From: a virus
IMG/VR virus record: IMGVR_UViG_3300010885_049871
Span: 25,551-89,550 of that record
Length of the DNA stretch: 64,000 nt
Reading direction: 5' to 3' (one strand)
Each line of letters starts with the position of its first letter. Positions within the stretch are counted from its first letter, which is position 1. Under the pieces are notes generated by a model. It made no database searches. It saw nothing but the letters and a program-made list of their open reading frames with translations, and was not told the origin of the DNA. This document shows positions 1-64,000 of the stretch, piece by piece. The translations under genes and the position numbers were made by a program.

Positions 1-3000
1 ACTATTGATGCTGCCTTCATTGGTGGCGGCAGTTCGCCTGCAAACGATTTGGTGATTACAATTGTAACAGTTGTGGCCGGCGGCATTCTTACATTTACAG
101 CAGCAGGTTCTGGAATTGATAACACCGACTCGTTTGACTTGTCTGAATATTTGTATACGGCCAATGACATTGATTCGTTCCTACTAGAAGTAAACGGATC
201 TGCACAGCGCCCGTACATTGATTATACATTTGCTGGAACAACTGTTACATTTACCCCTGCTGCCGTGCCGGGCCCTGATGCAGTTATTTTTGCGTCTGCC
301 AGAACATATTTTAAGTATATTGACAAAATTGACGGACCAGCCGGTAGTGTAAATTTTGGTCATAGTGTAGCGTCGGCTACAGATGGCCGCCAGGTAGTGA
401 TAGGAGCACCAAACACAGTGGTTGCTTCACTAGAGTCTGGCAGTACATATGTGTATGATCGCAGCGTATTACGATACCAAATTAGCCAAGGAGAAACCAG
501 CACGACAACATTTGCACTGCCTACCGGCTGGCAAGCACCAGTCAGCGTGTTGATTAACAATGCATTCTTGACCAATGCAGAGTTTGTAGTTACCGGTGGG
601 TTTAATGTGGTTGGCAATGATGTTGTGTTGACCAACTCAGTTACACTGGCAGTGGGCGACATAGTTGAAATTGAAAGCAACATATTCAACACAGTACAAC
701 AAATAGTAACCACATCTGATTGGGATTCTTTAAATCAAACAGCAGATAATGTACCAATCTACGAAGCACAATTTGGATGGGATGTGGATCTGTGTCCAAA
801 CAACTGTAGCATCTACATAGGAGCGCCACAGAACACCAACAATGATTCTGGTTCTGTGCAGCGCAATGTAAATCAGGCCCGTGTGTACGGTATAATTTCT
901 TCACCAATTTCAAATCCTGTGTTGACAGCAGGCGATACCATTCGTGTCAACAACTACCAAATTGCTGTGCCTGCTGCTCCAAACAACACTGTGGCCGGTC
1001 TGGCTGCTGCCGTTAACAGCGCCAACAACGGCATTGGTATACCAAATGCCACAGCCACAGTAAGTGATGATTTGTATTTTGTTGCAAATGGGATTATAAA
1101 AACATTTGATATTGGTGTAACATATTCTCAATATGACAGCTATACCACAGTAGTGTATCTAGACACAGCATTACAAACAGTAAATGTTGATTACACCTAT
1201 AACAATACCAAAGGCATTGTTACTTTTATCAACGCACCAGCAGATAAAACTGTAATTCGTGTAGTATCGGGTATACTGACTATTAGCGTCATAAACTCTG
1301 CTGCTGCAACATCGGGCGCAAAACTAAATGTGCTGCCGGGACTAACTGGCTCAGCGTTTGCAGATATTGGTTTTGTAAATTACCCTTACACACAAATAAT
1401 TACAAGTCCAAATCCAAGTCAGTTTGCTCGATTTGGTTCTAGTCTGACCATCGACTCGACTGCATCCACATTGGTGGTAGGTGCGCCAAACGGCAATATG
1501 TATAAGCCAGTGACGTTTGACAGCGACACAACTTATTTTGATGATCGTAGTACTATATTTTCAACTACAATTGTACAAAGTGGCGTAGCATATACTTTTG
1601 ATTATTTGCCAAGTTCAACAGATTCAGTTAATAATCCTGGTAAGTTTGTGTTTGGTCAACAATTATACAATGATACAACCAAAGAACTTGACAGTTACGG
1701 AACTGGCCTCAGTTACATCTCAGGCAAACTATTAGTGGGCGCACCCGGCAATGACTTAGAAGACAGCCAGTTTGCCAACTTTGGTCAAGTTGTTGTATTT
1801 GATAACCCCAACAGAACGCCGGCTTGGACAGTAAAACATCTGCAGACTCCGGTAGTTGATATTGCACTGTTAAATTCTGTCTACATGTATGACAAGTTGG
1901 AGTCTCAAGTGACCAGCTACTTGGATTTCTTTGATCCGCTACAAGGTAAGATTTTAGGTGTTGCTCGAGAAAATATTGATTATATTGGAGCGGTAGATCC
2001 AGCAAACTACAACAATGGTCCAATTCGCAATATTGGTAATCCATGGGCCGCCGCAAGAGTTGGACAGATTTGGTGGGATACCAACTCGGTTCGTTTCATA
2101 GATCCCAACCAGGACGATATTGTTTATGCAAGCCGTCGTTGGGGGCAGACATTCCCAGGTAGCCGTATTGATATCTATCAGTGGGTTGAGAGTGAAGTGC
2201 AACCGGCTAATTATACAGGTCCCGGGACTCCACTGAGTTTCTTGAGCTATACTACTCGTGCCGAGTTAAATTCTGAAAATATTTTTGCTACTCGTTATTA
2301 TTTCTGGGTGAGAAATATTTCTACAGTCAACACTGTGGCAGGAAAAAAACTCAGTACAACTGCTCTTGCCAACTATATTCAGTTTCCCCGCGCCAGCGGC
2401 ATTGCATATCTTGCTCCGTTGAATGCAAGCACCGTGGCAATTTACAACGTACTTGATCTAATAAGTGCTCAAGATACAATCTTGCATGTTGAATATGATC
2501 GCTTGGTCAATGATGATAATGTTCATCAGGAATATGAATTAATTGCTGCGGATCGTGCTGACAGTTTCCTAAGTGGTAACTTGTATTTGAAATTGCAAGA
2601 CAGTTTTTCTGGTATTAACATGATGGGCGCTAGTGTGCCAGATGCTGGATTAAGTCCAGCCATGCGGTATGGAGTAGAATTCCGGCCGCGCCAGAGCATG
2701 TTTGCAGATCGGTTTGGAGCACTACAAAACTACTTGGGCCGCGCCAATGCAGTGTTGGCACAATATCCTGTTACTGAAACAAAAAGTTTTACATTGCTCA
2801 ACAGCAGAGAGCCAGAACCAGCAGACAATTCTGGTGCATGGAACAAAAGAGTTGCGAACCTTTTAGAATTAAGTTATCAAAACTTAATTCTTGTACCCAT
2901 TGGATATCGATATCTAGTGGCATCTGACACGGACAACAGTGGCTTTTGGACCATATACGAAGTTGTGGCCGGTACCACCCCAGGCTCCAAACAGCTGACA

Positions 3001-6000
3001 TTGATCCGTGTTCAAAACTATGATACTCGTAGATATTGGAATCGCATTGATTGGTATCTACCTGGCTATAATAAAACAGTAAATCCAACAACTTCAGTAC
3101 CAAACTATGCTGGATTGTCAGGAGTGACATTGGCCACTGCACCAGTTGGCGCCAGTGTTGAAGTGACCAATGCCGCTACCACTGGAAAATTTGAAATTTA
3201 CCAACGCACTGATCTTGGCTGGGACCGCGTGGGATTGGAAGATGGCACAATTGAATTTAGTCGATCATTGTGGGACTATGCCGCTGGCAATTTTGGATTT
3301 GATCTAGAAGTGTTTGACGCTCAGTACTTTGATCAAGAACCTGTTATTGAAACTCGCAAAATTATTCAAGCAATCAACGAACAGTTGTTTATTGACGAGC
3401 TGTTGATTGAACGGAACCGTGCATTGATATTGACATTTGAATATGTAATGAGTGAATTTGCTACGCCTGACTGGTTGATAAAAACCAGTCTGATTGATGT
3501 CAACCATAAGATCCGTAATTTATTACCGTACCAATTTTACAATCAAGATAATCAAGACTTTGTATTAAATTATATACAAGAAGTTAAACCTTACCATACG
3601 CAAATTCGAGAGTTTAACCTGTCCTACAATGGTAACGATGCTTACCCTGGACTGATGACTGACTTTGACTTGCCAGCATTCTGGGATTCCGCATTGACTG
3701 TGCCACAATTTATCAGTCCAGTGTTATTGCCGTATACTCAGTCAACCGCCAACAGCAACACCAACTTCAATGCGGATACAGCAGCTGATTCTACATTGTG
3801 GGCTAAAAACCCCTGGGATGAATGGTATACAAATTACACATTAAACATACAGGCGGTGGTAATTACCAATGGCGGAGTTGGGTATACAACAGCACCATCG
3901 ATCACAGTGACTGGCGATTGTGTTGAGCAAGCCGAAATGACTGCCATTATTAATGGTGCAGGGCAAGTGTCTGGTGTCACAATTGACAACTATGGCAGCG
4001 GATACACAACCACTGCTATTATAACTTTTGTTGGTGGAAACGGAACTGGTGCAACAGCAGCAGTGACAATGGGCAATGATTTGATTCGTCAGATTACCAC
4101 TAGAATCAAGTACGACAGATATGAATATTCATCTACCATTGTTGAATGGCAAGCTGGTGTAAACTACGATAATGGCACACAGGTTCGTTATTTAAACCGT
4201 GTATGGGAAGCGGCAGCCGACGACAGTACAGGCATTCAAAGCAATACGTTTGACCCAGACCAGTGGGTGATTGTCAATCCTGGACTGTTAAGTGGTGTCG
4301 ACCGTACAATGGGTTTTTATACTCCCACAGCAAACGAGCCCGGGTTGAGTTTACCATTGTTGATTGACGGAGTTGAATATCCCGGTGTACAAATGTTTGG
4401 TGTAGGGTACGATCAATATCCTGGCTTTGATATCAACCCATTTGATACTACCCCATTTGACAATTTAACATACGGTCCAGAAGGCAGGCCCACATACGAT
4501 CAGACCATATTGGATGCCATCTATGCAAGCCCATATAACGATCCTTATTTGGGAACATTGGCCACCAGTATCAACGCTGATGGCGGCGCCTATATTGATA
4601 CCTATTCAAGTTATGCTCCGGAAGAATTGGTTCCAGGTAGCGAGTTTGACACACTGGATCTTAGAGTGTATACAACGCCGGGCGCTGATTGGGCCCGCGA
4701 CGGGCATGGGTTCCGTATTGAAGTTAAAAAATACAATGTTGCAGCAATGCCAGAGACATTTGCGTTTGCCGGAGTAGATCCAGTTCCTGCCACATTGCTT
4801 GTGGAGAATCAAACTACAGGATTGTTGCTACATCCTGTAACAGATTACACAGTCAATTGGGCTGCTCAGACCGTTACTGTGATCAATAATGTTGTAGCCG
4901 GCGATGTTGTAGTAATTTCATTATTTGAAATAGGTGGCGGCAACCAGATACTCAAGCGTCCCTACAACGGCGACGAAGTTGGAAATTCGTTGTTGGTTCC
5001 GGTTCAGTATTCATTAATCAACGAGTTTGTTATATTTGTCAACGGCAGTTTGATCAACAACTATACCTATGTACAAGAGGGAACAAATACTAGACTAGTG
5101 TTTGCCAACACTTATACATCCGCTGATTACTTGATGATTGCCGCCATTGGCCCAACTACAGTCAACGACACTGAAATAAATTACAGTTGGTCGGTTCCGG
5201 TTACTCAGTACACTGTAGGTGTAGCTGATCAATACCTGTATACACTGACCAACAGTATGGAATACACCAATCCAGACAATGTGTACGTCACCATTGATGG
5301 CCGACGAGTAAGAACATCTGCAGGCGCACAATACTATGCGGATGGCACTAGTGAATACCTGTTGCCTCAACGTCTGGGATTTGATCAAAGCATAATTGCT
5401 GACAACCAAGTTCGTGTTTATGTGGACAATATTCCTCAAATTCTCAACATAGATTTTATTGTTGAACCATATGATCCTAATACTCCAAGAGCAGTGATAT
5501 TTGATGTTACTCCAACCAATGGTGAGCAAATTTTAATCTGTGTAACCACTGACGCACAAGCTGTGGTCACTGGCAATCAAATACTGTTTAATCAATACGG
5601 AGGCTTTGTTCCTACAGATGGTCAAATTATTGCTGTAACAAGCTGGAATGATACTCGTCAACAGGACATATTGACACAGGTATATGTTGGCCCTGGTCCA
5701 AGAGTTACCCCAGATGCAACTGAACCATTTGACAGTACAGACTTTGACGTTGGAACAGTAATCGGCGAACCAGGATCATTTGATTACGGGCCACCGCAGC
5801 AGGTGTCGTTGAATAATCTATTCTTGGAACATTTGAACGCAGACCCCGATCGGTTATTTGTTACCTTAAATGGTACTTTACTATTCAACAATGTTGACTA
5901 TACACTTGTGAATGATGAAATTGTGTTGCCCGGCGGGTATATTTTGTCTCCAACTGATGTAGTAATGATCACACAGTTTACTAGCAGCATTGCTCCACTA

Positions 6001-6693
6001 GCAATGGCATTCCGCATATTCCAAGACATGCGTGGCGTGCAAGCTACCTACCGAATTACCGCAGCAACTACAACATATTTAACACAAGCATTGAGTGCTG
6101 TTGCTGATACAATTTATGTGTACAATGCAGCCGCGCTGGATGAACCAAATCTAGCCAACAATATCTGGGGGCTGTTGACCATCAACGGCGAAAGAATTAT
6201 GTACCGTAATCGTGATCTTACTACTAATACAATCAGTGGATTACGACGCGGCACAGCCGGAACTGGTGCAGCTGATCATGCTATCAACGCAGATGTTTAC
6301 AACATTGGCCGTGGCAATTTATTACAACCAGAATATCAAAATTATATTGTTTCTAATATAACTTACCCATTGTTGTCGGGAGTAAACATTGGTGATGGAG
6401 TTACCACATCATTTGTTGCTGCACTGATAGATGTGTCAGGTGCTGACAGCACTGTGGACAATGAAGCAGTTGAAGTTTATATAGGCGGAACATTGCAATC
6501 GGGCGGATACACAATTACCAATGAAAACCCTGTCACTGTGTTGTTTGATACAGCACCAGCAGATGGATCAGAAGTTACAATATTAGTACGACGCGGAGTA
6601 ACATGGTATGCGCCCGGTATTGATACCCCAAGCGATGGTGTGGCATTGCAAGATACCAACACTGTGGCCGCAAGGTTTTTACGGGGCGAATAA
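1..6693 (+). CDS. Giant virion structural protein, 5'-truncated by window edge
   Basis: The frame is open from base 1, so the gene begins upstream of the window; about 2230 residues are visible. The N-terminal quarter carries at least four FG-GAP-like units ('FGHSV..VVIGAP', 'FGWDV..IYIGAP', 'FGSSL..LVVGAP', 'LLVGAPGNDL'), suggesting a beta-propeller. The middle has GYTTAP/GSGYTT repeats of an immunoglobulin-like type. The 'GVGYDQYPGFD..PFDTTPFDN' segment and the C-terminal 'INGERIMYRNRD..ISGLRRGTAGT' block are typical of large T4-like phage and cyanophage virion proteins. There is no signal peptide or enzyme motif. It is followed closely by further structural genes, which supports a baseplate or tail-fibre role. 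The exact structural position is inferred. Confidence 0.85.
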   Translation, partial: TIDAAFIGGGSSPANDLVITIVTVVAGGILTFTAAGSGIDNTDSFDLSEYLYTANDIDSFLLEVNGSAQRPYIDYTFAGTTVTFTPAAVPGPDAVIFASARTYFKYIDKIDGPAGSVNFGHSVASATDGRQVVIGAPNTVVASLESGSTYVYDRSVLRYQISQGETSTTTFALPTGWQAPVSVLINNAFLTNAEFVVTGGFNVVGNDVVLTNSVTLAVGDIVEIESNIFNTVQQIVTTSDWDSLNQTADNVPIYEAQFGWDVDLCPNNCSIYIGAPQNTNNDSGSVQRNVNQARVYGIISSPISNPVLTAGDTIRVNNYQIAVPAAPNNTVAGLAAAVNSANNGIGIPNATATVSDDLYFVANGIIKTFDIGVTYSQYDSYTTVVYLDTALQTVNVDYTYNNTKGIVTFINAPADKTVIRVVSGILTISVINSAAATSGAKLNVLPGLTGSAFADIGFVNYPYTQIITSPNPSQFARFGSSLTIDSTASTLVVGAPNGNMYKPVTFDSDTTYFDDRSTIFSTTIVQSGVAYTFDYLPSSTDSVNNPGKFVFGQQLYNDTTKELDSYGTGLSYISGKLLVGAPGNDLEDSQFANFGQVVVFDNPNRTPAWTVKHLQTPVVDIALLNSVYMYDKLESQVTSYLDFFDPLQGKILGVARENIDYIGAVDPANYNNGPIRNIGNPWAAARVGQIWWDTNSVRFIDPNQDDIVYASRRWGQTFPGSRIDIYQWVESEVQPANYTGPGTPLSFLSYTTRAELNSENIFATRYYFWVRNISTVNTVAGKKLSTTALANYIQFPRASGIAYLAPLNASTVAIYNVLDLISAQDTILHVEYDRLVNDDNVHQEYELIAADRADSFLSGNLYLKLQDSFSGINMMGASVPDAGLSPAMRYGVEFRPRQSMFADRFGALQNYLGRANAVLAQYPVTETKSFTLLNSREPEPADNSGAWNKRVANLLELSYQNLILVPIGYRYLVASDTDNSGFWTIYEVVAGTTPGSKQLTLIRVQNYDTRRYWNRIDWYLPGYNKTVNPTTSVPNYAGLSGVTLATAPVGASVEVTNAATTGKFEIYQRTDLGWDRVGLEDGTIEFSRSLWDYAAGNFGFDLEVFDAQYFDQEPVIETRKIIQAINEQLFIDELLIERNRALILTFEYVMSEFATPDWLIKTSLIDVNHKIRNLLPYQFYNQDNQDFVLNYIQEVKPYHTQIREFNLSYNGNDAYPGLMTDFDLPAFWDSALTVPQFISPVLLPYTQSTANSNTNFNADTAADSTLWAKNPWDEWYTNYTLNIQAVVITNGGVGYTTAPSITVTGDCVEQAEMTAIINGAGQVSGVTIDNYGSGYTTTAIITFVGGNGTGATAAVTMGNDLIRQITTRIKYDRYEYSSTIVEWQAGVNYDNGTQVRYLNRVWEAAADDSTGIQSNTFDPDQWVIVNPGLLSGVDRTMGFYTPTANEPGLSLPLLIDGVEYPGVQMFGVGYDQYPGFDINPFDTTPFDNLTYGPEGRPTYDQTILDAIYASPYNDPYLGTLATSINADGGAYIDTYSSYAPEELVPGSEFDTLDLRVYTTPGADWARDGHGFRIEVKKYNVAAMPETFAFAGVDPVPATLLVENQTTGLLLHPVTDYTVNWAAQTVTVINNVVAGDVVVISLFEIGGGNQILKRPYNGDEVGNSLLVPVQYSLINEFVIFVNGSLINNYTYVQEGTNTRLVFANTYTSADYLMIAAIGPTTVNDTEINYSWSVPVTQYTVGVADQYLYTLTNSMEYTNPDNVYVTIDGRRVRTSAGAQYYADGTSEYLLPQRLGFDQSIIADNQVRVYVDNIPQILNIDFIVEPYDPNTPRAVIFDVTPTNGEQILICVTTDAQAVVTGNQILFNQYGGFVPTDGQIIAVTSWNDTRQQDILTQVYVGPGPRVTPDATEPFDSTDFDVGTVIGEPGSFDYGPPQQVSLNNLFLEHLNADPDRLFVTLNGTLLFNNVDYTLVNDEIVLPGGYILSPTDVVMITQFTSSIAPLAMAFRIFQDMRGVQATYRITAATTTYLTQALSAVADTIYVYNAAALDEPNLANNIWGLLTINGERIMYRNRDLTTNTISGLRRGTAGTGAADHAINADVYNIGRGNLLQPEYQNYIVSNITYPLLSGVNIGDGVTTSFVAALIDVSGADSTVDNEAVEVYIGGTLQSGGYTITNENPVTVLFDTAPADGSEVTILVRRGVTWYAPGIDTPSDGVALQDTNTVAARFLRGE

Positions 6694-6709
6694 GCAAGGT
6701 AAATAAAGT

Positions 6710-6847
6710 ATGACTCAAAATGCAATACCTCAACAGCCCGCAGCACCGGCCAAGAAACCTCAAGAAACAGGGACTATTTCTGTTGAAGGTCATATTCGTA
6801 TTTTTGATCCAAAAACTAAGGAAGTTATAGTGGAGAAGCGAGCATGA
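6710..6847 (+). CDS. Small structural-module protein, paralogous to N-terminus of next gene
   Basis: A 45-residue ORF starts with ATG after a GCAAGGT purine-rich stretch and ends in an ATGA overlap with the next gene. The first half is Pro/Gln/Ala-rich. The second half, 'GHIRIFDPKTKEVIVEKRA', matches the opening 'GFIKIHDPATGEVLVDKKNA' of the following protein. It looks like a real, translationally coupled gene or a duplicated and truncated N-terminal module. Function unknown; presumably virion-associated from context. Confidence 0.7.
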   Translation: MTQNAIPQQPAAPAKKPQETGTISVEGHIRIFDPKTKEVIVEKRA

Positions 6848-7464
6848 TAATTCAGCCAGGTTTAGCTAAAATTGAAGGATTTATTAAAATTCATGATCCT
6901 GCCACTGGCGAAGTATTGGTGGACAAAAAGAACGCAATTCATTATGAAAATATATCCTATGCAATGGCTCAAACTCTAAGCAACAGAACATCTGCGCAGG
7001 GCGGAGGTTGGATATATTTAATGGCGTTTGGTAACGGCGGGTCCAGCGTGGATCCCACTGGTATTATTACCTATTTACCCCCAAACACAGTTGGTCAAAA
7101 TGCCAATCTATATAACGAAACTTATGCCAAAGTAGTAGATGATAATTCTGCTGCCAATACAGACACTGCCAACAACAAAATGACAGTTTTGCATACATCT
7201 GGTAAAGTTTACACAGATATTTTAGTGACATGTTTGTTGGATTATGGCGAGCCTCCTGGTCAACAAGCATTTGACAACAGCACAAATTTCAATGGGGAAT
7301 ATGTGTTTGACGAACTAGGGCTTAAAACATGGAACGGCAGTGCTACAGATCTGCGATTGATTACCCATGTGATATTTCACCCGGTACAAAAAAGTTTGAA
7401 CAGACAGATACAGATTGATTATACAATTCGTATTCAGACGCTAACCAATCTTAGTGCAGCATAA
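6844..7464 (+). CDS. Phage virion structural protein (T4-like)
   Basis: A 206-residue protein whose ATG overlaps the stop of the preceding small gene. The sequence is rich in Asn/Thr/Gly, with 'GFIKIHDPATGEVLVDKKNAIHYEN' near the start and 'WIYLMAFGNGGSSVDPTG' at about residues 55-75. This pattern is common in conserved structural proteins of T4-like phages and cyanophages. No signal peptide, membrane segment or catalytic motif is visible. It sits between the giant structural protein and a fibre protein. Structural role is inferred from context and family resemblance. Confidence 0.75.
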   Translation: MIIQPGLAKIEGFIKIHDPATGEVLVDKKNAIHYENISYAMAQTLSNRTSAQGGGWIYLMAFGNGGSSVDPTGIITYLPPNTVGQNANLYNETYAKVVDDNSAANTDTANNKMTVLHTSGKVYTDILVTCLLDYGEPPGQQAFDNSTNFNGEYVFDELGLKTWNGSATDLRLITHVIFHPVQKSLNRQIQIDYTIRIQTLTNLSAA

Positions 7465-7467
7465 ATA
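7460..7467 (+). promoter_or_regulatory. NATAAATA late-promoter-like motif
   Basis: CATAAATA lies 22 bases before the start of the fibre gene at 7490 and overlaps the previous stop. It matches the T4/cyanophage late-promoter octamer. The same octamer recurs upstream of several other genes in the window. Confidence 0.45.
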
Positions 7468-7489
7468 CATTTAACGGAGCAAGCTACAA

Positions 7490-8770
7490 ATGTCATATAC
7501 AATTAACTTAACAAATGGTACAATATTTGCTACTATTGCAGATGGTACAATCAACACAGCCAGTTCAATGGTTCTGGTTGGTAAAAATTACGCGGGTTAC
7601 GGCGAATTTTTAGATGAAAACTTTATCCACTTGTTGGAAAATGGATCCAATACCACTGCACCAGGCGCACCACTAACCGGACAGCTTTGGTGGGACAGTA
7701 CCAACAGTTTGATGAAAGTCTATAACGGATCAACCTTTAAGACAATTTCTTCTGCCACAGCGCAATCCACTGCTCCAACCAACAATGTAACAGGCGATCT
7801 ATGGTATGACACAGTCAACGCTCAGCTTAAAGTTTGGACAGGCGTTGCATTTTTGTTGGTTGGCCCAGCGTTTACATCGGGACAAGGCACAACAGGCGCC
7901 ATCGCCGACACCATCACAGACAATGTATCTGTAAGTCATGTTGTAATTAAATTGTATGTTGAAGATGATGTGGTTGGCATTGTCAGCAAAGACGCTGCGT
8001 TTACTCCGCAAGCAGCCATCAGTGGATTCACCACAGTGCGTCCTGGCATTACACTGAGCACATTGATAGGCACACAAGTTCCATTGTTCCAAGGAACTGC
8101 ATCAGTTGCTCAAACACTTGAAGGATACGACCCAACTGATTTCTTACTGAAGAATGTGGCAGAAACCACAACCGGCACATTTGCTGTGTTGAACAATACT
8201 GGATTATCAGTTGGTGCCAATCAGGATTTCCGTGTTGGCGTGACCGGTACAGCAGCAACAATTTACAATCAAACCAGCAATGGCAACATAACATTCAATG
8301 TGAACAAAGCAGGTGTACCAACCACAGTCATGACAATCAATGGCGCTACCGGCGGCATCAGTGGTACAAATATCAGTGCTCAGTATGCTGACGTTGCAGA
8401 GCGATTTGAAGCAGATGCTGTACTTGAAGCAGGTACTGTGGTTGAACTCGGCGGCACTAATGAAATTACCATAGTCACTGACGAACTAAGCGAAAATGTG
8501 TTTGGTGTCATAAGTACTCGAGCAGCTTATTTAATGAATAGTCTTGCTGGATCTGACACAACTCACCCTGCTGTCGCAATGACAGGCCGTGTCCCAGTTA
8601 ACACTGTTGGATTGGTACGCAAAGGCGACAGACTCGTATCAGCCGGCAACGGCGTTGCAAGAGCAGCACAGGTAGGCGAAGCCACAGCATTTAATGTTAT
8701 CGGGCGTTCGTTGAATGATAAATTAACAACAGAGCTCGGCACGGTCGAAGCAATTGTTAAAATTAATTAA
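7490..8770 (+). CDS. Tail fibre/baseplate protein with C-terminal self-processing-like domain
   Basis: A 426-residue protein preceded by an ACGGAG ribosome site. The N-terminal 120 residues hold two copies of a 'GQLWWDS..SLMKVYNGSTFK' / 'GDLWYDT..QLKVWTGVAF' module, a hallmark of T4-like phage fibre/baseplate proteins. The C-terminal third ('YADVAERFEADAVLEAGTVVEL..FGVISTRAAYLMN..VAMTGRVPV') resembles the intramolecular chaperone/peptidase G2-type region found at the end of phage fibres. That region folds trimers and is cut off in some relatives; whether cleavage happens here cannot be seen. Probably a host-contact or baseplate fibre. Confidence 0.85.
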   Translation: MSYTINLTNGTIFATIADGTINTASSMVLVGKNYAGYGEFLDENFIHLLENGSNTTAPGAPLTGQLWWDSTNSLMKVYNGSTFKTISSATAQSTAPTNNVTGDLWYDTVNAQLKVWTGVAFLLVGPAFTSGQGTTGAIADTITDNVSVSHVVIKLYVEDDVVGIVSKDAAFTPQAAISGFTTVRPGITLSTLIGTQVPLFQGTASVAQTLEGYDPTDFLLKNVAETTTGTFAVLNNTGLSVGANQDFRVGVTGTAATIYNQTSNGNITFNVNKAGVPTTVMTINGATGGISGTNISAQYADVAERFEADAVLEAGTVVELGGTNEITIVTDELSENVFGVISTRAAYLMNSLAGSDTTHPAVAMTGRVPVNTVGLVRKGDRLVSAGNGVARAAQVGEATAFNVIGRSLNDKLTTELGTVEAIVKIN

Positions 8771-8774
8771 TTAA

Positions 8775-8831
8775 ATGAAACAGGTTAATATCACCCAGCA
8801 ACCAAAAGTTGCGTTGAAATTGATCAACTAA
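8775..8831 (+). CDS. Possible 18-residue peptide
   Basis: A short ATG-TAA frame (MKQVNITQQPKVALKLIN) fills the gap between two structural genes, directly after an AATTAATTAATT run. There is no convincing ribosome site and no homologue is recognised. It may only be leader sequence of the following gene. Confidence 0.25.
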   Translation: MKQVNITQQPKVALKLIN

Positions 8832-8847
8832 TACAAAGGGAAACACA

Positions 8848-9840
8848 ATGACTTATTCAGTAGGAAATACCATAGTAGCAACAGACTACAATGGGTTTGT
8901 TAGTACTAACGCCGCAAATGTAAATGGAATCTGGTCAACCGGCGCCACATCATTTGGCTACGGAGAAACAGCATTGACTACAGTGTCTGCTGCTGCAACC
9001 ATCACAGCCACACAATGGAGTACGCTGAACAGTAAAATTAGTTCAATGGCCAGCCATCAAGGTACAACCATCACCAGCAGAGCCAATCCCACTGCTGGCA
9101 CCACCATTGCAATTTTAGCAAATTTAGGCACAGACGTCACCAACCTTACCACCAACCGTGGTAACGCAGTGGCCAGCGGTGCTCAAACTGTTGCATTTAC
9201 TGGCACATCAAGCAAAACAACCAGCACTGGCAGCGGCGATGCTGCGTGGTCGATTACATTTACTCACACCATAACCTGGGCCAGTGCTGATGCTGCAAGA
9301 TATTTTTTCAACGCTGGTGGCCGCATCAAATGGGAATGCAACAAATCCTCAACTGGACAAGACGGCGATGCAGAGTGGAACGATTTGGCCAGCACTTTGG
9401 TCGGCGACATTTACATCACTGGCGGAACGGACACACAAACTATTGCAGCCGTTCCATACACTGGTACAACCAAAGTGGGCGGAACTGGCACACCGGGCAC
9501 ATTGGCAACCACGGTGGGGTGGTATGATTTTACAACCAGCGATCAACTTATCTATCGTCAATACGCTGATACTGTACCGTACACTGGTCAGAGCATTGCC
9601 ATCAACGCCAAAACAGCAGGCAGCGGCACACAGTTGGTATTGACTACACTATGGGATGATCCGGGCGGCGATGCAGCCCCGGGCGGTACTAACATTATCT
9701 CGGGTGGTACTGCTACCAGTTCACCATTCAGTTCATTTGGTACTGCACCTGCCACAATAGTTACACTATTTTTACCGAGTGCCACTTACCTGACCAGTGC
9801 AGCGTGGGGCACACCAAGTATTGCTGCTACAGTTGCTTAA
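8848..9840 (+). CDS. Phage structural protein
   Basis: A 330-residue protein preceded by an AAGGGA ribosome site. The composition is Thr/Ser/Ala/Gly-rich with beta-rich low-complexity stretches. Motifs such as 'YNGFVSTNAANVNGIWSTG' and 'DAARYFFNAGGRIKWECNKS' occur in uncharacterised virion proteins of T4-like marine phages. It is the last gene before a strong terminator and so closes the structural module. No enzyme motif is seen. Confidence 0.75.
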   Translation: MTYSVGNTIVATDYNGFVSTNAANVNGIWSTGATSFGYGETALTTVSAAATITATQWSTLNSKISSMASHQGTTITSRANPTAGTTIAILANLGTDVTNLTTNRGNAVASGAQTVAFTGTSSKTTSTGSGDAAWSITFTHTITWASADAARYFFNAGGRIKWECNKSSTGQDGDAEWNDLASTLVGDIYITGGTDTQTIAAVPYTGTTKVGGTGTPGTLATTVGWYDFTTSDQLIYRQYADTVPYTGQSIAINAKTAGSGTQLVLTTLWDDPGGDAAPGGTNIISGGTATSSPFSSFGTAPATIVTLFLPSATYLTSAAWGTPSIAATVA

Positions 9841-9864
9841 TTGAACTGCAACAGTTTTTTACCA

Positions 9865-9887
9865 AAAGGGCCTTCGGGCCCTTTACT
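9865..9887 (+). terminator. Rho-independent terminator of structural module
   Basis: AAAGGGCC-TTCG-GGCCCTTT is a perfect 8-bp stem with a UUCG tetraloop, followed by a T-rich stretch. It lies 25 bases after the last structural gene. Its 3' arm overlaps the -35 of the next promoter. Confidence 0.85.
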
Positions 9888-9910
9888 TTTGTCTGTGTAT
9901 GCTGTATAAT
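9882..9910 (+). promoter_or_regulatory. Sigma70-type promoter, probably giving a leaderless transcript
   Basis: TTTACT, 17 bases, TATAAT. The -10 ends 7 bases before the ATG at 9918, so transcription should start at or next to the start codon. It opens the long plus-strand accessory run. Confidence 0.65.
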
Positions 9911-9917
9911 AATCTAC

Positions 9918-10226
9918 ATGAATACTGAACAATTAATTGAAACTGGCCGTGCTCGGTTTGAGCATACAGCAGCACGCCGTCTGCTCAAAGAAAAATATCA
10001 AGCCAAGATGTTGTTTGCCTACAATGGCGGCATGTGGTGTGCTGGCCCTGAACTGTTGACACTGTTGCAAGCAATCCCGGTAGAAGATGCAGTGATAATT
10101 TTGGACCTGTATGAAACACCAGTTCAGGTCAACCCAACAGAGCTACAGTATCTAGCATTAGAACGCTGGCAAGAACAAATGACAGCATGGCTGGCGGAAT
10201 ACGAAGAAATTAGCAAAAAACGATGA
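9918..10226 (+). CDS. Conserved phage protein of unknown function, 102 aa
   Basis: I place the start at the ATG at 9918 because the -10 box of the promoter lies only 7 bases upstream; an upstream in-frame extension would cross the terminator. The protein is soluble and acidic, with 'RRLLKEKYQAKMLFAYNGGMW' near the start and a helical Glu/Gln-rich C-terminus. No known domain is recognised. It overlaps the next gene by ATGA, so the two are translationally coupled. Confidence 0.75.
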   Translation: MNTEQLIETGRARFEHTAARRLLKEKYQAKMLFAYNGGMWCAGPELLTLLQAIPVEDAVIILDLYETPVQVNPTELQYLALERWQEQMTAWLAEYEEISKKR

Positions 10227-11023
10227 CCACTGGTGCATTGATATTTGCGTTCAATAACGAACATACAGACTATGTTGCCATGGCCAATTGGTCAGCCCGC
10301 AACATACATCGACATTTGAATATTCCCGTTTGTCTAGTCACTGATCAGGAGCCAGTTCAACCGCATTCATTTGATAAAGTAGTAATTGCCACCGCAGTCA
10401 ACGCAGGAACAAGATATTTTTTAGATTACAATTCAACTGTGACTTGGCACAACACCAATCGTATGGATGCCTACCGGCTGAGTCCGTGGGATCAAACATT
10501 GGTGTTGGATGCTGATTATGTTGTGGCCAGTGATCAACTCACCACAGTATTACAAAGCCGTCAAGAATTTTTATGCTATAGATGGGCCTCTGATGCAACA
10601 GGTGTTAGAACATTTGATGATTTAAATTACTTTGGCAGTCATCGTATGCCCATGTGGTGGGCCACTGTTATGATGTTTACACGCAGTAGGTCGGTTGAAT
10701 TGTTGTTTGATTCAATGCAGATGATTCGGGACAATTGGACACACTATAGAAACTTGTATAAAAATAACACAAGCACCTACAGAAACGACCACGCACTGAG
10801 CATTGCGTTAAATACTCTAAGCGGGCACACATTACAGGTCAACTCAATCCCAGGTTCACTGGTCAGCGTCATTCCAGAACACCAATTGACACAATTGTCA
10901 CCAGACACATACAGAATAGATTTTACAACCGCTGACAAAAAAGCACGATGGGTTACTATTGGTCAAGATTTTCATGCCATGGGCAAACAACAACTAGGAG
11001 CAATAGTTGAAAATCCTTGCTGA
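10223..11023 (+). CDS. GT-A type glycosyltransferase-like protein
   Basis: A 266-residue protein coupled to the upstream gene by ATGA. It opens with a Rossmann-like 'GALIFAFNN' strand and has 'SPWDQTLVLDADYVV' at about residues 90-105. The DAD is a DxD-type metal/nucleotide-sugar binding motif of GT-A enzymes. The layout matches small phage glycosyltransferase-like proteins encoded near tail genes. Donor and acceptor are unknown. Its neighbour downstream has the same architecture, so the pair may act on the same substrate. Confidence 0.65.
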   Translation: MTTGALIFAFNNEHTDYVAMANWSARNIHRHLNIPVCLVTDQEPVQPHSFDKVVIATAVNAGTRYFLDYNSTVTWHNTNRMDAYRLSPWDQTLVLDADYVVASDQLTTVLQSRQEFLCYRWASDATGVRTFDDLNYFGSHRMPMWWATVMMFTRSRSVELLFDSMQMIRDNWTHYRNLYKNNTSTYRNDHALSIALNTLSGHTLQVNSIPGSLVSVIPEHQLTQLSPDTYRIDFTTADKKARWVTIGQDFHAMGKQQLGAIVENPC

Positions 11024-11780
11024 GCGTGGATACTTGATTCCGGCTGTTAATACAGACACTGTCAGCTATACTGACTGTGCAGAACAGTTGTCTATGAGTA
11101 TAAAAAGCTGGCACCCGGATGCTAGTGTCTCTATCATGACCAATGATCGTTGCGATTGGTCGGTGTTTGACCACGTGATTGAATTACCTTACGGCGACCA
11201 GGGCGGCTATGCCAACGACTGGCAAGTGTTTGCTGCAAGTCCGTACAGACAGACAATCAAACTGGAAGCAGATATGATTACAGCCAGTCCGGTAGATCAC
11301 CTGTGGAACATGTTTGAACATCGTGATGTTGTGGTCAGTCAAGGTTGTAGAGACTTTTATGATCAACCCAGCACATATCGATTCTATCGAAAATTGTTTG
11401 ATGTGAATAATTTACCTGATGTTTATAATGCCATTACCTATTGGCGGGTGAGTAAAACAGCACAGGACTTTTTTCAATTGGTCAGGAGTATTTTTGAAAA
11501 CTGGGAGAACTTTAAAACACTGTTGAAGTTTCCCGAAGAAGTTCCGTCAACTGATGTTGTGTATGCAATGGCAGCAGAGATCATGGGTAGAGAACAAGTG
11601 ACCCTGCCACTGGGTTATGGACCCACTATGGTTCATATGAAACCGGGTATTGTTGCCACTCACACCCGAGACTGGACCAAAGAACTGGTTTGGGAAAATA
11701 CCAATCCGGGTGTGCGTATAAACACCGTAGCACAGTGGGGATTTGTGCATTATCATATAAAAGATTGGAGACTGACATGA
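11007..11780 (+). CDS. GT-A type glycosyltransferase-like protein, TTG start
   Basis: A 257-residue protein. The start is TTG at 11007, set by a clear AGGAG ribosome site at 10996-11000; it overlaps the previous gene by 17 bases. 'TIKLEADMITASPVDHLW' carries an acidic EAD in place of DxD, and 'YAMAAEIMGREQVTLPLGYGPTMVHMKPG' ends the core. The fold appears related to the preceding glycosyltransferase-like protein. Specificity cannot be predicted. Confidence 0.6.
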   Translation: MKILAERGYLIPAVNTDTVSYTDCAEQLSMSIKSWHPDASVSIMTNDRCDWSVFDHVIELPYGDQGGYANDWQVFAASPYRQTIKLEADMITASPVDHLWNMFEHRDVVVSQGCRDFYDQPSTYRFYRKLFDVNNLPDVYNAITYWRVSKTAQDFFQLVRSIFENWENFKTLLKFPEEVPSTDVVYAMAAEIMGREQVTLPLGYGPTMVHMKPGIVATHTRDWTKELVWENTNPGVRINTVAQWGFVHYHIKDWRLT

Positions 11781-12058
11781 GTACCGAACAAGACAAAATC
11801 AAACACAGCAAACGCCTACTCAAAGATGAAAACGCTGTAAAAAAACAGACCAAAATTGCAAAATCCAAAGGTTCTGACGTTAGCCAACCACACAAGTTTG
11901 CAAAACAGCATGCCATGGATTGCGGCAATCCCAAATGTATGTTATGCTCCTACGTCAAAGTACTTGGCATTGACCCTGTGCAAGTACAACGATTTGATCA
12001 GGATGTTGACACTGTTAACCATAAACACAGCAATGGATTGACGCCTGACCGTGAATGA
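11777..12058 (+). CDS. Small Lys-rich protein with C-x5-C-x2-C motif
   Basis: A 93-residue protein starting at the ATG overlapping the previous stop (ATGA). The N-terminal half is strongly basic (KHSKRLLKDENAVKKQTKIAK). The C-terminal half has 'HAMDCGNPKCMLCSYVK', a Cys cluster that could bind zinc. Very similar DCGNPxCxxC tails occur in small uncharacterised phage proteins. It may bind nucleic acid, but that is inference. Confidence 0.75.
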   Translation: MSTEQDKIKHSKRLLKDENAVKKQTKIAKSKGSDVSQPHKFAKQHAMDCGNPKCMLCSYVKVLGIDPVQVQRFDQDVDTVNHKHSNGLTPDRE

Positions 12059-12398
12059 AACTACTGAGAATTTCTGGAAAGCCTGGGCAGAACCTGTGTC
12101 AGAGCCTGCACCTGTGTTTTTCAGACTGTACTACGACGAGCATGGCCTACCATTATCTTACAGCATGGAACACTTGCCAGGTAATTACATAGACATAGAT
12201 GCTGAAACATACCAACTGAGTTCACATCGTGTACGGGTCATTGAAGGAAAACTTGTACACATAGTGCCAAAGAAAACAGTTACCAAATTAATGCCTGGCC
12301 CAATGGGCACGCCTTGCTTGCCCGGCAACATCAGCATTGTTGTTGACCCGCAACAACCACATACAAAATGGAGTTTAAAATCACATGAATCGGATTGA
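12051..12398 (+). CDS. Conserved phage protein of unknown function, 115 aa, GTG start
   Basis: Starts with GTG at 12051 inside the tail of the previous gene. It has a compact beta-rich sequence: 'FFRLYYDEHGLPLSYSMEHLPGNYIDID' then 'HRVRVIEGKLVHIVPKK'. This pattern is shared by small hypothetical proteins in T4-like phages. No catalytic motif is seen. It ends 14 bases inside the next gene, consistent with a single coupled transcript. Confidence 0.7.
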   Translation: MNETTENFWKAWAEPVSEPAPVFFRLYYDEHGLPLSYSMEHLPGNYIDIDAETYQLSSHRVRVIEGKLVHIVPKKTVTKLMPGPMGTPCLPGNISIVVDPQQPHTKWSLKSHESD

Positions 12399-13311
12399 CG
12401 TTGCAGACCTTGACTGCATTTACCTAACTTATGACGAACCACAAAAAGAAGAATTCTGGGTAAAGATTCGCAACATGGTTCCCTGGGCCAAGCGAGTAGA
12501 CGGAGTACGGGGATCGGATGCAGCACACAAAGCTGCTGCTGCGGCCAGTGACACTGAACGCTTTGTGTTGATCGACGGTGACAACATGCCAGATCCCGAG
12601 TTCTTTAATTTAACACTGGAGTTGCCCGACACCCAATGGGAATCCGCAGTGTTTCGCTGGCGTGCTCGTAATCACGTAAACGGATTGATGTACGGTAATG
12701 GTGGGCTGAGTTCGTGGACTAGAAAGTTTGTCAATGACATGCGAACACACGAAGCCACCGACGGTCGTGCAGCAACCGAAGTGGAGTTTTGCTTTGATCC
12801 CTTGTACTGGGCCATGCATGATTGCTATTCAACTACCTATCCCAATGGCAGTGCTTTTCACGCATGGCGAGCCGGTTTCCGCGAAGGTGTCAAGATGTGT
12901 TTGAACACAGGTAAGAAACCCACTGTGGCCGAGTTTCGGGATCGTGTGCATCAACGCAATCTTGACAACTTGACTGTATGGCACAATGTAGGCCGTGATG
13001 CTGAACATGGCATTTGGAGTATGGCAGGATCACGCATGGGTTCTTACATGACCATGCTGACCAACTGGGACTATCGCACAGTACAAGACTTTGCTGCATT
13101 AGAAGAATTATGGGCCACAGTTAAAGACACTGATCCAGAAACAGTGTTGAGCCGAGTGGCCGGCGAATTGACCACGCAGCTGGACTTGCCAATGGTCTGG
13201 ATTGACGAGTCTGCTAGCAAGTTTTTTAAACATCACTATCGCAGCAACTGGCACAATCGAGGAGTTACTGTGAGAGAAATTGATGTAATCAGGAGTCAAG
13301 AAGGGTGGTAA
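12385..13311 (+). CDS. Glycosyltransferase-like protein (IDGDN motif)
   Basis: A 308-residue protein. 'RFVLIDGDNMPDPEFF' at about residue 60 has the DGD acidic triad expected of GT-A transferases. The middle 'GLMYGNGGLSSWTRKFV' and 'SAFHAWRAGFREGVKMCL' segments recur in the C-terminal part of the 807-residue protein at 33187 ('GLVYGHQAMIAYNRQLV', 'WVAWRTAFREALKLKI'). The two are therefore paralogous over that domain. The family is known from T4-like marine phages but the reaction is not known. Confidence 0.6.
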   Translation: MNRIDVADLDCIYLTYDEPQKEEFWVKIRNMVPWAKRVDGVRGSDAAHKAAAAASDTERFVLIDGDNMPDPEFFNLTLELPDTQWESAVFRWRARNHVNGLMYGNGGLSSWTRKFVNDMRTHEATDGRAATEVEFCFDPLYWAMHDCYSTTYPNGSAFHAWRAGFREGVKMCLNTGKKPTVAEFRDRVHQRNLDNLTVWHNVGRDAEHGIWSMAGSRMGSYMTMLTNWDYRTVQDFAALEELWATVKDTDPETVLSRVAGELTTQLDLPMVWIDESASKFFKHHYRSNWHNRGVTVREIDVIRSQEGW

Positions 13312-14003
13312 TGAATGCCTTGATAGGGCACACTGGTTTGATTGGCTCTGTGCTGGCCGCAGGTGTTGATGTTGATCTTTGTTACAATTCCTCAAACATA
13401 GAGCAGATTGAGCATGGCAAGTTTGACACTGTGTACTGTGCGGCTCCGTCAGGCAATAGACGGTTGGCCGATCAAGATCCAACTTGGGATACTGAAAACA
13501 TTCATCGTCTTGCTTGCAGTTTGCGCACAATCACTGCCAATAGATTTGTGCTGATCAGCAGTGTAGATGCTGTGTATGCTCCTGAGTCTGTGTATGGTAG
13601 CAACAGACTGGCTCTGGAACATTTTGCACAAACGCAATTTGAACTGTGTCATGTAATTAGACTGTGTACCTTGATTCACACCCGAATCAGCAAGAATTTG
13701 CTGTTTGACATTAGGCATCAACAATATCTAGACCGTGTTAACAGCGCCATGGTTAGACAGTACTACCCGCTGTCAAGACTGTGCAGAGATATTGACACAG
13801 TGATTCGGCATGACATCAAGGAAATCAACTTAGTAAGCGAGCCAGTAACCGACTCTGAGATAATGCAACAATTCTGCCCCGATACTGTGTTAACTACAAC
13901 GCCAGTTCCACCTTATGACCTACGCAGCCAAGCACCCTTTGGGCAATATGTACTGTCAAAATCTGACGTATTTGAACATGTAACAGAGTACATAAATGAT
14001 TAA
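13311..14003 (+). CDS. SDR-type NAD(P)-binding protein
   Basis: I use the ATG at 13311 because an AGAAGGG ribosome site lies just upstream; an in-frame GTG at 13305 is less likely. The N-terminus 'ALIGHTGLIGSVLA' is a GxxGxxG Rossmann loop. 'RFVLISSVDAVYA' and 'VYGSNRLALEHF' occupy the positions of the catalytic Ser and the YxxxK motif, but the Lys is replaced by Arg. At 230 residues it is shorter than extended SDRs. It may be a nucleotide-sugar epimerase/dehydratase relative or a non-catalytic member. Confidence 0.65.
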   Translation: MNALIGHTGLIGSVLAAGVDVDLCYNSSNIEQIEHGKFDTVYCAAPSGNRRLADQDPTWDTENIHRLACSLRTITANRFVLISSVDAVYAPESVYGSNRLALEHFAQTQFELCHVIRLCTLIHTRISKNLLFDIRHQQYLDRVNSAMVRQYYPLSRLCRDIDTVIRHDIKEINLVSEPVTDSEIMQQFCPDTVLTTTPVPPYDLRSQAPFGQYVLSKSDVFEHVTEYIND

Positions 14004-14955
14004 GTTTGCCAATAGCGACAGCACAATTTGGAATCGCGATCAGCTGATCATTGAGCTGGCACATGCCATGTCCGAGAATCAGCCACGTATTGATATTGGT
14101 ACCCGGGGCGAGGGTCCTTGTGCTCGCAGTTTGGGCCTGTATGACTTGTTAGATAAGCTATGCAATCGTTTCAATTACAGTGCCAACTGTATCTATATCA
14201 CAACCTGCAACTTGGTCGAAGCACATAACTGCTACAACATTGTAATAGATCCACAAGTGTTGTACCTCAAGGCCGCACAGGGTTACACACCACCTGCCAG
14301 CATCAAGCAAATTAACAAACACTTTGGGCACTTTATTGGGCATGGTAATCAACCCCGATTGTATCTTGGCAGTTACTTGTACGCACATCACGGTGAACAA
14401 ACTGTGCAGACTTATCATACTCAAGTTACTGAAGAATATCACAGACCCTTTATTGGCGTAGAAGACATGATGTTCAATGGCCACGCCTGGGCAGAAGTTC
14501 AAGACGCTGTTGAATTACTGCAACATGCACCATTAACAATTGACTCAATTGATCAATACCCCATTCTTAATCCTGCCACACTGAACATTACCAAAGTATA
14601 TCCTAACTTCTTTGTGGAAATTGTAAATCTGACTTACTGGTCAGGAGATACATTTTACATAGATGAAAAGATCTGGCGCCCCATTTTGATGCGTACACCA
14701 TTTGTTGTGCATGGGCCACAGAACTTTTTACCCAGACTGCGTGCTCTGGGTTTCCGTACGTTTGATGCCTGGTGGGACGAAGGCTACAGTGAAGACCCAC
14801 CAGATTATCAATTGAAAGAAATTGTAGATATCATAAAACAACTGGCCAAAAAAAGCATCAACGGACTCAACGCCATGTACGCAGACATGCAGCCAGTACT
14901 GGAACACAACTATCAGTTGTTGAAGCGTATTCAAAAACAAGATTTACATGTCTAA
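13996..14955 (+). CDS. Glycosyltransferase-like protein with EKxxxPI..GFxTF signature
   Basis: A 319-residue protein overlapping the SDR by 8 bases. The C-terminal 'YIDEKIWRPILMRTPFVVHG' and 'LPRLRALGFRTFDAWWDEGY' define a signature found in three other proteins of this window (17892, 30920, 32097). In the wider family the signature sits at the nucleotide-sugar side of a GT-B-like fold. Here the usual 'TEKT' is 'DEKI'. Substrate unknown. The tight operon position suggests joint action with the SDR and the radical SAM enzymes. Confidence 0.6.
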   Translation: MIKFANSDSTIWNRDQLIIELAHAMSENQPRIDIGTRGEGPCARSLGLYDLLDKLCNRFNYSANCIYITTCNLVEAHNCYNIVIDPQVLYLKAAQGYTPPASIKQINKHFGHFIGHGNQPRLYLGSYLYAHHGEQTVQTYHTQVTEEYHRPFIGVEDMMFNGHAWAEVQDAVELLQHAPLTIDSIDQYPILNPATLNITKVYPNFFVEIVNLTYWSGDTFYIDEKIWRPILMRTPFVVHGPQNFLPRLRALGFRTFDAWWDEGYSEDPPDYQLKEIVDIIKQLAKKSINGLNAMYADMQPVLEHNYQLLKRIQKQDLHV

Positions 14956-15811
14956 GCTACACATACACTACGCTGAGTTTTATATTATTAATGTTTGCAA
15001 TCTAGCATGCTCAGGTTGCAATCGTTTCAATAACTACAACTTTACAGGCTATCAACGCTGGAGCGACTATGCCAATGTATATCAACACTGGGCCGAACAA
15101 ATGGACATTGACAGTATTGGTATTCTAGGCGGTGAGCCCTTGCTTAATCCTACATTTTTAGAATGGGTACAGGGTATAAATCAGTTATGGCCCAACAAGA
15201 AACTAAGAATTATCAGCAATGGCTTTAGACTAGATCGACATGCTGACCTTTATCCTGTGCTAGAGCAACATCGCAATATTGAACTGTGGGTTGGCATACA
15301 CAACAAACAGCACAAATCAGAAATCATACAAAAGGTCAAAGACTTTTCCCAGGCACCGCACACAGTGAGTTTCAACACAGACAATCCTTATCAACAGTAC
15401 ATGACCGTTACTGATGCTCGCGGTGTGTGCATCAAAATAGAATACAACTGGTGGTTTCATCAGGGTGCTATTGTCAAACAAGATAATACACTAACGCTAC
15501 ATCAAAGTGATGTTGTCAAGGCACATGACATTTGTCACATGAAAACCTGCCATCATTTCATACGCGGCGAACTGTACAAGTGTGGTGTTGCGGCTGTGTT
15601 GCCTGAATTTGATCAACAGCACCCACTTATACTCAGCACTGAAGACCGTGAACTCATGCTGAGCTATCGTCCCTTAAAGATCACTGACAGTGACACAGTC
15701 AAACAGCAGTTTGTGAACAGTCTAGACCAGCCCATTGATCAATGTCGTTTTTGCCCAGAAGTATATCATGGTAACCAAATATCAGCACAACTTAAAAAAG
15801 ATTTAAAATGA
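14948..15811 (+). CDS. Radical SAM enzyme
   Basis: A 287-residue protein with the CxxxCxxC iron-sulfur motif at C17, C21 and C24 (NVCNLACSGCNRF) and the SAM-binding 'GILGGEPLLNP' strand. A C-terminal set of cysteines (HMKTCHHFIRGELYKCGV, CRFCPEVYH) could hold an auxiliary cluster of SPASM type. It is the first of six radical SAM genes in a row and overlaps the upstream gene by 8 bases. The substrate is not predictable. Confidence 0.85.
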   Translation: MSKLHIHYAEFYIINVCNLACSGCNRFNNYNFTGYQRWSDYANVYQHWAEQMDIDSIGILGGEPLLNPTFLEWVQGINQLWPNKKLRIISNGFRLDRHADLYPVLEQHRNIELWVGIHNKQHKSEIIQKVKDFSQAPHTVSFNTDNPYQQYMTVTDARGVCIKIEYNWWFHQGAIVKQDNTLTLHQSDVVKAHDICHMKTCHHFIRGELYKCGVAAVLPEFDQQHPLILSTEDRELMLSYRPLKITDSDTVKQQFVNSLDQPIDQCRFCPEVYHGNQISAQLKKDLK

Positions 15812-16512
15812 CTTATGTGTTTGCCGGAGACAGTTGGGCTTTAAAAGGTTTTACCAATGACAATTATGATAAAGGTAATACCCACCCTGTAAGTGGAGAT
15901 ATAAGACTAGCGGACCACTGGCCTTGGAAGTACCAGCATTGCCTGACCCCGGGTCAGGGCAACTTAGCTTGTTTAGACAAGCTGGTAGCAATGAATATTC
16001 CTACCGACGTACCAATCATTTGGGTATACACAGAGCCTGGTCGTGATTACGGTCGTATAAAGAATCAATCTCCACATGACTGGATTGAAAAAGAAGATAT
16101 ATTTGATATACGCACTGCATTGAATCATGTTATAATGCAAGAGATAAAAGATTGCTTAGATAACCCCATTGCCTTCATCGGCGGGCTTAGTGATGTGGAT
16201 CCGTTATTAGCACAGGCATTTGGATTTGATGTACTAAATCCAAGTTGGCAAAAGTGGATTGCAGAAAAATTAAACTCACGATGGTTCCAATTTGGCTGGG
16301 GTGCTAGTGATGTTGGATGGAGAATGCATAGTAATAAAGTAGTACCAAGTCGAGCTGCAACTTTTGCTTGGGGCGAGCAAATTAAAGAGTGGTGTTGGTG
16401 GGAGGAAAATGGATATTTTTGTCATGAACATCCAACGCCATTGGCCAACAAAGAATTTGCAGAATATCTACAACCAGTGGTAGAGGAATGGATCAATGAA
16501 CAAAGGCGATGA
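15808..16512 (+). CDS. SGNH/GDSL-like hydrolase
   Basis: A 234-residue protein coupled by ATGA to the radical SAM gene. The N-terminal 'YVFAGDSWALKG' has the block-I GDS nucleophile motif. The C-terminal 'HEHPTPLANKEFAEYL' is in the place of the catalytic Asp/His block. 'GQGNLACLDKLV' may be block II. Family members remove or add acyl groups on sugars and esters. No signal peptide is present, so it acts in the cytoplasm. Confidence 0.6.
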   Translation: MTYVFAGDSWALKGFTNDNYDKGNTHPVSGDIRLADHWPWKYQHCLTPGQGNLACLDKLVAMNIPTDVPIIWVYTEPGRDYGRIKNQSPHDWIEKEDIFDIRTALNHVIMQEIKDCLDNPIAFIGGLSDVDPLLAQAFGFDVLNPSWQKWIAEKLNSRWFQFGWGASDVGWRMHSNKVVPSRAATFAWGEQIKEWCWWEENGYFCHEHPTPLANKEFAEYLQPVVEEWINEQRR

Positions 16513-17908
16513 AGTTGCAACAGACTTTAAATCAAAGTTTCTAGACAATGCAGAATTTATGAAGGAAAACTTGGGGTCAGCACTATGTTTGGCCAAGTGG
16601 AAACAGGTTAGCCTACACTTGACCACTGGCCTTAACAACAGTTGTTACCACCCACCCTTGCATCGTATACCTATAGATGCAATAGGTCGTAATCCTAGTG
16701 CATTGCACAACACTGATTATAAAAAACAACAGCGTAAACAGATGCTCAATGGTGAACGCCCTGCAGAATGCAGCTATTGCTGGACAATGGAAGACAATGG
16801 TAAACTGAGTGATCGCCATTATCGATCTGGCGAGTCCTGGGCTGCCAAAGACTTTGGCACTATTGTCAATGCAGAATGGGACGCTGACATTACTCCTAGC
16901 TATGTAGAAGTAAATTTCAACAATGCTTGTAATCTTGCTTGTAGTTATTGTAGTCCACAGTTCAGCAGCACATGGCAACAAGAAACTGATCGCCATGGTG
17001 CTTACCCTACATCTACTCCACACAATGCACCGGAACATTTTGCCGGCGATCGCAAACCTATTCCGGTCCGGGAACATAATCCCTATGTAGAAGCGTTTTG
17101 GCAGTGGTGGCCCACCCTGTATCCAGAGTTGGAGCACTTTAGAATGACCGGTGGCGAACCATTATTGGATAAGAATACCTATCGTGTGTTTGACTATGTG
17201 CTGGCCAATCCCAAACCCGACCTGCACCTGAATGTGACCAGCAACTTCAGTGTGGATGAAAAAAGCTGGCAACGGTATTTGGCGTACACCAAACAACTGT
17301 GTCAAGAAGGGGTAGTTGAACATTTTATGCAATACATCAGCCTAGATGGATGGGGTCGTCAGGCAGAGTACATGCGACATGGCATGGACTTTGACTTGGT
17401 ATGGAGCAGAGTAAATCAATTCTTAACCGAAGTTCCTTACCGAAACAGTGTAACTTTCATTGTCACAATGAACAATCTGTGTATGACCAGTTTACCCCAA
17501 CTGTTAGATGGCATACTGGAACTTAGAAAAAAGTACAGCAACACATATCAGCGTGTGTGGTTTGATACCCCGGTGTTGCGACAACCTGCTTGGCAAAGTT
17601 TACAATTGTTGCCAAGCAGCTATGTAGCACAGTTGGAAAAACTAAAAACATCAATGCAACACAATATTGAAACTGAAGCAACCAGATTTCACGGTTTTAA
17701 AGATTATGAAATAGCTCGCCTTGACCGTGACATAGCATGGATGCGTGACGGACAAAAATTAGACCCTGCGTACTTGCAACGGAACAAAGCTGACTTCTAT
17801 CGGTTCTTTAGCGAAGCGGACCGAAGACATGGGACAGAATTTGCACAGGTGTTTCCAGAAATGAGTGCCTGGTGGAAGGAATGTGAGTATCATGCTAGGC
17901 AATCGTAA
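16496..17908 (+). CDS. Radical SAM enzyme with N-terminal twitch-like Cys domain
   Basis: A 470-residue protein. Radical SAM cysteines are C145, C149 and C152 (NACNLACSYCSPQFSSTW), followed by 'RMTGGEPLLDKN'. Before the barrel, residues 31-95 carry C31, C50 and the pair C92/C95 (ECSYCW), an auxiliary-cluster-like domain. This is the 'N-terminal twitch' arrangement, opposite to the usual C-terminal SPASM. It overlaps the SGNH gene by 17 bases and is most similar to the enzyme at 18991. Confidence 0.88.
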   Translation: MNKGDEVATDFKSKFLDNAEFMKENLGSALCLAKWKQVSLHLTTGLNNSCYHPPLHRIPIDAIGRNPSALHNTDYKKQQRKQMLNGERPAECSYCWTMEDNGKLSDRHYRSGESWAAKDFGTIVNAEWDADITPSYVEVNFNNACNLACSYCSPQFSSTWQQETDRHGAYPTSTPHNAPEHFAGDRKPIPVREHNPYVEAFWQWWPTLYPELEHFRMTGGEPLLDKNTYRVFDYVLANPKPDLHLNVTSNFSVDEKSWQRYLAYTKQLCQEGVVEHFMQYISLDGWGRQAEYMRHGMDFDLVWSRVNQFLTEVPYRNSVTFIVTMNNLCMTSLPQLLDGILELRKKYSNTYQRVWFDTPVLRQPAWQSLQLLPSSYVAQLEKLKTSMQHNIETEATRFHGFKDYEIARLDRDIAWMRDGQKLDPAYLQRNKADFYRFFSEADRRHGTEFAQVFPEMSAWWKECEYHARQS

Positions 17909-18998
17909 ATTAGTAATAGACACAGGATGTGGAATACACGACGAACTCGCAGGGTATGTCGATGATACGTTTTCTAATTTTCAAGAGCACACGCTGATTC
18001 CCAATGCTATATATTTGATAAGTTACGCCGAGACTGAGAAAAATTTTAAAAAAATTGCAAAGTTGGCAACCTCTAACATTATAAAAGTTATTTTTGCTGA
18101 ACCGTCTGAAGGGTCGAGTACTGCAATACATCGTTGTAATCGGCAAAGGTTTCGTACTAAAGCGCCCAATGGAAATGGCCACATTGAACTACTTGAGTTA
18201 ATCAAACAAGGAAAAATATTATTATTAACCGGTGGCGATGTTTCGCCACAATATCCGCATTTGGTGTATGAAAATTTTCTCCCAAAGATACTGGACTATG
18301 ACGAAAATATTGACGCCATACAAATTTATAATAACACCTATTCAACCAACCGACCATATAAATTTTTATTTTTAAACGGAAAAGGAAGACCTCATAGAAA
18401 ATTTATGATCGAACAATTGGCCGACGTACTTGATACAGCACTGTGGAGTAATTTAGATCCTACCAATGGCCCAGTGAAATTACTTGATCAGCAATACGAA
18501 CTTGACCGTTTTAATGTAGACGTGTGTCGGACTGATACAAATGTAAAAGAATACTTGTTTGGGTCCGGTATATGGGGAGAGGTGTATCTAGTCCCGTCGC
18601 AGTATAGCAATACCTATTTTAGCCTGATAACCGAAACTGTTCAGCAATATAACTTCAGTTTCAGAACAGAAAAAACATGGAAACCTATTGCAATCGGGCA
18701 TCCATGGATTGCAGTTGCCAATCAGGGATATTATAGAGATATCCGTAATTTGGGATTTCAAACATTTGGACATGTCATTGACGAAAGTTTTGATGAAATA
18801 GCAAACAATCAAGATAGGATGATGCAAGTAAGTCGTGTTGTTAAAGATTTATGTCAACAAGACCTTGCAAGTTTTTTAAAAGAATGCTATAATGTATGTA
18901 AATACAATCAACAACATATTGCAGAGATGAGAACTCGAGTTCGATCCGAGTTTCCAGAACGCTTCCGACAGTTTATAAACAAACATATCAATGAATGA
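17892..18998 (+). CDS. Glycosyltransferase-like protein with EKTWKPI..GFQTF signature
   Basis: I choose the ATG at 17892 with GGAAGGA 11 bases upstream; longer GTG starts at 17865 or 17883 are possible. The protein has about 368 residues. The signature 'FRTEKTWKPIAIGHPWIAVANQ' plus 'IRNLGFQTFGHVIDESFD' at about residues 260-310 groups it with the genes at 13996, 30920 and 32097. It lies between two radical SAM genes and overlaps both. Local composition is more AT-rich than its neighbours, which may mark separate acquisition. Confidence 0.6.
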   Translation: MLGNRKLVIDTGCGIHDELAGYVDDTFSNFQEHTLIPNAIYLISYAETEKNFKKIAKLATSNIIKVIFAEPSEGSSTAIHRCNRQRFRTKAPNGNGHIELLELIKQGKILLLTGGDVSPQYPHLVYENFLPKILDYDENIDAIQIYNNTYSTNRPYKFLFLNGKGRPHRKFMIEQLADVLDTALWSNLDPTNGPVKLLDQQYELDRFNVDVCRTDTNVKEYLFGSGIWGEVYLVPSQYSNTYFSLITETVQQYNFSFRTEKTWKPIAIGHPWIAVANQGYYRDIRNLGFQTFGHVIDESFDEIANNQDRMMQVSRVVKDLCQQDLASFLKECYNVCKYNQQHIAEMRTRVRSEFPERFRQFINKHINE

Positions 18999-20340
18999 TT
19001 TAGATTTCAAGCACCAGCTGCTGGATACCAAAAGTGCCAGCTTCTGTGCAGCCAAATGGTACAATGCCACCATATGGCTAGGTTCTGGACAAACAACCAG
19101 TTGTCATCATCCACCGGCACACGCCATTGATCTTGAAGAACTAAAAGTTAATCCTTCTGCATTACATAACACAGCAAAAAAGAAAGATGATCGCAAGAAG
19201 ATGTTGGCAGGTGATCGTCCTGCAGGTTGCGAATACTGTTGGAAGATCGAAGACATGGCCACTGATGCTGTCAGTGACCGTGTATATAAAAGTAAAATTT
19301 ACCCTATAAAGGCACTCGATGAAGCTTACCAAACTCCTTACCATGAAGACGTCAATCTTCGCACACTTGAAATTGCGTTCGACCGCACTTGCCAATTTGC
19401 TTGTAGCTATTGTAACCCTGCTTTCAGTAGTACATGGGTTAATGACATTAAAAAGCACGGAGGATATGCCAATCTGGTGTCTGATGGGCGCAATCACTTT
19501 ACTCACACTCACGATAGTGCTCAACTATACCGCTTTGGTGAGACTAATCCGTATGTGGAAGCCTTTTTCAAGTGGTGGGAAACAGATCTTCACCGTACAC
19601 TCCAAGAACTTAGAATAACCGGCGGCGAGCCGCTGATGAGTGGCGAAACCTGGAAACTGATTGATTGGTTCAAAACAAATCAAGGCCGTAGTCAGACTCG
19701 TCTGGCAATTAATTCAAACCTGGGCATGGACCGTGACAAGCTGCACGAATTCGTTGAACGAGTTAGGGATATTCCGCATCTTGAAATTTATACCAGTTGT
19801 GAAGCAACAGGCTCTGCTGCTGAATACATAAGAGACGGCCTGGACTACGACCTATGGATGCACAATGTTCAAGAGTTGTTGGAGCACGATCATATTCGTG
19901 CTGTACATGTGATGTGTACAATCAATGCATTGTGTTTAGAAACATTACCCGAGTTCCTGGCACAATTGGTAAAATTAAAAACCTTGTACGGAACACAACG
20001 AATTAATTTTACGCTAAATATATTACGCTTTCCAAGTTTTCAATCCCCGTTGGTATTATCTCCTGCATTGCTGTCCTCCGCTCGCACTCAGTTGATGATG
20101 TGGGAAGAGTCTGCCAGTAATAGATCAATATGTCAAGAGTTTGAACTGAATCATGTTCGCAGACTGATTGATTATTTGAAAATTGTTAAAACTCCGCACA
20201 GTGACACATTTGACATGCCTAAGTTGCACAACGACTTTCGCCGGTTCTTTGATCAATATGATGTGCGCAGGAACAAAAACTTCAGCAACACATTTCCTAA
20301 ATTAGAATCATGGTACAATGACTTACAAATACAACAGTAG
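18991..20340 (+). CDS. Radical SAM enzyme with N-terminal twitch-like Cys domain
   Basis: A 449-residue protein. The cluster motif is C134, C138 and C141 (RTCQFACSYCNPAFSSTW), with 'RITGGEPLMSGETW' after it. The N-terminal auxiliary cysteines are C19, C38 and C80/C83 (GCEYCW). Domain order and motifs match the enzyme at 16496, so the two are probable duplicates with a glycosyltransferase-like gene between them. It overlaps the next radical SAM gene by 23 bases. Confidence 0.88.
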   Translation: MNDLDFKHQLLDTKSASFCAAKWYNATIWLGSGQTTSCHHPPAHAIDLEELKVNPSALHNTAKKKDDRKKMLAGDRPAGCEYCWKIEDMATDAVSDRVYKSKIYPIKALDEAYQTPYHEDVNLRTLEIAFDRTCQFACSYCNPAFSSTWVNDIKKHGGYANLVSDGRNHFTHTHDSAQLYRFGETNPYVEAFFKWWETDLHRTLQELRITGGEPLMSGETWKLIDWFKTNQGRSQTRLAINSNLGMDRDKLHEFVERVRDIPHLEIYTSCEATGSAAEYIRDGLDYDLWMHNVQELLEHDHIRAVHVMCTINALCLETLPEFLAQLVKLKTLYGTQRINFTLNILRFPSFQSPLVLSPALLSSARTQLMMWEESASNRSICQEFELNHVRRLIDYLKIVKTPHSDTFDMPKLHNDFRRFFDQYDVRRNKNFSNTFPKLESWYNDLQIQQ

Positions 20341-21598
20341 TGATTTAGTAAAACCCATTGAGTTAACCAAACGAGAAGAATTCTTATTAAAAGATTCCAA
20401 GACGTTTTGTATATACCCATGGATACACATACACACATATCCAACCGGCGAAGCATATCCCTGTTGTCATGCTGAAATGAAGATTGGACAAATTGGTAAT
20501 TGTAAAATCAATACACTGGCTGAGATATGGAACAGTCCCGAACAGATGAAACTTCGCACAGATATGCTGACCGAAACAGCCAATCCTGCATGCGGCCGCT
20601 GCTACGAACAAGAACAGTCAGGATTCTTTAGTGGTCGTAAAAGTGCCAACAAGCATCATGGCCATCATATTGACCGAGTCAATGCCACAGATCAAACAGG
20701 CCACACTGAACAGTTTGAAATGACCTATTGGGATCTACGCTTTAGCAATTTATGTAATCTAAGTTGCCGCAGTTGCGGACATATCTTCAGCAGTAGTTGG
20801 TACAAGGATCAAACTGTACTAGCAGGCCCGGCCTGGGCAAGTCAAAACAAACCATTAAACTATGCAGGCCGTTTTGCCACTGACATGTGGGAACAGTTGA
20901 TTGAACACATTGATCATGTAGAGCAAATTTACTTTGCCGGTGGTGAACCCCTGATGATGGAAGAACACTACTTGATTTTAGAAGAACTAGAACGACGCGG
21001 CCGGTTTGATGTTAGATTGATATACAACACCAACTTCACGCAAACACGCCTCAAAGACCGCACAGTGTTTGATTACTGGAGAAAATTTGATAGTGTTGCA
21101 GTTGGCGCAAGTTTAGATGCAGCAGGCCCACGCGGCGAGTATATTAGAAAAGGCACCGACTGGACGGTCGTAGAAGAAAATCGTCGGCAAATGATGAAAA
21201 TATGTCCTGATGTGGACTTTTATATCAGTCCTACACTAAGCATTCTAAACGCAATGCATCTGCCAGACTTCCATCGAGACTGGGTAGAAAAAGGTCTAAT
21301 ACGGCCGTCGGATTTAAATGTAAATATATTGCAAGACCCACCACACTATAGAATAGACATAGCGCCTGCTGAGTACAAAGGATTGTTGATGGCTAGGTAT
21401 CGCGAACATATTGAATGGCTTCGCGGTCAAGATCCTTTGCAGCGAGCCACAGTGGGTTTTGAAAGTGCCATCACTTTTATGACGGCCACAGATAACACAC
21501 CGTTGATAGGTAACTTCTGGCGTAAAACACACGAGTTGGACGCTATTAGAAAAGAAAATATACTGGATATTATTCCTGAACTGAAAGCACTCCAATGA
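20318..21598 (+). CDS. Radical SAM enzyme with N-terminal twitch-like Cys domain
   Basis: A 426-residue protein. N-terminal 'FCIYPWIHIHTYPTGEAYPCC' (C31, C49, C50) and 'CGRCYEQEQSG' (C92, C95) precede the core motif C146, C150, C153 (LCNLSCRSCGHIFSSSW) and 'YFAGGEPLMMEEH'. This is the classic arrangement of twitch-domain radical SAM proteins of marine phages. Substrate unknown. The gene is coupled to the following one by ATGA. Confidence 0.9.
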   Translation: MTYKYNSSDLVKPIELTKREEFLLKDSKTFCIYPWIHIHTYPTGEAYPCCHAEMKIGQIGNCKINTLAEIWNSPEQMKLRTDMLTETANPACGRCYEQEQSGFFSGRKSANKHHGHHIDRVNATDQTGHTEQFEMTYWDLRFSNLCNLSCRSCGHIFSSSWYKDQTVLAGPAWASQNKPLNYAGRFATDMWEQLIEHIDHVEQIYFAGGEPLMMEEHYLILEELERRGRFDVRLIYNTNFTQTRLKDRTVFDYWRKFDSVAVGASLDAAGPRGEYIRKGTDWTVVEENRRQMMKICPDVDFYISPTLSILNAMHLPDFHRDWVEKGLIRPSDLNVNILQDPPHYRIDIAPAEYKGLLMARYREHIEWLRGQDPLQRATVGFESAITFMTATDNTPLIGNFWRKTHELDAIRKENILDIIPELKALQ

Positions 21599-22809
21599 AC
21601 ATACCACATGATACTTTTTGTGTACTACCTTGGATCAGCTTAGAAGCAAGTCCGGTAGGAACAGTCCGGCCTTGTTGTTTGGCAATGGACGAAATTGCAG
21701 ACAACAACGGCAACAAATATAAGTTGTCCAACACCAGCCTGGTAGAAATACAAAACAGTACAGCAATGAAAACGCTGCGTGAAGATTTCCTTGCTGGTAA
21801 AAAACCACAAAACTGCCGGCGTTGTTGGAACGAAGAACGTGCCGGACGTACAAGTAAACGTATGCATACACTGGAAAGACTCAAGCACATGATTGACAGC
21901 AATGTATCTTGGACCACGGATGCAATGCCACTGATGTTTCTTGATCTAAAATTAGGAAACATTTGCAATTTGAAATGTCGTATATGCGGATCTTGGAGTA
22001 GTAGTCAGTTTGCAGCAGAAGAAATCAAATTTAATCGTCATGAAGAAACCCGCAGCAGTTTCGCTTATCAGATGTTGAAAGACGGCGCATGGCCCAGGGA
22101 AAGTGCTGAATTTTGGGCAGACTTGGATCGACATCTGGACAACATTCGTTACATTGAGTTCACTGGTGGTGAACCATTCATGATCAAAGAACATTTTCAA
22201 CTGCTGCAAAAATTAGTAGATACAGGTCGCGCTGCACAAGTTGAAATACACTACAACACCAATGGCACACAGTACCCCGAAGAAGGTGAAGCAATTTGGA
22301 AACATTTCAAACATGTGGAAATTGCACTGAGCATTGACGATGTTGAACACCGATTTGAATATCAGCGCAGCAATGCAGTCTGGGCCGATGTGGTCGAAAA
22401 TACAGAACGCTTTAGACAACTACGCAGTCGCAACAACAACATTACATTGCAGGCTTGTTGCACCATTAATGTGTTCAATGTGTATTATCTTGAAACAGTT
22501 GCCGACTGGCTAATACAACAAAAGTTTGATTTTATATATTGGAATATGATGCATGATGCCTATTACTTCAGCATCAGTACACTGCCCGAAAGAGCCAAAA
22601 CAGTAATTACAAAACAATTGACCTTGGCTGATGTTCCGGCCAAAATACTGTCAGAATTTGTCAGCGCCGCAGAATTTATGAATCGTGGCAACAGTTTAGA
22701 TGGACAATTGTTACGAATGAACATACAGGACCTTGACCGTAAACGACAACAAAATCTAGCAGATGTAGAACCCGAGTTTGCAGCATTAATTGATTATGTC
22801 AAAGCCTGA
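21595..22809 (+). CDS. Radical SAM enzyme with N-terminal twitch-like Cys domain
   Basis: A 404-residue protein. C9, C27, C28 and C74/C77 (NCRRCWNEERAG) form the N-terminal cysteine set. The radical SAM motif is C124, C128 and C131 (ICNLKCRICGSWSSSQF), with 'EFTGGEPFMIKEH' downstream. It starts on the ATGA of the previous radical SAM gene. It shares the overall plan of 20318 and 22796, and these three form a sub-group with the 'PW/PCC' N-terminus. Confidence 0.9.
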   Translation: MNIPHDTFCVLPWISLEASPVGTVRPCCLAMDEIADNNGNKYKLSNTSLVEIQNSTAMKTLREDFLAGKKPQNCRRCWNEERAGRTSKRMHTLERLKHMIDSNVSWTTDAMPLMFLDLKLGNICNLKCRICGSWSSSQFAAEEIKFNRHEETRSSFAYQMLKDGAWPRESAEFWADLDRHLDNIRYIEFTGGEPFMIKEHFQLLQKLVDTGRAAQVEIHYNTNGTQYPEEGEAIWKHFKHVEIALSIDDVEHRFEYQRSNAVWADVVENTERFRQLRSRNNNITLQACCTINVFNVYYLETVADWLIQQKFDFIYWNMMHDAYYFSISTLPERAKTVITKQLTLADVPAKILSEFVSAAEFMNRGNSLDGQLLRMNIQDLDRKRQQNLADVEPEFAALIDYVKA

Positions 22810-24088
22810 AACACTATGTATGGCGCCGTGGACTCACACTTATTTAAGTCCGCAAACTGAACGCAGAATGTGCTGTGCCAGCCGAGAGCCCGCACAAAGT
22901 TTTACACAGTACATTGATACCCAAGCTGGCACAGGCCGATACACTCCCATTACACTGGATCAACACTGGAACAGTGAGCATATGAAGAGTGTGCGCCGTC
23001 GTATGATGGCCGGAGAAACACTGCCAGAATGTGATGTATGCAACAACAAACTGCTGAATACCAATGTTTACCGTAGCTATTTCTGGAGTATGTTCAAACA
23101 TAAGTACTCTAGCATTTGGGAAACTACCAATGACGACGGCAGCACCAGCATGTTGCCAGTCAGTTGGGACTACAGATTCAGTAACTTATGCAATTTCAAA
23201 TGCCGCATGTGCGGTGACATGTTGAGCAGTGCATGGGAAAGCGAACAGCGCCAGCACAACATGATTGATTGGTCCAACTCAAAGAACAATTGGATGCAAA
23301 CTGAGGTCAGAAAGGATATCTCCCGGTTTCAAGATCAACAAATTGAAGCAGAATTTGCGCAGGCTGTTGAAGAACACCGCGTTGAAGAAGTGTATTGGGT
23401 TGGTGGCGAGCCTTTGATGTACGAACAACATTGGCGCTATATGAAACGCATTGTTGAACTTGGAGATGGGCATAAAGTTTATGCGAGATATAATACTAAC
23501 CTTTCGAGAATTAATTATCGTGGTGTCGATCTCTTTGATGGGATTCTACATGGCCTTCGTGATTGGCAAATCTGTGCGAGCCTCGATGGCACACAACGCA
23601 TTGGTGAATATATTAGAACAGGCCTTGACTATGCTGGCTGGCGCAAAAATTACGATAGAGCAGTTGCAGCAAGAACTAACAGACGCCAGGTTAGAATCGA
23701 CTTCACTCTTACCCTGCCGGGAATGTTTGAAATTGAAAACATTGTGCAACTTGCACAACAAACAGACACCGACATCTTAGCAAAAGTGGTATTTGCGTTT
23801 TCTCCGGACATTGTAATGAGCCCGTTGGCCTTGCCGCGGCGCCTGCTTGATCCGTGGCTGGATGAGTTAATAGACTCTTGCTCAGATGCAATGCAAGATA
23901 TTCTGGTGCAATTAAAAACCCGGCCAACCTTTGAAGAACAATGGCCAGACACTTGGCAAGCAGGCCTTGTTCAAGGCAAGCAGCGTGTGTTAAAGCTAGA
24001 ACAAATTCGCGAAGATAAATTTACAATGGCCGATATACTAGCAGGGCGTCCTGATGTATTAAAATGGTGGAATCAAATTGACTGTTAA
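22796..24088 (+). CDS. Radical SAM enzyme with N-terminal twitch-like Cys domain
   Basis: About 430 residues; I prefer the ATG at 22796 (MSKPETLCMAPW) over an in-frame TTG two codons earlier. The N-terminus has a CC pair and 'ECDVCNNK'. The core motif is 'LCNFKCRMCGDMLSSAW', with 'YWVGGEPLMYEQH' for SAM binding. It overlaps the previous gene by 14 bases and the next by 11. It is the last of the six-gene radical SAM run. Confidence 0.9.
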   Translation: MSKPETLCMAPWTHTYLSPQTERRMCCASREPAQSFTQYIDTQAGTGRYTPITLDQHWNSEHMKSVRRRMMAGETLPECDVCNNKLLNTNVYRSYFWSMFKHKYSSIWETTNDDGSTSMLPVSWDYRFSNLCNFKCRMCGDMLSSAWESEQRQHNMIDWSNSKNNWMQTEVRKDISRFQDQQIEAEFAQAVEEHRVEEVYWVGGEPLMYEQHWRYMKRIVELGDGHKVYARYNTNLSRINYRGVDLFDGILHGLRDWQICASLDGTQRIGEYIRTGLDYAGWRKNYDRAVAARTNRRQVRIDFTLTLPGMFEIENIVQLAQQTDTDILAKVVFAFSPDIVMSPLALPRRLLDPWLDELIDSCSDAMQDILVQLKTRPTFEEQWPDTWQAGLVQGKQRVLKLEQIREDKFTMADILAGRPDVLKWWNQIDC

Positions 24089-25181
24089 AATTGTACTACG
24101 CAATCCGTTGAAACACAGTGATCAGGTCGACTATACCATACTACCTGCAGACAATGCATTGGCACAAGATTGGATACCTGCTCTCAAAACACTGTTACAA
24201 TCTGGCAACCTGCTGGAAAAAAACTTTTGTTTTATGGGATTTTCCAAAACAGCTCGCACACTTGATTATCTGTGTGGCGAAGTTAACCAAGCTGCCAGTG
24301 TAATAAACAACTTCTTTGGTGACTACAAAATTGAAGAAACATACTTGCCTGCCAATGTCACGACAACCGGCCCATGGTCACAAAATCCTGATAAAATTGT
24401 ACAACATGTCAATCATGACATGTTAAACAGGCTTCACAACCACTTTGAAGTGCTGCAAGGTACTGTAAACAATTTAAGCAACTACTACCAACGGGCCGAC
24501 TACAACACCAAGTACGCTATAAGACAATTGAACAATGTCTGTCACGAAATGGAGTCGTTGATACTCAGTCGGCGCAAAGCAGACACTACGCCGTATTGGG
24601 TGCGCCCCAGTCAAATTACTACATTCTTAGCAGCAGCTCGCTATGATCTAAAACCTGCACATAGATCGGGCTTTGTAACCAACGGATATGACCGAGTGTT
24701 AGGTGGTGTTTACATGCACTGGGCACAGATAGGCAAAACACTATTTGAAGTGTTTCGTGACGAACATGCGCCAGCACTCACTGCAACAGTATGCAAAGCT
24801 ATTACAGAATTAAAATATTACAGCGGTGAGTTTGATATAGAATGGGGAAACGATGTGGTTTACGACGGCGATCAACCTTGGCATAATGATCAACAAGACG
24901 AATTTAAAAAATGGTTAATTGCCAATGGTCGCGACCCGCAAGATTCAGCGTTGAGTTTAGGATACCTACCCGTTGGTCAAGTGCAGTTACAGCAAAGTTT
25001 TGGCACAACTGATTATCAAGCCATTTGGGATATACTGAGTTTACACTTGGATATATACAAGATAGAAATAGACGGTGTCGCCAGCACATTTGATTACTGC
25101 TGGACTGACGTGGATTACAAGCAAAAACAAATTGATATGATGCGGCCTGGCTATGACTATTCATCAAGGAAAACAACATGA
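24078..25181 (+). CDS. Protein of unknown family within the radical SAM operon
   Basis: A 367-residue protein with a TTG start at 24078, inside the tail of the preceding radical SAM gene. No recognised domain. It is rich in His, Trp, Asn and Tyr, with a helical middle (HDMLNRLHNHFEVLQGTV), a 'HRSGFVTNGYDRVLGGVYMHW' block and 'EWGNDVVYDGDQPWHNDQ' near the C-terminus. Conserved His/Asp/Glu residues would suit metal binding. Overlaps on both sides place it firmly in the operon, so it could be a partner or substrate carrier of the radical SAM enzymes. Confidence 0.75.
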   Translation: MTVKIVLRNPLKHSDQVDYTILPADNALAQDWIPALKTLLQSGNLLEKNFCFMGFSKTARTLDYLCGEVNQAASVINNFFGDYKIEETYLPANVTTTGPWSQNPDKIVQHVNHDMLNRLHNHFEVLQGTVNNLSNYYQRADYNTKYAIRQLNNVCHEMESLILSRRKADTTPYWVRPSQITTFLAAARYDLKPAHRSGFVTNGYDRVLGGVYMHWAQIGKTLFEVFRDEHAPALTATVCKAITELKYYSGEFDIEWGNDVVYDGDQPWHNDQQDEFKKWLIANGRDPQDSALSLGYLPVGQVQLQQSFGTTDYQAIWDILSLHLDIYKIEIDGVASTFDYCWTDVDYKQKQIDMMRPGYDYSSRKTT

Positions 25182-25279
25182 ACTGGATTAAAAATTTAAT
25201 TGGCCGTATCCGCTTAGAAATACGCTATCGTAAAAAACTCAAAGAACTTCGCAAACGAGATCCGTTTATCTACAAATGA
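25178..25279 (+). CDS. 33-residue basic peptide, ATGA-coupled on both sides
   Basis: ATG at 25178 overlaps the previous stop; its own stop overlaps the ATG of the carbamoyltransferase. The product (MNWIKNLIGRIRLEIRYRK, ending KELRKRDPFIYK) is an amphipathic, strongly basic helix with a fixed-looking 'RKRDPFIYK' end. I recall similar C-termini on very small phage proteins. The double overlap makes it a real gene. Roles to consider are a small regulatory peptide or a substrate of the adjacent radical SAM enzymes; neither is shown. Confidence 0.75.
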   Translation: MNWIKNLIGRIRLEIRYRKKLKELRKRDPFIYK

Positions 25280-26790
25280 AATTAAAAAAGTATTTGGGAA
25301 TCAGCGCCGGCTATCACGATGCTGCTGTCAGCATGATCGACTCTTACGGATCTGTTCTGTTTGCTGGTCATGCAGAACGCTATAGCAAGAGCAAGAATGA
25401 CGCACACCTAAATGATGAATTAGTGGCAGCAGCACTGAGTCACGGCACACCAGACCAAGTGGTCTACTACGAACGTCCATGGATCAAAAAACTACAACAA
25501 CTTTACTCCGGGCAATATCATGAAGCGTTTGATCTTAATTCTTTTACTCTTGGTCAGTATCTCCGTAAACATCTATCTGCTGGTCCACATCTCAGCACTT
25601 TACTACATGCTGAACACTGTTACACAGGACACCATGCTGCCCACGCCGCCGCGGGATTTCAGACCAGCCCCTACAACAGAGCCACAGTGGTTGTGATAGA
25701 TGCTGTAGGAGAACTAGACACCATAACCATTTGGGGCGCTGAATACAACTCCGCAGGCCGAGCAACTTATAAAAAACTTTGGTCCCGCGGATATCCGCAC
25801 AGTATAGGATTGTTTTACAGTGCAGTCACTGCTCGAGTGGGTCTTAGGCCATTAGACGAAGAATACATTCTAATGGGCATGGCTGCGTACGGACAAAACA
25901 ATATCAGCAATCGACTACGCTACGATCTCGTCGACCATGAATATGAAATTCGGTTTAAAGAAAATTTACACGCAGGGCTCGAAGCCAAGTATCTAAGTGA
26001 TTATTCGGACTTTGACATTGCAGCGGCAGCACAAAGCCTGGCTGAAGATCTTATTTTGAATGTAATGTTTCGTGCAAAAAAATTGGACTGGAGCAACAAT
26101 CTAGTGTATATGGGTGGTGTTGCTCTTAACTGTAGTGCCAATCGACTTATTGGAAATTATTTTGACAATATTTGGATCATGCCAAGCCCGGGCGATAGCG
26201 GCAGCAGTCTTGGTGCCGCAGCATTGGCCCACGGTGGCCGTATTAATTGGACGGACGCTTTCTTGGGTGACAGCATTGGTGGTAAATATCCTGTTAATGC
26301 TATTCTGGACACACTGGTTACAGACCGCATTGTGGGCGTGGCCTCAGGCCGTGCAGAATTTGGGCCGCGAGCACTGGGCAATCGCAGTTTACTAGCAGAT
26401 CCGCGTGGCCCAGATATAAAGGATCAAGTGAATGAGATCAAACGCAGACAACAATTCAGACCATTTGCGCCAGTTATCCTTGAAGAATACGCTGATCAGT
26501 ATTTTGATATGCCTAGGGGTTTCAGCAACAGTAGGTATATGCAGGCAGTCGCTGTCTGCCGCCATCCTGATCTTTTTCCTGCTATTGTGCATCATGATGG
26601 TACTAGTAGAGTGCAGACAGTTCCTGCGGATGGTTCAGGCATTAGAGAACTACTGGAAAAGTGGTTTGTAATGACTGGTTGTCCCATGCTGCTGAACACC
26701 AGTCTTAACATACGCGGAGAGCCCGTGGTAAATGACAGATCCGACGCTGATCGCTTTGAACAATTGTACGGAGTAAAGGTCCATTCATAA
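25276..26790 (+). CDS. O-carbamoyltransferase, NodU/CmcH/TobZ family
   Basis: A 504-residue protein with the family N-terminus 'KYLGISAGYHDAAVSMID', the metal/carbamoyl-adenylate histidines 'HCYTGHHAAHAAAGF' (about 114-128) and the YrdC-like C-terminal core 'GRAEFGPRALGNRSLLADPRG' and 'FRPFAPVI'. Family enzymes use carbamoyl phosphate and ATP to put a carbamoyl group on a sugar or antibiotic hydroxyl. Both domains are present and full length is slightly short of typical. It is coupled to the 33-residue gene upstream and the oxygenase downstream. Confidence 0.9.
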   Translation: MKLKKYLGISAGYHDAAVSMIDSYGSVLFAGHAERYSKSKNDAHLNDELVAAALSHGTPDQVVYYERPWIKKLQQLYSGQYHEAFDLNSFTLGQYLRKHLSAGPHLSTLLHAEHCYTGHHAAHAAAGFQTSPYNRATVVVIDAVGELDTITIWGAEYNSAGRATYKKLWSRGYPHSIGLFYSAVTARVGLRPLDEEYILMGMAAYGQNNISNRLRYDLVDHEYEIRFKENLHAGLEAKYLSDYSDFDIAAAAQSLAEDLILNVMFRAKKLDWSNNLVYMGGVALNCSANRLIGNYFDNIWIMPSPGDSGSSLGAAALAHGGRINWTDAFLGDSIGGKYPVNAILDTLVTDRIVGVASGRAEFGPRALGNRSLLADPRGPDIKDQVNEIKRRQQFRPFAPVILEEYADQYFDMPRGFSNSRYMQAVAVCRHPDLFPAIVHHDGTSRVQTVPADGSGIRELLEKWFVMTGCPMLLNTSLNIRGEPVVNDRSDADRFEQLYGVKVHS

Positions 26791-27338
26791 TGGCCAAATT
26801 TACACAAGTAGATGATCGTGGTAGACTCTGGCAAGTTGATGACTTGTTACCCCGAGAACAAGCGGATGAAATAGTCAGCACGGACTGGTCCACCATGGCT
26901 ACTAGTTTAAGCAGTGGGCAAGAATCTTGGCCCCGTCAACAAATCAATTGGGACGATGCCACTGCTCGGCGTTACAGCGGATACATCAATCATTGCTTGC
27001 CTGAAATTAATGCTGCACTGGGCACAGAGTTTAAATCAATGGGCGGCCATTTCTGGATAGATGTTCCGGGGTTTGATGTTGCAATGCACACCGACGGACA
27101 TGTACCTAACAGTATGCAGTTGTATTGGACAGTGCCCAGCGAAGCTTATGGCACTGGATTTTATCGTTATAAACACCCAGAGAGCCTGTTGTATCAATTT
27201 CTAAGCCGACCCAATTCAGGCTATATCATGCTTAACCATCTGGCCGAAGACGGCAGTCAACCACTACTTTGGCACGCTATGCTTAATCCTGTGCCAGAAG
27301 GTACCATTAGAGTTTCTAGTTACTGGCGTTTTACTTAA
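26790..27338 (+). CDS. 2OG-Fe(II) oxygenase-like protein
   Basis: A 182-residue protein starting on the last base of the carbamoyltransferase stop. 'DVAMHTDGHVPNSMQLYW' supplies the HxD iron ligands, 'PLLWHAML' the distal His and 'GTIRVSSYWRF' the Arg that binds 2-oxoglutarate. This is the compact double-stranded beta-helix plan of phage hydroxylases. Probably hydroxylates a sugar, peptide or small metabolite made by the operon. Confidence 0.75.
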   Translation: MAKFTQVDDRGRLWQVDDLLPREQADEIVSTDWSTMATSLSSGQESWPRQQINWDDATARRYSGYINHCLPEINAALGTEFKSMGGHFWIDVPGFDVAMHTDGHVPNSMQLYWTVPSEAYGTGFYRYKHPESLLYQFLSRPNSGYIMLNHLAEDGSQPLLWHAMLNPVPEGTIRVSSYWRFT

Positions 27339-27346
27339 AATAAATT

Positions 27347-28123
27347 ATGAAACTACCGTTTATAACAGCAGTTGTACTTGTGGCTAGCAGCTGGGCAAAT
27401 GCCGCAACCAGTGTTTGGGTCTACAATCAAACCCAGGATGCAATTGTGCTAAATCAACAAGCCAATACTGTTAGACCCATTGCATCTATTACCAAACTGA
27501 TGACAGCAATGGTGGCTCTGGATCATGATCCGGTGTTGAGTCGCAGTGTAAAACTTAGTGATCGTGTGGGCAGCAAGTTGCCACCGGGTCAGTACACACG
27601 CCGACAGTTGTTTGATGCCATGCTGGTCAGCAGCAATAATGCAGCAGCAGAAACATTGGCACAAGACTATCCCGGTGGACGATCAGCGTTTGTTCAAGCA
27701 ATGAATCGTCGTGCCAGTGGCCTGGGTATGACAAGCACTCGATTTCAAGATCCGTCAGGACTGAGTCGAAACAATGTGGGCACTGCGGGGGACATGGGCA
27801 CCTTGGTCACAACTGCCGGCAAGTATGCACTGATCCGAGAAATCAGTGTGCAACGACAGATTCAAATTGAATCACATTTTAAAAAACGCATTCGGGTAAT
27901 TTCTTTGCCCAACACCAACCAGCCTCTGTTGTTTGATTTTGATAACATACATGTTAGTAAAACAGGATTTACTAATCCAGCCGGTTGGTGTGTGGCATTG
28001 TTGGTAGAAAAAAACAAACAGACGTTTGCTATAGTAGTGTTGGGTGCTGAAAACAAATCCAAGAGATTAGACACAATAAAAGATTTGATGTACAATCACA
28101 TCAGTGACACAATAGAATTCTGA
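27347..28123 (+). CDS. pbpG: D-alanyl-D-alanine endopeptidase, PBP7-like
   Basis: A 258-residue protein with an N-terminal signal peptide (cleavage near ANAA, residues 17-20). The three active-site motifs of serine peptidase S11 are intact: S47-x-x-K50 (ASITK), S95-x-N97 (SSNN) and K205-T-G207. It would cut DD-crosslinks in host peptidoglycan in the periplasm. Sequence and length match short betaproteobacterial PBP7 proteins rather than phage endolysins, so acquisition from the host is likely. It ends in a 28-base overlap with a convergent radical SAM gene. Confidence 0.9.
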   Translation: MKLPFITAVVLVASSWANAATSVWVYNQTQDAIVLNQQANTVRPIASITKLMTAMVALDHDPVLSRSVKLSDRVGSKLPPGQYTRRQLFDAMLVSSNNAAAETLAQDYPGGRSAFVQAMNRRASGLGMTSTRFQDPSGLSRNNVGTAGDMGTLVTTAGKYALIREISVQRQIQIESHFKKRIRVISLPNTNQPLLFDFDNIHVSKTGFTNPAGWCVALLVEKNKQTFAIVVLGAENKSKRLDTIKDLMYNHISDTIEF

Positions 28124-29115
28124 GAGTTTTTTTGTCCGCAAGTGTCATTGCAAATTTTTAAACGCCCGTCAGCAAATGTGGGCTTGCTCCAAGACTCTGA
28201 CACATGGTTGAACCACTCAATGCATGTGGCCAAATCATGCTCATTGGCATTGTTGTGTTCAATTAGGTCTTTGTATTGATAATTTTCAGGTTTGTTAAAC
28301 TCTTTGGGGTTGTAGCCCATGTGGCAGCATGGATAAACTCCGCCAGTGCTGTCAACATACACTGAGCGCATGGCCTGAACTTCGCACACAATAGGATCAT
28401 TGATTTTGCCTGTGAGCATAACAGGCATGGCAGGCCGCCGAGTCCGCCCGTCTAACAATTGAGTTAAATCAACCTTGCCAATTTTGCCCATGGTGTACAC
28501 CAGTTTGCCGCGATTGTTGAACACCGGTGAATTGTTGCTGGATCGGCCTGGCTGTAGAAAAAACATTTCAAACCCCAATTGTTTACTTAATTCTTCGGCT
28601 TCTCCCAGTTGGTGTGCATTATGATCAAACTCTATCATTTTCCATACAGCTCTGCCACCGTTGTTGATTACAGTCTGTGCATTTTTAATCACAGTGGAGA
28701 ACACAGTATTTTGTCTATAAATGCTGTGAGTGTCTTCAAGACCGTCGATGCAGAAAAAAATCTGTACTTGTAGTTCAGCCAGTCTGGTCCAGAACTGTTT
28801 GTCTCTTGCACCACCATTGGTGGATATATTGATACGGATATTGGGATTTTGTTCTAAGAAATATTCTATAATTGGCACAGTGTCCGGGTTCATTACAGCA
28901 TCACCAAAATTAACATTGATAGACATGCCTGTTAACTGTTGTAAAAAATCTGGTTGAAATATTTGTTTGGCTTCAGCCAAGGTCATGTTGTGTTCAACAT
29001 ACCCTGCGTTGAATGGATATCCATGTAGATTCCGCGGACACAACGGACAACTAGCATTGCAGTAACTAGAAATTTCCAAGTGTAGATGTCGTACATCCTC
29101 AATGCGGTAAATCAT
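28096..29115 (-). CDS. Radical SAM/SPASM enzyme
   Basis: A 339-residue protein. The ATG at 29115 overlaps the stop of the amidinotransferase (ATGA), so it is preferred over a longer in-frame start. Core motif C19, C23, C26 (SSYCNASCPLCPRN). The C-terminal SPASM cysteines are visible in 'VCEVQAMRSVYVDSTGGVYPCC' parts, 'CIEW' and 'CNDTCG'. This is the conventional C-terminal SPASM layout, unlike the twitch enzymes on the other strand. SPASM enzymes often modify peptides. Confidence 0.88.
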   Translation of the reverse strand: MIYRIEDVRHLHLEISSYCNASCPLCPRNLHGYPFNAGYVEHNMTLAEAKQIFQPDFLQQLTGMSINVNFGDAVMNPDTVPIIEYFLEQNPNIRINISTNGGARDKQFWTRLAELQVQIFFCIDGLEDTHSIYRQNTVFSTVIKNAQTVINNGGRAVWKMIEFDHNAHQLGEAEELSKQLGFEMFFLQPGRSSNNSPVFNNRGKLVYTMGKIGKVDLTQLLDGRTRRPAMPVMLTGKINDPIVCEVQAMRSVYVDSTGGVYPCCHMGYNPKEFNKPENYQYKDLIEHNNANEHDLATCIEWFNHVSESWSKPTFADGRLKICNDTCGQKNSQNSIVSLM

Positions 29116-30131
29116 AGATAACTTTCTAATCCACCTTTTCTTGTTAGATCTTGTGTGCAACAGCTGATACCGCCGTCCCAGAAATAACTGTGCCTTAGTT
29201 CGCTGATGATGGGATTGATCTTGTGTTTTTTGCAAAAATCAAAAACATCTCTGTTGTATGCACTAAAAATAACATTTTGTTCGTCCAACACCAAACAGTT
29301 GACATCAAACACTGTTTCGGCAACAAAACCAGTCCATTTGTTCAAGTAAGTGTTTACAAAGTCTGTAAACTCTGCTGTGGGTGTCTGTCCTTGCACATAC
29401 CATGCACCCGGGCTTTGTTCGTATTTGAATTTGCCTATTTCCATTGCAGCCCAGATGCTGCTATCCCAAATTTTTAGCACTTCCCACCCAGGAAAGTCTG
29501 TGGCAAGATGTAGCTGTGCATCATGCTTACTGGATAAGATCACACCAGGTTTGAGAATAGCAAACACTGCATCTCCGTGTCCGTCTGTGATGGCTTCATG
29601 TATGCGATACTCCGGGCCAAGACAATTGTCAACAATCCATCGTGTTTGTTCAGGTTTTAAGTAATCACTATTGTCAAAGAACACATCACGGCCCACACGC
29701 ACAATACAACTAGCGCTTGCGCCGTTCAATATACAATCTGGATTCCAATCTTTTCCATGCGGGTTAACAACTTGATCAGCATACTCTGCACAAATGTCGT
29801 CTAGTTCTTGTATTGGTAAAACACGCAATAGCTTTTGACCAAGACTAATTTGCCAGTCTCTGGGTGTCAACGGCGGCAACGGTGCACCTTCGCCGTCGGA
29901 CTGTTGTTGTTGGAATTCGTGTATATCTGGAAGATTTGGCCTTCTGACACGAGCACCAAATGTTTCGATTGTCTTTTGTAGGTTGTTTAAATCTTCTTCG
30001 GTTTCACTTAGAATTTGTTGTAGTTGATTGCGCACCTGTGGATCTTCAATGAAGTCAAAGTAGTCTGGGCTGTATGCACGACCTACAATAACTTCTTCTA
30101 AGGGCTGCCAACTGGTATAGGAATTAATCAT
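29112..30131 (-). CDS. Amidinotransferase (glycine/inosamine amidinotransferase-like)
   Basis: A 339-residue protein of the GATase-fold amidinotransferases. 'PRDWQISLGQKLLRV' and 'ILNGASASCIVRVGRDVFFDNSDYL' are family blocks, 'ITDGHGDAVFAILKPG' holds the catalytic His/Asp region, and 'DGGISCCTQDL' near the C-terminus holds the catalytic Cys. The reaction is transfer of an amidino group from arginine to an amine. Similar genes occur in cyanophages. Coupling by ATGA to the SPASM enzyme suggests sequential steps. Confidence 0.85.
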   Translation of the reverse strand: MINSYTSWQPLEEVIVGRAYSPDYFDFIEDPQVRNQLQQILSETEEDLNNLQKTIETFGARVRRPNLPDIHEFQQQQSDGEGAPLPPLTPRDWQISLGQKLLRVLPIQELDDICAEYADQVVNPHGKDWNPDCILNGASASCIVRVGRDVFFDNSDYLKPEQTRWIVDNCLGPEYRIHEAITDGHGDAVFAILKPGVILSSKHDAQLHLATDFPGWEVLKIWDSSIWAAMEIGKFKYEQSPGAWYVQGQTPTAEFTDFVNTYLNKWTGFVAETVFDVNCLVLDEQNVIFSAYNRDVFDFCKKHKINPIISELRHSYFWDGGISCCTQDLTRKGGLESYL

Positions 30132-30144
30132 ATTTTATTTAATG

Positions 30145-30927
30145 TTAGTTAAGTACGACAAGATTATTTTTAGTCAAATAAGGTAAGAGCACATCACGTG
30201 TCCAGTTGAAATGAGCGTCAGGCGAAGGGTGATGATCGTGTGGTATACGCATCTTATTTATAGAGGCATACTCTCCTAATGTTAATAGATTTGCCATTAA
30301 TTGTTGATACCTTATACCCAACTTAGGATCAGTTAATATACGTTTATCTACAGTAGAATCCCATTCTAAGAATACAAATTTAAAATTTAAATTAGCAAGA
30401 TAGTTGGCCAGCGATATTATTTTTATAAAAGAATCAAATACTTGTGCGTTAGAATCAATTAACGTAAGATATTGTTGGCATAATAATGTTACATTTTTGT
30501 CAGGCTGCTGCCCACTCCAAGTCTTCAAATCAGATTTCATTGACCCAATTCGTAATGAAGATAATTGATTATTATATAGATGGGTCTCCATGTTACTCCA
30601 TGATTTAACTACATCGACACTAGCTGTGATATCGACTCTTTCGAGCCCGGACCACATAATAATCACAAGTGTGTTATCCGGGGATATAGTTGCATTAGTT
30701 TCTATTTCGTTGATGATACTATTAAATGTATGATTACATCCTGAACCTGGTTGACTACAGTCTAATACAGTATCAAACTGAGCAAGATCTCTAAGATAAT
30801 AAGGCCAGGTGCATAAGTGTTCTTCTGAATTATTCCAAGTATAGCTACATCCACTTACTAATAAATTTGTGTAAGGTGTTTGGTAAATTGGTGAAAACAC
30901 GCGGGCAAGGTCTCGTTGTTTAGACAT
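30145..30927 (-). CDS. SGNH-like hydrolase, phage type
   Basis: A 260-residue protein. 'NLLVSGCSYTWNN' (block I as GCS rather than GDS), 'DCSQPGSGCNHTFNSI' (block II/III) and 'HDHHPSPDAHFNWT' (the Asp/His end block) match a widespread phage SGNH-like family. AT-rich relative to neighbours. It overlaps the upstream glycosyltransferase-like gene by 8 bases. Probably an esterase or acyltransferase on a sugar. Confidence 0.65.
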   Translation of the reverse strand: MSKQRDLARVFSPIYQTPYTNLLVSGCSYTWNNSEEHLCTWPYYLRDLAQFDTVLDCSQPGSGCNHTFNSIINEIETNATISPDNTLVIIMWSGLERVDITASVDVVKSWSNMETHLYNNQLSSLRIGSMKSDLKTWSGQQPDKNVTLLCQQYLTLIDSNAQVFDSFIKIISLANYLANLNFKFVFLEWDSTVDKRILTDPKLGIRYQQLMANLLTLGEYASINKMRIPHDHHPSPDAHFNWTRDVLLPYLTKNNLVVLN

Positions 30928-32113
30928 TGTATATTCTTTCTAATAGAGTATTTAATCTGCCAGATTTTGTACTGCAAAATAACTGTTGATTGTATTCAAT
31001 GTCACTGCGGCAACTTTCAAACCATGTGTGCAAGTCTTGTGACTTTATGTGTGCAATTGCCGATCGAACAGCAATCCAGCGTTCAGTATTGTTTTGTATG
31101 CTATCGTAACTGTTGTCTATAGCATGATCAAATGTACGATAACCCATCTTTCTCAGTGCGGCCAATGAACCCGGGCAACCTATTATAACAAAAGGCTGTC
31201 CGTGTTTGATTGCCTTGAATGTTTTTTCAGTTAAGAATGCGCCACCAGATCCGTCAGCATCAAAGTGAGTTTCTAGCACTATGTTACAGTAACTTTCTGC
31301 GTGGTGATCAATTTCAATTATATGATGATCGTTATGTTGTGATGCAGTTTTTGCATCACAAGTGTATGGACCATTGGATAAAAATTCTGTGATGTCTGAA
31401 CGAATACCCAAGGTATCTACTTCAATGGGATTGTCTGTTTCGGATTCATCCAATGCTATGTCAGTTCCGTAACTCCAGTAGCTATTTTCTAATAGTCCTG
31501 CACGATGTAAGTCGGTCATCACAGTGGCTCGCCACCATTTGTGTGTTCTGCTGAGCACAGTAAAATTGTGTGTTCGACGTTTGGAATGTATAGGGGTTGG
31601 AGCAATTTGGCGATTGCGATGCCAGTACAGCAGTTCGTGATCAGAAAAGTACACAAAATTTTTGATCTTGTCGGCTGCTGTGTTACCACTGATAAACCGG
31701 TAGCAGGTTGACGGCAATTGATGATGTTGACACAGGTCATCCAACCGCTGTTTGATATGATACGGATTGTCGCCTTCGTGATAGTAGAACAACACAGTCA
31801 GTTGTTCCTGCTGCAATTGCTGACGAGTTGTGGTCGACATCAATGCAAAGTAATCAACATCAAAATTAAAAAAACCTATGCCTACCGTGTAGTATGGAAT
31901 GGTAGTATTGTCGACAGTGTTGAACTCGCACAAGTTATAGTCAATGCCATGCGTATTAAAATGTTCGTACAGTTCAACCGGTACAGTGTTGGGCCACTGT
32001 TGAACAAATTGTCTCCAGGCAGCAGTATAAGGTTCAGCTGACCATTTTGCTAATTCTGGATATGCTTTGTGTTTGACAACACGGCTGGCTACAAAATTAT
32101 TTGAGTAACCCAT
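30920..32113 (-). CDS. Glycosyltransferase-like protein with TEKTFKAI..GYRTF signature
   Basis: A 397-residue protein. The signature 'FLTEKTFKAIKHGQPFVIIGCPGSL' plus 'LRKMGYRTFDHAIDNSYD' lies at about residues 295-345. Upstream segments ('HNFTVLSRTHKWWRATVMTDL') resemble GT-B N-terminal folds. It groups with 13996, 17892 and 32097 and overlaps the latter's end by 17 bases. Substrate unknown. Confidence 0.65.
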   Translation of the reverse strand: MGYSNNFVASRVVKHKAYPELAKWSAEPYTAAWRQFVQQWPNTVPVELYEHFNTHGIDYNLCEFNTVDNTTIPYYTVGIGFFNFDVDYFALMSTTTRQQLQQEQLTVLFYYHEGDNPYHIKQRLDDLCQHHQLPSTCYRFISGNTAADKIKNFVYFSDHELLYWHRNRQIAPTPIHSKRRTHNFTVLSRTHKWWRATVMTDLHRAGLLENSYWSYGTDIALDESETDNPIEVDTLGIRSDITEFLSNGPYTCDAKTASQHNDHHIIEIDHHAESYCNIVLETHFDADGSGGAFLTEKTFKAIKHGQPFVIIGCPGSLAALRKMGYRTFDHAIDNSYDSIQNNTERWIAVRSAIAHIKSQDLHTWFESCRSDIEYNQQLFCSTKSGRLNTLLERIYNV

Positions 32114-33188
32114 CCAGCATTCCAGTTAATTCTGCCCACAACACATGTGACAACCCGCCACGATAAAAATGTTGAAAATTGTGTTCCACTATGGGTATGC
32201 ATGCACGGTGTATTTGTTGCCGTTCTTGATGGCTAAGATTGTCTAAATCTTTTAATACCTGGGTAACTTTTTCCACTCGTAATATATCGTCAGTCTCAAG
32301 ATCATAACTCTCATTAAAAATACCGTCAAATGTTTTAAATCCGTAACTGCGCATATACTCTAAACTGTGTGCTGGTGCAACCAACACAAACGGCATTTCT
32401 AAAGCAATGGCTTTGAATGTTTTTTCTGTTATGTGTGTCCTACGGCCAAAATAAACTGTTTCAGTTGGTACATACACCAAACTATCTTGTGCTTCTGCAT
32501 AGTTACCTAACCAGCAACTGGTCATTTGTTGTGATTCTTCGCCGGCAAACAATCTTGGTAAAATTGCATCATCGAACACTTGCGAAATATCTGGATATGT
32601 GCTACAATATTTGTTAGCTACAACGCTTATGTCAACATTTTCGTATTGGCATGTACGTGGCACACTAATATGATTATGTTCTAATCCTTGCTTGAATATG
32701 TTATACAAAAATAGTACACGATGATCACGCTTGCCGCCTACAATGCGATTGGGACTCATAAAAGTCTTTGTGGGCGCACGATCTCTTGCACGGGGAATTA
32801 AGAATGATTTATCGTAACCACGAAACCAGTCTTGGCAAGCCCAGCCATGATAAAAGTAGTAGTGACTTTTCCACCCATATGTGGCACATAGACGTTCAAC
32901 ATATTCGCCATGCTCACTTACAACTACATGTCCGCGAGGCTTTGCATGGATATCATTGTTGCGTCCAATGACATCGTCAAACAATGGCTTATATTCTTCT
33001 ACCCAACAAGGTTCTTGATCGTGCATCCATACATAGTCGGTTTCTACAATGTTCTCACTTCCCAAGTTAAATAAAGAGTCCGGGCTAGTTGAGCCAGGCG
33101 GATCACAAAAAAACAATCTCGCGCCAGGCTTATTTTTTTGCAGCCAAGGCCAAAAAGTATTATTATAAATCTCGTCTATTCTAATCAT
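32097..33188 (-). CDS. Glycosyltransferase-like protein with TEKTFKAI..GFKTF signature
   Basis: A 363-residue protein. 'HITEKTFKAIALEMPFVLVAP' plus 'MRSYGFKTFDGIFNESYD' carries the same signature as its neighbour at 30920. The N-terminus 'WLQKNKPGARLFFCDPPGS' and 'YVWMHDQEP' are family features in marine phages. Its ATG is revcomp 33186-33188 and overlaps by two bases the ATG of the divergent gene at 33187. No ribosome site can be seen in front of it. Confidence 0.65.
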   Translation of the reverse strand: MIRIDEIYNNTFWPWLQKNKPGARLFFCDPPGSTSPDSLFNLGSENIVETDYVWMHDQEPCWVEEYKPLFDDVIGRNNDIHAKPRGHVVVSEHGEYVERLCATYGWKSHYYFYHGWACQDWFRGYDKSFLIPRARDRAPTKTFMSPNRIVGGKRDHRVLFLYNIFKQGLEHNHISVPRTCQYENVDISVVANKYCSTYPDISQVFDDAILPRLFAGEESQQMTSCWLGNYAEAQDSLVYVPTETVYFGRRTHITEKTFKAIALEMPFVLVAPAHSLEYMRSYGFKTFDGIFNESYDLETDDILRVEKVTQVLKDLDNLSHQERQQIHRACIPIVEHNFQHFYRGGLSHVLWAELTGMLDGLLK

Positions 33189-35610
33189 GTTTGATGTATT
33201 TTATTCTGGAACCAAGCCCAATTTGTTTGCTCATGAACAAGCAGTAGATACCATTGAACAGGCACAACAGCAGAGTCGTACTCGTTTCTTTTGGTTTGTA
33301 AATTACTTATCAGATTATACAGACTTTGATTTTCTTTGGGAACCTGTACCATGGCAGAGCAAATACACGCACACATGGCCTAGCCAACATCATGCTTATT
33401 CGGGCACCTACCTTGTGCCCAAGTCAGGAGAGATCAACTACCACTTTCATGATCAAGTTATTCCTAACCAACACATTCCTGCTAATGTTAGCACTCTGGT
33501 GGATAATGCAGAATTTGATTACTCATGGTCGCCACATCCGCATGACCCTCCTTATATCTATGTGTTTGGCAATCAATGGTGGCCTGCTGAAGTATTTCCC
33601 ACTGTGCAATACACAGTGTCTGGTGCAACCGAAGTCAAGTACATGACATATCCCACTGCAAAATTGCCCAGCAACATAATTCATTGGGTCACTACCACAG
33701 AGTTACCATTTACTTTTGATTATTCTTGGCAACCCGACCCCGGAGACGCTCCTTATATCTATGTGTTTGGCAATCAGCATTGGTCAGGAGAAATCATGCC
33801 CACAGTGGAATATCATTCGCCAGGCGCAACCGATCGCAAATATGTACATTGGCCCCGTGCTCAATTACTACCAACTTCGGCATGCTGGACTGTGCCCGAG
33901 GGACTGACCGAGGTAGACTTGACTTGGTGTCCCAACCCCGGTGACCCGCCAATGATTTATCAGTTTGGTACTCAGTGGCAACGCACCGGTGGTCCGGTCT
34001 ATTCTGTAACAAGCGCAACAGAAACCAAGTATGAAATCAAGTATGTGAGTTATCCTAGAGCTACCAAAGTTGTTAGAGATCCGGACTGGACAGTGCCAGA
34101 CGGTGTAGATACCAGTACATTTGATTGGACCTGGCATCCAGATGCAACTGAACCACCATATGTGTATCAATTTGGCACACAGCATCAACGCACCGGTGGC
34201 CCTTGCTACACTGTCCCGACAGCGACCGAAGTCAAGTATGTGGATCAGATACGCATCCAGGCAGATGCTACGACAGCAGTGATTTATGAAATTGATCACT
34301 TGGATGGTAATGCAGGACAAATACTCAACACTGTAAAACGTGTACGTTATTTTGACAACTATCGAGATACCCTGATACGACTGGCCAAAAGCATTGGTCC
34401 AGAACATGAATGGGTGTGGGTATGCAGTAGCATTTGCGACTACGCAGGCTTTGACTTTAGCTGGCATCCAGAACAATGGCAAGCCACAATGCTGCATGTA
34501 TTCAGTTCAGGCGAACAAAAATTTGGTGACACCTTCTTTATGCATGTGCCTACTTTTGCTGCCAGGGCCGAAAAGAAAGCATTACTGGAATGGTATGATG
34601 TAAATTTTGTAACCGCAGCAGTGCCACGCAGACCCATGCCTGTGATAGAACACCACAACGATAGTCATGTTGATGCAGTTAAAAGCTCAAGCTGGTCTGG
34701 ACCACTTGCAACATTTACCAACACCGACTATGTAACAGGCGATTTAGTCACAGTACCACTATGGCGTGCAGAAACCAAAACAATTGTACCGCTGAGTCCG
34801 GGCGCTTCCAGTGTGATTGTACCCAGGACAGCAGTTGGGCACATTCAAACACAGTTGTATGACTATGCTTATATAGATCGAACACATCGCTTACTAAAAG
34901 ACCGACCACTGGATATTGTTTTTATCAGCAACGGCGAGACAATAACCAATGAAACATTTGCACATTTACAAAATGTCACTGGCAATTTGTTTAGAGAACA
35001 ACGAATACATCATGTAAAAGGCGTCAACGGCCGTGTAGCAGCCTATCATGCTGCTGCTGAAGCCAGCAGTACTCCTTGGTTCTTTGCAGTGTTTGCCAAA
35101 CTGTTTGTGGATGAAAAATTCAATTGGGACTGGCAACCCGATCGTATGCAACAGCCCAAACATTATATTTTTCATGCATTGAATCCTGTCAATGGATTGG
35201 TATATGGTCACCAAGCAATGATTGCCTACAACCGGCAACTGGTGTTAAACAATCCCGGGCACGGTCTAGACTTTACACTGGACGACGAACATGAAGTTGT
35301 GCCTATATTGTCTGGTACTGCTGTGTACAACATGTCACCGTGGGTGGCATGGCGCACTGCATTCCGCGAAGCACTCAAACTAAAAATCAGTTTGCCAGAT
35401 GTGGAAAATGAGTTTAGATTAACTCAGTGGTTAAGTACCAATCCCGGCAGTCAACACATTGCCAATGAAGAATGGAGTCGTTGGGGCGCAGAGGATGCGG
35501 TTGAATACTACAATGAAGTCGACGGGGATTTTGCAGCTCTTAAAAAGAGCTACGAGTGGGCGTGGCTAGCCAGTTATGCGTTTATCAAACGCAGTCTAGT
35601 ACCTGATTAA
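33187..35610 (+). CDS. 807-aa protein with tandem aromatic repeats and GT-like C-terminus
   Basis: Four tandem units of roughly 75-85 residues span residues about 105-360. Each has 'FDYSWxPxPxDPPYIYVFGNQ' followed by 'xxVxxATEVKYV'; the later two have 'YQFGTQ.QRTGGP'. The N-terminus 'FDVFYSGTKPNLFAHEQA' and the C-terminal 'GLVYGHQAMIAYNRQLV..WVAWRTAFREALKLKI' are shared with other phage proteins. The latter is shared with the gene at 12385. A binding-repeat array attached to a glycosyltransferase-like domain is the simplest reading. Confidence 0.75.
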   Translation: MFDVFYSGTKPNLFAHEQAVDTIEQAQQQSRTRFFWFVNYLSDYTDFDFLWEPVPWQSKYTHTWPSQHHAYSGTYLVPKSGEINYHFHDQVIPNQHIPANVSTLVDNAEFDYSWSPHPHDPPYIYVFGNQWWPAEVFPTVQYTVSGATEVKYMTYPTAKLPSNIIHWVTTTELPFTFDYSWQPDPGDAPYIYVFGNQHWSGEIMPTVEYHSPGATDRKYVHWPRAQLLPTSACWTVPEGLTEVDLTWCPNPGDPPMIYQFGTQWQRTGGPVYSVTSATETKYEIKYVSYPRATKVVRDPDWTVPDGVDTSTFDWTWHPDATEPPYVYQFGTQHQRTGGPCYTVPTATEVKYVDQIRIQADATTAVIYEIDHLDGNAGQILNTVKRVRYFDNYRDTLIRLAKSIGPEHEWVWVCSSICDYAGFDFSWHPEQWQATMLHVFSSGEQKFGDTFFMHVPTFAARAEKKALLEWYDVNFVTAAVPRRPMPVIEHHNDSHVDAVKSSSWSGPLATFTNTDYVTGDLVTVPLWRAETKTIVPLSPGASSVIVPRTAVGHIQTQLYDYAYIDRTHRLLKDRPLDIVFISNGETITNETFAHLQNVTGNLFREQRIHHVKGVNGRVAAYHAAAEASSTPWFFAVFAKLFVDEKFNWDWQPDRMQQPKHYIFHALNPVNGLVYGHQAMIAYNRQLVLNNPGHGLDFTLDDEHEVVPILSGTAVYNMSPWVAWRTAFREALKLKISLPDVENEFRLTQWLSTNPGSQHIANEEWSRWGAEDAVEYYNEVDGDFAALKKSYEWAWLASYAFIKRSLVPD

Positions 35611-35619
35611 TGATATTAT

Positions 35620-36429
35620 CTATCTTAAAGAATTTACATGTTCTTTTATAACATCATAGATAAGTGATGTATTAACAGGATAATCTATATTATCAAACGG
35701 TGGTCCTTGATAAAGTTTACACATCTTGGATAAATTAAAATTAATCCACCCTTGTTCAACAATTGTACAATTAATTTCTGTATCACTATTGGAAAATATA
35801 TCATTGATTAAGTAATTACATTTTTTAAACGATTGCCATCCCTGATTATATTGTATAAATGTTTTCCATAAATGATATAATGACTGATCGGGAAAAAATG
35901 CCTGACTTAAAAAGTTAGACAGATCAGTTAGTGCTATACAAAAATCGTTAAAAGAAAAAAATGCTTCAAACGGAAAGTCAAAGATCTGATTTGAAATTTT
36001 AGGAAAATCTTTATAATAAGGTACATACTCATCTTGATTATTAAACTTGCTATACCAACTATTTCGATACTCAACAGGGTTATTTCTAATAGGTTCTGAA
36101 ACTGACAATAGTTGCTTTTCAAACCCAACATCGCCAGCTTTACATAGTAGATTAGTCAACGCAATAAAAAACATATTATTGTTATTTTTTGGCATTATTA
36201 TTCTAATAACAGTATCGGTGTTTTCTATTTGTTGTTGACTGGAAAAATGTCCACATTTAATTTGTCGATTATTTAAATAATTTTTGTCGGGTGCATGAGC
36301 CGAATAAGTTGGCGGTTTAAATATACTTAACTTGCTCGGAGGTGTTTGCATAATATAAACATTACTAACATATTCTAGGAAATGCCCGTGTGTACTACCG
36401 TGGAAGTCTATTTTTATTATGTTAAGCAT
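35620..36429 (-). CDS. Protein of unknown function, AT-rich
   Basis: A 269-residue protein, markedly AT-rich with many Asn/Ile/Phe/Lys. The N-terminus 'NIIKIDFHGSTHGHFLEYVSNVYI' has a repeated His/Gly pattern seen in uncharacterised marine phage proteins; a sulfotransferase-like relationship is possible but I cannot show it. It overlaps the aminotransferase by 13 bases and is the last gene of a minus-strand run. The base composition suggests separate transfer. Confidence 0.65.
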   Translation of the reverse strand: MLNIIKIDFHGSTHGHFLEYVSNVYIMQTPPSKLSIFKPPTYSAHAPDKNYLNNRQIKCGHFSSQQQIENTDTVIRIIMPKNNNNMFFIALTNLLCKAGDVGFEKQLLSVSEPIRNNPVEYRNSWYSKFNNQDEYVPYYKDFPKISNQIFDFPFEAFFSFNDFCIALTDLSNFLSQAFFPDQSLYHLWKTFIQYNQGWQSFKKCNYLINDIFSNSDTEINCTIVEQGWINFNLSKMCKLYQGPPFDNIDYPVNTSLIYDVIKEHVNSLR

Positions 36430-37505
36430 GCTAATACCTGATCAATAACATAGTCCACTTCACTATCCGTTAGTTCAGGATAGATTGGTAGACTCAATGC
36501 TCGTCTACTCAATGCACTTGCAGCACTGACAATACTGGGCCCAGCATACTGTTGATATGCATCTAGTTCGTGCAGCGGATGTTGATAATGCACTCGGGTT
36601 TCTATGCCCGCAGATCGTAGGGCAACTTGCAGTTGGTCTCGATTGCTGGTATCAATAACAAACTTGTGAAAACAGTGAGCGGATACATTTGAGTCATCGA
36701 TCAAACAACGAAACGGTGCATCTCGAAATGCCGCCATGTATTGACGTGCAATGCTTTCTCTGCGAGCTTGCCATTGATCTAGATACGCAGTCTTCGCCAT
36801 CATTTGCGCACAGTCTACTTCGCTCATTCTTGAGTTAGAGCCGGTTCGTGCATGGCCGGATCGTTTACCGTTGTCACACCAGTTACGAGCATAGTCACTT
36901 AGATTGCGATCATTGGTGACAACGGCACCGCCGTTGCCGTAGTTGTTTAGATTTTTCATAGGGTCAAAACTGATAGCACTGGCTTCACCCAACCGATGAC
37001 ACTGGTCAGACAACCAGTGTTGTGCTGCATCTTCAATGAGCAAGGGTTTGATCCGGCGTAGGTTGTCGTGCAATGCTGCCCCATACAATCCAATGCCAAG
37101 TATGGCATGGTAATTAAGATCCCGCGGTATATCGCCAAATTTTATGTTGCCGTATGCATCAGTATCAATCAAGTGTATGTTCCATCCTGCTCGTACAAAC
37201 GCATTTGCACTGGCCGGAAACGTCATGGCAGGAATCAACACCGTGGGTGGGGTTGGCTGGACATACAGGCTATTCTCTGTACGGTAATAACCAGCCAGTA
37301 TTTCCAAGGCCTGCGTACCCGAGTGACACAGCACTGCATAATTTGAATGATTTTTTGCTGCCAACCATTCCTCAAACTGCTGAGTGAACGGGCCGTTCAT
37401 GAGATTGCCAGATGCTAGTACCTGATCAGTAACATCTAGTATCTCTTTTCTTAGATTGGCGTACTGTCTTTGAAGACCAGTAAACGCTATTTGAAAACCG
37501 TTCAT
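36417..37505 (-). CDS. DegT/DnrJ/EryC1/StrS-family aminotransferase
   Basis: A 362-residue PLP enzyme. 'VLCHSGTQALEI' (cofactor phosphate loop), 'LIEDAAQHWL' (Asp/Gln contacts) and 'ISFDPMKNLNNYGNGGAVVTND' with the Schiff-base Lys are in the usual order. Family members transaminate keto-sugars in nucleotide-sugar pathways, using glutamate as donor. It is coupled by ATGA to the radical SAM gene and lies two genes from an epimerase, which supports an amino-sugar pathway. Confidence 0.88.
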   Translation of the reverse strand: MNGFQIAFTGLQRQYANLRKEILDVTDQVLASGNLMNGPFTQQFEEWLAAKNHSNYAVLCHSGTQALEILAGYYRTENSLYVQPTPPTVLIPAMTFPASANAFVRAGWNIHLIDTDAYGNIKFGDIPRDLNYHAILGIGLYGAALHDNLRRIKPLLIEDAAQHWLSDQCHRLGEASAISFDPMKNLNNYGNGGAVVTNDRNLSDYARNWCDNGKRSGHARTGSNSRMSEVDCAQMMAKTAYLDQWQARRESIARQYMAAFRDAPFRCLIDDSNVSAHCFHKFVIDTSNRDQLQVALRSAGIETRVHYQHPLHELDAYQQYAGPSIVSAASALSRRALSLPIYPELTDSEVDYVIDQVLACLT

Positions 37506-39073
37506 ACTGTTTTTTCTTTAAATTCTTTAAGAATCTTCTCAATTGTTTTCTTTGAAGGACTTACTTTTTTAAACAGTTGTCCAAAAATCATACGAAAAAA
37601 TTTATGGCGTTTGCGTGGTGTATCTTGCCACCAACTGGGCTCTTGATAAATTATAGTGTCAGCTTGATCGCACACTTTCTTTAAGTTGTCTGTGCCTCCC
37701 ACATCTGCCAAGCTGGTGTAGTAGATGCCTGGTTGTAATTTATCGTGTACATTATCCGTGGTGATTTTTACAGCATTGCGATCACGATCTCGCGCACTAA
37801 CTTCTAGGTACCATCCCAGTGGATGTACATGGTCACCAATGTACACAATTATTTTACCAAAATCAATGCCGAGATCTGCGCCTGCATACCCGTATTGTTT
37901 AATTAATTTGGCAAATTCAGGAAACACATGATCGAAGTTTTCTTTTCTAATCTCATCCAACGCCTGTGTTATCTGTAAAAATTGTTGCCAGTTCGCAGGC
38001 ACCACTGGCTGATTTAACCAGTTTACAAATTCATCAAATGCGTTATCATCTTTTAGTACTTCAATCACTTGAGATTTTAATGCTTGGGGCATGTGTTTAA
38101 TGTTGAGCCATTCAGGCTCAACCAACAAGTTCCAGAAAGGATCATTGCCCAACAGTTGTTTTACTTGTTGTTTTATCTGTGGCAAATAAAAGATGTTCAG
38201 TATGCTTACAGTAGTAATTGACGTAATTGTAACTGGAACTGCATGCTGTAAAAAATATGCTTGCCATTGTTTGATATTTGAAACTAATTTTTCATAGTCT
38301 AATCCGTGACGGGTATATTCAAAATGTGCGCCAATGCCATCAATGCTGACACCAATTTCAACACTGCGGAACCGATGTAACAATGGAATACGATTGACAA
38401 TGTCCGAGCTGCCATTGGTGTTTATATACAAGTCTATGTGCGAACTATTTCCGGATTCGACAATTTGGTTTATCAAGTTAATTACTTTTTTATTGTAGGT
38501 TGGCTCACCACCAAACAACTCCAGTCTGGCCAAATGGTTGCTGAGTACAAGTATTTCTTCAATTTGAGAATCAGACCAGTTGACTTCTTTCACATCAATG
38601 CGGTATATAGATTTACCTGTTCGTTGTTCCAGTTGTATTGCATCGGCGGTCCATCGACTGCTGTCTCCGGGATGGCAAGAACGACATTTTGCATTGCACA
38701 CATTACCACTTTTGATAGATAATAATTTAGGCCCACGACGATACTCACCGGATTTGATGTCTTGCATCACTTCTGGGTTTTGCAACAGCGGATAGTCACT
38801 GGTGTGATTCACTGGATCCCGCAGGCGAAGTCTAAGACTTTTTTTGCCGTGTGCTTCTTCGTCCCAACAACGATTACAAATTGGTGATTTTACATTGGAA
38901 AGGAAATCGGTCCTGAGACTTTCTATTTCTGGGCTGTTCCAACTTTCCGAAATTGTTTGATATTGTGGCGCCCAAGTGGTTCCGCCCAGGTACGGACATG
39001 GGCTAAAAGATCCCGACGGAGACGTAGTAATTTGTAAGAATGGTGCTACACAAAAATTATTAGATTCGTTCAT
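37502..39073 (-). CDS. Radical SAM enzyme, N-terminal twitch plus extra C-terminal domain
   Basis: The start is set at 39073 (MNESNNFCVAPF), which gives the PF/PCP-type N-terminus of the family and a 14-base overlap with the epimerase. N-terminal cysteines C8, C26, C66/C69 (ICNRCW). Core motif C126, C130, C133 (VCNAKCRSCHPGDSSRW) and 'LFGGEPTYNKK'. About 130 residues follow the usual end ('ADLGIDFGKIIVYIGDHVHPLGWYLEV', later 'ADTIIYQEPSWW'), an added domain not seen in its paralogues here. Confidence 0.88.
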   Translation of the reverse strand: MNESNNFCVAPFLQITTSPSGSFSPCPYLGGTTWAPQYQTISESWNSPEIESLRTDFLSNVKSPICNRCWDEEAHGKKSLRLRLRDPVNHTSDYPLLQNPEVMQDIKSGEYRRGPKLLSIKSGNVCNAKCRSCHPGDSSRWTADAIQLEQRTGKSIYRIDVKEVNWSDSQIEEILVLSNHLARLELFGGEPTYNKKVINLINQIVESGNSSHIDLYINTNGSSDIVNRIPLLHRFRSVEIGVSIDGIGAHFEYTRHGLDYEKLVSNIKQWQAYFLQHAVPVTITSITTVSILNIFYLPQIKQQVKQLLGNDPFWNLLVEPEWLNIKHMPQALKSQVIEVLKDDNAFDEFVNWLNQPVVPANWQQFLQITQALDEIRKENFDHVFPEFAKLIKQYGYAGADLGIDFGKIIVYIGDHVHPLGWYLEVSARDRDRNAVKITTDNVHDKLQPGIYYTSLADVGGTDNLKKVCDQADTIIYQEPSWWQDTPRKRHKFFRMIFGQLFKKVSPSKKTIEKILKEFKEKTV

Positions 39074-40025
39074 GCCAGTATTTACTTGTGTTGAGCCACT
39101 CATAGTATTTCTGAAATCCTTGTTCAACATCAACTTGTGGGTCAAAGCCCAAGATGGTTCTTGCACGATCAATGTTCAGTGCTCCGCGACTGGGAAAGTC
39201 AGCATCTCTGTCTTGACATTCAATGGTACCAGAACCCACAATCTTCACAATCATTTCGGCTGCTTGTAACAGGCTCACTGAATGTGATTTGGTAATGTTG
39301 TATGTTCGATTGGCACTCATGATTCTAGTTGCAGCAGCGACCACACCATCCGCAGCATCATCCACATAGGTAAAGTCCAGTGTTTCGCCTGCTCCGTTGA
39401 CTTTCAGCACACCACCACGCATGGCTGTCAGCATGAACTTGGCAACCACGCGGTCTTCTACATCTAAGGGTCCGTACACAGCACTGGGTCGAAGTATCAC
39501 ATACTCCATGCCGGTTCTGCGAGCATAGTCCTTGACCAACCATTCCCCGGCCAGCTTCATGATGCCATATTGTCCTTGTGGCTTACACTCGTCATCTTCC
39601 AGTACCTGATCTTCAAAGTCGCCGTAGACCATGCTACTGGACATGTACACAAATCTGCGAACCTGGTGTTTTTTGGCACTCTCAAGAAGATTGATTAGAC
39701 CACGCATCATGACATCAGCAGCGTGTGCAGGGTTGGCATTGACTACTTTTTGTCTGGGAAAGCTGGCACAGTGTATGATCACCTCTGGAGTTTCAGCAGC
39801 AACAATGGCATCTATGCGATCTGCATTTTCAATGTAGTCATGATAGTGACTACACAGTGCTAGTTTTTTAAGACGCTCTCCGATCAAGTAGTCAACTTCT
39901 TCACGCGGAATAATACCGTAGGTGGTTTGATTGTCCACAATGCTCACTGTGTCTTCACGCTGCTGTAAACGAACTGCCACATTGTGACCAATCAGTCCCA
40001 GTCCGCCAGTTATCAATACTTTCAT
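39060..40025 (-). CDS. NAD-dependent nucleotide-sugar epimerase/dehydratase
   Basis: A 321-residue extended SDR starting at the ATG at 40025, which overlaps the previous stop (ATGA). 'MKVLITGGLGLIGHNVA' is the GxxGxxG NAD loop, 'FVYMSSSMVYGD' holds the catalytic Ser, and 'QYGIMKLAGEWL' is the YxxxK motif. 'LRPSAVYGPLDVEDRVV' is typical of UDP-sugar epimerases. Probably works with the DegT aminotransferase two genes downstream. Confidence 0.9.
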   Translation of the reverse strand: MKVLITGGLGLIGHNVAVRLQQREDTVSIVDNQTTYGIIPREEVDYLIGERLKKLALCSHYHDYIENADRIDAIVAAETPEVIIHCASFPRQKVVNANPAHAADVMMRGLINLLESAKKHQVRRFVYMSSSMVYGDFEDQVLEDDECKPQGQYGIMKLAGEWLVKDYARRTGMEYVILRPSAVYGPLDVEDRVVAKFMLTAMRGGVLKVNGAGETLDFTYVDDAADGVVAAATRIMSANRTYNITKSHSVSLLQAAEMIVKIVGSGTIECQDRDADFPSRGALNIDRARTILGFDPQVDVEQGFQKYYEWLNTSKYWHERI

Positions 40026-40300
40026 CGGTTGCCCCATTTCATTTGAAACCATGTATACACTTTTTTATCCATCAACATAAAGTCCCCGGCGCTGCTATAG
40101 TCCCAGTATGTTCCGTCTCGATGTATTCCTGCGTGACCAAAATTTTTCAGCAACCAGTTTTCTGCTGCCATGCCTGGATATCCTTTTATCCTGTACAATG
40201 TGATTGGCACAAATCGTTCACCATTCCATACCTGTTTCCGCACAGGCGGCCTTGGTATGACTTCTGCATCAATATACTCTATCACTTGATTCCGTCCCAT
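40022..40300 (-). CDS. Conserved small phage protein, unknown function
   Basis: About 92 residues from the ATG at 40300 (MGRNQVIEYID); a start at 40312 is also possible. 'WNGERFVPITLYRIKGYPGMAAENWLLKNFG' then 'WFQMKWGN'. No known motif. It overlaps the upstream gene and is ATGA-coupled to the epimerase. Both small proteins end in a similar Trp-rich stretch. Confidence 0.65.
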   Translation of the reverse strand: MGRNQVIEYIDAEVIPRPPVRKQVWNGERFVPITLYRIKGYPGMAAENWLLKNFGHAGIHRDGTYWDYSSAGDFMLMDKKVYTWFQMKWGNR

Positions 40301-40614
40301 TTGAGTCTCCAAAATGTTTCATTCTGTTCGCTGAGTCGTGCCATAATACGATACACCAGGTGGTAGCTTGCGTAATCCGTATACTGAGTCCAGTAAGGTT
40401 TGCCTACTGCATGCTCCATTACAAACTTGCCTGCGTCTGTTTGTTGCCATTCCCAAATTGGTGCAGCAACATATATGTCCGGATCCTCTACATCGCCCAT
40501 TTTAATTGTATGCACACATACATCACGAAAACGCACAGGCCGGCCGTCTAAGATTTTAGTCTCAGCAGCCAGCCGGGGTGCAAATTCAGTTTGGGTAAAG
40601 TTTGTAAATGCCAT
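40282..40614 (-). CDS. Conserved small phage protein, probably leaderless mRNA
   Basis: A 110-residue protein with 'ILDGRPVRFRDVCVHTIKMGD' and 'TQYTDYASYHLVYRIMARL'. No recognised domain. The -10 box TATACT ends 5 bases before its ATG, leaving no room for a ribosome site, so translation of a leaderless transcript is likely. It heads the minus-strand run that continues to the aminotransferase. Confidence 0.7.
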   Translation of the reverse strand: MAFTNFTQTEFAPRLAAETKILDGRPVRFRDVCVHTIKMGDVEDPDIYVAAPIWEWQQTDAGKFVMEHAVGKPYWTQYTDYASYHLVYRIMARLSEQNETFWRLKWDGIK

Positions 40615-40619
40615 ACGCT

Positions 40620-40648
40620 AGTATAGCACAATAGTCAGTTGCTAGCAA
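40620..40648 (-). promoter_or_regulatory. Sigma70-type promoter, leaderless
   Basis: TTGCTA, 17 bases, TATACT on the minus strand, overlapping the end of thyX. The ATG of the next gene lies 5 bases after the -10. Confidence 0.6.
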
Positions 40649-41327
40649 CCAGAGCGGAGGTCATGGGAAAAATTGCTGCAATGGCCTGAGCACATGCACG
40701 AGCAATATCCATGTGTTCTTTTTGTGTGCCATTGGCACTCCGTAATTCCATGTAGTGTATCCAGCTACGCAAGGTACCGTTCATGTACATGCGACTCACA
40801 GTGAGTCCTTCTGGCAGCACAGCTCGGGCTTGTTCTTTGGCAATGCCATTGGCAATGGCCCAGGAGTATTCTTGTTTGACACTGAACAACACACGCTGTT
40901 GTGCTCGTTTCCATTCATAAGACAGGAGCTTTTGTGCTTCGTCGGCCATGTCTAGTTCTATGCTGTTTTGTCTATTCTTGGTGTCTTGGAATCGTGCCTC
41001 ACGCAGCACAAACGCTTCATCAAGTTCAGCTGTAGGATCAGCATATCGCTGACTGAACTCTTGAAAGCTGAAACTTCTGTGACGAAGAATCTGTCTAGCG
41101 ATGTCTCTGGTGGTGACAATTTCGCAACAGGCTGAGACCATTTCAAGTGGGCTCCAGTGTTGGTGTTTGACCAAGTACCGAATGAGTCGCTCACTTGTTT
41201 CTGTGTTGACTTGACTGGCGGGATTGCTGACACGGGCGCAATACGCAATGAGCTCTTGGGCATCGCCGACACCCAGGTTGGCAAATTCTGCTGTTGGCTG
41301 ACTGTAGGATACAAGTTTAACATTCAT
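40635..41327 (-). CDS. thyX: FAD-dependent thymidylate synthase
   Basis: A 230-residue ThyX. The signature RHRSFSFQEFSQRY is at residues 82-95. 'HWSPLEMVSACCEI' before it and 'GTLRSWIHYMELRSANGTQKEH' after it are the FAD and dUMP contact regions. It makes dTMP from dUMP with methylenetetrahydrofolate and NADPH, supplying phage DNA synthesis. It is coupled to the preceding conserved T4-like gene by ATGA. Confidence 0.95.
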   Translation of the reverse strand: MNVKLVSYSQPTAEFANLGVGDAQELIAYCARVSNPASQVNTETSERLIRYLVKHQHWSPLEMVSACCEIVTTRDIARQILRHRSFSFQEFSQRYADPTAELDEAFVLREARFQDTKNRQNSIELDMADEAQKLLSYEWKRAQQRVLFSVKQEYSWAIANGIAKEQARAVLPEGLTVSRMYMNGTLRSWIHYMELRSANGTQKEHMDIARACAQAIAAIFPMTSALVASN

Positions 41328-41629
41328 TTAAGTTTGTTTAATATTTTATTGGTTTCTGGTTGAACAAGATTGGCAACAGCAACTACATCCACAACAAAAT
41401 CTACATCTCTAATCTCTTTATCCAGTTCCAAAAAGGTACGAGTAAGCATAGTTTCAATTTCTTCTATGCTCATACCTTGTTTCTGAAGTGAATTCAAGTT
41501 GAAAGTTTTTTGACGGCCACCATGTAGTTTAAGTATTACCTTTTTGATACATTCTAGTGGAACGTCAGTTTTTGTTATGTCAGCAATTATGTGTTCCCAT
41601 GCGGCAATGAAGTCGTCATTTGGCTCCAT
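41324..41629 (-). CDS. Conserved T4-like phage protein, 101 aa
   Basis: The ATG at 41629 (MEPNDDFIAAWEHII) gives a length typical of a family I recognise from T4-like cyanophages. That family has 'PLECIKKVILKLHGGRQKTFNL', a helical 'IEEIETMLTRTFLELD' and 'FVVDVVAVANLVQPETNKIL'. Function unknown. It overlaps the upstream gene by 14 bases and thyX by ATGA, as expected for a conserved early cassette. Confidence 0.75.
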   Translation of the reverse strand: MEPNDDFIAAWEHIIADITKTDVPLECIKKVILKLHGGRQKTFNLNSLQKQGMSIEEIETMLTRTFLELDKEIRDVDFVVDVVAVANLVQPETNKILNKLK

Positions 41630-42383
41630 CAGCCACCGCAGTCTTGACTTTGTTAGGGCCACGAGTGCGACGAGCTGGCGCGGCAGGTTCGACCTTTGCT
41701 GGGGTTTCGCCAAACGCTGATCTTGAAGTGCCGGGACGTTTGACTGTTGGATCCATTTTTTCAGCATCTTTTTTCATTTTAGCTGCTTCGGCAATCATTG
41801 CTTTGGCATTGGCTTCCATGGACTGTGCCTGTGCCAACATGTTGGAAGCAATATCGCGATCACTCAACACACCATTTTCACCAGCCTTCAACACAGGTGG
41901 AGCAGTGTAACCAGGTGCAGCCTTGGCTGCTTGACTTGCTTTGTATTCTGCTTCAGCCCGGCGTTTGACGTCAGGAGCAACCATGCCACGGCTGGCATCA
42001 TTGTCGGCCAGTCGTTTGATGGCTGCATCGCCTTGCTTCATTTCGTTCAGCATTTTGTTCAGCTCATCCAATCGAAGTTTTGCTGCACCAGTTGGAGTAA
42101 CCAATACATCAGCAGTGCGAATCTTCTTGATCATTCGTTCCACATGCAGTGTTTCAAGAATTGGTCTGCCATCTGGAAGATAGCTGCGATGCAATGCATC
42201 TGCAAATTCTTCAGCAGCTTGTCCGATATCGCTTTCTAAAACTTTTTGCACAGCATCTTGCCAGTGTGCATGTAGAGTTTCTGGATAAATCACTAGACAC
42301 ATGTGATCATCTCCGGGGACCTGACGATATACGATGCAGACCTTGCGATCACCGTGTTTACCAACGTGTTTCATAAATGCCAT
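41616..42383 (-). CDS. Conserved T4-like phage protein with Ala/Lys-rich tail
   Basis: A 255-residue protein. The N-terminus 'MKHVGKHGDRKVCIVYRQVPGDDHMCLVIYPETL' is conserved among T4-like cyanophages. The middle is helical (LRLDELNKMLNEMK). The last 60 residues are Ala/Pro/Lys-rich and end in a basic 'RRTRGPNKVKT' patch that could bind nucleic acid. Role unknown. It follows the 67-residue gene by two bases. Confidence 0.75.
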   Translation of the reverse strand: MAFMKHVGKHGDRKVCIVYRQVPGDDHMCLVIYPETLHAHWQDAVQKVLESDIGQAAEEFADALHRSYLPDGRPILETLHVERMIKKIRTADVLVTPTGAAKLRLDELNKMLNEMKQGDAAIKRLADNDASRGMVAPDVKRRAEAEYKASQAAKAAPGYTAPPVLKAGENGVLSDRDIASNMLAQAQSMEANAKAMIAEAAKMKKDAEKMDPTVKRPGTSRSAFGETPAKVEPAAPARRTRGPNKVKTAVADGAK

Positions 42384-42385
42384 TG

Positions 42386-42589
42386 TTACTCTCCTTGTGT
42401 TTGACTGCCCAGGAAATCTTCCTGGGCCTTGGCTTGTGCTACTACAGCTTCTAAAAAGGCAGTGAGTTTGTTATACACTTCGCCTACTTCTTTCATTTCC
42501 GCTGCACGAAATGCACCGCGGGTACTGGCCAGATCTATGATGTTTTTCAACAGACCCAAGTCAGCAATGGTAATTTCTTTATTTTCCAT
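42386..42589 (-). CDS. Conserved small T4-like phage protein, 67 aa
   Basis: MENKEITIADLGLLKNIID opens a helical acidic protein (AEMKEVGEVYNKLTAFLEAVV). The same 'L..I.DLAS.RGAFRA.EM..VG.VY.KL..FL' pattern is known in T4-like cyanophages. Function unknown. An ATTAAATA box lies upstream and the FkbM terminator is between it and the previous operon, so it starts a new unit. Confidence 0.75.
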   Translation of the reverse strand: MENKEITIADLGLLKNIIDLASTRGAFRAAEMKEVGEVYNKLTAFLEAVVAQAKAQEDFLGSQTQGE

Positions 42590-42601
42590 ACAGATATTTA
42601 A

Positions 42602-42637
42602 TAAAAAAAACAGCAGTGGGAATGTTTTTCACTGCTT
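42602..42637 (-). terminator. Rho-independent terminator after FkbM gene
   Basis: AGCAGTG/CACTGCT stem with an 11-base loop, followed on the minus strand by eight T. It ends the long small-gene operon that starts at the VWA gene. Confidence 0.8.
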
Positions 42638-42661
42638 ATTTGGTCAATTAGAGCAAATTGA

Positions 42662-43474
42662 TCATTGGGATAAAAAGCGTCTCCAGCTGTCATTGGCATC
42701 AACCACAGGTTCTAATCCTTCTACAGCGGCCCACCCAGGCGGAACAGCAACCACACTGAACAATGCACTGTTGTTAAAGATGTTGTCAGTGTTGTTTTTA
42801 AAATTGGCAGGATTGTAATTGCGAATACAACCCCAGTACAAGTGATAGCCAATGTCGGTCAATATGCGGTAGATCTTATCCAGGTGCGGAGACTCCTGTG
42901 CTTCGTAGTAGATCAATGGCAAGTTCTTTTTAATGCTTTCAATACAGCCCTGTATAACACCCAGTTCGGATCCTTCGGCATCAATTTTAATCAGATTTGG
43001 CAGTGGCATGTCAACATCATCCAACCGTGCTGCCTGTGCGCTGACTCCGGACTCTTTGTTGATCAGCATCTCGCCGTAGTTGCCGGCAACTGCGGGATCA
43101 AATGTTTGGATCAAAATGTCGCCAGCCACATTGGTAGCTGCTAGGTTGTGCAAAGTGACATTGGCAAGTCCTTTGGTATTCTGCTTCAGCATGGCAAAGT
43201 TCAACGGATTGGGTTCAAAGCAATGAACTTCAGCACCGGTGCTGGCAAATGCAGTGGCATGAACGCCAATATTGGAACCTACATCATACACCACCACAGG
43301 CTTGTTTTGTATATTATTGATGATGGAAAGTAAAAAATCAATTTCAGACTGACCATATTCACCGTACAATCTTAGACTACGCCCAATTATAGAATCGTTG
43401 GTGTAGTAAGTGAATTTCTTGTGGTAGCGTGTTTCGGTCACTTCTTTCAAAGTGGGTTTGTTGTTTTTCTTCAT
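42662..43474 (-). CDS. FkbM-family methyltransferase
   Basis: Start at 43474 (MKKNNKPTL) with a GGAGGAG ribosome site and ATGA-type overlap with the small membrane protein upstream. About 270 residues. 'VVVYDVGSNIGVHATAFA' is SAM motif I, 'VHCFEPNPLNFAML' motif II, and 'LIKIDAEGSELGVIQG' the FkbM core. Family members O-methylate sugars or related hydroxyls. The C-terminal 'HLYWGCIRNYNP..FNNSALFSVVAVP' is also typical. Confidence 0.9.
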   Translation of the reverse strand: MKKNNKPTLKEVTETRYHKKFTYYTNDSIIGRSLRLYGEYGQSEIDFLLSIINNIQNKPVVVYDVGSNIGVHATAFASTGAEVHCFEPNPLNFAMLKQNTKGLANVTLHNLAATNVAGDILIQTFDPAVAGNYGEMLINKESGVSAQAARLDDVDMPLPNLIKIDAEGSELGVIQGCIESIKKNLPLIYYEAQESPHLDKIYRILTDIGYHLYWGCIRNYNPANFKNNTDNIFNNSALFSVVAVPPGWAAVEGLEPVVDANDSWRRFLSQ

Positions 43475-43641
43475 CACACCAACTCCTCCACAATGCCCAA
43501 CACTTCTGCCATAATAAAGCAAATGCCAGCCATTAGTAAATTGCCTGTGATCAAACAGCCACCCGCTACAATGCGTACAGCACTTTTGGCAATGCTGACA
43601 TAAAAATGTCCACGACTAGTGTCTTTAGGTTGGATTTCCAT
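43474..43641 (-). CDS. Small membrane protein, 55 aa
   Basis: Start MEIQPKDTSRGHFYVSIAKS, stop TGA sharing its A with the FkbM ATG. Residues about 20-48 form one hydrophobic segment (VRIVAGGCLITGNLLMAGI and CFIMAEVLGIV). A similar 'AKSAVRI..AEVLGIVEELV' protein is familiar from T4-like cyanophages. Probably inner-membrane; function unknown. Confidence 0.75.
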   Translation of the reverse strand: MEIQPKDTSRGHFYVSIAKSAVRIVAGGCLITGNLLMAGICFIMAEVLGIVEELV

Positions 43642-43702
43642 TGTGTTTCCTGTTGTTGTATTAATTATCTGCTGCGGAGCACAGCCCGCAGATTTATTGC
43701 AG

Positions 43703-43942
43703 TCATGACCGTAGTCGTAACTCTTTATACTTGACTCTAAGATATTGATACACTACGCCGTCAACCCGTAGCGGAAGGTCCAGATGCACACTGACCATTG
43801 GACCTTCGATCTCGTTGCGCATGACATCACTGCCCACAGTGCCCACCCAGGGAATCTTTTTAAATAGGCCTTCTACACGGTCGCCAATGTGATATCGTGC
43901 AGTAGGCCTGTGTTCAGCAAAGTATTCGGCCAGCGTCGCCAT
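43703..43942 (-). CDS. Conserved small phage protein, 79 aa
   Basis: 'ARYHIGDRVEGLFKKIPWVGTVGSD' followed by 'VSVHLDLPLRVDGVVYQYLRVKYKEL' suggests a small beta-barrel, SH3-like. It begins on the last base of the upstream gene. Function unknown; a nucleic-acid or protein-interaction role is a guess from the fold pattern. Confidence 0.65.
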   Translation of the reverse strand: MATLAEYFAEHRPTARYHIGDRVEGLFKKIPWVGTVGSDVMRNEIEGPMVSVHLDLPLRVDGVVYQYLRVKYKELRLRS

Positions 43943-44169
43943 TACACAATCCGGCCGGTCACAGCATAGATCAAATCATCCAACAGGCGTTGGTAGTCTT
44001 TTCCATTGCGTCGAAGCTGCCAGATTTGTTGTACTAATTCGTTACTGTCATATGGCCCAGTGCTGGAAGGTAATTCTCCGCGTTCTTCTAATTCTTCAAT
44101 CAGATCATCAGTGTCGAAGTCGTGCAAGTCAACATCAACTTCAACTTCTTTGTAAACTGTTTTGTACAT
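43942..44169 (-). CDS. Conserved small phage protein, 75 aa, acidic
   Basis: MYKTVYKEVEVDVDLHDFDTDD then 'LIEELEERGELPSS' and a helical 'ELVQQIWQLRRNGKDYQRLLDDLIYAV'. A 'V.V..DDFDTDDLIEELE.RG' start is common in phage small proteins of unknown role. It shares one base with the following gene. Confidence 0.7.
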   Translation of the reverse strand: MYKTVYKEVEVDVDLHDFDTDDLIEELEERGELPSSTGPYDSNELVQQIWQLRRNGKDYQRLLDDLIYAVTGRIV

Positions 44170-44178
44170 GGCCGATCC

Positions 44179-44319
44179 TTACTTGTTCACTAACGATTCT
44201 CTACATTCCATCAACAAATCTCTCACTGCAACATGGTTAGCAAGTTCAGGATTAAACAGTCCACCCATTGCTAGGTACGCTGTAATCCTGTTGACCAGGT
44301 CCTGAACTTGCTGGTCCAT
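44179..44319 (-). CDS. Conserved small phage protein, 46 aa
   Basis: MDQQVQDLVNRITAYLAMGG then 'LFNPELANHVAVRDLLMECRESLVNK'. The 'LAMGGLFNPEL..H..VRDLL.ECR' motif is highly recognisable from many phages. Function unknown. Too short for most gene callers but clearly real from its conservation and spacing. Confidence 0.75.
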   Translation of the reverse strand: MDQQVQDLVNRITAYLAMGGLFNPELANHVAVRDLLMECRESLVNK

Positions 44320-44320
44320 A

Positions 44321-44440
44321 TTACTTGTTCATCATGAGTGCGTTGAAGTTTGAAGGAACAACAATGGTCTGCACACGACCCAACTTGATACCTTCAGATA
44401 GACCAGCCTGTTCAGCAAGTTTTAGAATTCGTTCGTTCAT
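44321..44440 (-). CDS. Small protein, 39 aa, first of three MNER-type paralogues
   Basis: Starts 'MNERILKLAEQAGLSEGI', the same opening as the two genes upstream ('MNEQIKQLAVKAG', 'MNERIKELAEQAG'), but has a different, shorter end (QTIVVPSNFNALMMNK). It is ATGA-coupled to the upstream paralogue. It seems a truncated or recombined copy. Confidence 0.65.
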   Translation of the reverse strand: MNERILKLAEQAGLSEGIKLGRVQTIVVPSNFNALMMNK

Positions 44441-44679
44441 TCTTCAACTCCGAAATGTTGTGCTATCTCGTTAGCAACCCACTTTACGCCTTGATACCAA
44501 TCTTCGCTGACATCGGGAGCGTGGGCACATTGGTTGATACATTCCCGCACAATCAACTCGGCGAACTTTTTATAGGCTGCTTCAGATTCTTCGGCCGACA
44601 TGGCTCGCGGCCACGGCGTACCGTTAAGGTCCACATACAGGCCTGCCTTGACAGCAAGTTGTTTAATTTGTTCGTTCAT
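44437..44679 (-). CDS. Small protein, 80 aa, MNER-type paralogue
   Basis: 'MNEQIKQLAVKAGLYVDLNG' then 'KKFAELIVRECINQCA' and 'WVANEIAQHFGVEE'. The N-terminal helix, the 'FAELIVREC' core and the 'HFGVEE' end are shared with its neighbour at 44676. This pattern is frequent in phage proteins of unknown function. Confidence 0.7.
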   Translation of the reverse strand: MNEQIKQLAVKAGLYVDLNGTPWPRAMSAEESEAAYKKFAELIVRECINQCAHAPDVSEDWYQGVKWVANEIAQHFGVEE

Positions 44680-44891
44680 TCTTCAACTCCAAAATGTGCT
44701 TTTATAACCTTGCCGATTTCGTAATCATCGTCAGCAGTTAACCCAACCTCGCGTCTAAAATCAATATCAGCACATTCCCGCACAATCAACTCCGCGAACC
44801 TTTTACACTCTGGCATATCCCAGTGTCCAATGCCGAACATATCTGTTGTGTATCCGGCTTGTTCGGCAAGTTCTTTAATTCGTTCGTTCAT
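44676..44891 (-). CDS. Small protein, 71 aa, MNER-type paralogue
   Basis: 'MNERIKELAEQAGYTTDMFG', 'CKRFAELIVRECADI' and 'AHFGVEE' match the paralogue at 44437 over both ends. ATGA overlaps on both sides. Function unknown; the tandem copies point to recent duplication within the operon. Confidence 0.7.
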   Translation of the reverse strand: MNERIKELAEQAGYTTDMFGIGHWDMPECKRFAELIVRECADIDFRREVGLTADDDYEIGKVIKAHFGVEE

Positions 44892-45316
44892 TTCGTAATC
44901 TCTAGCCGGGTCAGTGCTGAATCAAACTTTTTGTCTGCTGTCCAGCCTGCAAGATAACTGTTGTCCTTGTCAAATTGTTGTAAAAATTCAGCTTCAGTAA
45001 TTACTCTATGTGATACAATCTGCTCACCCAGGCACTCTTGGCTGAACTCTGCGGCCTGTTCCATTGTAACAGTGTCCAGGGCCCATGATTCGGGAGAATC
45101 TTCTGCCAGTTCCACAGCATAACGCATGCGGTATGATACTAGTGCATCAACCAGCACAATTTTGGTCTTGGGCTTCTTGCTCATGGTCCACGATCCATCT
45201 TCATTATCCTTCCACACAATGGTGTCGCCAGTTTTCCAACCAACTGACTGCAACAGTTCGTCGCTGAGTGGCAGAATCAAATCGCCGTTTTCATCCTGTT
45301 CTAGTCGTACAATCAT
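44888..45316 (-). CDS. AbrB-like N-terminus phage protein, 142 aa
   Basis: Residues 1-45 ('LEQDENGDLILPLSDELLQSVGWKTGD', 'TIVWKDNEDGSWTMSKK') look like an AbrB/SpoVT swapped-hairpin domain, usually DNA-binding or antitoxin-like. The rest ('VVSYRMRYAVELA' region, then helices) is a domain of unknown function common in phages. ATGA-coupled to the VWA gene and to the next small gene. A regulatory role is possible. Confidence 0.7.
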   Translation of the reverse strand: MIVRLEQDENGDLILPLSDELLQSVGWKTGDTIVWKDNEDGSWTMSKKPKTKIVLVDALVSYRMRYAVELAEDSPESWALDTVTMEQAAEFSQECLGEQIVSHRVITEAEFLQQFDKDNSYLAGWTADKKFDSALTRLEITK

Positions 45317-46590
45317 TTCTTTTTCTCCTCATCGTAATAGGCATGCTGTCCCCAAGGTGGCTCAATAGTTGTGGTACCATGCAAGATCCACACAGTGTCT
45401 GCATAGTTCTCGTCACCCCACGATCCGTAAGGGTAACCGTCTGTGAACACCACCAGTCGCTTGGGTTCAATATCGTTCTCTTTAAGATAATTAAACACAC
45501 AATCAAAGTCTGTGCCACCACCGCCCTTGATCTGGTATTCAGTGATGTCTTCTAAATTTTCTGAATCGTATTGCTGTGGATTGTATACTTCGGTATCAAA
45601 ACTTGCAACATGGATACGATATGCAGGAAATGATTCCATGATGCCGGCTGTTTCGCTCAGGATGTCTTTGAGCATGTCCTCGCCCATTGAACCCGAAGCG
45701 TCAATGAACAGTGCAATATCAATCATGGGATCCAGTTTCATGCCCGGCATCACTGCATCCATGTGCCAGCCTTTACGACTTGCTCGCAGCCAAGTGTAGT
45801 CACTTTTGATAGTGCTCTCCAATTGCATACGCAACAGTTCACGCCAGTTCATCTGCGGCTCGGTGAGATCACGAATAATACGCTGTACACCTGCGGGCAA
45901 ATTGCCAGCACCTTCGGCATCTGCTGCCACAGCAGACAACATGGCTTCTTTGATTTCGTCTTTGATTTGTCGACGGTCTTCTTCGCTGAGTTTGGGGCGG
46001 CCCTTGCCATCTTTACCGTCACTGTCGCTATCGCCTTCACCATCCAAGTGCTCGTCGATAAGTTTATCCAGCAGTGAACTGATGTCGATCTTGTCGGCGT
46101 TTTTGTACAGGATGTCGTACACTTCTTCGGCACTCATGCCTTCGTATTTTTTGTCGTACAAGCAAGGTACACTGGTAATGAACTCGCCGACATTGTGTTT
46201 TTTCAAGTCGCCGTTTACGCAAAAGTCATCTGCAATGTTCCACAGTTGTGGATCTCTATCACCACGACGACCAAAGTGATCATATACACAATGCAACACT
46301 TCGTGTCCAAACAAGAATTCAACTTCTTTGGGGCGAAGCATTTTGATAAAGCGGCTGTTGTAATAGAAATTACGGCCGTCTGTTGCGGCAGTAGGGCACC
46401 ATTCGTCGGCATTGACCAGTGTAAGACGAGTTGCCATGTTGCCAAAGAAACTGGCCTTGAGCAACAGTCCAACCCGTGCAGTGATCAAAATCTCACGAAC
46501 TTCACGATCAATTTTAGGCTCAGTTGGGCCAATGAGATCTTTAAACTTGTCGTTTTCTTTGCTGTCTGCTGTGGTACCTGCTTTGCTCAT
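45313..46590 (-). CDS. VWA-domain protein with zinc-peptidase-like HEVLH motif
   Basis: A 425-residue protein. N-terminal 'EFLFGHEVLHCVYDH' (HEVLH at 96-100) is a HExxH metallopeptidase-like site. A Ser/Asp/Gly-rich linker at about 190-205 follows. The C-terminal VWA domain has the MIDAS 'FIDASGSMGED'. This two-part family is encoded by many large phages and is usually paired with a MoxR ATPase, here at 50581. The pair may act as a chaperone or remodelling machine; its phage role is unknown. It heads a small-gene operon. Confidence 0.85.
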   Translation of the reverse strand: MSKAGTTADSKENDKFKDLIGPTEPKIDREVREILITARVGLLLKASFFGNMATRLTLVNADEWCPTAATDGRNFYYNSRFIKMLRPKEVEFLFGHEVLHCVYDHFGRRGDRDPQLWNIADDFCVNGDLKKHNVGEFITSVPCLYDKKYEGMSAEEVYDILYKNADKIDISSLLDKLIDEHLDGEGDSDSDGKDGKGRPKLSEEDRRQIKDEIKEAMLSAVAADAEGAGNLPAGVQRIIRDLTEPQMNWRELLRMQLESTIKSDYTWLRASRKGWHMDAVMPGMKLDPMIDIALFIDASGSMGEDMLKDILSETAGIMESFPAYRIHVASFDTEVYNPQQYDSENLEDITEYQIKGGGGTDFDCVFNYLKENDIEPKRLVVFTDGYPYGSWGDENYADTVWILHGTTTIEPPWGQHAYYDEEKKK

Positions 46591-46617
46591 GGTGTTCCTT
46601 TGTTGCGTTATGTATAT

Positions 46618-46646
46618 ATTATAGCAGAAATTGAATTAATGGTCAA
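46618..46646 (-). promoter_or_regulatory. Sigma70-type promoter of the VWA operon
   Basis: TTGACC, 17 bases, TATAAT on the minus strand, with an AAGGAA ribosome site before the ATG at 46590. Confidence 0.8.
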
Positions 46647-46647
46647 A

Positions 46648-46980
46648 TCAGCTATTGTTCTGACGTTTGCGGTTCAAGTACTTTAACTGGAACCAAGAGT
46701 GCGCAGCCTCTGTAAAAAAATCCAAGTGTACCTGCGGACTATAGTGATGCCGTTTTTCTACAGAGACTAGCTCAGGATATATTACTGCGGCGCCTGAGAT
46801 TGGTGCATAGTATGCTTCTAGTCCTTGATGATCACGAGCAGTAAATCCCAACTCACGCCGCATTATGTGCCGCATGCGAATTGTGTTGCCATAAGTCTGA
46901 GTCAATTTATCTAGAATTTCCATCCAGTCAGCAGGATCATGAAATACCACAAGATTCTTTTTTACAGTTACCTGTCCCAC
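46648..46980 (-). CDS. Conserved small phage protein, 110 aa, GTG start
   Basis: GTG start overlapping the previous TAG by one base. 'VFHDPADWMEILDKLTQTYG', 'MRRELGFTARDHQG' and 'VHLDFFTEAAHSWFQLKYL'. No recognised domain. The three genes 46648, 46980 and 47297 form a coupled set and share Trp/Tyr-rich composition; they may be diverged relatives. Confidence 0.65.
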   Translation of the reverse strand: MGQVTVKKNLVVFHDPADWMEILDKLTQTYGNTIRMRHIMRRELGFTARDHQGLEAYYAPISGAAVIYPELVSVEKRHHYSPQVHLDFFTEAAHSWFQLKYLNRKRQNNS

Positions 46981-47300
46981 TATTCAGTGCCCGAATGTGC
47001 CAGTTGGAAAAATGCCAGTTCTTGATCGCCTTTCAAGTAGATGCGATAGTCTTTGTACACAGCCGAATATGCCCAGTACTGGTTGATATCACCTTCTTGT
47101 AACACTATATTACTGTTCTTGATCGCACTGCGAGTTTCCACATCCTGGCTCCAGCCCCAGGTGCGATTCATCCAACGTCTAGCACGGTCAAAGTCCAACA
47201 CGCCGGTGCCTTGCCAGTTAGGTTTGGAAAATCTCAGCATGTAATTGAAACTGGCACTGTGGCTGAAACGCCGGTCCATATCGGTCACTTGGTATTTCAT
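46980..47300 (-). CDS. Conserved small phage protein, 106 aa
   Basis: 'MKYQVTDMDRRFSHSASFNY' then 'DFDRARRWMNRTWGWSQDVE' and 'WAYSAVYKDYRIYLKGDQELAFFQLAH'. Function unknown. Its first 14 codons are repeated in the degenerate mini-ORF at 47543-47614. ATGA-coupled to the gene upstream. Confidence 0.7.
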   Translation of the reverse strand: MKYQVTDMDRRFSHSASFNYMLRFSKPNWQGTGVLDFDRARRWMNRTWGWSQDVETRSAIKNSNIVLQEGDINQYWAYSAVYKDYRIYLKGDQELAFFQLAHSGTE

Positions 47301-47539
47301 TTGTAACTGCTTCTCTGCAACATGTAGGGTTTATTAACTTCGTAGTATCGCTTAAAAATATTTTCGTAGTCCTGCCAGTTACAATGTGCCCATTGTTCTT
47401 TATAGTCGATTCGGGTCGACTGTAATCTTGACCAAAATAGTTTTTTATTGTGCCCAGTCACTTGCGATCGTGCCTTGGATTCAACATCGTAATATCTCAA
47501 AATCTCGCCAGATTTTTCAGAATAAACTACCCATCCCAT
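47297..47539 (-). CDS. Conserved small phage protein, 80 aa
   Basis: 'MGWVVYSEKSGEILRYYDVE' followed by 'KARSQVTGHNKKLFWSRLQ'. The opening resembles small phage proteins with a 'S..T..I..YY....AK' pattern. Function unknown. It begins three bases after the stop of the 23-residue mini-ORF. Confidence 0.65.
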   Translation of the reverse strand: MGWVVYSEKSGEILRYYDVESKARSQVTGHNKKLFWSRLQSTRIDYKEQWAHCNWQDYENIFKRYYEVNKPYMLQRSSYK

Positions 47540-47542
47540 GCT

Positions 47543-47614
47543 CTAATCCTTGTGATAAAAATTGGGACTGCTGTGACTGAACCGGCAATCCATATCGGTT
47601 ACATGGTATTTCAT
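47543..47614 (-). pseudogene. Duplicated 5' fragment of the 46980 gene (23 codons)
   Basis: MKYHVTDMDCRFSHSSPNFY then HKD and a stop. It matches the start of the 106-residue protein two genes downstream (MKYQVTDMDRRFSHSASFNY). The bases before the ATG are also similar. A partial tandem duplication or recombination scar is the likely origin. Confidence 0.6.
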
Positions 47615-47622
47615 AATGACCT

Positions 47623-48018
47623 TTATAATTTACAGGTATTTAAAAGGTATATGGCAAAGTTATGCAATTGCGGGGCAAATCTTATTTTGAATGTATATGT
47701 GCCAGGCCAAGCCATATAACCGTATGTACCGGCCTGATGGCAGTTTGTACTATCTGTTACATATAAGCCACATTGATCAATATCATTTATTTTCACTCCG
47801 TTGGCCTGGAGATTACCTACCACAATATGACTCTGACTATCTTCGGGTTTGGTCATGCTGACAGAAACACGCAATTGGGTGCGAGGATTGTACTCAATTT
47901 CGTGCCAATTCAATCCATCCGCAGTCCAGGTCCTGTTGGCCGGGGCTACAGTGTAAGAGATCGGACCGTTGGTGTCATTGACTTGAACGGATAGCAAAAA
48001 CTTTATGTTTGGTTTCAT
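47623..48018 (-). CDS. Beta-rich protein, possible carbohydrate-binding module
   Basis: A 131-residue protein with alternating strands: 'FLLSVQVNDTNGPISYTVAP', 'TQLRVSVSMTKPEDSQSHIVVG', 'VKINDIDQCGLYVTD' and 'AWPGTYTFKIRFAPQLHNFAIYLL'. The pattern resembles the beta-sandwich proteins found beside phage radical SAM genes. A similar protein lies at 49506, so the B12-type radical SAM gene is flanked by two of them. It overlaps that gene by 44 bases. Confidence 0.6.
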   Translation of the reverse strand: MKPNIKFLLSVQVNDTNGPISYTVAPANRTWTADGLNWHEIEYNPRTQLRVSVSMTKPEDSQSHIVVGNLQANGVKINDIDQCGLYVTDSTNCHQAGTYGYMAWPGTYTFKIRFAPQLHNFAIYLLNTCKL

Positions 48019-49495
48019 TATAAATTTTATCTAAACTTTCAATTTCTTTATGGTATTTTTGCAACGGCATTCCGGGCTGGAACGAGTATCCTAGGTCTTG
48101 GGCCAACGTTATCAACTCTTTGAACCGTCGAGATCTTGCTGGATAATCGTTGTCTACATATCGAGTACTGGTCCAAAACTTGTTGTTATGATTACTATGA
48201 TTGTGTTCAATACCGTATTTTTGTGCTATCTCGGAGTCTAGCAATAACGGGCTATTGTTTAGTAACGCAAATGTGGGAGTGATTCCTATAAGTATTCTTT
48301 TGTTCACTGCCAGTGATGCATAATTGATCAACAACTGTTTGGTATCTTTAAAATCTTTTTCGGTCTCGGTTGGGTAGCCAACCATTAATAACCAACTTTG
48401 CACTATGTTGTATTTGTGCAAGGCCCTGACACTCCAATCCAGATCATCATTGTTGAACTTTTTTTTCATATCAAATCTGATTTTTTCACTACCCGACTCA
48501 ACTCCAACACCCCATTGATTGCATCCGGCATCGGCCGCAAGTTTAAAATCTTTGTCAGGCATTTCATCTTTGCCTCTAAAAATAGCATAACCTGAATAAT
48601 TGATAGTTTGCGGTATAGTATCAACCAACACTTCATTCATTTTTCTGTAGTTGCTGATGCTGCCGTTGATCAAATTATCAGTAAACAAAAACTTCTTGAT
48701 TCCAGTGTTTTGGTAATTATGGATGATTTCATTTGCAACTTTAACAGGATCGCGATAGATAAAATCTGGCCAAAAACTACCAACATCACAAAATGTACAT
48801 TGCCTAACACAGCCTTTGCTACCGGTGATAGCCATATAAGGTTCACTGTTTTGATCCTGTTGGTCACGGTATTGACTCAGCGGTTGATAGAACGACAAAT
48901 CATATTGATCCCACGCCGGCACAGGAATATCGTCAAGATCCTGTTTGGTCTGGGGAGCAGAAAAAATCAATCCTGTCTTGCTGTGTTTTAAACTTTCAAT
49001 AATTTCTTTTTCTGCGTCACCTACAATTATCAAATCAGCTATTTGATTAGAAATCCAAATATTATAGTGCTTGACATTGTCGGTGTGGGACACCTCCAGA
49101 CCTTTGCCGCCTGCTATTATCTTAGTCTCGGGCCAATACTTGCGTAACATATAACTCATCAGCATGCCATAATCCAGGCTTTCGGATGTGAAGATGCTGA
49201 GACCTATGTATTCGGGCCGATATTGTTCATGAACTTGTTTGAGAAAATGTTTAGTAAATTTATAAACTTTCTTAAACATTCTCCGACTCAGTGCAGATTT
49301 TATTAGATGACCCAACACCAGTAAATTTTTAAATGCAATAAATTCTGGATCATCGGCCAACTGTGCAAGAAACTTGGCTGAAAAGTCAATGCCAATACTG
49401 TTAATACCAGCCTGATTTAAGCAAGCACTCAACAGGACCGGCGCCACCATTGGATAAGGTTCGCAGTATGGAACAGATAATATTACTACTTTCAT
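47975..49495 (-). CDS. B12-binding-domain radical SAM protein
   Basis: A 506-residue protein. Residues 1-165 have a Rossmann-like cobalamin-binding-type fold ('VVILSVPYCEPYPMVAPVLLSA', 'YIGLSIFTSESLDYGMLMS', 'TKIIAGGKGLEV', 'LIIVGDAE'), without a clear DxHxxG motif. The radical SAM motif is C229, C233, C236 (GCVRQCTFCDVGSFW), followed by 'WGVGVESGSEKIRFDMKK' and 'LLMVGYPTETEKDF'. Family members methylate or rearrange unactivated carbons. The loss of DxHxxG suggests base-off binding without a His ligand. Confidence 0.88.
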   Translation of the reverse strand: MKVVILSVPYCEPYPMVAPVLLSACLNQAGINSIGIDFSAKFLAQLADDPEFIAFKNLLVLGHLIKSALSRRMFKKVYKFTKHFLKQVHEQYRPEYIGLSIFTSESLDYGMLMSYMLRKYWPETKIIAGGKGLEVSHTDNVKHYNIWISNQIADLIIVGDAEKEIIESLKHSKTGLIFSAPQTKQDLDDIPVPAWDQYDLSFYQPLSQYRDQQDQNSEPYMAITGSKGCVRQCTFCDVGSFWPDFIYRDPVKVANEIIHNYQNTGIKKFLFTDNLINGSISNYRKMNEVLVDTIPQTINYSGYAIFRGKDEMPDKDFKLAADAGCNQWGVGVESGSEKIRFDMKKKFNNDDLDWSVRALHKYNIVQSWLLMVGYPTETEKDFKDTKQLLINYASLAVNKRILIGITPTFALLNNSPLLLDSEIAQKYGIEHNHSNHNNKFWTSTRYVDNDYPARSRRFKELITLAQDLGYSFQPGMPLQKYHKEIESLDKIYNETKHKVFAIRSSQ

Positions 49496-49505
49496 TTGAA
49501 ACTTT

Positions 49506-49916
49506 TTACCACAATTGTTTGTTGTTGATGATCCAGATCACAGGATCATCTTGGTCAATGGCCAGTCGAACAGTTCCGTTATAGTTCCAAAATACAGAAT
49601 GCTCAGTGCTGGTCATCACTGTTGAATCAAGTTTGTAACCGTCAATATGAAATCCATTCACTGTTAGAGATAACAAACAAATATGTTTGTTTTCACTAAT
49701 ATTACCTTGAGCATCACACACAGTGTCTTGATGTTGTCTGTTAGACAAGACAAAATCCAAATATCCGGCAGTATTTATTTTTAAACTAATCTGATGTCTA
49801 CCATTGTCAAAATTTTTGCCAGAATACAACACCTGGTTGTTTGACTCAATTTGCATGGCCATCGACGAATCATTTGCTCGTTCAATGTTGAATACCAAGT
49901 CAATGTCGGTCAACAT
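49506..49916 (-). CDS. Beta-rich protein, possible carbohydrate-binding module
   Basis: I use the ATG at 49916 (MLTDIDLVFNIE), overlapping the upstream oxygenase by 17 bases. 136 residues of beta-sandwich character ('GRHQISLKINTAGYLDFVLSN', 'ICLLSLTVNGFHIDGYKL', 'HSVFWNYNGTVRLAID'). It is comparable in style to 47623 on the other side of the radical SAM gene. A glycan-binding role is inferred. Confidence 0.6.
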   Translation of the reverse strand: MLTDIDLVFNIERANDSSMAMQIESNNQVLYSGKNFDNGRHQISLKINTAGYLDFVLSNRQHQDTVCDAQGNISENKHICLLSLTVNGFHIDGYKLDSTVMTSTEHSVFWNYNGTVRLAIDQDDPVIWIINNKQLW

Positions 49917-50523
49917 GGAAAAAATCTGGGTTTGATATAAAAAAATCTTGTACCTGCTCAAACTTCTGATGAAATTTTATTTGGAACACTTCTCGTTGAC
50001 CTCGATTGACTACGCCGTGGACAACATCGGTATTGATCAACCAGGTGTCGCCTGGAATGGTTTGATACCTTTGTTGTACCAGACCTGACTCGATAAATGT
50101 AAACGATTCGGTACTGTCTGAAGAAATAATATGATTAATATTGCAACTACCTAGATTTTTTTCTTGATCTGTTTTCCCGTCAATATGTGCATCAATGTTA
50201 TCAAAATGCAATGTGTAAGTGAAGTTGACAAAGTTAAGTTGACTCTTCAACAACTTTTGCCTGATATCTTTACACCACGGAACAGTGGTTTCCAACAACG
50301 GTCCAGTCCAAGTATACCACGGAGAATTATTGGTCAGACTATGATTGACTATCACACTACCGTGGCAACCGATATTAAAAATTTTAGCATCATACGCCGG
50401 CTCCCAAACCATACTGTTGTTAAAATAACCTTGATCTACTTTTGAAAAGAGATACCCAGCGACCGATTGTAATCGACTCCAATCGTGATTTTTTATTAAC
50501 GAACTTGAGATTTGGTATAACAT
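49900..50523 (-). CDS. 2OG-Fe(II) oxygenase, aspartyl/asparaginyl hydroxylase-like
   Basis: A 207-residue protein. 'FVNFTYTLHFDNIDAHIDGKTD' offers the HxD pair, and 'DTWLINTDVVHGVVNRGQREVFQIKFH' the distal His and Arg. The plan is that of aspartyl/asparaginyl beta-hydroxylase-like proteins in phages. It leads the B12 radical SAM unit, with an ACTAAATA box about 30 bases upstream. Confidence 0.75.
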   Translation of the reverse strand: MLYQISSSLIKNHDWSRLQSVAGYLFSKVDQGYFNNSMVWEPAYDAKIFNIGCHGSVIVNHSLTNNSPWYTWTGPLLETTVPWCKDIRQKLLKSQLNFVNFTYTLHFDNIDAHIDGKTDQEKNLGSCNINHIISSDSTESFTFIESGLVQQRYQTIPGDTWLINTDVVHGVVNRGQREVFQIKFHQKFEQVQDFFISNPDFFHVDRH

Positions 50524-50543
50524 TTACAAAGGTAGAGCCAGTT

Positions 50544-50573
50544 GGGCTGAGTATTTAGTACACTACTCAGCCC
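50544..50573. repeat. Perfect 10-bp inverted repeat between MoxR and oxygenase genes
   Basis: GGGCTGAGTA and TACTCAGCCC separated by 10 bases. It lies just after the MoxR stop on the minus strand but has no T-run, and its loop contains the ACTAAATA box of the next gene. It could be a weak terminator, an RNA stabiliser or an operator. Confidence 0.6.
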
Positions 50574-50580
50574 ATTCAAT

Positions 50581-51666
50581 TTAGGCACTGGCCTGCAAGA
50601 TGTACTTGCCAAAACGCTGGTGGAACTCGTCAAAGTTCTTCAGCTTGGTGGGTTGGAACGGCAGGTTGTATGTGGTCAGGGCAATACGGGCACCCATCAC
50701 AGTCAACTCTGTTTCAAAGTTCTTCATCATGTAGCCTAGGAAGTTGTCGGACATGGCATGGAACTCTTTGTCCGGAATCTTGCGAGCCACTGCATCCTTG
50801 AGCTCGTAGCACATTGAAATTACCAGACTGTACATGGCACTGACTTCTTTGACATCCAGTGTAGTAACCTTGCCGCTCAAGATATCTTCTGGCTTGGGCA
50901 GTCTAGCACTGATCTTGCGGTGCGCCATAAATTTCACAGCAAGACCTTCGCCCACAGTGCCTGCAATCAGGTTGGTCAATGTGTCGGCATCGCCGTCATC
51001 TTCGTCCAACAGCTCGCTTACAAAGGTCCAGGTACGTGGAGTAGCAAAAGCTCGTGAGCTGGACTTGGAGTCAAAGTCATACAGGTCCTGTTTGGCAAAA
51101 CTCAAGTAGCCCACCACATCCTTGTGGATGTTGTTTTGCACCGCCCAGGTCTGGTACGATGCAAAATCCACTTTCATTTCCTGGTGAATGAAACGATTTG
51201 CCAGCGGAGTAGGCATACGATAAGTGACACCTTTGTCGCTTTCCCTGTTGCCTGCAGCCACCAAGACTACATTTTTAGGCAGACGATACTTGCCAATGCG
51301 TCGATTCAGAATAAGTTGATAAGCTGCGGCTTGAACACTAGGTGCGGCCGAATTCAGCTCGTCCAGGAACAGCACCACAATGGGATAGTCCCGGGCCATT
51401 TCTTCGTCAGGCAGTTCAATTGGTGGAGCCCAATCCATCTTGCCCAGTTCTTTGTTGTAGAATGGAATGCCACGAATGTCGGTGGGTTCCATTTGGCCCA
51501 GACGCAGATCGATCATTAGTCCACCAAGTTCTTCGGTAATGCCTTCTACCAATTCGCTTTTGCCAATGCCCGGAGGACCCCACAAGAACAAGGGACGTTT
51601 GGCCCGGAATGCTCGTAGCAAACTTTTACGAGCTTGGGTCGAAGTAACAGTGCGTGAATCTGACAT
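50581..51666 (-). CDS. MoxR-family AAA+ ATPase
   Basis: A 361-residue protein. Walker A GPPGIGKS at residues 30-37, Walker B 'VVLFLDELNSA' at about 97-107, and sensor-type 'VLVAAGNRESD'. 'RMPTPLANRFIHQEM' is the arginine-finger region. MoxR proteins work with VWA partners to remodel proteins or load cofactors; the likely partner is at 45313. AAGGA ribosome site and its own sigma70 promoter. Confidence 0.9.
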   Translation of the reverse strand: MSDSRTVTSTQARKSLLRAFRAKRPLFLWGPPGIGKSELVEGITEELGGLMIDLRLGQMEPTDIRGIPFYNKELGKMDWAPPIELPDEEMARDYPIVVLFLDELNSAAPSVQAAAYQLILNRRIGKYRLPKNVVLVAAGNRESDKGVTYRMPTPLANRFIHQEMKVDFASYQTWAVQNNIHKDVVGYLSFAKQDLYDFDSKSSSRAFATPRTWTFVSELLDEDDGDADTLTNLIAGTVGEGLAVKFMAHRKISARLPKPEDILSGKVTTLDVKEVSAMYSLVISMCYELKDAVARKIPDKEFHAMSDNFLGYMMKNFETELTVMGARIALTTYNLPFQPTKLKNFDEFHQRFGKYILQASA

Positions 51667-51695
51667 AGAAATCCTTTTAAGTGGTTAATGCGTTT

Positions 51696-51724
51696 ATTAT
51701 AACAAGAAATGCGTTTGCTGTCAA
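51696..51724 (-). promoter_or_regulatory. Sigma70-type promoter of the MoxR gene
   Basis: TTGACA, 17 bases, TATAAT on the minus strand. The -35 overlaps the stop of the upstream gene at 51721. Confidence 0.8.
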
Positions 51725-52035
51725 TTGGTGTGAACTTTTTGCAACATCAAAAACAAGTGCTTTTTTTTGCGCGGCAACCATTTTATTGCAGCAGCGCCAC
51801 ATGTTTTGTTCCAAGGACTCCTCATTGTTGTGGCACTTTGGAAGTATCCTTCTTTTGCCAACCCAATCACTGGATCGTAATCAGGTGGTATCCAACTTTC
51901 CGGAAGAGTGCAACTGAACTGTCTGGACGCTTTGATCAGCCGTGCCAACCAATCTGCTCGGGAATGTTTGCAGTCCTTGCACAACAATTCCTTGTTGTAT
52001 TGTTCTTGTCCGAATCCGGGAAAGTTGGATGCCAT
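51721..52035 (-). CDS. Small Cys-containing phage protein, 104 aa
   Basis: 'NKELLCKDCKHSRADWLARL' (CxxC), 'RQFSCTLPESW' and 'NKTCGAAAIKWLPRKKKHLF' suggest a small zinc-binding fold with a basic C-terminus. No family recognised. Preceded by AAAGGAG and a consensus promoter, and probably expressed on its own. Confidence 0.7.
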   Translation of the reverse strand: MASNFPGFGQEQYNKELLCKDCKHSRADWLARLIKASRQFSCTLPESWIPPDYDPVIGLAKEGYFQSATTMRSPWNKTCGAAAIKWLPRKKKHLFLMLQKVHTN

Positions 52036-52064
52036 TTGTACTCCTTTTGTTGCGGTATGTGTAT

Positions 52065-52093
52065 ATTATAGCAAAAGAGCAAATATCAGTCAA
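52065..52093 (-). promoter_or_regulatory. Sigma70-type promoter
   Basis: TTGACT, 17 bases, TATAAT on the minus strand, upstream of the Cys-containing gene. Flanking sequence (GCTATAATATA) is almost identical to that at the VWA promoter. Confidence 0.8.
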
Positions 52094-52118
52094 CCACTCA
52101 AAAAGTAGTACTAGTGTG

Positions 52119-52730
52119 TTACATGCTAGTTGATATTGCTTTGAACCGTTTGATTGATTCTGATTTATCCCAGAATCCAATTTGCAATGATTTTCGTGGA
52201 CCTGTTGTAAACCCTTCAACCGAGTGTAGAGCCTGGGCGCATAGCAAGTGCCAACGGCCGCGTTTCAACCGTGCTCGGCCAACTTCTTTAAGATTGTCAT
52301 ATGAAGTAGGAGCTGCCCATTTCATATCATATGAATCAGGGCCCGAAGGGTGGGTGTCTCTGATCACTGGGTGATTGCCTTCTTGCCAGTACACAGTGTC
52401 GACTTCTGGCCCGCCCTCGTCCAGCAACCACATCAATGTCCAATTGCGACTTTTATCAGTGTGCGGCAGTGCAACGCCGCCTGGTTCTCCATGGAAGCTA
52501 ACACCAAGATCTGTATAATCCGAACTAATATTTTCTTTAACCCAGTCACAGATTTTTTCACTGACAGGATGCCGCCAATAAGTTGTGTTTGGAATAGACA
52601 CGCCATCTTTAGTAGCAGAACGATCAAACGCTCTGCCCAGTAATTCGTCACGATTGTACGCATCTGCGGCGTCCAGCAATCCGTCGGGTATTGCAGGCAA
52701 GGCAGGATAATAAATTAGTGTTTCAATCAT
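52119..52730 (-). CDS. 2OG-Fe(II) oxygenase-like protein
   Basis: The ATG at 52730 (MIETLIYYPALP) has an AAGGAA ribosome site, so it is preferred to a start at 52760. 203 residues. 'GVALPHTDKSRNWTLMWLLDEGG' gives HxD, and 'ALHSVEGFTTGPRKSLQIGFW' gives the distal His and the 2-oxoglutarate Arg. A soluble hydroxylase of phage type; substrate unknown. Confidence 0.75.
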   Translation of the reverse strand: MIETLIYYPALPAIPDGLLDAADAYNRDELLGRAFDRSATKDGVSIPNTTYWRHPVSEKICDWVKENISSDYTDLGVSFHGEPGGVALPHTDKSRNWTLMWLLDEGGPEVDTVYWQEGNHPVIRDTHPSGPDSYDMKWAAPTSYDNLKEVGRARLKRGRWHLLCAQALHSVEGFTTGPRKSLQIGFWDKSESIKRFKAISTSM

Positions 52731-52766
52731 AGAAGTTTTCCTTATAAAAATAGGCCGCAACGAACC

Positions 52767-52774
52767 TATTTATT
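52767..52774 (-). promoter_or_regulatory. NATAAATA late-promoter-like motif
   Basis: AATAAATA on the minus strand, 36 bases before the preferred oxygenase start at 52730. Confidence 0.45.
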
Positions 52775-52787
52775 TTGTGATACAGAA

Positions 52788-53609
52788 TTATTGTCCCAGA
52801 CCCAGATGCACTGTTGATGGTCTTTTGACTAAGAATTCTTTGAAAGCAGCTGATTTTAAAATTTCAGTCAACACAGACACAGTATCTTTGGACACTGTGC
52901 TCATGCCCCACAAATCTATAGTCACATAGTGATTGTTGTACTTGCCCGGGGCAAACTGTCCCAGGAATGGCAAACCATAATGATTCTTTGCTGTGGATGC
53001 TGCAATACATTTACCGCCAGCACTGACAACAGCTTCGGCACCATTGGCAATGAAGATCATATCAACATCAGTTCCTGCAATCACAGCAGCCCTTGCAGCA
53101 GCATTGGCTTCGTATGGAATAGTACGAATATTCAGTTTTGGGGAACTATTAGCCACAAGATTGGTCCACGGCGGCAGTGTAACAGGTCCAGACGTTATGG
53201 CCACTTTATAAGTTTGTGTGCCAGTAAGATCTGCCAGGGTGATATTTGTTTTTGCAGGTGAAGTACACAGATAGTGTGTTGTGCTGGCCAGATTAGTGAC
53301 AAATTTAAATGCAGGATAATCTTTCTGTGCCGGGCAAAGACCTGCTGCATCTTGCATATCTCCACCACTCATGACAACAAATGCATTTTCTTGAGTTTTT
53401 GCTCGAATCAATGCATCGTGGCACGATTTAAAAAATTCTTGTTTGACTGTGTGGCCTTTGTTTCGTAGCCCTTCAATTACCGGCATCGACCAGACTTCGG
53501 TACCACCGCCAGGTGGATAATAGTAGTTGAAGTGATAGGTGTCGGCCATTGCGGCAGCGGATGCAACAGCAAATGTAATTGCCGTAAAAAACTTAGAAAA
53601 TTTACTCAT
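52788..53609 (-). CDS. tctC: TTT-family periplasmic solute-binding protein (Bug/TctC)
   Basis: A 273-residue protein with a signal peptide (residues 1-22, AAAMA|D). 'NYYYPPGGGTEVWSMPVIEGL' is the ligand-binding beta-strand/loop of Bug proteins, and 'NITLADLTGTQTYKVAITSGP' the second-lobe entry. It is about 40-50 residues shorter than bacterial TctC. It would deliver carboxylates or similar solutes to the TctA permease encoded just upstream in the same operon. Confidence 0.85.
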   Translation of the reverse strand: MSKFSKFFTAITFAVASAAAMADTYHFNYYYPPGGGTEVWSMPVIEGLRNKGHTVKQEFFKSCHDALIRAKTQENAFVVMSGGDMQDAAGLCPAQKDYPAFKFVTNLASTTHYLCTSPAKTNITLADLTGTQTYKVAITSGPVTLPPWTNLVANSSPKLNIRTIPYEANAAARAAVIAGTDVDMIFIANGAEAVVSAGGKCIAASTAKNHYGLPFLGQFAPGKYNNHYVTIDLWGMSTVSKDTVSVLTEILKSAAFKEFLVKRPSTVHLGLGQ

Positions 53610-53618
53610 AATTTCTCC

Positions 53619-54944
53619 TTAAAAGTTGAGTAATAAAAATCGGAAAATTTCCGATGATACTGACATTGACAAAAGCATGCCAAATATCAGTGCAACGCGA
53701 ACAGAAAACTCTTTTACAAAAAAACCAACCAACACGGAGACCGCAGTCAACGACAGGTACAGGCCAAGTTGTTGGTTGGTTATTCCTTCTGAAACACACA
53801 CCGCTATGCTCAGTGCAATCAGGACGGGATAGATTATCTTGCTCAAGCGAATGTAGAGAGAAATCATATGTTGATAAAACATTCCGGCAACGAACCAATT
53901 GACTACATTGACCAGTACCAGTATCAAAATCAATGGGCCAGCCAGTGCTGCTATCAAATTGAAACTGTTGTTGATTCCAAATCCGCTGCGTTCAGCCAGC
54001 GCCATGATCACTGCTTCGGATGGAATAATGGGCAATGCTAGAAATATCAATGGTATCAACACAGTGATGGCAGCTGAATTGTTGGCAGCTTCTGCAGAAA
54101 TTACTATTTGTTGATTGTTGTTGTTGATCTTTTTTTCAATCACTGCTGCGACCATTGATGATACCGATGTTCCTATCATGGGTACCAAGCCCATCACTGC
54201 ACCTATCACGGATCCACGCAGGGATGACAACACCGGCGGGAATTTTAACAATGTTGCCAAACGGGTCCGCATACCAAACTCATTTGAATTGATGTTGACA
54301 TTCAACAATCTGTGCCTTGCGTGATGCACAATCTCTGGCAACATTAGAAATCCAATGAACACAGGCACAAACGGAATGCCACCTGGCAGAAAATCTGCAG
54401 CAGATAAAAAGTGCTCACGCCTCAAACTGTCGTACCCAATGTGTCCAATCACTAACCCTGCAATTGCAAATGCCAGCGCCAGGATCTTTTGTTTGCTGGC
54501 CGCACTGATCAACAAAATAAGCACAGTTAACAATACCAATCTTGGAGTGTTGTTGATAAAGTACTTCATAAAATCAATATACTGTGTGGCTGCATAGAAA
54601 ATCACAACACCCACAACGGATGCTATCAGACTGGATGTGGCAGTGCCGCTTAGTAATTCTGCGCCACGACCTTGCCTAAATTCGTCATGGCCATACTGCA
54701 CTGCCGGCACACTGGTGATTTCTCCGGCTATGCCATACACAATGGATGGTATGCTGCTGTAATACTGTACTGAAGACATCATCACTGAATAAAATACAAA
54801 CAAATCCACCACTGGTAATCCAAGCAAAACAGGATACAAGATCATTATCCCAGATGCAGGTCCTACTCCGGGGAATACACCAATCACAATGCCGCTGACT
54901 ATGCCAAGCAGTATGATTGGTAACAGATACAGTAACTCTGTCAT
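53619..54944 (-). CDS. tctA: TTT-family large permease subunit TctA
   Basis: A 441-residue membrane protein with about 10-12 hydrophobic segments. The N-terminal 'ILLGIVSGIVIGVFPGVGPASG' is the TctA signature, and a second copy-like 'RGSVIGAVMGLVPMIGTSVSS' follows at about 245-265. The acidic/Pro pattern of the second half is kept. Bacterial TctA is usually near 500 residues. No tctB gene is visible. It sits in the inner membrane. Confidence 0.88.
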   Translation of the reverse strand: MTELLYLLPIILLGIVSGIVIGVFPGVGPASGIMILYPVLLGLPVVDLFVFYSVMMSSVQYYSSIPSIVYGIAGEITSVPAVQYGHDEFRQGRGAELLSGTATSSLIASVVGVVIFYAATQYIDFMKYFINNTPRLVLLTVLILLISAASKQKILALAFAIAGLVIGHIGYDSLRREHFLSAADFLPGGIPFVPVFIGFLMLPEIVHHARHRLLNVNINSNEFGMRTRLATLLKFPPVLSSLRGSVIGAVMGLVPMIGTSVSSMVAAVIEKKINNNNQQIVISAEAANNSAAITVLIPLIFLALPIIPSEAVIMALAERSGFGINNSFNLIAALAGPLILILVLVNVVNWFVAGMFYQHMISLYIRLSKIIYPVLIALSIAVCVSEGITNQQLGLYLSLTAVSVLVGFFVKEFSVRVALIFGMLLSMSVSSEIFRFLLLNF

Positions 54945-56077
54945 TTGATTTTGTACTCCTGTGAACTGACCGCATAGTATGATTGCACTGATTGCTGGTC
55001 TGAAGACAACAGTCCCATCCGCACCATGTATGATATCAGTGTTTGGTCTGTTTGTAAAATATGCCAGCCGTTGATGTATTTTTTTACAGCAGAAGATTGA
55101 CGCTGCAATCCTGACAGCAATGGCAAGCTGGTAGAATTTTTTGATAGTTGGTACAACACTGAAGCTGAAATTTCTTTTGAAAAATCAATTGATTTCACTA
55201 TACTGTCATGCCCGGCATTGATTTGTTTTTCCATTTGACTAATTCCCGGTATTACCTCCGGATCGCGACCTTGTACTGCACACTTTAAATAGTAATTTTC
55301 TGGTTTTTCTAATTCTGTCAGCGATGTATTGGTCCTTAGACAATAGTTCAACATCATATGACACTGTTTGGCATGCAGTTCTGGCATGTCAGGAGATATA
55401 AAAAAGAACTCTAGGTCGCTGCGATTTAGTGCGCCAGCAAATAAGCGGTCGGAAAATCCAAAGTAATAGCCGTCTTTGCGCTGAACCAACTGGGGCTTTT
55501 CAAAGCCCACAATTGTGCAGTAGTTATAATTGTTGTAGGATTGATCAAAATTGTCTTGATGCAGCACAGGCCGGCAGTATTTGACCAATTGATGTCTGAG
55601 ATTTTTATCATCGTTTACCATGTAATCTTCTGACGAAAGTTGTTTTTCGTATCCAAGAATATCGTCGTGAGTATGTACTGATTTAATATTGATTTTTGTA
55701 GTCTTGTCTGGATGATTTTCCAACAACCAGGTCACTGCTTTTTCTGGTATTAAATTGTCAACGCCGGATCGTGCGTAACAAATGTAAATCTCATCTAGGT
55801 GTATGTTGTTGCGTAGAAAGGTGTTGTATATGGTGATTGAGTCAGTGCCACCACTGAATGCCAGTGTAAGTTTATCATATCTGTTTCTCAATTGATGTGC
55901 TCGTCTGTCACACAGTGTTTGAAAACTTTCCGCTGGTTCTATGGTCCAGTCAACCGTGGCAAACTCACGGTCGTAGAACTCAAATTTTGGAAATGTATGA
56001 GGATCGTGTATGGACCCGTGCAGGAATGCCGTGAACGGATTGTCAAATTTTATTCCATTGATATTGTAATAAACCAT
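54941..56077 (-). CDS. PP-loop ATPase, asparagine-synthase-like
   Basis: A 378-residue protein. 'LTLAFSGGTDSITIYNTFL' at about residues 90-108 is the PP-loop SGGxDS. There is no N-terminal Cys glutaminase domain, so any amide nitrogen would come from elsewhere. 'YNYCTIVGFEKPQL' and 'FGFSDRLFAGA' follow as in phage and bacterial relatives. ATGA-coupled to tctA, so it may act on the imported substrate by adenylation. Its own promoter lies upstream. Confidence 0.8.
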   Translation of the reverse strand: MVYYNINGIKFDNPFTAFLHGSIHDPHTFPKFEFYDREFATVDWTIEPAESFQTLCDRRAHQLRNRYDKLTLAFSGGTDSITIYNTFLRNNIHLDEIYICYARSGVDNLIPEKAVTWLLENHPDKTTKINIKSVHTHDDILGYEKQLSSEDYMVNDDKNLRHQLVKYCRPVLHQDNFDQSYNNYNYCTIVGFEKPQLVQRKDGYYFGFSDRLFAGALNRSDLEFFFISPDMPELHAKQCHMMLNYCLRTNTSLTELEKPENYYLKCAVQGRDPEVIPGISQMEKQINAGHDSIVKSIDFSKEISASVLYQLSKNSTSLPLLSGLQRQSSAVKKYINGWHILQTDQTLISYMVRMGLLSSDQQSVQSYYAVSSQEYKIK

Positions 56078-56145
56078 TGGCAGTTTTACTGTATTCGGGG
56101 CGATTGCTTGTAGAAGAACTCTACTTACGGTAGGCGTTCTGTTAT

Positions 56146-56175
56146 ATTATAACAGTAAAGACATTGCTATGTCAA
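56146..56175 (-). promoter_or_regulatory. Sigma70-type promoter of the PP-loop/tctA/tctC operon
   Basis: TTGACA, 18 bases, TATAAT on the minus strand. The leader is about 65 bases. Confidence 0.8.
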
Positions 56176-56251
56176 GCGTCAATTGGTGATCCGACGTCAA
56201 CAGATTGTTGGCGTTGCTAATGTTATTTATATCAACCGCATACGAATGGCC

Positions 56252-56276
56252 AAAAAAAAGGCTACCGAAGTAGCCT
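56252..56276 (-). terminator. Rho-independent terminator of the porin gene
   Basis: AGGCTAC-TTCG-GTAGCCT stem followed by eight T on the minus strand, 21 bases after the porin stop. Confidence 0.9.
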
Positions 56277-56296
56277 TTGTGTCCAATCGTGTTGGA

Positions 56297-57136
56297 TTAG
56301 AACGAGTGTGATACACGAACACGATATGTGTCGGTATTGTTGGCAGCAGTTGTGTTGCTGCTGACTTGTGCCACGGCCAATTGAACTGAAGTTCTCTTGC
56401 TCAATGCATACTCAGCGCCAACCTCTTTGGCAGTGCCATTACCATCAGAATATGCAGCGCCCACAGTCACAGCACCTACAGTGTAGGAAGCACCTACCAC
56501 ATAGGAGTCGGCAACATTGCGTTCATTGCGACTGACACCTGCACCAACTGTGATGCCTTTTACAACAACTTTGGCACTGGCGCGAACCCGCTCAGTTGTT
56601 TGGTTGTAATCAACAGCACTGCTGACTGGGCCAACTGTGTAAGTTGCACCAAACACATTTTTGTTTGTGCCGGTGTTGTTGATGGCTCTAGTGTTGCTGA
56701 CTTTGAATGCCAGTCCCGACACTGTGGGTGTTGTGTAGCTGACAGATTGCACATTGGACTTGGCGCCCAACACAACTCCGTCTTGACCTATAACCGGTGC
56801 ATCACCTAGCCCAAGACCAATGATGCCATTGGCAGATTCAATTTGACCAACTTTGACTGAACCAACCGGAGTTGCAACATCAACATACATGTCGTTACCT
56901 TCGGCAGCAGTGCCGTTTCCGCCTGGCTGAATTTCTGCATAGGCCTTGACAGTTATGCCATTGCCAATGGATTCTGTAGCAGTAAAGTTGATATTGCTGG
57001 TGTCCATTGGAGACATTGTGGTTACGGTGTTGTCTGACCGCTTGATGTCGTATGCAAGTTTTCCGCCAATTTTAAACTGGGCGTGAGCTGTACCTAATGC
57101 AGCCAAAATTGCTACTGCGACTAATGCTTTTTTCAT
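56297..57136 (-). CDS. Gram-negative outer-membrane porin
   Basis: A 279-residue protein with a typical betaproteobacterial signal peptide (MKKALVAVAILAALGTAHAQ). Mature sequence is made of short amphipathic beta strands and Gly/Asn turns, and ends in 'TYRVRVSHSF', a C-terminal Phe beta-signal for the BAM complex. 'TPVGSVKVGQIESANGIIG' is the classic trimeric-porin motif. It is about 70-100 residues shorter than host porins, so it may have fewer strands or trimmed loops. Monocistronic, with its own terminator. Confidence 0.92.
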   Translation of the reverse strand: MKKALVAVAILAALGTAHAQFKIGGKLAYDIKRSDNTVTTMSPMDTSNINFTATESIGNGITVKAYAEIQPGGNGTAAEGNDMYVDVATPVGSVKVGQIESANGIIGLGLGDAPVIGQDGVVLGAKSNVQSVSYTTPTVSGLAFKVSNTRAINNTGTNKNVFGATYTVGPVSSAVDYNQTTERVRASAKVVVKGITVGAGVSRNERNVADSYVVGASYTVGAVTVGAAYSDGNGTAKEVGAEYALSKRTSVQLAVAQVSSNTTAANNTDTYRVRVSHSF

Positions 57137-57182
57137 TGTGTATTTCCTTTGTAAGTGTGAAGGGGCAGAATTGCCACTGGAG

Positions 57183-57190
57183 TATTTATT
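57183..57190 (-). promoter_or_regulatory. NATAAATA late-promoter-like motif upstream of porin
   Basis: AATAAATA on the minus strand about 46 bases before the porin ATG. No sigma70 -35/-10 pair is evident there, so late expression is suggested. Confidence 0.5.
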
Positions 57191-57341
57191 TGCGGTTGCA
57201 ACAATAACTTAAAAAACAGGCAGTTTATATTAGTTTTCTGGAATATTACCGATCTTTGTCAACACAATCATGGGCTGCCGCGTTAAATATACATGTACAG
57301 AATAGTTTTGTACATAAGTTTCTAACCTTAAGGAAAATACC

Positions 57342-57623
57342 ATGAAACAACTTATTGCTATTATCGCTACACTCGCTACCGCCACTGCATTTGCCCAGGC
57401 TCCTGCTGCTGCACCTGCTGCTGCAAAACCGGCTGCTCCTGCTGCTGCGCCTGCTGCTCCGGCCGCCGCTGCTCCTGCTGCCAAGAAAGAAGAAGCCAAA
57501 CCTGCTGCTAAGAAAGAAGAAGCCAAGAAGCCAGCTGCTAAGAAAGAAGAAGCCAAGCCTGCCAAAAGTGCACCGGCTGTCGACGCAAAAGCAGCAACTC
57601 CAGCTGCACCAGCAAGCAAGTAA
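57342..57623 (+). CDS. Secreted Ala/Pro/Lys-rich low-complexity protein
   Basis: A 93-residue protein with a signal peptide (MKQLIAIIATLATATAFAQ) and an AAGGA ribosome site. The mature part is Ala/Pro runs followed by three repeats of 'AKKEEAKPA'. Very similar proteins are common in Comamonadaceae, so host origin is likely. It may be periplasmic and basic. A further open stretch in the +1 frame (57622-57801) follows immediately and shares the same terminator. Confidence 0.75.
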   Translation: MKQLIAIIATLATATAFAQAPAAAPAAAKPAAPAAAPAAPAAAAPAAKKEEAKPAAKKEEAKKPAAKKEEAKPAKSAPAVDAKAATPAAPASK

Positions 57624-57801
57624 TCTAGAAGTAGACAACGACGATGACATCTGGTGCGGAGTCGATGATCTAACTTTTCACCGTGGTCGTGATCGTCCTG
57701 TTTTAACAGATGATGCGGAACTGAGTCCTTATGTTTGCAATAGACTAGCACTGGCAAGACATCTTGCACTGGCTCGATATCGTGAAACACACATGACTTA
57801 G
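57622..57801 (+). other. +1-frame coding extension without its own start codon
   Basis: In the +1 frame relative to the Ala-rich gene, 59 well-composed codons follow (beginning NLEVDNDDDIWCGVDD, later ELSPYVCNRLALARHLA, ending RYRETHMT). There is no ATG, GTG or TTG at its beginning, and it ends 5 bases before a terminator. It could be reached by ribosomal frameshifting at the AAG-TAA end, or reflect an indel that split one gene. Confidence 0.4.
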
Positions 57802-57806
57802 ATTCA

Positions 57807-57834
57807 CAATAGGCAGGCAACTGCCTATTGTTTT
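57807..57834 (+). terminator. Rho-independent terminator after Ala-rich gene and extension
   Basis: CAATAGGCAG-GCAA-CTGCCTATTG perfect 10-bp stem followed by TTTT on the plus strand. Confidence 0.8.
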
Positions 57835-57863
57835 GACCGCACTCCAATACTGTACAAATAAGT

Positions 57864-57890
57864 CAAAAAAATAGGACCCGAAGGTCCTAT
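57864..57890 (-). terminator. Rho-independent terminator of the tmRNA gene
   Basis: ATAGGACC-TTCG-GGTCCTAT stem followed by a run of T on the minus strand, about 45 bases after the tag stop codon. Confidence 0.85.
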
Positions 57891-58215
57891 TTACTATTTT
57901 CTGTTTCTAAGCATAGTTGCTCAAAGCAGTGTTTAGACTGCTAAGGAGTGGCGTTGTGCTGTACGAGCAGAGAACTTGACGTTCTTACCTGAAACAGTTA
58001 CTTCACCTGTATTTGCGTTTGCATTTACGGTTTTTGTGTCTACGGCCGAAATACTCCGACCCTACGGCTTCTACATTGCCGGACTGTCCATTTCCGTACT
58101 CTTGACCCAATCGATAGCCTGGTCATCCCCACCTAAATATACCTTATACACTTAGGTGGAGATGGTGGGAGTCGAACCCACGTCTTGAATCCTTTTCTGT
58201 CTACTTCATACAGTC
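57891..58215 (-). ncRNA. ssrA: Permuted two-piece tmRNA with a 29-residue tag
   Basis: On the minus strand the T-arm (GTGGG-TTCGACT-CCCAC) and 3' acceptor strand CATCTCC-A-CC come first (to 58154). A short AT-rich loop follows, then the 5' acceptor strand GGGGATG at 58130. Acceptor pairing includes the G3-U70 wobble required for alanine charging, and the discriminator is A. The tag frame runs 58022-57933: resume codon GCA preceded by GTAAAT, as in betaproteobacterial tmRNA, then ANANTGEVTV... to ...RHSLAV and TAA. A NATAAATA motif at 58224 and a terminator at 57864 delimit the gene. Confidence 0.88.
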
Positions 58216-58223
58216 TTAACTTG

Positions 58224-58231
58224 TATTTATT
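58224..58231 (-). promoter_or_regulatory. NATAAATA late-promoter-like motif upstream of tmRNA
   Basis: AATAAATA on the minus strand directly after the stop of the sulfotransferase-like gene. It would start the acceptor piece near 58217. Confidence 0.5.
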
Positions 58232-58894
58232 TTACTTCTGCAGATACTGTTTTATTCTTGCTACAGTAGCATCTTTGTCCACATCAACAGTGCTGTCAAA
58301 CTTGCAGTATACATCAAGCAACTGGCTAAGATTTTCAACCAAATCATACTTGTTCACTGACATGGGCTTGGGCCACGGTGTGTCAAACTGTTGAGTTGGT
58401 AAGTTCACAGCATTGTAAAATGCCTGTGCATTTTGTGTATGCACATGAAACAACAGAGGTATCATGTCACTGTGAGTTTGCTGTTGCCATTGAGATACGG
58501 CACAATCTCTGTTGTGGTTTGCTTCCAATAGACCAAGGAACTGACCTGGGTCAATGGTAAATTTTGTATTTTGATATTTTTCTCGGTATTCTGCCAGGTC
58601 TTGGTCACTGCCCATATGATGTTTGTTTGTGTGTTCAGCAACAAAATGGCTCAGTGCTGAATCAAAATAATTTCTTCTACACCAAAGCCTGGTGAACTCA
58701 GGCGGTGCTGTGACAAACACTTCAAACTGATGTGTGTGTTGAATTGTCAATGACCAATCGGGAATAGCATTACCGGCGCTCCAACTTACATATGAAGACG
58801 TTTCTTCAAGAGATCTTGGTACAGCAGCGTCTAGCCATAGTGCATAAATGGTAGAACCGGTTCTACCATTTATTCCGACAATAAATTTTTGCAT
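58232..58894 (-). CDS. Sulfotransferase-like P-loop protein
   Basis: A 220-residue protein. The N-terminal 'FIVGINGRTGSTIYALWLD' is the 5'-phosphosulfate-binding loop pattern of sulfotransferases (GRTGST). 'LWCRRNYFDSALSHFVAEH' resembles the 3'-phosphate-binding 'RNP..S..S' block. It would transfer sulfate from PAPS to a sugar or peptide hydroxyl. It is located between tRNA genes and the tmRNA. The assignment rests on motif pattern alone. Confidence 0.6.
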   Translation of the reverse strand: MQKFIVGINGRTGSTIYALWLDAAVPRSLEETSSYVSWSAGNAIPDWSLTIQHTHQFEVFVTAPPEFTRLWCRRNYFDSALSHFVAEHTNKHHMGSDQDLAEYREKYQNTKFTIDPGQFLGLLEANHNRDCAVSQWQQQTHSDMIPLLFHVHTQNAQAFYNAVNLPTQQFDTPWPKPMSVNKYDLVENLSQLLDVYCKFDSTVDVDKDATVARIKQYLQK

Positions 58895-58921
58895 AGTGAT
58901 GTTGATTTTGCTTCAACACAA

Positions 58922-58929
58922 TATTTATC
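58922..58929 (-). promoter_or_regulatory. NATAAATA late-promoter-like motif
   Basis: GATAAATA on the minus strand, 28 bases before the sulfotransferase-like start. Confidence 0.45.
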
Positions 58930-58931
58930 AC

Positions 58932-59005
58932 TGGTCTCAGTAGCAGGAATCGAACCTACGCTCCTTGGTCCCAAACCAAGAGTGATACCATTTCACCATA
59001 CTGAG
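58932..59005 (-). tRNA. tRNA-Pro(UGG)
   Basis: Acceptor CTCAGTA/TACTGAG, anticodon loop TTTGGGA, T-loop TTCGATT, CCA encoded. All arms pair. Confidence 0.93.
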
Positions 59006-59014
59006 AAAATCAAC

Positions 59015-59088
59015 TGGTACCTCGTGACAGAATCGAACTGCCGTCTGCGCTGTGTAAAAACGCGGCCCTACCATTAGACGAACGAGGC
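59015..59088 (-). tRNA. tRNA-Val(UAC)
   Basis: Acceptor GCCTCGT/ACGAGGT with a G1-U72 wobble; anticodon stem GCGTT/AGCGC with loop TTTACAC; CCA encoded. Confidence 0.92.
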
Positions 59089-59096
59089 AAAAAATA

Positions 59097-59172
59097 TGGA
59101 GCGGCTAACCGGGTTCGAACCGGTGACGTCTTGCTTGGCAAGCAAGTACTCTACCAACTGAGCTACAGCCGC
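59097..59172 (-). tRNA. tRNA-Gly(GCC)
   Basis: Acceptor GCGGCTG/TAGCCGC, anticodon loop TTGCCAA in a CTTGC/GCAAG stem, discriminator U, CCA encoded. Confidence 0.93.
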
Positions 59173-59182
59173 ATATATTAAC

Positions 59183-59258
59183 TGGTACCAAGAGACGGGA
59201 TCGAACCGCCCACACACGAATTTTCAATCCGCTGCTCTACCAACTGAGCTATCTTGGT
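59183..59258 (-). tRNA. tRNA-Phe(GAA)
   Basis: Acceptor ACCAAGA/TCTTGGT, anticodon loop TTGAAAA, T-arm with TTCGATC, CCA encoded. Confidence 0.93.
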
Positions 59259-59259
59259 G

Positions 59260-59334
59260 TGGTGGAAGTAAGTAGATTCGAACTACTGACCCGCAGCGTA
59301 TGAAGCTGCTGCACTACCGCTGTGCTATACTTCC
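59260..59334 (-). tRNA. tRNA-Met(CAU), elongator-type or Ile2
   Basis: Acceptor GGAAGTA/TACTTCC fully paired (so not initiator), anticodon loop TTCATAC, discriminator A, CCA encoded. If C34 were modified to lysidine it would read AUA as Ile; sequence alone does not settle this. Confidence 0.9.
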
Positions 59335-59344
59335 AGAACTGCTG

Positions 59345-59421
59345 TGGGGTATAGTATGGAATTCGAATCCATGCTGACGGAATCACAATCCGTAGTGCTG
59401 ACCGCTGACACTAACTACACC
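59345..59421 (-). tRNA. tRNA-His(GUG)
   Basis: Encodes the extra G-1 opposite C73, acceptor GTGTAGT/ACTATAC, anticodon loop TTGTGAT, CCA encoded. These are the histidine identity features. Confidence 0.93.
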
Positions 59422-59493
59422 ATAGAAAAACACACTGTACGCAACCTCTTATGCGCTGGGGTGACCAGAATTTAATCCCAATGTGTTTATCTA

Positions 59494-59569
59494 TGGTAGG
59501 ACCACCCGGACTCGAACCGGGAATTGGCAGATTAAAAGTCTGCTGTGATAACCATTTCACTATGATCCC
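59494..59569 (-). tRNA. tRNA-Lys(UUU)
   Basis: Acceptor GGGATCA/TGGTCCT, anticodon loop CTTTTAA, T-arm with TTCGAGT, CCA encoded. Confidence 0.93.
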
Positions 59570-59631
59570 ATTGTCAGTCGTGAATTGTCTTTCAAGTGCC
59601 AATCCAGACCGACATGGGATCTGGGTTGACA

Positions 59632-59655
59632 CTACATTTTAGCTGTTTGCTTCAT
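59632..59655 (-). CDS. Possible 7-codon leader peptide
   Basis: MKQTAKM followed by TAG, with AGAGG upstream, on the leader transcribed from the promoter at 59682 before tRNA-Lys. No known function. Confidence 0.3.
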   Translation of the reverse strand: MKQTAKM

Positions 59656-59681
59656 ATAGTACCTCTTTGGTTTAAGTTTTG

Positions 59682-59710
59682 ATTGTACAACAATTTCAGA
59701 ATGTTGTCAA
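59682..59710 (-). promoter_or_regulatory. Sigma70-type promoter for downstream tRNA block
   Basis: TTGACA, 17 bases, TACAAT on the minus strand, just after the Thr tRNA and before Lys, His, Met, Phe, Gly, Val and Pro tRNAs. Confidence 0.75.
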
Positions 59711-59720
59711 CTGTTTTTTT

Positions 59721-59794
59721 TGGTGCCCCACGACAGAATCGAACTGCCATCACAGGATTACAAAACCAGTGTACTGCCATTGTACTAGTAGGGC
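59721..59794 (-). tRNA. tRNA-Thr(UGU)
   Basis: Acceptor GCCCTAC/GTGGGGC, loop TTTGTAA, CCA encoded. The anticodon stem has two U-U mismatches (28-42 and 31-39). Confidence 0.88.
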
Positions 59795-59801
59795 TAAAAA
59801 T

Positions 59802-59877
59802 TGGCTCCTCAGGTACGGATCGAACGTACGACATCTTCATTAACAGTGAAGCGCAACTACCGCTGTGCTACTGAGGA
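59802..59877 (-). tRNA. tRNA-Asn(GUU)
   Basis: Acceptor TCCTCAG/CTGAGGA, anticodon stem CTTCA/TGAAG with loop CTGTTAA, discriminator G, CCA encoded. Confidence 0.93.
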
Positions 59878-59885
59878 ATAAAACT

Positions 59886-59973
59886 TGGCGGAATGACTCG
59901 GACTCGAACCGAGAAGCCGTTTAACCGACCGACGGCTTAGCAAGCCGCTCCAATACCATTATGGGACCATTCC
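59886..59973 (-). tRNA. tRNA-Ser(GCU)
   Basis: Class II with a long variable arm, acceptor GGAATGG/TCATTCC, loop TTGCTAA, discriminator G, CCA encoded. Confidence 0.92.
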
Positions 59974-59989
59974 AAAAACTAACATTGCT

Positions 59990-60018
59990 ATTATATAACA
60001 GTTGACCAACAGTGTCAA
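59990..60018 (-). promoter_or_regulatory. Consensus sigma70 promoter for the Ser/Asn/Thr tRNA block
   Basis: TTGACA, 17 bases, TATAAT on the minus strand: both hexamers perfect. The -35 overlaps the radical SAM stop codon. Confidence 0.88.
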
Positions 60019-61157
60019 CTGATATTCGCCTGCGGAAACACCGCTAGGTAATTGGTGCCTCTAATGTCGTCCAGTAGGTCAATGTAGTCTTTAAACTTGC
60101 GATACAACTCAGCATCATAACCAGCAGAGTCAATCATGCCTACAATCAATGATCTCTGGCTGTGGTCAATGTCAGTGCTGGACTCTGCCCAGGACTTAAA
60201 CGGCACCAGATGATCTACCGGCACTGAGTGCAAGCTCAAATGCGGATATCCAGATATTGTGGTAATATGCACACGCAGGCTCTGCAGTTTTGCAAATGCC
60301 ATCAGGTCCGGCAGCGCATACGCACTGGTGTGTTGCAGCACATGATTGACGGTTAGTCTTGCCTGTGGCAATTGTTGTTTGAGCAGTTGAATATTTGATT
60401 CAATATCACTCCACCGACTTGGATGTCTGACATAATCATTCATTGCACCGGTACCTTCTAGGCTGATACAGATCTCTATGTCTTTAAATTTTTGCAATGT
60501 AGTCAACAGTTTATTACCAACTTCGGTTAGATTAGTGTTAAAGCTCACAACAACATCGTTGCATCGAGGCATCAACATTTGTAAGAAGTTGACCACTTCA
60601 GGAATGATAAACGGTTCACCACCTGTGATGTTTACTCTACGAACATCGGTTGTCAGCACAGTCTGTGCAAACTGTTTGAATTCTTCATCTTTCCAGTAGT
60701 ACGGCATGTCGCCCACTGCGTTCTGAGCACCAATTTTTACAAAACGATCGTGATATTTGACACGTTCTGCGGCAATACTAGAACTTGATGCTGGGCCACA
60801 CATGATGCATTTGAGATTGCAAAAATTGCCTAGTCTTAGTTCTAAATCATAGATTGGATTGTCTGCACTGACGGCTGTGACATCCGAAGGATACCATTTA
60901 TTTTGGTGTTGTCTTAGACTAGTCCAGCCATGTTGTTCTTCTCTATAGCATTTAACACATCCTGCATGCGGTCGGCCAGCAGCCGCATCTGCTTGCATCT
61001 TTGTAGGTATATCTGCTAGATACTGATCAAACTTGGTGTAATGATGTTTAGTTTTTATTTTAAAATCTTGGTCATACTGACAACATGGCTCAATTGTGCC
61101 GTTGGCATTTACACAAATACTATGATAAGCGGCCTGACAGCTGGTCGAAGTTGACAT
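60015..61157 (-). CDS. Radical SAM enzyme with N-terminal twitch-like Cys domain
   Basis: A 380-residue protein. N-terminal cysteines C15, C25, C26 (EPCCQYD) and C67/C70 (GCVKCYREEQHG) precede the core motif C113, C117, C120 (FCNLKCIMCGPASSSSIAAE). 'NITGGEPFIIPEV' is the SAM site. It lies alone between two tRNA blocks, far from the main radical SAM array but with the same domain order. A GCTAAATA box is upstream. Confidence 0.9.
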   Translation of the reverse strand: MSTSTSCQAAYHSICVNANGTIEPCCQYDQDFKIKTKHHYTKFDQYLADIPTKMQADAAAGRPHAGCVKCYREEQHGWTSLRQHQNKWYPSDVTAVSADNPIYDLELRLGNFCNLKCIMCGPASSSSIAAERVKYHDRFVKIGAQNAVGDMPYYWKDEEFKQFAQTVLTTDVRRVNITGGEPFIIPEVVNFLQMLMPRCNDVVVSFNTNLTEVGNKLLTTLQKFKDIEICISLEGTGAMNDYVRHPSRWSDIESNIQLLKQQLPQARLTVNHVLQHTSAYALPDLMAFAKLQSLRVHITTISGYPHLSLHSVPVDHLVPFKSWAESSTDIDHSQRSLIVGMIDSAGYDAELYRKFKDYIDLLDDIRGTNYLAVFPQANIS

Positions 61158-61216
61158 CTACGATTTCTTTCAATTTATAAAAATATTTAGCAATTGACAC
61201 AGTGTTAACATATATT

Positions 61217-61290
61217 TGGTACCATGTACAGGTAACGATCCTGTGTCTATCGGTTATCAGCCGATTGCTCTACCTTTGAGCTAACGTGGT
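61217..61290 (-). tRNA. tRNA-Ile(GAU)
   Basis: Acceptor ACCACGT/ACATGGT, anticodon stem ATCGG/CCGAT with loop CTGATAA, CCA encoded. Confidence 0.92.
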
Positions 61291-61297
61291 ATTTGTA

Positions 61298-61371
61298 TGG
61301 CAGAGGGTACTGGGATCGAACCAGTGATGACAGAGTCAAAGTCTGTAGTGTTACCGCTACACTAACCCCCA
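61298..61371 (-). tRNA. tRNA-Gln(UUG)
   Basis: Anticodon loop CTTTGAC in ACAGA/TCTGT, weak U1-U72 first pair as expected for glutamine identity, discriminator G, CCA encoded. Confidence 0.9.
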
Positions 61372-61379
61372 ATAAAACT

Positions 61380-61453
61380 TGGTGGAGGATGAGAGAATCG
61401 AACTCTCATAAACAGCTTGCAAAGCTGCCGTAATCCCATTATACTAATCCCCC
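61380..61453 (-). tRNA. tRNA-Ala(UGC)
   Basis: Acceptor GGGGGAT/ATCCTCC, loop TTTGCAA, discriminator A, CCA encoded. The third pair is G3-U70, the alanine determinant. Confidence 0.93.
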
Positions 61454-61460
61454 GTTATCT

Positions 61461-61537
61461 TGGCCGGCCCTGAGAGACTCGAACTCCCAACCTCTGGTTT
61501 CGAAGACCAGCACTCTAATCCATTGAGTTAAGGACCG
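61461..61537 (-). tRNA. tRNA-Arg(UCG)
   Basis: Acceptor CGGTCCT/AGGGCCG, anticodon stem CTGGT/ACCAG with loop CTTCGAA, discriminator G, CCA encoded. Confidence 0.92.
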
Positions 61538-61542
61538 ATATT

Positions 61543-61616
61543 TGGCGTACCCACTAGGACTCGAACCTAGACTGACGGTTTTGGAGACCGCAATGCTGCC
61601 ATTACACTATGGATAC
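61543..61616 (-). tRNA. tRNA-Trp(CCA)
   Basis: Acceptor GTATCCA/TGGGTAC, anticodon stem GCGGT/ACCGT with loop CTCCAAA, discriminator G, CCA encoded. Confidence 0.93.
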
Positions 61617-61661
61617 ATTCTAAAAAAATTCAATACAAAATTGCCAATAAGTACTGTCGAC

Positions 61662-62354
61662 ATGAAAAACTTTTTCTTATATCAACTTGCTCATCAAAGA
61701 CATCCAGAATATCAGCCATTGACTTCGGTGTTGCCGATACAAAATGTTAAGAATTCAATGGCAAAAAGTTTAAAAGTGCTATCAAAAGTTTCATACAACA
61801 ATGACCATGCCTTCCAGGCGTTTTCGGTCAATAGCAAATACTTTGAATTAATGGCTGAAAATCCAAAAACATTCAATGTAGATACGATACCATTGGCAAC
61901 ACTGAGACAATGGGTGTACGATCCAGAATTTGATGAATTATTAACAAAAAATTCTCATATGGAAGTAAACTTGCAAGGTGCAATTCTAAAGTTCGTTGTG
62001 TCTGAATTTTTAAACGCAATTGGAGTAGATACAACCCAAGTGTCTACCAGTCGAGCAAAATTAAACATACAAGAACCCGGTCAAATGTTTCCTTTGCACT
62101 TTGACCGAGTTCGGCACAATGATTACGATAATGCTGAAAAACAACTGGTATCCGACCCGTCACATGATAGATTTTTAATTTTTTTAGAAGATCAGCAACC
62201 GGGACAAATGTTCCAATTTGATATGTGCAATATAACCTGGTCTCAAGGAGACGTGTATACTTGGAATGCTCGAGACACCATGCATGCATCAGCAAATGCA
62301 GGATATTGGACTAGAAGACTTCTGTTGATTGATGTTGGTAAAACATCATGCTGA
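61662..62354 (+). CDS. 2OG-Fe(II) oxygenase, asparaginyl hydroxylase-like
   Basis: The true start is the ATG at 61662 (MKNFFLYQLAHQRH); a longer frame would run antisense through tRNA-Trp. 230 residues. 'GQMFPLHFDRVRHNDYDN' gives HxD, and 'ARDTMHASANAGYWTRRLLLIDVG' the distal His and Arg. AT-rich. It is one of two oxygenases on the plus strand inside a minus-strand tRNA region, possibly a cassette. Confidence 0.75.
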   Translation: MKNFFLYQLAHQRHPEYQPLTSVLPIQNVKNSMAKSLKVLSKVSYNNDHAFQAFSVNSKYFELMAENPKTFNVDTIPLATLRQWVYDPEFDELLTKNSHMEVNLQGAILKFVVSEFLNAIGVDTTQVSTSRAKLNIQEPGQMFPLHFDRVRHNDYDNAEKQLVSDPSHDRFLIFLEDQQPGQMFQFDMCNITWSQGDVYTWNARDTMHASANAGYWTRRLLLIDVGKTSC

Positions 62355-62392
62355 ATTTGTCAACATTCTAATGCACATCGAGTTTGCCCCTA

Positions 62393-62400
62393 AATAAATA
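62393..62400 (+). promoter_or_regulatory. NATAAATA late-promoter-like motif
   Basis: AATAAATA four bases before the ATG at 62405; if used, the transcript would start at about the start codon. Confidence 0.45.
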
Positions 62401-62404
62401 CTGG

Positions 62405-63013
62405 ATGAAACTAGAATTTACTCCAGTGACTGATATTTTGTATACCGTCAATTATGATGACAAAACAATATTGGATCAAATATTTTTACAATTGCCCACA
62501 GCACCATGGCTATTTTGGCCGCCAGCAGATGGAAATGCAAAAAATGCTATAGATATTATTGACGTCGCTGACACCCACCTGTTGTCAGCAGAAATGCAAA
62601 CTTTTGAATCTTGGGTACACAGTGAAGATTTTAAACAACAGATATTGAACTTGTTGTTTGCAAACTCAGAATTTATGGATATATGGGGACAACCACAGCG
62701 TGAACTGTTTGATGCAGTGACCCGAGTCAGTGCTGGATGGGTTCGTACTCCGCCCAACTGTGCCAATTATTCCTGGCATCTTGATTGTCGTAGCCAAGTG
62801 GCACTTGGCATGATTTATTTTATACAAGGCGATGATCCCGGACAAAGTACCTACTTTGATACTGTTCCCAACACAACACATCAACGTATCCCTACCGGAT
62901 TGGGTCGGGGTTGGTTTGTAATAAACCATCACCGCGCCCGGCATTGTGCAATGAATGATACTGATCAACACAGACACTGTTTAAAATTTACACTAAACTT
63001 GAACGTTTTATAA
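62405..63013 (+). CDS. 2OG-Fe(II) oxygenase-like protein
   Basis: About 202 residues from the ATG at 62405 (MKLEFTPVTDI); a TTG at 62384 is possible. 'NYSWHLDCRSQVALGMIYFIQGDD' gives HxD, and 'NHHRARHCAMNDTDQHRHCLKFTLNL' the distal His and a basic residue region. Same fold class as the preceding gene but not a close copy. Substrate unknown. Confidence 0.65.
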   Translation: MKLEFTPVTDILYTVNYDDKTILDQIFLQLPTAPWLFWPPADGNAKNAIDIIDVADTHLLSAEMQTFESWVHSEDFKQQILNLLFANSEFMDIWGQPQRELFDAVTRVSAGWVRTPPNCANYSWHLDCRSQVALGMIYFIQGDDPGQSTYFDTVPNTTHQRIPTGLGRGWFVINHHRARHCAMNDTDQHRHCLKFTLNLNVL

Positions 63014-63038
63014 TCTTCTGCACCTGCATCTATACATT

Positions 63039-63230
63039 TTAAAACACGCCATCTGCGGTATCGCAACCCAGGCCAGCTTGGTATGTTTTAGAATGCAGTG
63101 TGTTGCCACACCACATGACGGGGTTGATACCCCGCCCAGGAGTCTTACTAGAATGTTGTCGCCACTCGTTCATGTGTCCTGTCCGCCCGTTTGCCTGTTT
63201 TATTGTGCTGGCCGAATCCTCGTTACTCAT
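63039..63230 (-). CDS. Small protein, 63 aa, unknown
   Basis: Polar sequence with several Gly, His and two Cys ('NEWRQHSSKTPGRGINPVMW', 'KTYQAGLGCDTADGVF'). No ribosome site is obvious and no family recognised. It directly follows a terminator on the same strand. Coding status is uncertain. Confidence 0.4.
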   Translation of the reverse strand: MSNEDSASTIKQANGRTGHMNEWRQHSSKTPGRGINPVMWCGNTLHSKTYQAGLGCDTADGVF

Positions 63231-63241
63231 TGCACATAAAG

Positions 63242-63270
63242 AAAAACCCTGGAGTTTTTAGTTCCAGGGT
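63242..63270 (-). terminator. Rho-independent terminator after the 43-codon ORF
   Basis: CCCTGGA/TCCAGGG stem with a 9-base loop followed by TTTTT on the minus strand. Confidence 0.8.
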
Positions 63271-63295
63271 CTTTGAAGTTTGTCGGTTACTGCTG

Positions 63296-63427
63296 TTATG
63301 CGCAACTGCTGCCTTCTCGGACCCTGTGATTTGCTGTAATATTCTTGCCACGGCCAAAACCGCGTGACCACGGCTGAGCCAGGGTCGTTACGCGATGCAT
63401 GGGGCTAAAAATATTGGTGTTCATCAT
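63296..63427 (-). CDS. 43-aa peptide from its own promoter and terminator
   Basis: MMNTNIFSPMHRVTTLAQPW then SRGFGRGKNITANHRVREGS and SCA. Basic, with an 'WSRGFGRGK' patch. A consensus promoter lies 7 bases upstream and a terminator 26 bases downstream, so it forms a complete mini-transcription unit. No homologue recognised. It could be a small regulator or a leader peptide. Confidence 0.5.
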   Translation of the reverse strand: MMNTNIFSPMHRVTTLAQPWSRGFGRGKNITANHRVREGSSCA

Positions 63428-63434
63428 AAGTCCT

Positions 63435-63463
63435 ATTGTATGTTATTTATCATTCAGTGTCAA
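63435..63463 (-). promoter_or_regulatory. Sigma70-type promoter, probably leaderless
   Basis: TTGACA, 17 bases, TACAAT on the minus strand; the first ATG follows 7 bases after the -10. A GATAAATA octamer (63444-63451) lies within the spacer, so early and late elements overlap. Confidence 0.7.
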
Positions 63464-63481
63464 CCACTGACGATTTGTTAT

Positions 63482-63555
63482 TGGTTGCGGGTGACAGATT
63501 TGAACTGCCGATGCTCCTGGCTTATGAGACCGGAGTGGTGACCACCCTACCCGCG
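63482..63555 (-). tRNA. Initiator-like tRNA-fMet(CAU), compact D-arm
   Basis: The first acceptor position is the C1-A72 mismatch that marks initiator tRNA (CGCGGGT/ACCCGCA), with discriminator A and encoded CCA. The anticodon loop is CTCATAA and the T-loop is TTCAAAT. The D-arm region is shortened to about 15 bases and contains a self-complementary GTGG-TCA-CCAC. Stem 29-31/39-41 is G-C, G-C, U-G rather than three G-C. Confidence 0.8.
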
Positions 63556-63597
63556 AAATTATTTATCTATATCAAACTGCACTGCTGAGATTTAACC

Positions 63598-63689
63598 TGG
63601 TACCAGCGGAGGGAATTGAACCCTCTCAAGAACGCTAATCTGGCGCTAAAAGGTCTATAAGGCCTCTCTGACTTCCAAGTCTCGCTGGC
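63598..63689 (-). tRNA. Class II tRNA of uncertain identity (anticodon possibly UAU)
   Basis: Acceptor GCCAGCG/CGCTGGT, T-arm GAGGG-TTCAATT-CCCTC, discriminator A and CCA encoded are all clear. The variable region is about 24 bases with its own CGC/GCG hairpin. The best 7-base anticodon loop is CTTATAG (UAU) with a C-A pair closing the stem. The D-arm is GACT-TGGA-AGTC with only a 4-base loop. Confidence 0.6.
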
Positions 63690-63696
63690 ATATTGA

Positions 63697-64000
63697 ATTT
63701 GTTAGAGTAGCAGCACCACGTTATTGCTGCCATTCACCCGAATTAACAAGCTCGAGCGGGAGTCGGTAAGTTACTTGGGATACCGGTCCAGTTTAGTCGC
63801 CTCAATGGACCCCTGCAGTTCCCCGCAGGGTGGGTGTCGAACCCATGACCTTCTACTGTTTTGGTCCTTCGAAGAAACCTAGACAGCGTGACTTTCTCTT
63901 GCTAACACTCTAACAAAACTAATCAAGAGCTTGTAGACCAAACTACAATTTACCGGTTTCTAGACGAACTCTTAAACTTGGTGGTTAGTGCTGTTGCGAC
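63697..64000 (-). ncRNA. Structured non-coding region, candidate end of a large ornate RNA
   Basis: No ORF of any size fits. A series of inverted repeats lies end to end: 63710-63730, 63737-63760 (CCCG/CGGG), 63764-63785 (CGGTA/TACCG), 63785-63811 (GGTCCA/TGGACC) and 63811-63830 (CCCTGC/GCAGGG). A T-arm-like TGGG-TTCGACA-CCCA at 63831-63845 follows. Position beside a phage tRNA cluster is where giant RNAs such as GOLLD or ROOL occur. It continues beyond the window, so type is undecided. Confidence 0.4.

Follow-up and report, generated by a model that had tools for sequence, protein, structure and literature searches.

The window, a stretch of 64,000 nucleotides from a linear virus record of 89.5 kb, itself a fragment with kinship to a phage contig of 340 kb, encodes on its minus strand at 56297..57136 a protein of 279 aa, which an earlier note on this DNA had described as a signal-peptide-bearing, Phe-ending and notably short outer-membrane porin with a terminator of its own. 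The open reading frame proved to be real and its product a general porin by its match to Pfam Porin_4 (E=5.6e-26, 92.5 bits at a cut-off of 27, residues 7-262 on profile positions 1-309), by an AlphaFold2 model and by fold matches in the PDB. As read off the sequence, residues 1-19 (57080..57136, minus strand) form a signal peptide, MKKALVAVAILAALGTAHA^Q, with cleavage at AHA^Q, a pattern also present in the phage homologues, and the C-terminus RVRVSHSF provides the Phe beta-signal. The mature porin has 259 aa compared with 289-355 residues in the solved porins that it matches. Right after the gene, at 56278-56257 of the minus strand, lies a strong intrinsic terminator hairpin, AAAGGCTAC-TTCG-GTAGCCTTT-TTTTT, in a 61-nt region with a folding energy of -20.4 kcal/mol (z=-5.3 versus shuffles). 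Between the window record (G000) and its closest relative G001 (labels from G001 onward denote IMG/VR contigs), 58 synonymous and 21 non-synonymous differences give a dN/dS of 0.10, so the protein is maintained under purifying selection; for G000 and G003 the dN/dS is 0.21 with dS saturated.

Strand number and constriction loop, the modelling of which had been proposed in the earlier note, were assessed with AlphaFold2 on an alignment of eight phage homologues, as four homologues alone gave a pLDDT of 30 and the addition of the clade II sequences described below rescued the model. The resulting model of moderate confidence (pLDDT 68, pTM 0.61) is a complete barrel of exactly 16 strands with the constriction loop L3 between strands 5 and 6 (residues 102-126, 25 aa; 56759..56833, minus strand), a loop of normal length whose own path is modelled with low local confidence. 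The modelled surface loops total 73-82 residues versus 102-112 in three Burkholderia porins, numbers which depend on the moderate-confidence model and on distant alignments, and the porin appears to be short because these loops are shortened. Foldseek retrieved from the PDB OmpU, PorB, Omp32 with malate, the Rhodopseudomonas blastica porin and Omp38 (E about 1e-10 to 1e-11, TM 0.6-0.7), and a profile of the phage porins matched PorB over its full length with 1.6e-21, as well as Omp38 and Omp32, all of them betaproteobacterial. On this model the window porin is a minimal 16-strand general porin of the betaproteobacterial type, which would be expected to assemble as a trimer and to form an open outer-membrane pore.

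With PorB of Neisseria, Omp38 of Burkholderia and Omp32 of Delftia the phage porin has in common the profile, the 16 strands, L3 and the C-terminal HxF, but the mature phage porins comprise 257-273 aa compared with about 310-355 in betaproteobacterial general porins, show only about 27-30% identity to them, possess shorter surface loops and are located in a putative phage uptake island. The mature phage porins have a pI of 7.8-9.4 and a net charge of +1 to +5. On a tree they form one group with a support of 93/92, and the nearest bacterial porin is that of Hydrogenophaga (82/84) among the few bacterial porins sampled, a comparison set which is plasmid-borne and biased. Proteins of uncultured Caudovirales annotated as 'OmpC porin' (BFVD A0A6J5L4P1 and A0A6J5LP82), compared as database entries, are predicted phage porins of similar fold.

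The porin was said to sit beside transporter genes, which holds with a single gene intervening. This gene (54941..56077, minus strand) encodes a protein of 378 aa with an SGGTDS motif of the PP-loop ATPase type, as read off the sequence, for which a Pfam search gave nothing significant and the family of which recurs at the porin loci of relatives. It is followed by tctA (53619..54944, minus strand; 441 aa), the inner-membrane subunit of a tripartite tricarboxylate transporter (PF01970, E=1.1e-48), which supports the proposed link to this transporter type, and by a gene (52788..53609, minus strand) for a 273-aa protein with a signal peptide and a PPGGGTE motif. The latter has no Pfam, meaningful PDB or significant profile match, and motif and position suggest that it is a divergent TctC-like periplasmic binding protein. 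No TctB was recognised beside tctA. On the other side, the plus strand encodes, in divergent orientation to the porin, a secreted repeat protein of 93 aa rich in Ala, Pro and Lys (57342..57623), with a similar gene upstream of the G001 porin, and further on the minus strand there are a permuted, two-piece tmRNA (57933..58215; RF04321, 91.8 bits), which adjoins the porin as in G001 and G008, and an array of 15 tRNA genes broken up by other open reading frames (58932..61616), which flanks the locus. The tmRNA tag is ANDSQFALAA in G008 and G009; in the window and G001 ARAGORN reads an odd 29-residue tag, perhaps a misreading.

The close relatives of the porin that were found sit in phage contigs with conserved flanks. 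The copies in G001 (340,172 bp) and G002 (106,918 bp) are 94% identical to the window porin and the copy in the 67.7-kb contig G003 is 49% identical, with synteny to G001 across most of the window and to G003 in part; G001 carries genes for terminase, baseplate wedge, tail tube, head-tail adaptor, virion proteins and endolysin. G001 also encodes a canonical TctC (PF03401, E=3e-24; L021:2643-3596, that is G001:42643-43596) near the endolysin gene, the relatives of which (65-100% identical) were found at 27 viral loci, several of which belong to contigs 320-350 kb long. A search for porin genes in related phages, as suggested in the earlier note, covered these TctC-derived and later contigs with the Porin_4 profile and found them in ten IMG/VR records (G000-G004, G008, G019-G022). 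They fall into two sub-clades about 29% identical to each other, clade I with the window, G001, G002 and G003 and clade II with G004, G008 and G019-G022. No close match to the window porin was found among isolate phages and plasmids, a Burkholderia porin as query had no match among the viral contigs, and a scan of 84,980 genomes of bacteria and archaea for short-peptide patterns, which is a weak test, detected no relative of the porin; a pattern scan of bacterial genomes for TctA likewise gave none. Chromosome-only relatives with identical flanks had been named beforehand as the outcome that would speak against carriage by a phage; the flanks found are those of phage contigs, and the gene for the window porin genuinely belongs to a phage. 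Judged from the closest bacterial porins and from the permuted tmRNA, the host may be a member of the Burkholderiales and the habitat freshwater. A moraphage lineage (PMC12619734) considered as a published relative was dropped, as porin, TctC and tmRNA are unmentioned there and the hosts are mostly Bacteroidota.

In all ten records the porin gene lies about 0.6-4 kb from a gene for a carboxylate-binding protein (TctC or DctP) or from tctA and a divergent TctC-like gene. In clade I the porin is near TctA and, where read, the divergent TctC-like protein; all three occur together in G000, G001 and G003, and G002 shows porin and TctA. In clade II the porin is found 0.6-1.4 kb from genes for TctC (PF03401) and/or DctP (PF03480), namely DctP and two TctC in G004 and in G019/G020, two TctC in G008 (with a PstS-like protein 1.8 kb off on the opposite side), DctP in G021, and TctC and DctP in G022. 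The gene order around the porin is shuffled from contig to contig, and random placement would be equally close with P 0.02-0.22 per contig, the contigs being related and not independent, so that the proximity is suggestive but falls short of strong statistical proof. A bacterial precedent is a Comamonas plasmid on which a TRAP binding protein gene immediately precedes a porin gene. The porin is separable from TctA, since in G008 the porin occurs with no TctA, in G009 TctA occurs alongside a binding-protein-like gene but with no porin, and G012 has neither, in records that may be incomplete.

Several further genes at these loci deserve mention. The clade II DctP genes (PF03480, to 1e-53; L083:6945-7910, L087:4588-5538, L089:6278-7255, L091:5673-6683) are without a signal peptide as read, and their products may be cytoplasmic or their starts missed. 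Directly before the porin of G003, L004:3416-5884 encodes an 822-aa hybrid sensor histidine kinase, unusual for a phage, with HisKA, HATPase and receiver domains and a CHASE domain slightly below cut-off. In G009, the place taken by the porin in relatives, adjoining tmRNA, TctA and binding protein, is occupied by a gene for a secreted 183-aa protein ending in GLGISVRF (L085:10448-10999), which, judged by eye, is probably a small outer-membrane barrel.

A T4-like late-promoter motif, AATAAATAC, is located 54 nt before the porin start (57182..57190, minus strand), with the identical motif at the identical place in G001. A consensus extended sigma70 promoter (56146..56175, minus strand; TTGACA-18-TATAAT, 12/12, with TG before the second hexamer) heads the operon of the 378-aa gene, tctA and the TctC-like gene, and is conserved both in G001 and, ahead of tctA, in G003. 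Across the lineage, TGnTATAAT is present upstream of genes 22 times in sense versus 3 times antisense and precedes genes for primase, AAA, QueD-like and other non-structural proteins. NATAAATA occurs 23 times in sense versus 6 times antisense, about a quarter of the matches being the chance expectation, and lies ahead of genes for endolysin, baseplate, head, adaptor and tail tube and for one single-strand-binding protein. As judged from these motifs, the two promoter classes would fit, as expected, a T4-like late and a sigma70-dependent early expression. Porin and tct genes as one operon were considered and rejected, as they are separated by the terminator and by a consensus promoter of the tct genes' own. 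A generally late expression of the porins was weakened as a proposal by a sigma70-like promoter, TTGAC...TATACT, which most clade II porins have at the matching upstream place. Extended sigma70 promoters also precede genes for large secreted proteases in G001 (L023:5096-7306) and G003 (L039:1288-3948), both matching a PHROG protease and the former alone Pfam subtilase.

By a slight preference, we take the porin to provide passage through the outer membrane within a phage-borne island for the uptake of organic acids. The phage porin, if expressed, would admit small anions such as organic acids into the periplasm, where TctC- or DctP-type binding proteins would capture them; phage TctA would then move the organic acids inward, a step left to the host transporter where the phage is without TctA, and the uptake could sustain the long infection by a jumbo phage, with a gain in uptake or burst size. 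The structural matches include Omp32 solved with malate, the grouping of porin, TctA and TctC-like protein persists in G003 although the porin there is just 49% identical, and pI and positive charge of the phage porins weakly suit an anion-passing pore, overall charge being poor evidence of selectivity. Against the uptake reading stand the late-type motif on the porin versus the sigma70 promoter on tctA, the occurrence of porin and TctA apart from each other, the lack of a recognised TctB and the TctC-like assignment in the window, which is below detection. The porin also diverges faster, with 49% identity between G000 and G003 compared with 79% for TctA and 73% for the TctC-like protein, and the proximity of the genes could reflect shared descent of a single cargo region. 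The earlier note had offered entry of solutes for the tripartite transporter beside replacement of a receptor. Solute entry is better supported than receptor replacement because the porins adjoin TctC/DctP genes even where TctA is lacking.

In receptor replacement the phage porin would displace or dilute the receptor porin of the host, so that rival phages and the phage's own progeny would no longer adsorb to the cell or its debris, and reduced surface loops would hide the barrel from loop-binding phages. Such a replacement by lc-type porins is established for phage PA-2, and 42 phage records match E. coli OmpF, with lambdoid porins of the OmpD/NmpC type. The short loops of the window porin would be compatible, although their lengths are drawn from a model of moderate confidence and distant alignments, as would be its divergence, faster than that of the neighbouring genes, and the different, smaller barrel of G009, which is unlikely to be a wide pore. 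The divergence is, however, not concentrated in the loops (identity between G000 and G003 is 51% in strands, 42% in loops and 64% in L3), a late promoter would imply action after most superinfection, and the proximity to binding-protein genes remains unexplained, so that we consider receptor replacement unlikely. That one loop-stripped porin does two jobs, organic-acid entry for the phage binding proteins and presentation of few landing loops to rival phages, seems quite improbable.

The late-type motif common to porin, endolysin and virion genes, and carried as well by the G001 TctC gene near the endolysin, would agree with a late envelope function, in which the porin loads or weakens the outer membrane for lysis or replaces outer-membrane proteins lost in infection. 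This is doubtful indeed given the sigma70-like promoter on most clade II porins, the spanin-like lipoprotein that G001, as read off the sequence, already encodes after the endolysin, and the conserved folded 16-strand barrel, a poor tool for lysis. Accidental cargo, carried along with the tRNA/tmRNA region and of no benefit to the phage, would fit the many variable accessory genes found there, but such an origin is disfavoured to a still higher degree because purifying selection is seen, and the porin is intact in ten records as two clades of one tree group. Porins of the Porin_4 family are ordinary Burkholderiales genes, but contamination by misbinned host DNA is very unlikely, to the point of being hardly credible, because the locus keeps its phage flanks in several contigs, among them G001 with its genes for terminase, baseplate and tail tube, and has no close plasmid or isolate-phage match nor, by the weak pattern scan, one in bacterial and archaeal genomes.

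The lambdoid porins (lc of PA-2, NmpC/OmpD type) resemble the window porin in being phage-borne general porins, but are full-length and enterobacterial and belong to phage records of about 45-50 kb, compared with a different, shortened family beside binding proteins in jumbo phages. Kinship with enterobacterial OmpF, OmpC or OmpD was not found for the window porin, which has no match in the phage collection and betaproteobacterial porins as its nearest relatives. Phage-borne uptake components are likewise represented by the well-known pstS of cyanophages (PMC6359870), with a PstS-like gene also in G008, and by tctA, listed as an auxiliary gene of unknown role on SUP05 phage contigs (PMC4164917). 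These reach the periplasm or inner membrane only, in contrast to the outer-membrane channel with TctC/DctP and TctA here. Phage porins and phage tctA or pstS are known separately; no description of a phage porin with TctC/DctP or other uptake genes was found in the open-access literature, and the combination appears to be new. Phage genes for host nutrition usually act in the cytoplasm, inner membrane or periplasm; if the uptake reading is true, some jumbo phages rebuild an uptake route across both membranes, and uptake by the infected cell becomes a directly testable question. The locus also provides a naturally minimal porin and a means of telling feeding and superinfection exclusion apart.

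Elsewhere in the window, several radical-SAM-type genes are found at 14948-24088, 37502-39172 and 60015-61157, as judged from Pfam or PHROG matches for those starting at 14948, 16496 and 60015 and from mutual similarity for the remainder. Together with a Nol-like carbamoyltransferase (25276-26790) and proteins of the PP-loop type, they resemble a gene cluster for biosynthesis or modification. At 27347-28123 on the plus strand, a secreted protein of the D-alanyl-D-alanine carboxypeptidase type is encoded (Peptidase_S11, E=1e-40).

Follow-up and report, generated by a model that had tools for sequence, protein, structure and literature searches.

Auxiliary genes of phages usually alter enzymes or one inner-membrane transporter. 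The Lc porin of lambdoid phage PA-2 is a phage-encoded outer-membrane porin that serves superinfection exclusion by replacing the receptor. A cassette of the order glnK-amtB-ompL, in which a virus-encoded porin lies beside an inner-membrane nutrient transporter, has been described on marine viral contigs and traced by its authors to Bacteroidetes (PMC8115048). Viral contigs of SUP05 phages carry tctA, seen there as a protein domain hit only, in a text that mentions no porin (PMC4164917). The locus analyzed here lies in a window of 64,000 nucleotides, the end part of an 89,550-bp IMG/VR record, and also places a porin gene next to a nutrient transporter on virus contigs, this being TctA in the window and in two relatives (G001 and G003) and AmtB in another (L111).

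A porin gene carried by phages

The porin matches the Pfam family Porin_4 (E 5.6e-26, 92.5 bits with a cut-off of 27), and its residues 7-262 align with positions 1-309 of the 310 in the profile. An initial annotation, made from the letters of the DNA, had described a signal-peptide-bearing, Phe-ending and notably short porin, and all three features hold. The N-terminus (MKKALVAVAILAALGTAHA, followed by Q) reads as a signal peptide of residues 1-19 with cleavage after AHA, the C-terminus is ...RVRVSHSF with Phe as the last residue, and the mature protein would have 260 residues compared with 312-360 in the closest solved relatives. A profile built from eight phage porins spans the full length of PorB (E 6.7e-21) and most of Omp32 (E 2e-14), and it is from these matches that we propose a 16-strand porin barrel, with the strands assigned by eye and the porin aligned with PorB over its whole length. 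AlphaFold2 with one or three sequences as input gave a pLDDT of 34, too low for a usable model. The segments of residues 102-128 and 232-236, which we read as loops L3 and L7, are well conserved in G003 and are among the most conserved of the protein, and the remaining putative loops are short. Comparison with the G001 gene gives a dN of 0.034 and a dS of 0.345, a ratio of about 0.10 that resembles those of other phage genes, including structural ones; by this measure the porin is under purifying selection.

The nearest porins are 94% identical on contigs of 340 kb and 107 kb, 74% identical on L111 and 49% identical on a 67.7-kb contig. An ORF-by-ORF comparison shows most of the window record, and most of the 67.7-kb record, to be collinear with the 340-kb contig, which has the same gene and encodes a portal, tail sheath, tail tube, DNA polymerase, UvsX-like recombinase and DnaB-like helicase. 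The porin had no match among INPHARED phages or plasmids, and none was found in chromosomal genome contigs using short exact peptide patterns, which distant chromosomal relatives could escape. Since the nearest relatives lie on phage contigs, and those with 94% (G001) and 49% (G003) identity have collinear flanks, we conclude from the sequences that the porin is a phage gene, as the initial annotation had supposed. That annotation had also named host contamination as the alternative, to be recognized by relatives that are only chromosomal and share identical flanks, and close relatives were found only on phage contigs. Misassembly or misbinning that put host DNA into a phage contig is ruled out for practical purposes, its probability being negligible, since this gene is surrounded by collinear phage sequence in both G001 and G003 and the 340-kb contig has hallmark phage genes. 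A betaproteobacterial host is plausible only.

Other genes of the window include three for radical SAM proteins, at 47975-49495(-), 60015-61157(-) and 18991-20340(+), and one for a Nol-like carbamoyltransferase at 25276-26790(+) (phrog_1601, E 4.7e-90).

Transcription signals and the adjoining transporter operon

Table 1. Features of the porin locus, with positions in the window.
Feature	Position	Strand	Remarks
Permuted tmRNA	57842..58246	-	Upstream of porin
T4-late-type promoter element, AATAAATAC	57182..57190	-	54 nt before porin start; same place in G001 and L111
Porin ribosome-binding site, AAGGAAA	57143..57149	-	Read by eye
Porin coding sequence	56297..57136	-	279 aa, ATG start, Porin_4 family; from ORF list and whole-length profile match
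Porin intrinsic terminator, UUCG tetraloop hairpin and T run	56249..56278	-	GGCTAC-TTCG-GTAGCC
Second late-type element, TATAAATAA	56223..56231	-	Upstream of TctA operon
Perfect sigma-70 promoter, TTGACA-18-TATAAT	56146..56175	-	TctA operon; TG before -10
Palindrome over -10, CTGTTATA-A-TATAACAG	56139..56155	-	One place each in window record, G001 and G003
Leader hairpin, GTAGA-GTTCT-TCTAC	56110..56124	-	Both stem sides changed in G004
PP-loop (SGGTDS) ATP-pyrophosphatase-like protein	54941..56077	-	378 aa
TctA permease	53619..54944	-	441 aa; PF01970, E 1.1e-48; overlaps PP-loop gene end
Secreted TctC-like solute-binding protein	52788..53609	-	273 aa; without Pfam match
AAA ATPase	50581..51666	-	Conserved phage marker flanking the locus on the other side

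The porin and the TctA operon are separate transcription units in the window. The terminator that had been ascribed to the porin itself lies after the stop codon as expected; the 61-nt stretch that contains it folds 5.3 SD below shuffled sequences, and a like hairpin is found 3' of the porin in G001, L111 and G003. Elements of the form ATAAATA/TAAATAC, which we take to be close to the T4 late promoter, are strongly enriched in front of genes in G001, where 52 of 99 sites fall within 100-nt upstream regions and 5 would be expected. Because a perfect sigma-70 promoter is found only at the operon, the timing of the two units may differ, and the palindrome that overlies its -10 element is a possible operator. 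The leader of the TctA operon is nearly invariant across the window, G001 and G003, though their porins differ by half. In G004 (L035 2314-3360 and 3413-3435), this leader precedes a gene for a TauD-like dioxygenase and carries the stem changes listed in Table 1.

The transporter genes that were reported to adjoin the porin are confirmed by the TctA match, and the genes for the PP-loop protein, TctA and the binding protein appear to make up one operon. No match to PF07331 (TctB) was obtained in G000, G001 or G003. The binding protein has no PF03401 match in G000 and is weakly TctC-like, the indications being a collinear hhalign alignment to TctC (probability 9.4, E 0.0034) and a PPGGGTE motif seen by eye. 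Against TctA proteins encoded on plasmids, that of the phage reaches an identity of about 31% at most. Porin, TctA and binding protein occur together in the window, G001 and G003 despite a porin identity of 49%. TctA with a secreted protein and a PP-loop protein recurs in G033, G037, G048 and G015, and because the TctA proteins there are only 25-29% identical to that of the window, the three-gene module must be old. The same set, with the PP-loop motif in the form SGGxDS (window 52788-56077(-); L138, L144-L147), is seen in very divergent jumbo phages. In addition, G001 has a PstS (NCBIfam, E 2.5e-118; L028 12425-13426(-)) and a canonical TctC (PF03401, E 3e-24; L015 2643-3596(+)), each apart from the porin locus.

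Porins and import partners in related phages

Searches for relatives with porin, TctA and binding-protein patterns reached three contigs only; the AAA marker gave far more, 544 relatives, of which 80 were kept. Among 48 long records, Porin_4 is present in five, a TorF porin in three and TctA in four, and neither porin family is present in 40, many of these records being fragments. The initial annotation had pointed to related phages as a place to look for porin genes, and the survey together with window/G001, G003 and L111, near-copies being counted once, yields ten distinct porin-bearing phages: window/G001, L111, G003, G006, G014, G018/G019, G033, G004, G035 and G049. In seven of the ten (window/G001, G006, G014, G018/G019, G004, G035 and G049) the porin lies no more than 1.5 kb downstream of the tmRNA, and in three of those seven (G004, G035 and G049) it is of the TorF family in place of Porin_4. 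A general enrichment of barrels after the tmRNA was considered and dropped, several such regions having been chosen for having a porin; AAA-selected loci with the tmRNA in view have a barrel there in one lineage only.

The import partners vary among these phages. In L111, genes for PII (glnK) and AmtB (PF00909, E 4e-99) are followed 116 nt on by the 74% identical porin, and this is the one AmtB among 49 records. In G014, Porin_4 has in its vicinity a PP-loop gene and one for a secreted protein that looks like a binding protein, without TctA in the fragment. G037 (343 kb) has TctA and lacks Porin_4, and a small Phe-ending secreted protein comes directly before its binding protein and TctA. Porin_4 is present without TctA or AmtB in G018 and G019 (286 and 364 kb), the porin regions of which look identical; the porin of G033 is far from TctA, and that of G006 has no nearby transporter. 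In G003, an 822-aa hybrid sensor histidine kinase with a CHASE domain is encoded directly before the porin (L004 7416-9884(+)).

The tag predicted for the tmRNA itself has an unusual length of 27-29 aa (ANANTGEVTVSGKNVKFSARTAQRHSLAV), and its protein sequence is conserved in several relatives (L053, L137, L142, L042), the tags of other relatives being of the ordinary size of about 10 aa. Between porin and tmRNA, on the opposite strand, 57342-57623(+) encodes a 93-aa Ala/Pro/Lys-rich protein with a signal peptide. Directly after the tmRNA in two other loci are genes for short secreted Phe-ending proteins of 183-184 aa (L143 4857-5411(-), L144 5948-6499(-)), which are perhaps small barrels, the OMP_b-brl match of the L143 protein being weak (E 0.014).

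Proposed role of the locus and known systems

We lean towards a role in which the phage porin opens the outer membrane to small solutes and so feeds phage-encoded inner-membrane importers. The porin, by its profile matches a compact porin for general diffusion in the class of PorB and Omp32, would be expressed during infection from a transcription unit that belongs to the phage and, after export, enter the outer membrane of the host, where it would raise permeability to small solutes. In the window, these solutes would pass to the TctC-like binding protein and then to the TctA permease, and the acid so imported may be a substrate of the PP-loop enzyme of the same operon; for L111, they would pass to the ammonium channel AmtB with GlnK. 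This role is favored because importer partners recur and are exchangeable. The initial annotation had offered both superinfection exclusion and solute entry for the TTT transporter, and it is the latter that is now better supported, as the operon link recurs and the partner in L111 is GlnK-AmtB, although the coupling of porin and transporter is not obligatory, since large relatives have the porin without TctA. Speaking against this role as well are G037 with TctA and no Porin_4, the distance between the two genes in G033 and the possibly different timing of the porin and operon units. It should be noted that the conserved neighbors in collinear phages are partly a matter of shared descent.

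Room is left for exclusion or for envelope upkeep because the porins of G018/G019 and G006 are without partners and because two porin families occupy one place. In superinfection exclusion, or receptor masking, the phage porin would displace the major porin of the host or form trimers with it, and competitors would lose their receptor. The porins of G006, G018 and G019 without a nearby transporter agree with this, as do the unrelated barrel families found in the same place after the tmRNA (TorF in G004, G035 and G049) and the short mature protein with its short putative external loops, which are expected if receptor epitopes are missing. However, importers repeatedly adjoin the porin and a 74% identical porin has a different one, variability in the predicted external loops scarcely exceeds that in the strands (46% and 50% identity to G003, respectively), and L3 and L7, as we read these segments, rank among the best conserved, so that we regard exclusion as unlikely. 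Envelope upkeep, in which a spare porin with no specific partner would maintain general permeability in a long infection after host expression is shut down, would account for porins without linked transporters, for the occupation of one place by either of two porin families and for the late-type promoter element. Yet it leaves the recurrent importer neighbors unexplained, neither porin family was found in most of the records surveyed, fragmentary as many of them are, and we consider it rather improbable. Porins are common host genes, and the porin might be a host-derived passenger of no use to the phage; this we judge highly improbable given the low dN/dS ratio, the conserved terminator and promoter element, and the retention of the porin with its neighbors across divergence down to 49% identity.

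Extending the role in solute entry to the family, we put forward tentatively, and at somewhat less than even chances, that these jumbo phages keep an exchangeable envelope-import locus near the tmRNA. Such a locus would join an outer-membrane porin, whether Porin_4, TorF or a small barrel, to one of two full lines of import: GlnK with AmtB, or TctA and its binding protein, lacking TctB, together with the PP-loop enzyme. Phage promoters and a strongly conserved leader would govern it, and the infected cell would receive from the phage an uptake path that spans the outer and the inner membrane in full. The transporters swapped between related viruses suggest a rebuilding of the nutrient intake of the infected cell. 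The locus is a testable case of outer-membrane permeability limiting infected cells, and it provides compact porins and TctA systems lacking TctB as a set found in nature.

Compared with the usual auxiliary genes, the outer-membrane step would here also be supplied by the phage, and one porin type goes with two different importers. Lc of PA-2 is likewise a phage-encoded outer-membrane porin, but its phage is temperate and lambdoid and its type enterobacterial. The phage porin resembles the general porins PorB (4aui, neisserial) and Omp32 (1e54), both of the Porin_4 type, in profile match, signal peptide and C-terminal Phe, a likeness known from sequence, and differs in being phage-encoded and about 50-70 residues shorter. 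With the tripartite tricarboxylate transporters (TctABC), the window shares the TctA permease and a secreted binding protein, but no TctB was found, its binding protein is below Pfam detection and its operon includes a PP-loop enzyme. As in the SUP05 phages, tctA is on viral contigs (PMC4164917). The closest precedent is the marine cassette, with which L111 shares the glnK-amtB-porin order, so that the general idea was already known (PMC8115048); the likeness is one of gene content and order, the porin here is of the Porin_4 type and belongs to a jumbo-phage family, and the window has a TctA system in place of AmtB. As far as the literature searched shows, it is the TctA form, the PP-loop partner and the jumbo-phage locus that are new.
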